IMG/VR virus record: IMGVR_UViG_3300010885_045068 | Span: 1-21,115 of that record | Direction: 5' to 3' (one strand) | Length of the DNA: 21,115 nt | Source of the DNA: a virus | Shown here: piece by piece, positions 1-21,115 of the stretch | Position numbering within the stretch: position 1 is the first letter of the stretch | How the letters are laid out: each line of letters starts with the position of its first letter | The notes under the pieces: model-generated | The model's database searches: none | What the model was told of the DNA's origin: nothing | The model's input: only the letters and a program-made list of their open reading frames with translations | Translations under genes and position numbers: made by a program

Positions 1-1
1 C

Positions 2-202
2 ATGACCGGACTCGACCACCTCGCCCGACTTCAATCTGCGGAGGCCATCGCCCATGACAAGGCGATCGCCACCCTTTCACAGGAAACCCTCCTCGCCGCC
101 GCCCAAGACCTTGGCCGACGCCGTGCCCACGACAGGAAGGATCCGGAACAACGCTGGGTCATGGCCCGCAAGGCCGCGCTCCTCCGCCGACTCTCCCGAT
201 AA
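2..202 (+). CDS. Small hypothetical phage protein
   Basis: A 66-residue, mostly helical, Arg- and Ala-rich basic protein that I do not recognise. The start is the ATG at position 2. It sits in an ATGA string, the same stop/start overlap used by many downstream genes, so an upstream gene probably ended at the TGA at 3-5, just outside the visible window. Composition and phase fit a true short gene better than the opposite-strand reading of the same stretch. No domain, signal peptide or membrane segment is visible. It lies at the head of the visible replication module, separated from the next gene by 46 nt with no recognisable signal. Confidence 0.55.
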   Translation: MTGLDHLARLQSAEAIAHDKAIATLSQETLLAAAQDLGRRRAHDRKDPEQRWVMARKAALLRRLSR

Positions 203-248
203 TCGCCCACTGAATGAAACGCCACCAACACCACCCACTCTTCAAACC

Positions 249-650
249 ATGCCTTCCCGTAATTCTCCTTCTCTCTGCCATCCTCTTCCCCCTACTCCGC
301 AAACGCCGGCGGGACCTCCCCCGGCAACACGCCGGATCGACTTCCTTGCGGATTTTCTGGCCGCTCTCCGAAAGCAAAAGGCTCCGCGCCTGACGCTATA
401 CTCGATTCTCTGCACCGTGGCCCGCGCCCCTGCCGGGGGATGCTGGCAGGAGGAAATCGATGCCGTCCTGACCGACTCGGTCACCGGCACCTGCACACGG
501 ATGGGAGAACAAGGCTTGCTCCAGATCACCATGCGCCCGCGCAAGATCGGAAGCCGCCAGCTTCGCCGCTGGCTCTCCCTCACCAAGGAAGGCGAAACCC
601 TCGTCGCCTGTCTCCTCAACCCGAAACTCGGAAAGGGCCTGATTCCATGA
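249..650 (+). CDS. Winged-helix-like phage protein
   Basis: A 133-residue protein. I start it at ATG 249 because everything upstream in this frame (back to 54) is Pro/Ser-rich out-of-frame reading of the previous gene. After a disordered Pro-rich N-terminus of about 28 residues comes a helical part and then a pattern like MarR-type winged helices: a hydrophobic helix around LTLYSILCTVA, a helix-turn-helix-like stretch ending near TCTRMGEQGLL, a basic wing containing RPRKIGSRQ, and a closing LTKEGETLV, like the LT-x-G-E motif after the wing. This suggests a DNA-binding role, perhaps regulatory or replication-related. Family assignment is by pattern only. It overlaps the next gene by 4 nt (ATGA). 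Confidence 0.6.
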   Translation: MPSRNSPSLCHPLPPTPQTPAGPPPATRRIDFLADFLAALRKQKAPRLTLYSILCTVARAPAGGCWQEEIDAVLTDSVTGTCTRMGEQGLLQITMRPRKIGSRQLRRWLSLTKEGETLVACLLNPKLGKGLIP

Positions 651-877
651 GCCCGAGACTTCGCCAGATCACCGAGGACCGGGCACACGCAGCCTATTGG
701 AAGGCCATTGGTCTCCAAGTCCTCGCCATCCACCTCGGCTTTGCCTCCGTGGCCCTGATCCACGCCCGCAGCCTCTGGGCCATCCTGGTAGTCATAGTCA
801 CTGGGAAACTGGTGGCCGCCTCATGGAAGCAATTCCGCAAAGCCTCCACGAACTTCCGCTCCCTCGACCTCCCATGA
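647..877 (+). CDS. Small membrane protein, two helices
   Basis: A 76-residue protein starting at ATG 647, within the stop of the previous gene (ATGA). Two hydrophobic stretches are visible, about residues 19-40 (containing LQVLAIHLGFASVAL) and 45-60 (containing WAILVVIVTGKLVAA). They are separated by a very short polar turn and flanked by basic ends, so a membrane hairpin is likely. Size and layout would also fit a holin, but it sits in the replication block rather than near an endolysin, so I do not call it one. Overlap with the next gene is again ATGA, implying translational coupling. Confidence 0.55.
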   Translation: MSPRLRQITEDRAHAAYWKAIGLQVLAIHLGFASVALIHARSLWAILVVIVTGKLVAASWKQFRKASTNFRSLDLP

Positions 878-1548
878 ACTTGGTGCTCCCCCTCCCAGGC
901 AAAAAGCTTTCTCCGAACTCCCGATGCCACCCCATCGCAAAGGCAAGCAGCACCCGCCGGCACCGAGAGGCCGCTTTCTTCGCCACCCTCAAAGCCCTAG
1001 GAGTCGCCAAGGTCCCCACCCGGATCCTCCGGAAAGACGCCAAAGCCCTTGGCATCACCAAGGCCGGACGAAACTCCGCCTTCTACCAGAGACTCAGCAG
1101 CCTCCTCCACCCGGACCCGCCACCCACCTTCACCCGCTACGCCCTCACCTTCCACTTCCCTACCGCCCGAGATAGGGATGACGACAACGCCGCCGCCACC
1201 TTCAAGGCCTACCGTGACGGAATCGCCGACGCCCTCCGGGTCAATGACAGCACGTTCATTCTCTTACACGCCCCCTCTCTTTACATCACTCCCGAGGCCC
1301 CCCGGTTAGAAGTTGAGTTGATCGTTCCGGCCACGGAATCCCCGTCTGATAACGCTGAGCAGCTTCAATGGATCGACGCCGGGAAATGGCTTCCCATGGG
1401 TCCTCACTGTGTCCTGGCCACCGACATGGAGACGCATTTCATTGCCGTCTGGGACGGCATCGAATGGAGCAACGCCTGGACGGACGAAGCCATCGATTCG
1501 TTCATCACCCACTGGATGGAACTCCCCGACCCACCCGCAGGTGAATGA
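874..1548 (+). CDS. RusA-like Holliday junction resolvase with a C-terminal DUF551-like domain
   Basis: A 224-residue protein starting at ATG 874 (ATGA overlap). Residues 1-16 have the LPLPGK-x-LSPN opening typical of RusA-family resolvases. The acidic motif around 100-119 (D102, D104, N105, then K111 and D115/D119) and D125 in a VNDS context match the RusA metal-binding aspartates and conserved lysine. RusA enzymes are small homodimeric, Mg-dependent nucleases that cut four-way junctions, in phages mainly serving recombination and branch removal before packaging. E. coli RusA has about 120 residues. The extra part here, from W166 to about P220 (W-I-D-x-G-K-W-L-P, then a WDG core and HWMELPDPP end), fits DUF551, a small domain usually found in separate phage proteins. 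The first 100 residues also hold an insertion of about 45 residues before the beta-strand leading to the acidic motif. Confidence 0.82.
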   Translation: MNLVLPLPGKKLSPNSRCHPIAKASSTRRHREAAFFATLKALGVAKVPTRILRKDAKALGITKAGRNSAFYQRLSSLLHPDPPPTFTRYALTFHFPTARDRDDDNAAATFKAYRDGIADALRVNDSTFILLHAPSLYITPEAPRLEVELIVPATESPSDNAEQLQWIDAGKWLPMGPHCVLATDMETHFIAVWDGIEWSNAWTDEAIDSFITHWMELPDPPAGE

Positions 1549-2225
1549 GCAAGGCCCCCTTTCCCAACCCTCTCGACATGGCCACCCTGGAGGCCTTCTG
1601 TCACCCGGTGCCAGGCAATGACCTCGCGGCGCCGGTCCGGATCGGTGCGGAGATCGTGGCGGCCAACGGTTTCCTCGCCCTCCGTGCCCATCGTGGCCGG
1701 TGGCTGGATTCAGATTTCCCGGAACCTTCCGCCGGTCAACTCCGGCGGATCGATGCACTGCCATGGGAATCCGCCGCCCACCTTCCGGAATTCTGGCAAC
1801 CGCTTGAGCTCATCAAAGCCCACCTCTTCCGTTTCGCTCCCATTGGTCCCTGGGCGATCGACAAGCACGGCCACCCCACCGGACGGTTATGTCCCACCCC
1901 CGTGTGGAAATGCGGAGACGCCCACCCGGTGCGGCTTTCCTTCCTTCAACTCATCTCCCGACTCCCCAGGGCGGAAGTGTTCGTCGGCCCACAAGGCAAT
2001 CGCCGACCGCTCTATTTCCGCTGCACCGGTGCCCGAGGGATCGTGGCTGCGGATGTTCGCCTCGAGACGTTTTCCTTTTCCGTTTTCCAACCCACCACCG
2101 ACCGCATGGACGGCTCCCTCGTCTATGCCGCCACACGGAAGCCCACCGATGCCGCTCCCCGGCCACGTATGGCCCTCCTACCAGAGCAGAAGCCCTGGCC
2201 CCCGGTGGACATGACTGACGCCTGA
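1545..2225 (+). CDS. Hypothetical protein of the replication module
   Basis: A 226-residue protein starting at ATG 1545 (ATGA overlap with the resolvase gene). I cannot assign a function. Residues about 35-55 (EIVAANGFLALRAHRGRWL) and 150-185 (FVGPQG, then FRCTGARGIVAADVR) resemble parts of a recurrent phage protein in which an AS/TNGH-LV-R segment precedes a globular C-terminus. That family is sometimes compared to the DNA polymerase sliding clamp, but the resemblance is too weak to claim. No signal peptide or membrane helix is present. It is followed by a 23-nt spacer before the replisome organiser, the first uncoupled start in this block. Confidence 0.6.
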   Translation: MSKAPFPNPLDMATLEAFCHPVPGNDLAAPVRIGAEIVAANGFLALRAHRGRWLDSDFPEPSAGQLRRIDALPWESAAHLPEFWQPLELIKAHLFRFAPIGPWAIDKHGHPTGRLCPTPVWKCGDAHPVRLSFLQLISRLPRAEVFVGPQGNRRPLYFRCTGARGIVAADVRLETFSFSVFQPTTDRMDGSLVYAATRKPTDAAPRPRMALLPEQKPWPPVDMTDA

Positions 2226-2248
2226 CCCCTCTCCCTACACCTACACAC

Positions 2249-3037
2249 ATGAAACGATTCACCGACACCGACATCTGGCACCGGAAACCCTGGCACCGGA
2301 AACTCCCCTGCCGCCTCAAATGCCTCTGGCGCTTTCTCTGCGATACCTGCGATGCCGCCGGAGTCATCGCGCCCGACTGGGAACTCGCCTCGTTCAATAT
2401 CGGCGAACCGGTCGACGAGACGGACCTCGTTCACTTCGGAGCCAGAATCCGGCACCTTGAAAATGGCAAGCTTTGGCTCGTCAAATTCATCGATTTCCAG
2501 TATGGCGAACTCTCCTCAAAGTGCCGCCCTCACGACCGAGTCTTCTCCTCCATTCGGAAAAACGGCTTACCCTATCCAGCCAACCCCAATACCCTATCCG
2601 ATAACCTATCCCAAAGGGTAGGAACTACCCTTGTGGAAGAGGAAGAGGATAAAGAAGAGGAAGAGGACAGGAAAGGGGTGCAGGGGAAAACCAATTCCCG
2701 AACGCCGACCAGCCGTGACATCACCGCCGAGCAAATCGTCACCGCCTACCCCCGCCGCCAAGGCCAGACCGAGGCACTGCGGATCGTCACCCAGCACCTC
2801 CGCGCCGGCGACGACGCCGATGCCATGCTCGCCGGCACCCGCTCCATCGCCGCCGTGGTCGCCGAGCTACCAGGCGGAGCCAACAACGCCTTCGTCCCCG
2901 CCGCCGACAAGTTCTTCCACGGCAAGCGCTGGAAAGACGATCCAGCCACCTGGAAGCGCAGCAGCGGCCGGAATGGCGAAGTCCGCAAGCCCCCCGGCGG
3001 ACGCATCCCTGAAGCCCAAGAACTCCCGATAGCATGA
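2249..3037 (+). CDS. Phage replisome organiser / replication initiation protein
   Basis: A 262-residue protein in three parts. Residues 1-105 form the conserved N-terminal domain of phage replisome organisers: D-x-W-x-x-x-P-W near the start, a CDTCDAAGVI-x-PDWELAS core, a GKLWLVKFIDFQYG strand, then a Cys/His-containing CRPHDRVF segment and KNGL. A charged linker follows with an acidic run of Glu/Asp (about 130-141). Residues about 157-225 have the second conserved block (AYPRRQGQTEAL, ending FFHGKRWKDDPATW), common at the C-terminus of phage replication proteins that recruit the helicase or its loader. The family binds the phage origin and loads the replicative helicase. The next gene encodes a DnaC-like loader, which supports the call. 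No Shine-Dalgarno is seen before the ATG; the leader is pyrimidine-rich. Confidence 0.78.
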   Translation: MKRFTDTDIWHRKPWHRKLPCRLKCLWRFLCDTCDAAGVIAPDWELASFNIGEPVDETDLVHFGARIRHLENGKLWLVKFIDFQYGELSSKCRPHDRVFSSIRKNGLPYPANPNTLSDNLSQRVGTTLVEEEEDKEEEEDRKGVQGKTNSRTPTSRDITAEQIVTAYPRRQGQTEALRIVTQHLRAGDDADAMLAGTRSIAAVVAELPGGANNAFVPAADKFFHGKRWKDDPATWKRSSGRNGEVRKPPGGRIPEAQELPIA

Positions 3038-3786
3038 CCCCTACCCTTGCCACCACGGACTGCAAGACTTGCGGCGCACCCTACGACTATGAGCCCCTCA
3101 TGATCGCAGGTTGGGACCTTGGCCGCACCATCACCCCGGTTTGCGAGGGCTGCTACGCCCAGCAGATCGCCGCGGAAGAAGCCGCCGCTGCCGAGGCGGA
3201 GAAAGCCGCGCGCCGCGCCAAGGTCATCGCCACCATCGATCCCGAACTCCTCCCCAAGGAATTCGACGACGACGGCACCGACCTCTACCACCCGGAATTC
3301 CCCTTGGCCAAGTATCACCAGATTCGCGCCTGGAGGCCCGGGAACCGCGGTGACTGGCTTGCCCTCATCGGTCCCTCAGGATACTGCAAAACGCGCATCC
3401 TTGCCCTTGTCGCGGCCCGGATCATCCTCACGGGAGGGAACGTCACCTGGACCACCGCCACCCGGCTGAATACCGAGGCACGGAACACCAGGAGCCCGGA
3501 TCACCAAACCGCCGCCCTCGCCCGCCAACACCTGTCGGCGTGCAAGTTCGCCCCCTTCCTCATCATCGACGACATCGGGAAAAACGAATGGTCGCCCGCC
3601 TTCGAGACTCACTTTTTCGAAATCCTCGACCACCGGAAAACCCGCCGCCTCCCCATCGCCTACTCCGCCAACGCGCATCCCAAGGAATTCCACCTCTGCA
3701 TTTCCGCCCTGAATGCCGACCCCATCATCCGCCGCCTCCTTGAGCGCACCGCCCTGGTCGACTTTACCCCCTCCTCCCAACCATGA
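3034..3786 (+). CDS. DnaC-like AAA+ helicase loader with N-terminal zinc finger
   Basis: A 250-residue protein starting at ATG 3034 (ATGA overlap). C10, C13, C37 and C40 form a C-x2-C...C-x2-C zinc-binding pair. An Ala/Glu-rich coiled segment (about 45-63) leads into the ATPase: Walker A G-P-S-G-Y-C-K-T at 113-120, Walker B FLIIDD at 175-180, a sensor-1-like YSAN at 210-213 and an arginine-finger candidate in RRLLER near 233-238. DnaC/DnaI-type loaders put the replicative hexameric helicase on single-stranded DNA next to the initiator. The phage version normally works with the replisome organiser encoded just upstream, as here. No phage helicase gene is seen in the window, so the host DnaB is the likely partner (inference). 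Confidence 0.85.
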   Translation: MTPTLATTDCKTCGAPYDYEPLMIAGWDLGRTITPVCEGCYAQQIAAEEAAAAEAEKAARRAKVIATIDPELLPKEFDDDGTDLYHPEFPLAKYHQIRAWRPGNRGDWLALIGPSGYCKTRILALVAARIILTGGNVTWTTATRLNTEARNTRSPDHQTAALARQHLSACKFAPFLIIDDIGKNEWSPAFETHFFEILDHRKTRRLPIAYSANAHPKEFHLCISALNADPIIRRLLERTALVDFTPSSQP

Positions 3787-3971
3787 ACGCCCGCGAAGTC
3801 CAGCACGACCTTGAACTCGCCGCGTGGCAGATGGCAGAGGCCACCACCTTGGAACGGAAAGCTGCCAAGCTCCGACTGGAAGCCACCAAGACCATTGCCT
3901 CCGCCGCCGCCCAACTCAAGCAGGCCATCGAGACGGCCACCAACCGTCAACCCTCACTCAAATCCGCATGA
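3783..3971 (+). CDS. Small helical hypothetical protein
   Basis: A 62-residue protein, starting in the ATGA overlap with the helicase loader gene and ending in an ATGA overlap with the next gene. It is almost wholly predicted helix, with heptad-like spacing of Leu/Ala from about residue 8 to 52, so a coiled coil or helical hairpin is likely. No known motif is recognised. The precise double overlap with two convincing neighbours is the main argument that it is expressed. Confidence 0.55.
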   Translation: MNAREVQHDLELAAWQMAEATTLERKAAKLRLEATKTIASAAAQLKQAIETATNRQPSLKSA

Positions 3972-4357
3972 CCCAGCCCGAGCTATTCCCCGAACATGCC
4001 CTAGCACCGATGCGTGCCAAAGCCATCAGCAAGGCAAATGAGCGTGTTGCCGCCACCCTGCGCGCACTTTCCCGAGAAGACTTCACCCTTGCCCTCCAGA
4101 GCGCCCTCCAGAGCGAGGGCGTCAGCTTCTCCGCCTGGGCCATCATGATTGCTATCCAGCATGCTGAAAAGCCGGTGTCCATCGTCATCCTCTCCACCCG
4201 GATCGCCCTCGGCTACCACGCCATTTGTAACCAGGCGAACCGCACTCTCTGGTTCGATCGGGTTTATACCGGCAGCCTCGTCTGTCTCGACCTCACCACC
4301 GCTGCGCGCGAAAAGCTCCGCCGCGTAGCCCAACGCCTCGCCACCCACCATGTCTAA
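3968..4357 (+). CDS. Winged-helix-like hypothetical protein
   Basis: A 129-residue protein. I choose ATG 3968 (ATGA overlap) over the upstream in-frame ATG 3824, because the extra 48 codons read the previous gene out of frame. The body has a helix-rich start, a hydrophobic helix containing SAWAIMIAIQHA, an HTH-like stretch (VSIVILSTRIALGYHAICNQANRTLWF), a short strand pair and a closing LTTAAREKLRRVAQRL. This is the same overall plan as the protein at 249-650, so it may be a second winged-helix DNA-binding protein. Identity between the two is too low by eye to claim paralogy. It overlaps the terminase small subunit gene by 8 nt, so it could also belong functionally to packaging. Confidence 0.55.
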   Translation: MTQPELFPEHALAPMRAKAISKANERVAATLRALSREDFTLALQSALQSEGVSFSAWAIMIAIQHAEKPVSIVILSTRIALGYHAICNQANRTLWFDRVYTGSLVCLDLTTAAREKLRRVAQRLATHHV

Positions 4358-4850
4358 GCATCCCATCCCAAAAGATCCACACCACCAGCGTTTCGCCGAC
4401 TTGGTGCTCGAGGGAAAATCCTTCACCGATGCCTACCTGGGCGCTGGCTACAAAGTCAACCGCGTCAACGCCGCCTCCGCCGGAAAACGCATGCGGAAGC
4501 GTCTCGACGTGGAGGCCTACATTCAAAGCATCCAGGCCCAAGCCGCCGACGACTCCGTCCTCACCCTCCTCGAGAAGCGACGCTTTCTCGCCCGCATCGT
4601 CCGCACCGGACTGGCCAGCATCGACCCCGCCGACCCGGACGACAAAAACGCCGACCTCGTCAAATCCTACGCCTCCAACGAATCGGAATCCTCCTCCTCC
4701 ACCCGCTTCGAAAAGCACGACCCACTCAAAGCCATCGAAATCGACAACAAACTCGACGCAGCCTCTCCCGAAAACGAATCAGCCCACGAACTCACCAATG
4801 CGATCCTCGCCCTAGCCGGGAAAAGTGTCCTGCCGGAGGACCGGATGTGA
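4350..4850 (+). CDS. Terminase small subunit
   Basis: A 166-residue protein. The N-terminus HHQRFADLVLEGKSFTDAYLGAGYK is the typical helix-turn-helix opening of phage small terminases (QRFA-x-LVLEGKS-x-x-x-AY-x-x-AGY). It is followed by a basic helix with KRMRKRLDVEAYI, a helical middle (EKRRFLARIVRT) and, after a serine-rich loop, D-P-L-K-A-I-E-I-D-N-K-L, the usual oligomerisation-region ending. Small terminases recognise the packaging site on phage DNA and regulate the large subunit. The position directly before the large terminase confirms the call. It overlaps the preceding gene by 8 nt. Confidence 0.88.
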   Translation: MSKHPIPKDPHHQRFADLVLEGKSFTDAYLGAGYKVNRVNAASAGKRMRKRLDVEAYIQSIQAQAADDSVLTLLEKRRFLARIVRTGLASIDPADPDDKNADLVKSYASNESESSSSTRFEKHDPLKAIEIDNKLDAASPENESAHELTNAILALAGKSVLPEDRM

Positions 4851-6441
4851 CAGTAACAAGCCATTGATCGACCTCCGCAATACCCCTGCGGCCTCCCGTG
4901 CCTGGCGAGTCTCGAATCTCTACACGATCCGGGATGCGGATGGGCGGCTCGTCTCATTCGATCCAAATCTCGCGCAGCGCCGGTTCTACAACCACCTCTG
5001 GTATTGCAACCACGTCCTCAAGGCCCGGAAACTGGGATTTTCCACTCTGATCGAGATCCTCAACCTCGACGACCTCCTCTTCACCACCACCGGCCTATCG
5101 GCAGGAATCATCGACTACACGATCGAGGATGCGGAATCGAAGCTCTCCATGATGGTCACCGCCTACGAGCACCTCGACGACGGAGACATTCACCCCCTCA
5201 CCTACAAGCTCGGAGCCCTCATCAAGAAAGCCATCAAGCTCGAATCCCGCGCCACCCGGAAACTCCAATTCTCCAATGGCTCCCGCGCTCAATGCTCCAC
5301 CTCGCTGCGCGGCTCTACCCCAAACCGCCTCCATGTTTCCGAACTCGGGAAAACCGCCGTTTGGGCTCCCATCAAGGCCCGGGAAATCGTGAACGGTGCC
5401 TTCAACTCCATGACGCCGGGGAACGTCCGGAACATCGAGAGCACCCACGAAGGTGGGAAGGTGGGGGAACACTACCGCCTCCTGCAGAACTGCATGCGCC
5501 AGGACCCCGCCACCCTTTCCCAGATCGATTCCCGCTTCCACTTCTTCCCCTGGTATGAGGATCCGCGCTACGTCCTCGACTACCACGGCCAGCCGATCCG
5601 ACCGGAGATTCTGAAATACGGAGAACGCCTCCACCGCGAAATCGGAGTCTCCCTCACCCTTCCGCAACTCTTCTGGTATGACCGCAAGCACATGGAACAA
5701 GGCCACGGCATGAAAAAGGAATTCCCCTCCACCCCCGGCGAAGCCTTCGAGGCGATGGCGGAGAATGCCATCTACGGAAAAGAAATGGCAGACCTCCGCG
5801 CCGCCGGTCGAATCTGCGACTTCGGCCAAGAACTCTCCGACCCGCTCTTCACCTTCTGGGACATCGGCCTCTCCGACTACTGCTCCAAGTGGCTCATCCA
5901 GCAGGTAGGCCGGCACTTCCTCGTTCTCGATTGGTTCGAGACCGACGGCGCCGGGGCTGGCGTCCACGTCGACCAAATCCGCCGATGGGAAGCCAAATGG
6001 GGCCGCCCCATCGCGGTGAACTTCCTCCCGCACGATGCCAACAAGCGCAGCCCAAACGACGGCAAGAGCTTCCTCCAGACCCTCATCGAAGCCGGACTCG
6101 CCAACTGCCGCGTGGTCCCGCGCACGCCGGACGTCTGGATCGGCATTGGCCACACCCGCGAAGTCCTCCCGCATTGCTGGTTCAACAAGACCCACTGCGA
6201 CACCGCCCGCATCAAGGACGGCGAGGAATTCCCCAGCGGCATCGCCTGCCTGGAGGGATACCAGAAGCACCTCAACCCCGCCGGCACCACCATCCGCGAG
6301 ATGCCCAAGCACGATCTTTTCTCACACTCCGCCGATGCCTTCCGCACCTTCGGAGAAGCCCGCCACCTCGGAATGCTGGAAGCCGCCCACAGCCCCCAGG
6401 TGAAACCAAGAACCATTGGCGGCCCCCGATCAAGACGATGA
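4825..6441 (+). CDS. Terminase large subunit (packaging ATPase and nuclease)
   Basis: A 538-residue protein. The ATPase domain has the non-classical P-loop K-A-R-K-L-G-F-S-T at 66-74, typical of large terminases in which the GKS/T form is replaced. The C-terminal RNase H-like nuclease has its acidic residues at D346 (TFWDIG), D404 (LPHDAN) and D504 (SHSADAFR). The enzyme translocates DNA into the prohead through the portal and cuts the concatemer. The start is uncertain: GTG 4825 overlaps the small subunit gene by 26 nt, and no ATG exists before the conserved domain. TTG 4864 is an alternative giving 525 residues. Neither has a convincing ribosome-binding site. The gene ends in an ATGA overlap with the next gene. 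Confidence 0.9.
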   Translation: MSCRRTGCDSNKPLIDLRNTPAASRAWRVSNLYTIRDADGRLVSFDPNLAQRRFYNHLWYCNHVLKARKLGFSTLIEILNLDDLLFTTTGLSAGIIDYTIEDAESKLSMMVTAYEHLDDGDIHPLTYKLGALIKKAIKLESRATRKLQFSNGSRAQCSTSLRGSTPNRLHVSELGKTAVWAPIKAREIVNGAFNSMTPGNVRNIESTHEGGKVGEHYRLLQNCMRQDPATLSQIDSRFHFFPWYEDPRYVLDYHGQPIRPEILKYGERLHREIGVSLTLPQLFWYDRKHMEQGHGMKKEFPSTPGEAFEAMAENAIYGKEMADLRAAGRICDFGQELSDPLFTFWDIGLSDYCSKWLIQQVGRHFLVLDWFETDGAGAGVHVDQIRRWEAKWGRPIAVNFLPHDANKRSPNDGKSFLQTLIEAGLANCRVVPRTPDVWIGIGHTREVLPHCWFNKTHCDTARIKDGEEFPSGIACLEGYQKHLNPAGTTIREMPKHDLFSHSADAFRTFGEARHLGMLEAAHSPQVKPRTIGGPRSRR

Positions 6442-6782
6442 CCCCCTACCTCCGCGCCTTCCAGGCCTACCACCGGGACGGGGAACCCCACATCCCCTGG
6501 ACGACCGCGCTGGATTTCCACCTCCAACATGGAACGGTGATTTCCTCTCCGGACGCTTTCGCCATGTTCCGGCCGGTCGACTGGGAAGCACCGGACGCAG
6601 AGCACCTTTCGCTCATCGCCTTCCCACCCTCCCATGCCGTGCACGTCTGGGCCGCTGCCGGTCCCCTCGCCGGAATTCTCTACCTCTCCCGCATCGAGAC
6701 TCACGCCAGCTTCCAGCGCCGAAACTCCCGCCTCCACCGCGTGGAACTTCGCCACCTGTTCAAACGACGGGCGCACCCGTAG
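6438..6782 (+). CDS. Hypothetical protein between terminase and portal genes
   Basis: A 114-residue protein starting at ATG 6438 (ATGA overlap with the terminase gene). I do not recognise it. It has a mixed alpha/beta look with a hydrophobic central part (SHAVHVWAAAGPLAGILYLSRI, about residues 65-86), too interrupted to be a clear membrane helix, and a strongly basic C-terminus (RRNSRLHR, KRR). Its last codons contain the first copy of the 15-bp repeat described below, so the DNA there may have both coding and regulatory roles. Position suggests a packaging or head-assembly accessory. Confidence 0.6.
   Translation: MTPYLRAFQAYHRDGEPHIPWTTALDFHLQHGTVISSPDAFAMFRPVDWEAPDAEHLSLIAFPPSHAVHVWAAAGPLAGILYLSRIETHASFQRRNSRLHRVELRHLFKRRAHP
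6749..6763 (+). promoter_or_regulatory. Repeat copy 1: candidate late control element
   Basis: TCGCCACCTGTTCAA, exactly the same 15 bases as at 10105 and 17980. The match with copy 3 extends to 19 of 20 bases (the following A/G then CGAC). It lies in the last codons of the gene before the portal block and ends 37 nt before the ATG at 6801. The function (promoter, activator site or RNA processing site) is inferred from placement only; the strand is given for the orientation shared by all three copies and all downstream genes. Confidence 0.5.
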
Positions 6783-6797
6783 CCGGTAGCCTACGGG
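6776..6797 (+). promoter_or_regulatory. Hairpin just before the start codon at 6801
   Basis: CCCGTAG (6776-6782) pairs with CTACGGG (6791-6797) around an 8-nt loop. The right arm ends 3 nt before ATG 6801 and includes the only purine-rich stretch near that start (GGGGAA). It could modulate translation or stabilise the 5' end of a transcript beginning near the upstream repeat. There is no T-tract, so it is not an intrinsic terminator. Confidence 0.4.
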
Positions 6798-6800
6798 GAA

Positions 6801-6992
6801 ATGGGATCCTCCAAAGCACCCCCGCCTCCGCCGCCTCCGCCGCCTCCAGTCTCCGCCACCGGAGCCGATCAGGCACAGGCCGCCATCGATGCAAAGAAAA
6901 GGGAGAGAGGTCGCTATGACTTTTCCAAAACCCTCCTTGCGCCCGGAAGTCTCGCCTCCATGCCGGACGGCACCAAAACCACCCTCGGATGA
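6801..6992 (+). CDS. Small proline-rich protein preceding the portal
   Basis: A 63-residue protein: MGSSKA, a run of ten prolines (6819-6848), then an Ala/Asp-rich helix containing AAIDAKKRERGRYDFSKTLL and ending MPDGTKTTLG. Short proteins with a Pro-rich start, a polar helix and a KTLLG-like end are common immediately before the connector gene in T7-like and other podovirus genomes; their role is unknown. It overlaps the portal gene by 4 nt (ATGA), which supports expression. The purine-rich GGGGAA directly before the ATG is too close for a normal ribosome-binding site. Confidence 0.7.
   Translation: MGSSKAPPPPPPPPPPVSATGADQAQAAIDAKKRERGRYDFSKTLLAPGSLASMPDGTKTTLG
6819..6848 (+). repeat. CCG/CCT microsatellite coding for ten prolines
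   Basis: Ten consecutive proline codons with a 9-nt period (CCGCCGCCT) repeated almost perfectly. It lies in the small protein before the portal gene. Such tracts can change length by slippage and can stall ribosomes. Confidence 0.8.
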
Positions 6993-8632
6993 AGGACTCC
7001 CGCGCCGAAAAGCTCCTCCAAATGGCTGGGAAACTGACCGCCGAGCGTGCCCCCTGGGACGCTCTTTGGCAGGAACTCGCCGACGTGGTGCACCCCCGGC
7101 GCGGCCTCATCAATACGATCAGCAACACGCCGGACCGCAGCAAGCTCGCCGAGCTCTTCGACGGAACGGCCATGCGTTCCAACCAAACGCTCGCCAATGG
7201 CCAGAGCGCCCGCGTGACGCCCATGGGTGCGCGTTGGTTTGTCCTCCGCCCACCGGCCACCCTTGCCGAGAAACCCGCCGCGGTCGCCTGGTATCATCGA
7301 TGCTCCGAAATCCTCGCCGGCCAGTTTGCCTCCTCGAATTTTTACGGCATCGCCCAGCAGCACTACCTGGACCGGGGAGCCTTCGGCATCGCCGCCACGG
7401 AAGTGACCAGCGGAAAAGGCGGGCAGGGTCTCCACTTCCGTTCCTTCCCAGTCGGCACCTACTCCGTCGCCGAAAACTCCCTGGGGGAAATCGACACGAT
7501 CGTCCGGGAATACTCATGGACCCCGCGCCAGATCATCGAGGCCTTCCCCGATGGCGTGCCTGAGGCCGTCACCAAACGCGCCGCCGATCCGGACACCGCC
7601 AACACCAAGGAGAAGCTCGTCCACTTCGTCATGCCCCGTCAGGACCGGGATCCGCGCAAGGACGACAGCAAAAACAAACCGATCGCCTCCTTTCACATTC
7701 TCCGGAATGAATCTGTGATCCTTCACGAATCCGGCTTCGATGAGATGCCGGTTCCTGTCTCCCGCTGGGCGCAGTGGGGAGAATCTCCCTATGGCTGGGC
7801 TCCGAGCTACGCCGCCCTCCCGGAAGCGACCCAGGCCAACGTCCTCGAGCAGATGATGGACGTGGCCACCGAGACCGCCCTCTTCCCGCGCATCCTCTAC
7901 GGGTCCAACATGAAGGGAGACATCGACTTCCGGGCGATGGGCCTCACCTGCTACGATAGCACCATGGGCGACCCGCCAAGGGAGTGGATGACCCAAGGCC
8001 GGATCGACCTCGCAGAAGCCCGCGCCGAGCGAAAGCGGAAGGCCATCGAGGATTCCTACTTTGTGCCACTCTTCAACGCGGTTTCCCAACTTCGCTCCGA
8101 CGCCACGGCCGAGCAAGTCCGCGCCATCCTTGGCGAAAGTAGGGAACTCTTCCACCCGATCTTTTCCCAGCTATGCCGGGAATTTCTCATTCCCATCCTC
8201 CGCCGCTCCTTCGCCCTCCTCCTCCGCCAGGGAGCTTTTCCACCCCCGCCGCCAGACGTAGTGCAGCGGGACGACCTCGGAAACTACATCGCGGATCCTG
8301 GTGTCGAATTTGTGTCCGCCATGGCCCTCGCCCTCGAGCAGAGCCACCTGGCCAACCTCAACGACATCCTCCAGACCGTCATGCCAATGGCGGCCAGTGA
8401 TCCGTCCATCCTCGATCCATTCGATTGGGACCAAATCATTCCCTACCTCATGCGGACCAAGGGACAGCCCGAAAGTTTCATCCGTCCACCGGAAGCGATT
8501 AACTCCATCCGCGAAGGCCGCGCCCAAGCGCAGCAGGCCCAGCAGGCACAGGCCGCTGCCGCCACCGTGAAAGACCTTGGCGGCATCGACGCCGTCCAGA
8601 ACGCAGCGGGTGCCCTTCCCGCTCAAAACTAA
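6989..8632 (+). CDS. Portal protein (podovirus head-tail connector)
   Basis: A 547-residue protein starting at ATG 6989 (ATGA overlap). It matches the podovirus head-to-tail connector family (PF12236 type; T7 gp8 is the classical example). Visible hallmarks are an N-terminal helix with RAPWDALWQELADVVHPRRG, LFDGTAMRSNQTLANG, a conserved MGARWFVLRP strand, FPVGTYSVAENSLGEIDTIVREY, the MPVPVSRWAQWGESPYGWAPSY core, and a helical clip/barrel region ending near FVSAMALALEQ. Twelve copies form the ring through which DNA is packaged and ejected. Length is normal for the family. The C-terminus has a Gln/Ala-rich helix (AQAQQAQQAQAAAA), as in many connectors. The gene is followed by a 9-nt C-rich spacer. 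Confidence 0.92.
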   Translation: MKDSRAEKLLQMAGKLTAERAPWDALWQELADVVHPRRGLINTISNTPDRSKLAELFDGTAMRSNQTLANGQSARVTPMGARWFVLRPPATLAEKPAAVAWYHRCSEILAGQFASSNFYGIAQQHYLDRGAFGIAATEVTSGKGGQGLHFRSFPVGTYSVAENSLGEIDTIVREYSWTPRQIIEAFPDGVPEAVTKRAADPDTANTKEKLVHFVMPRQDRDPRKDDSKNKPIASFHILRNESVILHESGFDEMPVPVSRWAQWGESPYGWAPSYAALPEATQANVLEQMMDVATETALFPRILYGSNMKGDIDFRAMGLTCYDSTMGDPPREWMTQGRIDLAEARAERKRKAIEDSYFVPLFNAVSQLRSDATAEQVRAILGESRELFHPIFSQLCREFLIPILRRSFALLLRQGAFPPPPPDVVQRDDLGNYIADPGVEFVSAMALALEQSHLANLNDILQTVMPMAASDPSILDPFDWDQIIPYLMRTKGQPESFIRPPEAINSIREGRAQAQQAQQAQAAAATVKDLGGIDAVQNAAGALPAQN

Positions 8633-8641
8633 CCCCTGACC

Positions 8642-8953
8642 ATGCCAACCAATGCCGAGAAAGAAAATCACGCGCGTAGTGTCGCCGCCACCGAGCAACG
8701 AACTCGAATCCTCGCCGACGTTCGTGCCACCTATTCCAGCGACCACGGAAAACGCACCCTCGACGTCCTTCGCCTCCGCTGCGGATACGATCGTCCCGCC
8801 TTCCTACCGACCGCCGGCAGCCCCCTCGATCCCCTCGCCGCCGCCTTCCGAGACGGACGACGGTCCATCTATCAGGAAATCCTCGACGACCTCGCCACCG
8901 CCGAAGACAAGCCCATCAAGCTCCCCGTCGCCATCCGCCCCACCGACCCCTGA
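8642..8953 (+). CDS. Bbp19-like phage protein
   Basis: A 103-residue protein. Residues about 22-87 match the Bbp19-like phage domain: ADVRATYSSDHGKRTLDVLRLRCGYDR, then a DPLAAAFRDGRRSIYQEIL helix. Members are short and lie next to the connector gene in BPP-1-like podoviruses; their function is unknown. The start at ATG 8642 follows a spacer ACCCCTGACC and has no Shine-Dalgarno. The gene ends CCC-TGA-C (8948-8954), a known type of +1 frameshift-prone stop, and the +1 frame stays open and coding-like to 9122 (see the separate entry). The overlapping +1-frame ATG at 8652 reads a Ser/Pro-rich shadow before that point. Confidence 0.82.
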   Translation: MPTNAEKENHARSVAATEQRTRILADVRATYSSDHGKRTLDVLRLRCGYDRPAFLPTAGSPLDPLAAAFRDGRRSIYQEILDDLATAEDKPIKLPVAIRPTDP

Positions 8954-9122
8954 CCCGGTCAACGGCACCGCCTCCCTCGAGTATTGCACCTGGGCCGCGC
9001 GGAACCTGACCGACGAGAAATTCCTGGAACTCTACCAACACCGCGCCGAGCGGATGATCGGGGAGTTTTCGGATCTCTCAGACAGCGCCAGCGCCGTCGA
9101 ATGCCTCAAGGCCCTTCTCTAA
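8952..9122 (+). CDS. Coding-like extension without its own start (possible +1 frameshift product)
   Basis: Fifty-six codons in the +1 frame after the Bbp19-like gene, with a normal protein-like sequence: a helix containing ASLEYCTWAARNLTDEKFLELYQHR, then a second with SASAVECLKALL. No ATG, GTG or TTG occurs in frame until 9054, too late to include the first helix. The simplest reading is +1 slippage at CCC-TGA (8948-8953), where Pro-tRNA re-pairs with CCT, giving a 159-residue fusion. Alternatives are translation from ATG 8652 (156 residues, overlapping the Bbp19 frame; its first 100 residues look like out-of-frame Ser/Pro reading), a rare non-standard start after the C-rich leader, or a base error. 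The product is unrecognised. Confidence 0.5.
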   Translation, partial: DPVNGTASLEYCTWAARNLTDEKFLELYQHRAERMIGEFSDLSDSASAVECLKALL

Positions 9123-9133
9123 CCCCCTGAACC

Positions 9134-10033
9134 ATGTCAGACACCGCCACCATCGACGCCATCGATACCACCGCCACGGTGGACACCAGCACTCCGCAGA
9201 CCCCGGCCACGCCCGCCGCCGTGGTCGATACCACCCAGACCCCGCAGGCCACCGCCCCCGTCTATTTCAACGCCGACGGATCGCTTGGGAAAGACTGGCA
9301 CCTCGGACTCGGAGACGAGTTTGCACCGTACGCTTCGCAGCTCGCCACGTTCAAGGACGTGAAGGGCCTCGCCAAGTCCTACGTTCACCTCCGCGCCAGC
9401 GGTCCCGCCTATCCCACCGACGCCAGCACCCCGGAGGAAGTTTCCCGCTTCCGCCAGCTCGCCCAGGTCCCGGAGTCGCCGGACGGCTACGGACTCACCC
9501 CACCGGAAAACCTTCCCGAAGGAGTCGTCTGGGATGATGCCATGTCGAAAAGCTTCGCCGAGCTCGCCCACAAGCACCATGTCCCGGCCGGAGCCGTGAA
9601 AGCCATCGCCGACCTGCAAGTCCAGATCGAAACCGATCGCGCCCAGAAGCTGCAGGACACGATGAAGAACATCCGGCAGGAAGCGGAAAACGCACTGGTC
9701 GCCGAATGGCGCGGGAACTTCGAGCAGAACAAGAGCGTCGTCCGCCACCTCGCCGGACGCCTAGCGGAAAGCGCCGGCATCCCCGCCGACGATCCGATCT
9801 TCGCGGAAATCGTCAACGTGCCGGCCTTTGCCAAGATCATGCTCCAGGTCTCTAAGCTCACCGCCGAGGATGCCGTCCGCGTACCCGGCGGATTCGGCGA
9901 CCTCCGGAGCCCACAGCAACGCGCCAATGAAATCATGAACGGTGGCGATAAGGAATGGGGATCGAAGTATCAGGACGGCGACAAGCAGGCCATGGCCCTC
10001 GTTTCCGATCTACTCAAGCAAGCCGCAGGCTAA
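9134..10033 (+). CDS. Putative capsid assembly scaffolding protein
   Basis: A 299-residue protein between the portal block and the major capsid gene, the standard position for a scaffold. The N-terminus (about 1-45) is Thr/Pro/Ala-rich and acidic, probably disordered. Then comes the segment GDEFAPYASQLATFKDVKGLAKSYVHLRASG, which recurs in scaffold proteins of many podoviruses (an F-x-x-Y...LAKSY-x-x-L pattern). A DGYGL-x-PPENLPEGV turn follows, and then a long charged helix region (about 140-205) suited to coiled-coil assembly. Scaffold proteins guide head formation and leave or are degraded before packaging. The start ATG 9134 follows the spacer AACCCCCTGAACC. It is followed by tandem hairpins, including a terminator. 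Confidence 0.75.
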   Translation: MSDTATIDAIDTTATVDTSTPQTPATPAAVVDTTQTPQATAPVYFNADGSLGKDWHLGLGDEFAPYASQLATFKDVKGLAKSYVHLRASGPAYPTDASTPEEVSRFRQLAQVPESPDGYGLTPPENLPEGVVWDDAMSKSFAELAHKHHVPAGAVKAIADLQVQIETDRAQKLQDTMKNIRQEAENALVAEWRGNFEQNKSVVRHLAGRLAESAGIPADDPIFAEIVNVPAFAKIMLQVSKLTAEDAVRVPGGFGDLRSPQQRANEIMNGGDKEWGSKYQDGDKQAMALVSDLLKQAAG

Positions 10034-10035
10034 CC

Positions 10036-10060
10036 TTTCCGGCAACGGCATTGCCGGAAA
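10036..10060 (+). other. Perfect 10-bp hairpin after the scaffold gene
   Basis: TTTCCGGCAA (10036-10045) and TTGCCGGAAA (10051-10060) are exact inverted copies around a 5-nt loop. No T-tract follows on either strand, so it does not look like a terminator by itself. It starts three bases after the scaffold stop codon and is followed 8 nt later by the real terminator. It may protect a 3' end from exonucleases or be a processing site. Confidence 0.6.
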
Positions 10061-10068
10061 AAGGGGGA

Positions 10069-10099
10069 CCCCTGGAACACTCGATGTTCCAGGGGTTTT
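10069..10099 (+). terminator. Intrinsic terminator between scaffold and capsid genes
   Basis: CCCCTGGAAC (10069-10078) pairs perfectly with GTTCCAGGGG (10086-10095) around a 7-nt loop, followed at once by TTTTCTATTT. This is a textbook rho-independent terminator. It would reduce read-through from the portal/scaffold unit into the capsid gene and lies only 5 nt before repeat copy 2. Confidence 0.85.
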
Positions 10100-10104
10100 C
10101 TATT

Positions 10105-10119
10105 TCGCCACCTGTTCAA
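10105..10119 (+). promoter_or_regulatory. Repeat copy 2: candidate late control element before the capsid gene
   Basis: TCGCCACCTGTTCAA, identical to the copies at 6749 and 17980; copy 1 shares one more T on the 5' side. It starts directly after the intrinsic terminator's T-tract and lies 178 nt upstream of the capsid start in non-coding sequence. This is the placement expected of a promoter that restarts transcription after a terminator. The following bases (TGGAT) differ from the CGAC seen after copies 1 and 3. Confidence 0.55.
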
Positions 10120-10297
10120 TGGATGATTTTTGCGGATTCCCGGAAAGTGGCAGCGCAGTCGAATAACGGTCAATCCCTCACCGGACCCGTTGACACGACC
10201 CGCCGCCACCGGGGCGCTTCCCGCAGGCCACGACCCTCATCCGAGGACAATCAGACGCCGGACTCTCACCAACTCCGAACTCTTATTTCCTCTCGCC
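10120..10297 (+). other. Long leader of the capsid gene
   Basis: This 178-nt stretch between repeat copy 2 and the capsid ATG has no convincing gene. A TTG-started extension of the capsid frame (from 10130) gives a Pro/Arg-rich stretch that looks non-coding. There is no Shine-Dalgarno before 10298 (the leader ends TCCTCTCGCC). It is the longest untranslated leader in the window and could carry expression or stability signals, but I see no strong fold. Confidence 0.5.
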
Positions 10298-11248
10298 ATG
10301 AGCGCAGACCTCATCATTCCAAATCACTTCACGACCCAGTTCGACACGAACTGGCGCAATCTCGTTGGCCAAACCAACGAACGCCTCAAAGCCAAGGTCC
10401 AGGTTGAAACCGGTTGCACCGGCGAAGCCAAGACCTACAACCAAGTCGGAGACATCGCCTCCGAAGACGTCACCGGTGACCGCTACAAGAAAGTCGTTCT
10501 CCTCGACCTTCCCACCGCGAAACGCTGGGTCCGCCCACGCCAGCTCCAAGCTGTCACTGGCGAAAGCCGGTGGGACGAAAAGGGACTCCTCCCCACCATC
10601 GCGCCGCGCGGGAAGCACACGCTCGCCCACGCCCGTGCCTATGGTAAGGACGTGGATGACCGCATCATCGCCGCCCTTGGTGGCACCGCTTATTCCGGCA
10701 CGGAAGGCACCGATGCAAACGCCCTACCCTCCACCCAGAAAGTGGCGCGTGACTGGGTGCTCTCCGGTTCCGCCACCGACTCCGGACTCACGGTCGCCAA
10801 GGTCATCCAGTCCCTCCAGATCCTCGGCAACAACGAGGCCTGGAACGAGGACCAAATGCGGGCAGGAAACATGCTTCAGGGTGTCATGACTTCCAAGCTG
10901 GAAGCCGCGCTCCGCCACGAAGCCTCCTCCACCACGGGTTCCCGTTTGTTCAGCACTGACTTCATGCCCCCCACGCTCGATGAGCAAGGCCGCATCAAGC
11001 AGTTCATGGGCATCAACTGGACGATCTCCAATCGTACGGCGCTCCTCAACAGCTCCACGGTGCACTTCGCCTACGTGTGGGTGCAGGACACCATCCAGTT
11101 CAGCGTGTGGGAAGACCTCACGACCACCATCGATCGTCGTCCGGACCTCTCCAACGCCATCCAGTTCATGAGCCAATACTCCTTCGGAGCGGTTCGCCTG
11201 GAGGAAGAAAAGGTCGTCCAGATCGCAGGAGTTGTCCCAACCACCTGA
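10298..11248 (+). CDS. Major capsid protein
   Basis: A 316-residue protein starting at ATG 10298. The pattern matches the phage capsid family represented by PF19821 (Phage_capsid_2) in BPP-1-like podoviruses. It has an N-terminal helix with FDTNWRNLVGQTNERLKAKV, then GEAKTYNQVG, a basic RWVRPRQL strand and loop, DVDDRIIAALGGTAYSGT, and later the KVIQSLQILGN helix and GINWTISNRTAL near the C-terminal third. The fold is expected to be HK97-like (family knowledge). The gene follows the scaffold gene but is separated from it by a terminator, repeat copy 2 and a long leader, so it probably has its own high-level expression. The next gene starts 36 nt later. Confidence 0.85.
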   Translation: MSADLIIPNHFTTQFDTNWRNLVGQTNERLKAKVQVETGCTGEAKTYNQVGDIASEDVTGDRYKKVVLLDLPTAKRWVRPRQLQAVTGESRWDEKGLLPTIAPRGKHTLAHARAYGKDVDDRIIAALGGTAYSGTEGTDANALPSTQKVARDWVLSGSATDSGLTVAKVIQSLQILGNNEAWNEDQMRAGNMLQGVMTSKLEAALRHEASSTTGSRLFSTDFMPPTLDEQGRIKQFMGINWTISNRTALLNSSTVHFAYVWVQDTIQFSVWEDLTTTIDRRPDLSNAIQFMSQYSFGAVRLEEEKVVQIAGVVPTT

Positions 11249-11284
11249 TCCACCCCCACCACCAACTCCTAGAAAATCACCACC

Positions 11285-11755
11285 ATGGCTGACTTCAATT
11301 CCACCATCATCAACAAGGCCCTCGCGGTCGACTCTGGCCGGCAAGGTGCCGGTATTGTCGACGGAGACGACGTGACCGGCGTGGTCCTCCTGGCCACCAT
11401 CCGCTACACGCTGACCGGCAGTGAAGCCGCGAGCGATACCATCCAGCTCGTCGACCTCCCGCTCGGCGCAGTGGTTGTTCCACAGAACAGCTACTGCACG
11501 TGCGCCGACCCCGGAACGACCCTCACGCTCAACGTGGGGGATGCGTCCAGCGCCACACGCTACGCATCCGGGATCGTCATGAGCGCGGGCGGACAGGTTG
11601 GCTTTGCCAGCGGAACCCTCCCCGCCGCCGTGGCGACCCCTTACCGGATCGCCACCACTGCGAATCAGCGCCTTGTCTGCACCGTGGCTTCGGCCGCGAC
11701 GCTGACTGCCGCCGTGGTCGTCGTGTTCACCATCGCCTACCGCGTCAAAGGCTGA
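11285..11755 (+). CDS. Probable head decoration or capsid-associated protein
   Basis: A 156-residue, beta-rich protein of Thr, Ser, Ala and Val with few charges in its second half. It carries IRYTLTGSEAASDTIQLVDLPLGAVVVP and then TLTLNVGDASSATRYASGI, a pattern (GD-x-x-x-x-x-RY-x-x-G) seen in small proteins encoded directly after this type of capsid gene. A role in decorating or stabilising the head is inferred from position and from the predicted beta-sandwich character. It has no signal peptide; the Ala/Val-rich end (ASAATLTAAVVVVFTIAYRV) resembles a membrane stretch but fits alternating beta strands. It shares the capsid cassette and ends just before the second terminator. Confidence 0.65.
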   Translation: MADFNSTIINKALAVDSGRQGAGIVDGDDVTGVVLLATIRYTLTGSEAASDTIQLVDLPLGAVVVPQNSYCTCADPGTTLTLNVGDASSATRYASGIVMSAGGQVGFASGTLPAAVATPYRIATTANQRLVCTVASAATLTAAVVVVFTIAYRVKG

Positions 11756-11791
11756 CCCCGTTTCTGTGTTGTAGTGTAACTGTATGGGTTG

Positions 11792-11842
11792 CCGCCCGCG
11801 CCCAGGTCCTTCGGGACCGAAAGCGCGGGCGGTTTTCTTTTC
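11792..11842 (+). terminator. Strong intrinsic terminator with UUCG tetraloop
   Basis: The outer stem CCGCCCGCGC (11792-11801) pairs with GCGCGGGCGG (11823-11832). The inner stem GGTCC (11805-11809) pairs with GGACC (11814-11818) around a TTCG loop, and TTTTCTTTTC follows (11833-11842). C(UUCG)G loops are very stable and common in terminators. It closes the capsid/decoration cassette only 10 nt before the tail tube A start, so tail genes should depend on read-through or on another promoter. Confidence 0.9.
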
Positions 11843-11852
11843 TCCCTGACTC

Positions 11853-12488
11853 ATGGCTCTCCCCATCGTCACCACCGCCACCGACATCGCTAACCTGGCA
11901 CTCTCCGAACTCGGAGCCCGCCAGCTCACCGACATCGAGACGGACACCACCGAGGAGGCCAAGGCCTGCCGCCAGCACTTCACGCGCGTCCGGGATGGAT
12001 TGCTCCGGGAACACCAGTGGAACTTCGCCCTCACCCGCGCCGAGCTCTCCGCCACCACCGACCCGCCCACCGAATGGGGCACCGCCTGGACGCTTCCCGC
12101 AAACTGCGTCCGCTTCATCCGGATCGTGACCGAGGACCCGGTCAATCCCGTCCGGGACTTCGCCCTCGAAGGCCGTCTCCTCCTCGTCAATGGCGTGGAT
12201 AAGGTCACCGAGAAGATCAACATCGTCTACATCTCCAATGCGGTCGCCATCAGCGCATGGGATTCTCTCTTCATCGACGCCATGGTCTTCGCCCTCGCCG
12301 CGAAGATCGCCAACCGCGTGGCCCAGAATCCCGCCATGGCCACCGACATGGTTTCCAAATTCAAGAGCCTCGCCCTCCCGGCCGCCACCAATGCCGACGC
12401 TCGGGAAGTCGCCTCCGGGGAAAACTCGGGGGTGCATTGGCTCGTCTCTCAAAGCCAGCTCGTCAACGCCCGCCGCGCCACCCGCTGA
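11853..12488 (+). CDS. Tail tubular protein A (T7 gp11-like)
   Basis: A 211-residue protein. The N-terminus ATDIANLALSELGARQLTDIETDTTEEAKACRQHF, then RDGLLREHQWNFALTRAEL, is the signature of podovirus tail tubular protein A. It is followed by the usual W-x-x-AWTLPANCVRFIRI turn and a C-terminal helix (FIDAMVFALAAKIANRVAQN). Twelve copies sit under the portal ring and connect it to the tail nozzle. Length is typical (about 190-220). The start ATG follows closely after the terminator T-tract with no Shine-Dalgarno, and the next gene begins 3 nt after the stop. Confidence 0.9.
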   Translation: MALPIVTTATDIANLALSELGARQLTDIETDTTEEAKACRQHFTRVRDGLLREHQWNFALTRAELSATTDPPTEWGTAWTLPANCVRFIRIVTEDPVNPVRDFALEGRLLLVNGVDKVTEKINIVYISNAVAISAWDSLFIDAMVFALAAKIANRVAQNPAMATDMVSKFKSLALPAATNADAREVASGENSGVHWLVSQSQLVNARRATR

Positions 12489-12491
12489 CCC

Positions 12492-14981
12492 ATGCCAGGA
12501 CCCTCCCACCAGTCCTTTCTCTCGTTCAATGCTGGAGAGCTTTCTCCCTATCTGAACTACCGCACGGACTTTGCCAAACACGCCAGCGGAGTCTCCATCA
12601 TGGAAAACTTCCTGCCGATGCCCTTCGGCGGATTCCGCAAGCGCCCCGGCACGCTTTATCTCGCCACCCTTTCCGGCGCCTGCCGCATCCAGACCTTCTA
12701 TGTCTCAGGAGGGACCGCCTACACACCCGCTGCCGCCGTCAGCTCCTCCGGCCAGATCGCCGACGAATCCGAGGGGACGTCCTACATCCTCGCCTTCTCG
12801 ACTACCCAGATCAAAATCTATCAGACCGACGGCACCCTCAAGCAGACCCTTTCCCTCGCCACGGCCGATCCCTTCCGGCTCCAGATGGCCCAGGTGAACA
12901 ACGTCATGTTCATCGTCGGCCCGGACATCGTTCCGCAGTCGCTGACCTTCACCCTCTCCACCGTCACCTTCGCCCTGGACGAGACTCCCTTCAGCTACCC
13001 GCCACTCCTCGACGAAAACAGCACCGAGACCCTCACCATCGCCACCAGCTTCACCAACGTCCTCATCGGATCCACCTGGGTTACCGGCACCTCCTACAGC
13101 GTAGGCACCATCGTAAAGGTGGACGGCGTGGGCAGCTTCGAATGTATTACCGCCCACACCAGCTCCTCCGGTAACAAGCCGCCCGATACCTTCTGGAAAT
13201 CGGTGGAGGACAACAGCAGCACCATCGGTCAATCCGTTACCCTCACTGCCTCCTCCGCGCTCTTCAACGCCTCCCACGTCGGAGCCACGTTCAAAATCTC
13301 CAAGAAACGCCCAGCCGACCTTTTCGAAACCTCGATTGCCGCGACCGCCGCCAATAACGGCAAATGGTCAACTGCCATCCCCGTCCAAGGCGCTTGGGCC
13401 TTCAATACACTGGGAACTTGGGACGGCACATTCACCCTCCAAACGAGCACCGACCATGGCGTCTCCTGGACAGACTTGCGCCAATACGCAGGAGAGAAAA
13501 ACCGGAACATCGCCGACGAAGGCACGCAAGACGTCCGCGTCATGATGCGAGTAAAATGGAGCTTCGGAACCACCGGCACCTCTGCGCCAAAAGGAATCCT
13601 CTCCTCATCGGAACCCTACATTTCCGGCCTCGTCAAGATCACCGCTGTTTCCAGCAGCACCGTCGCCACCGCCACCACCGTCTCCCCGGTGGAATCCTGC
13701 ACCACAGAATTCTGGACCGAAGGAGCCTTCTCCGCCTACCAAGGCTTTCCCGCCGCCATCGGGATCCATGAGCGGCGCCTGGTCTATGGCGGCACCACCC
13801 TGAAGCCCTGCTCCATCTGGGCCTCTAAGACCGACGACCTTCTCAACTTCACGACCGGCACCGACGCGGATTCCTCCATCTTCGTCACGCTCGCCGGCAC
13901 CCGCATGGACCCCATCCGCTGGATTGCCAGCCAGCGCCGACTCTTCATCGGCACCGGCGGCGGAGAATGGGTCTTCGGATCGGAAACCACCGACTCACCC
14001 CTTTCCCCCTCCAACCTCCTCGCCCGGGAATACACCCGCTTCGGATCGACCACCCTCCCGGCCCTGGTCCACCACGATTCCATTTTCTTCGTGGAACGCC
14101 AAGGCCGCCGCCTCCGGGAAATGGCCTATCAACTCCAGAGCGAGAGCTACGACGCGGCCGATCTCTCCCGTCTCGCCGAGCACATCACCACCGGCGGCAT
14201 CACTCAACTTGCCTGGCAGCAAAACCGCGAGCCCTACCTCTGGGCCATCCGCGCCGACGGAACGCTCCTCTCGTTCAACTACGCGCGCGACGAACAGATC
14301 GCAGCCTGGTCACGCCATACCACCTACAACGGACTCTTCAAATCCCTGGCCGTCATTCGCAACCAAGCCAACGACGATTCGATCTTCTTCGTGGTAAAGC
14401 GGGGGACCTCCTACATCCTCGAAAAATTCGCCACCCGCCAGCAGGCCTACCAGGAAGGCGAAGGCGTCCTCCTCTCCTATCACGGAGTCGATTGCGGCAG
14501 CGTCGGAACTTTCTCCACTCTCGCCCTACCAGCCATCCACCGCGGCACCACCGTCACCATCACCCGAGGTCTCATCGCCGGCACTGCCACTTGCAATGGC
14601 AGCACCGGTCTCCTCACCACCACCACCGCCGCCGCTTCCCCCTACGACGTCTGCCACGCCGGCTACCCGATCACCGCCACCCTCACCACGCTTCCGCTCG
14701 ACGTCACCGCCGACACCGGCAGCACCCACTTCCGGCGGAAGCGGGCCAATGAGATCGTCCTTTCCGCCTACTCCTCAAACGGCGGAACCGTGACCTACAA
14801 CGGAGATTCTCAGCCGCTCGTCTATAACACGGCCAAGATCGCGGCTTGGGGCACTGGCATCCTCGAGACCACCCTCCCCGCCGGATTCGTGGACGACCTC
14901 ACCTTCACCCTCACCCACGCCGAGCCCTACCCCTTCCTCGTCCGCGCCATCATCCTCCGCTGGAGCCTCCACGAACCATGA
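12492..14981 (+). CDS. Tail tubular protein B (nozzle, T7 gp12-like) with a carbohydrate-binding insert
   Basis: An 829-residue protein. The start, QSFLSFNAGELSPYLNYRTDFAKHASGVSIMENFLPMPFGGFRKRPGT, is the canonical tail tubular protein B opening. The C-terminal half has the propeller-like repeats expected of the nozzle (FGSTTLPALVHHDSIFFVERQGRRLREMAY and similar). Residues about 190-240 (W196 near the start, then VGTIVKVDGVGSFECITAHTSS, W235 near the end) match the CBM5/12-like module often inserted in nozzle proteins; such modules bind polysaccharide. Six copies form the tail tip in T7. The insert may help surface attachment to the host envelope (inference). The gene ends in an ATGA overlap with the cupin gene. 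Confidence 0.9.
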   Translation: MPGPSHQSFLSFNAGELSPYLNYRTDFAKHASGVSIMENFLPMPFGGFRKRPGTLYLATLSGACRIQTFYVSGGTAYTPAAAVSSSGQIADESEGTSYILAFSTTQIKIYQTDGTLKQTLSLATADPFRLQMAQVNNVMFIVGPDIVPQSLTFTLSTVTFALDETPFSYPPLLDENSTETLTIATSFTNVLIGSTWVTGTSYSVGTIVKVDGVGSFECITAHTSSSGNKPPDTFWKSVEDNSSTIGQSVTLTASSALFNASHVGATFKISKKRPADLFETSIAATAANNGKWSTAIPVQGAWAFNTLGTWDGTFTLQTSTDHGVSWTDLRQYAGEKNRNIADEGTQDVRVMMRVKWSFGTTGTSAPKGILSSSEPYISGLVKITAVSSSTVATATTVSPVESCTTEFWTEGAFSAYQGFPAAIGIHERRLVYGGTTLKPCSIWASKTDDLLNFTTGTDADSSIFVTLAGTRMDPIRWIASQRRLFIGTGGGEWVFGSETTDSPLSPSNLLAREYTRFGSTTLPALVHHDSIFFVERQGRRLREMAYQLQSESYDAADLSRLAEHITTGGITQLAWQQNREPYLWAIRADGTLLSFNYARDEQIAAWSRHTTYNGLFKSLAVIRNQANDDSIFFVVKRGTSYILEKFATRQQAYQEGEGVLLSYHGVDCGSVGTFSTLALPAIHRGTTVTITRGLIAGTATCNGSTGLLTTTTAAASPYDVCHAGYPITATLTTLPLDVTADTGSTHFRRKRANEIVLSAYSSNGGTVTYNGDSQPLVYNTAKIAAWGTGILETTLPAGFVDDLTFTLTHAEPYPFLVRAIILRWSLHEP

Positions 14982-15430
14982 ACTCCCTGCTTTCCATCAC
15001 CGAGGGACCGTCCATCGACCAGCTAGAGGCCGCCCTCTTCGCCAGCGGAGAGGAGCGCATCAACTTCCCCATCGTCCACCGCTTCACCCCTGGGCTCTAC
15101 ATCCGGGAAATCACCATGCCCGCCGGTGCTCTCCTCACCAGCATGGAACACCTCACCGAGCATCCCTTCATCATTTCCAAGGGAGCCGTCGAAGTGATCG
15201 ACACTCACGGCAACGCCGTCCTCCTCACCGCGCCACATACCGGCATCACCCTCCCCGGCACCCGCCGCGCCCTCCATTGCCTGGAAGAAACCATCTGGAC
15301 CACCTTCCACGTCACCGAGGAAACCGACGTGGAAAAGATCATCGAGTCCATCACCCGCCATCACAACCCACTCGCGCCCGGCATCCCTCAGGGTTGGCGC
15401 TTGTCCATCCCTGAAAATCTACCCCTATGA
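14978..15430 (+). CDS. Cupin-fold phage protein
   Basis: A 150-residue protein starting at ATG 14978 (ATGA overlap). The central part is a phage-typical small cupin: FPIVHRFTPGLYIREITMPAG, then SMEHLTEHPFIISKGAVEV, and APHTGITLPGTRRALH followed by WTTFHVTE. Histidines at H58, H62 and H111 (and possibly H87) are placed as metal ligands of a cupin barrel. Phage proteins of this kind lie in tail or ejection operons and their role is unknown; a structural or regulatory use of the fold is as likely as enzyme activity. Tight overlap on both sides implies production with the tail proteins. Confidence 0.78.
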   Translation: MNSLLSITEGPSIDQLEAALFASGEERINFPIVHRFTPGLYIREITMPAGALLTSMEHLTEHPFIISKGAVEVIDTHGNAVLLTAPHTGITLPGTRRALHCLEETIWTTFHVTEETDVEKIIESITRHHNPLAPGIPQGWRLSIPENLPL

Positions 15431-15930
15431 GTGTCTGGGTCATCGGCATTACCACCGTCATTTCCACCGCTGCCACGGTATACGGCCAGCAGCAACAGGC
15501 CAAGGCCGCGACCAAAGCCGGCGAATACAACAACATCCTCGCCGATCAGGAGGCCAAGAACGTGGAACTCCAGAACATGGAGCAGCTCAAGCGCGAGCGC
15601 ATCAAGAACCGCCGTGCCATGGCGGACATCCGCAATCGCATGGCTCAGAATGGAGTCCTCAACACCGAGGGAACCCCGCTCGCCATCCTCGGAGAATCCT
15701 CCGCCAACTTCAACCTCGGCATCCAGGACGCCGCCCGCGCCTCCAACATGCAGGCCGCCTCCCTCCGAGCCCAAGGCCAGATGGGTCTCTGGGAAGCCGA
15801 CCAAGGCCAAGCCGCCGCCAACATCAACAGCGTGGCCACCGGCCTAAACGGTGCCAGCAAAGCCTATAGCACCTGGACAGACCGCCCCACTTCCACGCCG
15901 TCCAGCACCACCCGCACCAAACGCACATGA
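15427..15930 (+). CDS. Small internal virion protein (T7 gp14-like)
   Basis: A 167-residue protein starting at ATG 15427 (ATGA overlap). A hydrophobic N-terminal segment (about 3-20, VWVIGITTVISTAATVYG) precedes a long Gln/Ala/Lys-rich helix region, the conserved RERIKNRRAMADIRNRMAQNG and TEGTPLAILGESSANFNLGIQDAARASN. This is the usual pattern of the smallest ejection protein in podoviruses, which forms a channel in the outer membrane when DNA is released. The position before two larger ejection-type genes fits T7 order (gp14, gp15, gp16). The Ser/Thr/Pro-rich C-terminus is probably disordered. Confidence 0.78.
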   Translation: MSVWVIGITTVISTAATVYGQQQQAKAATKAGEYNNILADQEAKNVELQNMEQLKRERIKNRRAMADIRNRMAQNGVLNTEGTPLAILGESSANFNLGIQDAARASNMQAASLRAQGQMGLWEADQGQAAANINSVATGLNGASKAYSTWTDRPTSTPSSTTRTKRT

Positions 15931-17978
15931 TCCGCCTCCCAGAAATCCCCGACCTCCAGCAGACCGCCATCCGCATGCCGGAAATGAGCGGGAAGTCCCC
16001 GCAGGCCACCGCCCTGGGAAACCTCGCCCAGTCCATCGGCAACGTCGGCGAAGCTTTCGCCAAGCATGCAGACACCATCGACAAGCAAGACCAGCTTTAT
16101 AAAAGCTCCGACTGGAGAAACAAATTGAGGGAGAATTACGCCAACTTCCAACTCGAAAACGCCAAGGAACCCGATCCGGTCAAAAGGCTCAAAAGTGAAA
16201 AGGACTGGCTCGTCACCTACAAGGGCAGCCTGGAAGACCAGGGATTCAACGATGAAACCAAGAACCGCGAATCACTCCACTACGACGACTTTGCGACATC
16301 CGCCCGCATCGGCTCCGCCCAAGATGCCGCCCGACAGAATACCCAGCGGGCCGCGCTGGCGTGGAGCAACGAGTATGAAGCGCTCAAAGAACGAGGAGAC
16401 CGGGAAGGCTATGCAGACCTCAGAAAACGCGGAATCGATGGAGGCATCCTCCTTCCTGAGCAACTCGACAAAATGGACAAAGACTTCGAAAAAGCCGTCA
16501 ATAACTACGACCGCGCCATCAAATTTCAGGACCTCCAACGCCAGATCGACCAGAACCCGCATGGTCTCCTCAACTCACTAGAAAAGCCGGACGCGCCGCA
16601 GGCTTACGGGCTGGATACGGAGGCAATCGACTCCCTACGCCGACAGGCTGCCCACAAGAAGAACCAACACGACGGAGAATTCTGGGATGGAGTCTTGAAC
16701 CAGACCCTCACCTCCGGCAGCCCGACGATTTCCAAAGAGGACCTTCAAAAGCTCGCCGAGGATGGCAGCATTTCCCCAAACCAACGCGCCAGCTACCTCA
16801 ATGCCTACTACGGCCCCACGGAACCCTCCTACGACGAGGGGATCTTCTCCAAGGTCCATGAAGCCATTGCCAGCTATGACCCGTCCAAGGACCCCACACA
16901 GTCCGCCCTAGCCAAAATGCGCGGAGACCTCGCCACCGTCCCGCTTCCCAAGGAGTCCCTCCGCGTTCTCAACGACCAGCTTTCCGGAAAACTAAAATCC
17001 CCGGACTCTCCCAAGAACCGACTGGAAAGCGACTTCAGCCGCCAGACCGCCAACCATTTCGACAGCGGACGCTTCGGATCGTGGTTCGCCCTGAAGGACA
17101 CCGACAACAACCCGTCGACCGCCCCAACCAAGGTCATCAACGCCGTAGACTACGGCAAGGCCCTAATCACCCGCCGCCATTTCCTCGATGCCTGGGACTC
17201 CTACCTCAAGGCCGCCCCAGCCGACCTCCCACCAGAGGAAGCCCAGAAAACCTACGACACGCTCTTCCAGAAGATCGTGGTCGACAAGGCACCGCTCCCC
17301 GACCTCTCCGTCCCCGGCAGCGCTCCCGCGCCGGACTTTGAAAAGGAACTCGACAAGCTCTTTCCCCAAAAGTCCAAGCCCACAGACAAATCCACCTCCT
17401 CCACCTTTGGAGGCCAGCCGATCCAGCCCGCCGGGCGTTACTACGAAAACGCCAGACCCACCGTGTTCGGCGGCACCAACGACCCAGCCGACAACGGGCT
17501 CAGCGCCTTCGGAGGCACCACCGGAGCCGGTGGACGGGAAGGCGTGGCCATTCCGCAGAGCATCCTCGCCGCCACTTTCCCAGGAAAGGACAAGAAATGG
17601 ATTGCGGATAACGTAAAGGTCCACGTGAAGACCGACGCCGGCACCGATGCCGTCCTCAACGTGGCCGACTACGGCACCGCTGAATCGATTTGGCAACGTG
17701 ACAAGCGCCCCGTGCTCGACCTGACAGAAGGAGCCATCGCCCAGCTTGGAGGCCGCGCCACCTACAACTCGCACGGGAAGCTTTCCGGAGTGGAGGGATT
17801 CAAGAACGTCAACTTTGCCCTCACCACCGGCAAGGCAGGAACCCTCCCCCCGGATTCCCCATGGGAAGACCTCTGGAAAGACTGGTTCGCCGACAAGCGC
17901 CCGACCCATCCCGACCAGATCCAGAGCGGACTCGCTGCCCTATGGGACTCTCACCTGATGGCAAAGGCCGGGGAATAA
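15927..17978 (+). CDS. Internal virion protein (gp15-like position) with C-terminal RlpA-like double-psi barrel
   Basis: A 683-residue protein starting at ATG 15927 (ATGA overlap). Residues 1-370 are charged and mostly helical (many Lys/Glu/Gln repeats), as in internal ejection proteins. A Pro/Gly/Ser-rich linker (about 450-530) leads to a compact domain at about 536-606. It reads VAIPQSILAATFPG, then VKVHVKTDAG with VADYGTAES (D581), and PVLDLTEGAIAQLGG (D598). This fits the double-psi beta-barrel of the RlpA type, where a D-x-G turn and a DLT/S-x-x-A ending flank the active-site groove in peptidoglycan-acting members. Murein degradation or binding during DNA entry is a reasonable inference, not shown. 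The gene ends TAA directly before repeat copy 3. Confidence 0.72.
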   Translation: MIRLPEIPDLQQTAIRMPEMSGKSPQATALGNLAQSIGNVGEAFAKHADTIDKQDQLYKSSDWRNKLRENYANFQLENAKEPDPVKRLKSEKDWLVTYKGSLEDQGFNDETKNRESLHYDDFATSARIGSAQDAARQNTQRAALAWSNEYEALKERGDREGYADLRKRGIDGGILLPEQLDKMDKDFEKAVNNYDRAIKFQDLQRQIDQNPHGLLNSLEKPDAPQAYGLDTEAIDSLRRQAAHKKNQHDGEFWDGVLNQTLTSGSPTISKEDLQKLAEDGSISPNQRASYLNAYYGPTEPSYDEGIFSKVHEAIASYDPSKDPTQSALAKMRGDLATVPLPKESLRVLNDQLSGKLKSPDSPKNRLESDFSRQTANHFDSGRFGSWFALKDTDNNPSTAPTKVINAVDYGKALITRRHFLDAWDSYLKAAPADLPPEEAQKTYDTLFQKIVVDKAPLPDLSVPGSAPAPDFEKELDKLFPQKSKPTDKSTSSTFGGQPIQPAGRYYENARPTVFGGTNDPADNGLSAFGGTTGAGGREGVAIPQSILAATFPGKDKKWIADNVKVHVKTDAGTDAVLNVADYGTAESIWQRDKRPVLDLTEGAIAQLGGRATYNSHGKLSGVEGFKNVNFALTTGKAGTLPPDSPWEDLWKDWFADKRPTHPDQIQSGLAALWDSHLMAKAGE

Positions 17979-17979
17979 C

Positions 17980-17994
17980 TCGCCACCTGTTCAA
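17980..17994 (+). promoter_or_regulatory. Repeat copy 3: candidate late control element
   Basis: TCGCCACCTGTTCAA, identical to copies 1 and 2, and followed by GCGAC (ACGAC after copy 1). It begins 1 nt after the stop codon of the previous gene and ends 38 nt before the ATG at 18033, almost the same distance as copy 1 to its gene. It lies in one of the few non-coding gaps of the window. Confidence 0.55.
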
Positions 17995-18032
17995 GCGACT
18001 CCCTCCCCACGCTATGGGACCATGCCCCCTGC

Positions 18033-21000
18033 ATGGCTGACATCTCGCTTCCTTCCCCGCCGGACTACCTTCCCGACTACTCTGGCCCCGCTGCCACCAT
18101 GCCGGTCTCTCAGGACCCGGCCACCGCAGCCAATGCCGCCATCCTTGGCGATGGCCATTCAGTCGCTCAAAAACCCGCCCGCACGGATCGCCAAAACCCG
18201 GCGGATTTCTTGAGTATCCCGCCACCGGCACCGGATGCCCCGCCGTCATCCATCGACATCGCCACCGGTAGGAAGACCACCATCCCCGAGGCCACCGCCT
18301 GGGGAGCCTTTCAGACCCTGAAGGCAAACCCCAAGGTCCTCGACGAACCGCAGCCGGACGGGACCACCCTCCGCGCCAGGCTGACCGATACCGTTTCGAG
18401 CTACTACGACGAGCGGAAAGCCAACAATCAAAAGCCGTTCCCGACTTACGCCGCAGAAGCTGTGGCTGCGCGAAATGCCCACCACGAAAAGCTTTTTTCC
18501 GGACTCGATAAACTCGACGCCGCCCTCACCCCGGAACAGAAAGCCGCCCTTGACGACCGGGCAAAGCTCGCCCCCGATCCGGACGCCTACCGCGCCCGCG
18601 CCATCAACTTCCAGTATCTCCGGGACCTTGACACACCGGTGACGCAGGAAAACTACCCCATCGCCCGCAGCGCCTACGCCGTGCAGCTAGGCCTTCCCGC
18701 CGAGGCCGACGACAAGGCACTCTACAACGCCATTGGCAACCGCCAGCGCGTGGCCACCGAGACCACCAAGACCCTTTCCAAGGCCATCCAGAAGGCCATG
18801 CAGACCGTCCTCATGGGCGACGGCCGCCCGGAGATCCGGGAGCAGCAGCTCAAGGACCTCCTCGCCGCCACGCCCGACGAGCACAAGAGCTTCGTCCGCC
18901 AGCAATTCACCAACTCCTGGAAAGACGCCCGCGACCTCGCCCGCCAGGCGAAGCCCGTGGTCGACCAGATCATGCCGCTACTCCTCGAAGGAGCCAACGC
19001 CAAGGAAGGCAGCCTCCAGGACACCTTCGGCAGCCACTTCGAAAAGGCCGGAGCCATGCTACCCGCCGATCAACCCGGCGGAAACCCGATGCGCGAGGCC
19101 GTGCTGGCCCAGCTTGAGGGGAAGATGAAGGCGATCAACCCCGAGGACTACGCCGGGTTCTCCCGCTTCTACGAGGCCCTTGCCCAAGGCACTGGAAACA
19201 TTGCACGCGGCACCTTTGACATGGGAGTCGCCCTTCGCCAGTGGAGTGACGAGACCGCCAAGAAAGCCGGCATGACCATTCCCGGCACTGACACCCGGGA
19301 GAATGCCGCCGCCGCTCATGACGATGCCCGGAAAATGCGGAACCTAACCGCCGCCACCGCAGGCAGTTTCCGCCGGAAAGACGATGGATTTATCCGCAAT
19401 GGTCTCCTCTCTGCCACCGAATCCGTTCCCTACACCCTTCTCGCCTTCGAGGGTCCGGCAGGCTTTGGCCTCATGACTTCCAGTATGGGAGGCCAATCCT
19501 TCCAAGACGCCCGACAGGCCAACCCAAACGCCTCACCCGCTCGCCAGGCAGAAGCCGCTCTTGTTTCCGGAGCCCTGCAAGCCGTCCTCGAAACCGTCTT
19601 CGACCATGCCGGCCTACGAATGGCCAAGATGAAGGTCCCCGGACTTTTCGCCGCCCTCAACAAGACCGGCGTGACCAATGCCACCGGACGCGCCGCCATC
19701 ACCGGCACCGCCGCCGCCCTTGGTATCCTTGGCACGGAATACACGGAAGAATTTGCACAGCAAGGAACCGACCGCGCCCTGCAGGACATGGCGCTTTCCC
19801 TCTCCGGCATCGATCCGACGACCAACTGGAAGGGTTTCTTCCACGACTGGAATCCGCTTTCCGGTAGCCAGGTTTCCATGGACACCCTCGGAGCAGTCCT
19901 CCCCTACGCCCTCATAGGCGGAGGAGTCGCCAGCTTCCAGAACTACCGCTTTGCCAATACCCTGCAACGCTCGACTCCCAGGCTCCGCTCCCTGGGTATC
20001 CCGGAGGAGCGCGTGCAGGCCATCGCCACCGCGCCCACGCTGGAAGACGCCACCACCGAACTACGCAGCGCGTGGAGGGATGGGCTGGACCTAGCCGCCG
20101 CCACCAAACAGCGGGAAAAGCTTTCCGCCATCGCCGAGGAAACCGTCGCCTTCTACGGCCAGAGCCCCATCCAAGTGATCCAACCGGAAAACAACGACTT
20201 CACCGGCGAAACTCAATTCCAGCTCAACCTCCCGGACGCGCCCCCCCGGGTGTTCCAGACTCTCGACGAAGCCTTCGATGCCCTCCGTGACTTCCACGCC
20301 AACCAACTGGGCGATGACCTCGACACCCTAAACGATGCCACCCGTCAGGACCTGATCGACTTCATGACCGGCGAATACTCCGCCGCCGCCAACATCCGCA
20401 TCACCGATCGAAGCAAGCTCGCCCTCACCCCAGACCAAGCCGTTAAGCAAGGGATCGCAACACAACAACAGATGACCGAGCGCCTCCGCATCCACGCCAT
20501 GCAGGAAGGCGTGGACGTCGCCGACCTCGATCTTTCAACCCTACGCATCCACGCCCGCCGCTTCTCCGAGCGCATGCGGGACGGCAGCCTCCGCCAGACG
20601 GTGGAGTATTTCCAAGGAGCCGACCCCATCAACGTGGCCGAGGACATCGCGGAAACCTACTGGACTAGCGCCCTCGACGAGGGACTTCTCAAACATGACG
20701 AGATCGTCGGCTGGATCCGCCAGGCCGAGCAGGTTACCGGCAACAGCTACCTCGACCCAAGCCACGACAGCACCAGCGACCGCGCCCAGCTTCAACTTAC
20801 CGAGGCCCTTTCCGCCTTCTCCCGCGAATACCTCGCCGGGAACGTCGCCGACGAGCGCCTGCCGGAAAAGTTTCGCCGCTGGCTCCACACCCTGATCGCT
20901 TACGCCGCCCATAAATTCCGCCACGCCGCCACCCTGCTCCGGTCAAAGCCGCTCATGGATGCCGTGAAGGCGGGAAAGATCGATTCCCGCTTCGTCGCCC

Positions 21001-21115
21001 ACATCGCCGACAGCGTGGGGCTGAATCAGGCCGAGACCGATCGCCGCTTCCAAAAGGACTACCAGGCCCAGCTCGCCGCAGAGGCCATGGGAGGCGTGGA
21101 GGAAATCTCCGAAGC
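18033..21115 (+). CDS. Very large internal/ejection protein (gp16-like position), partial
   Basis: An open frame of at least 1027 codons that leaves the window. ATG 18033 is chosen because the nearby ATG 18022 is in another frame that closes at 18213. The N-terminus (to about 90) is Pro/Ala-rich. Long charged helical regions follow, then hydrophobic, Gly/Ala-rich segments near residues 465-485 (VPYTLLAFEGPAGFG), 554-568 (AAITGTAAALGILG) and 618-635. A TEYTEEFAQQ motif occurs between them, as in membrane-active polyvalent proteins of phages. After about 870 the text (EALSAFSREYLAGN, KFRRWLHTLIAYA) recalls large polyvalent phage proteins. No lytic transglycosylase domain is seen in the visible part. 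Size and order suggest the largest DNA-ejection protein. It follows repeat copy 3. Confidence 0.7.
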   Translation, partial: MADISLPSPPDYLPDYSGPAATMPVSQDPATAANAAILGDGHSVAQKPARTDRQNPADFLSIPPPAPDAPPSSIDIATGRKTTIPEATAWGAFQTLKANPKVLDEPQPDGTTLRARLTDTVSSYYDERKANNQKPFPTYAAEAVAARNAHHEKLFSGLDKLDAALTPEQKAALDDRAKLAPDPDAYRARAINFQYLRDLDTPVTQENYPIARSAYAVQLGLPAEADDKALYNAIGNRQRVATETTKTLSKAIQKAMQTVLMGDGRPEIREQQLKDLLAATPDEHKSFVRQQFTNSWKDARDLARQAKPVVDQIMPLLLEGANAKEGSLQDTFGSHFEKAGAMLPADQPGGNPMREAVLAQLEGKMKAINPEDYAGFSRFYEALAQGTGNIARGTFDMGVALRQWSDETAKKAGMTIPGTDTRENAAAAHDDARKMRNLTAATAGSFRRKDDGFIRNGLLSATESVPYTLLAFEGPAGFGLMTSSMGGQSFQDARQANPNASPARQAEAALVSGALQAVLETVFDHAGLRMAKMKVPGLFAALNKTGVTNATGRAAITGTAAALGILGTEYTEEFAQQGTDRALQDMALSLSGIDPTTNWKGFFHDWNPLSGSQVSMDTLGAVLPYALIGGGVASFQNYRFANTLQRSTPRLRSLGIPEERVQAIATAPTLEDATTELRSAWRDGLDLAAATKQREKLSAIAEETVAFYGQSPIQVIQPENNDFTGETQFQLNLPDAPPRVFQTLDEAFDALRDFHANQLGDDLDTLNDATRQDLIDFMTGEYSAAANIRITDRSKLALTPDQAVKQGIATQQQMTERLRIHAMQEGVDVADLDLSTLRIHARRFSERMRDGSLRQTVEYFQGADPINVAEDIAETYWTSALDEGLLKHDEIVGWIRQAEQVTGNSYLDPSHDSTSDRAQLQLTEALSAFSREYLAGNVADERLPEKFRRWLHTLIAYAAHKFRHAATLLRSKPLMDAVKAGKIDSRFVAHIADSVGLNQAETDRRFQKDYQAQLAAEAMGGVEEISE

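Follow-up and report, generated by a model that had tools for sequence, protein, structure and literature searches.

Repeated sequence boxes at the borders of the structural gene units of a phage are likely to be activator-dependent late promoters, of which there would be about four per genome in a family of probably temperate podoviruses of Verrucomicrobiae. The DNA analyzed here is a virus record of 21,115 bp (the window). As described in an initial annotation, it contains three exact copies of the 15-mer TCGCCACCTGTTCAA, at 6749-6763, 10105-10119 and 17980-17994, all on the plus strand, and an exact search of the window revealed none on the minus strand. That such a repeat is unlikely to arise by chance was borne out, as TCGCCACCTGTTCAA is the sole 15-mer present at least three times on one strand of the window; Markov simulations yielded any 15-mer with at least three copies on one strand in 0 of 300 cases at order 2 and in 2 of 300 at order 4. 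We also found copy 1 within the final codons of a gene that stops at 6782, copies 1 and 3 identical at 19 of 20 bases and ending 37 and 38 nt ahead of the ATGs at 6801 and 18033, and copy 2 just after a terminator (hairpin at 10068-10096 with a T-rich tail), in agreement with the previous description. The conserved unit is longer than the 15-mer and comprises approximately 18 bp (6747-6764, 10103-10120 and 17978-17995), followed 22 nt downstream by a -10-like hexamer. Its dyad symmetry is modest, with 331 of 20,000 column shuffles being equally symmetric. A look-alike at 11241-11253, which had been suggested as a weaker copy, scores below the matrix threshold and by inspection has no xAnnnT at 21-23 nt; with the -10 absent at the right place, it was rejected as a further site. 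The features of the window are listed below.

3968-4357, plus strand: 129-aa protein with a predicted MarR-like winged-helix fold, candidate late activator, directly upstream of TerS
6747-6764, plus strand: putative activator box, copy 1 (CTTCGCCACCTGTTCAAA), located in the last part of the gene at 6438-6782
6787-6792, plus strand: -10-like hexamer TAGCCT, 22 nt past box 1 and 8 nt ahead of ATG 6801 (predicted leaderless start)
6801-6992, plus strand: 63-aa ORF, first of the portal unit, its start backed by protein conservation
6989-8632, plus strand: portal (head-to-tail connecting protein), PF12236
10068-10096, no strand assigned: terminator after the scaffold gene, a hairpin and then T-rich sequence, reported by the scan tool on the minus strand only, the plus-strand T-run (TTTTCTATTT) being seen by eye
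10103-10120, plus strand: putative activator box, copy 2 (TTTCGCCACCTGTTCAAT), by the 18-bp matrix
10143-10148, plus strand: -10-like hexamer GAAAGT, 22 nt past box 2
10149-10297, plus strand: putative capsid leader of about 150 nt, its sequence conserved in both clades of relatives (see below)
10298-11248, plus strand: major capsid protein, PF19821
17978-17995, plus strand: putative activator box, copy 3 (ACTCGCCACCTGTTCAAG), by the 18-bp matrix
18018-18023, plus strand: -10-like hexamer GACCAT, 22 nt past box 3 and 9 nt ahead of ATG 18033
18033-21115, plus strand: 5' part of a giant polyvalent/virion-protein gene (3193 aa in the fuller contig G001, 18033-27614)

G001, with 35,735 bp, has the same first base as the window and differs from it at 14 positions. 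It is probably complete, since its ends share a repeat of about 123 bp (from the alignment to G003), and it harbors a fourth box copy with one change at 27625. Box copies are also present in G002 and G003, for which identity over the aligned parts is approximately 96%. Pfam and PHROG scans gave podovirus-family matches for the portal, capsid, tail and internal virion proteins. Identity of the portal to those of epsilon15-type phages is about 28%, and a DnaC-like loader, a RusA-like protein and an amidase are also encoded. The giant protein of 3193 aa contains LPD37 and a weak ADP-ribosyltransferase-like match, which are typical of polyvalent proteins. The phage looks temperate, because a minus-strand ORF (with no Pfam match) was read by eye as an integrase and because relatives lie within host genomes. 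Verrucomicrobiae are its likely hosts, since of 384 genomes sampled from the class to which an Akkermansiaceae genome belongs, 38 contained portal relatives. One further relative sits in a MAG labelled Acidobacteriia, a label that may be a binning error.

The motif was then sought in the fuller genome and in related phages, and the box was found at corresponding places in nine first-clade genomes, over which an 18-bp matrix gave 39 matches on the plus strand and three weak ones on the minus strand. The box recurs ahead of the portal unit, between the terminator and the capsid gene, in front of the internal virion/giant-protein unit, and past the end of the giant gene; these places vary per genome, some being absent in some genomes, and some contigs are fragments. 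The boxes number four or five, in the late region, with none on the early/repressor side. The carriers are the eight relatives of the window phage, as well as prophage modules that are split up within a closed host chromosome. In one relative a box lies upstream of the gene for the MarR-fold protein itself (L162:327). In the second clade the portal and capsid places are occupied by a box of another sequence, TTTCCCCGCTTCAAT, with little dyad symmetry by eye, and L178 has CATTCCCCTTAAAT. In distant prophages (portal identity of about 40% or less) a search for a shared box revealed no clear portal/capsid pair, and the repeats that G171 and G143 contain differ from it in sequence. The putative capsid leader contains a recurring GGACAATCGAGCCGGA-like segment. 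An Rfam search at copy 2 and the leader gave no family above the gathering score, and a consensus RNA fold of the leader was discarded, as just three pairs were predicted from an alignment that is too loose.

The pattern xAnnnT follows the box at 21-23 nt in 38 of the 39 first-clade-box sites, a selected set of 32 phage sites and seven sites of the closed chromosome G219, and in 25 of the 39 the distance is exactly 22 nt. Elsewhere the pattern occurs at 2.9% per offset, and 8.5% would be expected at 21-23 nt from the other offsets; the rule was noticed in the same 39 sites, which share descent, and a binomial p thus overstates its significance. In the window phage alone, the distance is exactly 22 nt at all four sites. 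The second clade, checked after the rule had been seen in the first, has xAnnnT at 22-23 nt in 27 of 29 sites. The hexamer is often TAnnnT, and since its first base is often G or C, these -10s are weak. The -35 position, corresponding to the bases just 3' of the box, is not conserved, and a scan found no sigma70-type promoter near copy 2. The box lies 35-40 nt ahead of most start codons, and at approximately 24 of the 28 non-capsid sites the start codon is located 5-11 nt past the hexamer.

An extra box in G004 heads a non-coding tRNA-tmRNA unit, which argues for a promoter and not a translation element. The tRNA-Met (16594-16670) and the tmRNA (16677-17035; reversed coordinates) lie between two boxes, and the -10 of the extra box at 16583-16588 predicts a start near 16595, at the 5' end of the tRNA-Met. 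The tmRNA (L111:623-1064, minus strand) has an Rfam score of 114.9 bits and the tag GTNNARSGTEFGDLALPA. Neither tRNA nor tmRNA was found in the window phage.

The comparison thus shows late units headed by the 18-bp box, a spacer of 21-23 bp and a sigma70-like -10. At most non-capsid sites the first transcribed base would coincide with the start codon or lie next to it, resulting in leaderless mRNA, as suggested by the start codon 5-11 nt past the -10, while at the capsid site the promoter located after the terminator would give rise to a leader of approximately 150 nt. We propose that the box, centred at about -43, would be bound by an activator of the phage, for which the MarR-fold protein is the most likely candidate, and that this activator would replace the -35 element and recruit or activate host RNA polymerase. 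The portal, capsid, ejection-protein and tail units could thus be switched on together late in infection, and a change in the activator would entail a change in all boxes of the genome.

As in systems of the Mu C or P2 Ogr kind, a shared box on the transcribed strand heads several late units, the -10 follows at a fixed distance, and a good -35 is missing. By analogy, the boxes may work like these systems; membership in either is not claimed. Mu is a temperate phage with four late promoters (lys, I, P and mom) served by one phage activator, C, and host RNA polymerase; these promoters have non-consensus -10 and -35 elements and an activator site at or upstream of -35 (PMC4461284). The apparently temperate lifestyle, the four late promoters, the box at or upstream of -35 and the non-consensus elements are shared, and a single phage activator working with host polymerase would add to this likeness of architecture. 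In contrast to Mu C, the candidate activator described here has a predicted MarR fold, many starts look leaderless, and the phages belong to a podovirus family. Four late promoter regions with a common activator motif, and no sigma70-type promoter, are also found in the P2-like phage phiRSY1 (PMC5694545), and these traits are shared. However, Ogr is a zinc-finger protein and its site is a TGTTGT-N13-ACAACA dyad 50-90 nt ahead of the start codon, whereas here an 18-bp box is found 35-40 nt ahead of most start codons. A third point of comparison are the leaderless TANNNT promoters of Deinococcus-Thermus and Mycobacterium, in which a TAnnnT -10 lies just ahead of the start codon (PMC12340547, PMC3898074). 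Judged from sequence, this arrangement, with the -10 approximately 6-8 nt before the start codon, is matched here by a spacing of 5-11 nt at about 24 of the 28 non-capsid sites. Those promoters belong to host genes, while here weak -10s are combined with a phage-specific box further upstream.

All 14 genomes that cover the spot ahead of TerS encode the MarR-fold protein. Its model has a pLDDT of 85, and the top Foldseek matches are nearly all MarR proteins (E from about 1e-3 to 2e-2, prob about 1.0, TM about 0.6); at E<=0.01 it has no Pfam or PHROG match. The recognition-helix region differs between the clades, and the divergence of the protein correlates with that of the box (r=0.66), compared with 0.25 for TerS, 0.15 for TerL and 0.24 for the clamp-like p226. 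This correlation is partly due to shared ancestry, because a tail protein (0.67) and the portal (0.56) also correlate and because r is 0.24 inside the first clade alone. MarR proteins are mostly repressors; on balance, we lean towards this one (3968-4357) as the late activator. The other conserved early protein, p226 (226 aa, window 1545-2225), has a model (pLDDT 86) with a weak Foldseek resemblance to sliding clamps of bacteria (best E 0.014, prob 0.63, TM about 0.3-0.4).

The closed host chromosome G219 is one contig of 4,916,937 bp. It contains six exact occurrences of ATTGGCCANNTGTTCA, compared with approximately 0.04 expected (14 fixed bases, both strands; hand arithmetic). Three of these and one site with one mismatch head identifiable phage modules: the portal unit, the capsid gene and the internal virion gene, scattered over about 170 kb, have one box upstream of each, and the one-mismatch site heads a 115-aa gene. 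The remaining exact boxes are at 3908790, 3912654 and 1450472, with a tail-gene relative about 1.5 kb past 3912654, and the MarR-fold protein gene is present at 3788775. The region C1 3.75-3.92 Mb (L221-L223, L243-L250) contains scattered phage modules, several of them still headed by a box. They may represent a prophage that has decayed or been domesticated, or else a gene-transfer-agent-like system. A long tandem GGTCATC-type repeat follows the scaffold gene, ahead of the next ORF (L222, approximately 1640-2300), and TGTTCGATGTTC repeats are dispersed around the modules.

It is possible, if less likely, that the promoter reading is right and that something other than the MarR-fold protein binds the box, be it a host regulator, an alternative sigma factor or a different phage protein, since further small conserved phage proteins exist and binding by the MarR-fold protein is only predicted. 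However, the exact box is rare in G219 and is found mostly at phage modules, which makes a general host promoter unlikely; in an 11.9-Mb MAG with the g10 prophage, the 15-mer was barely enriched (375 matches against 313 for the reversed control, at <=3 mismatches), and a host-wide promoter was rejected. Further, the different boxes in the two clades suggest a phage-borne, fast-changing factor, and p226 was dismissed as the activator, since its divergence does not follow that of the box and its predicted structure is clamp-like. A phage sigma factor, one of the options raised in the initial annotation, was not detected in Pfam/PHROG scans of the main ORFs.

That the boxes are repressor sites silencing late transcription in the lysogen, like the stoperators of mycobacteriophage L5, seems quite improbable. 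It would suit a phage with an integrase-like minus-strand ORF (by eye) and relatives in host genomes, and the box resembles the L5 sites in being short, asymmetric, one-directional and mostly intergenic (PMC9283540). However, L5 has more than 20 sites including early promoters, while here four or five are restricted to the late region; neither a -10 at fixed spacing nor the start codon is needed by a stop site, a stop site right after a terminator would be redundant, and one copy heads a tRNA-tmRNA unit, so that the opposite function can be argued. A promoter of a phage single-subunit RNA polymerase of the T7, Syn5 or N4 type could account for a repeated one-directional 15-bp motif at unit borders, once past a terminator, but is extremely unlikely: PF00940, which detects the Syn5, T7 and N4 polymerases, gave no match in eight contigs with boxes, searches with the polymerases of T7, Syn5 and the N4 virion returned nothing, no alignment of the giant protein with them was obtained, and xAnnnT 22 nt downstream would not be needed. 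The box presumably bears a loose resemblance to the Syn5 promoter, a likeness which was dropped, as no polymerase was found.

The late promoter or late activator site originally suggested is thus supported by the conserved position, the strand bias, the placement after a terminator and the -10 at fixed spacing, while its recognition by a phage polymerase is not, and the option that best accounts for the data is an activator of the phage that works with host polymerase. We consider it improbable that a hitherto undescribed class of MarR-fold late activators is at work in these phages, its recognition drifting with all boxes of the genome and its late mRNAs mostly leaderless, together with one Verrucomicrobiae chromosome in which scattered phage modules form one box regulon in the style of a gene-transfer agent.

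To our knowledge, little is known about transcription control in phages of Verrucomicrobia. The analysis describes a putative late regulon that can be tested, with its box, spacing, -10, start site and candidate activator; it occurs in many genomes as well as in a closed chromosome, and the box predicts which genes would be switched on together. The diverged activator-box systems may serve as material for studying how recognition changes. Last but not least, leaderless late mRNAs are indicated in a phylum in which promoter rules are poorly mapped.
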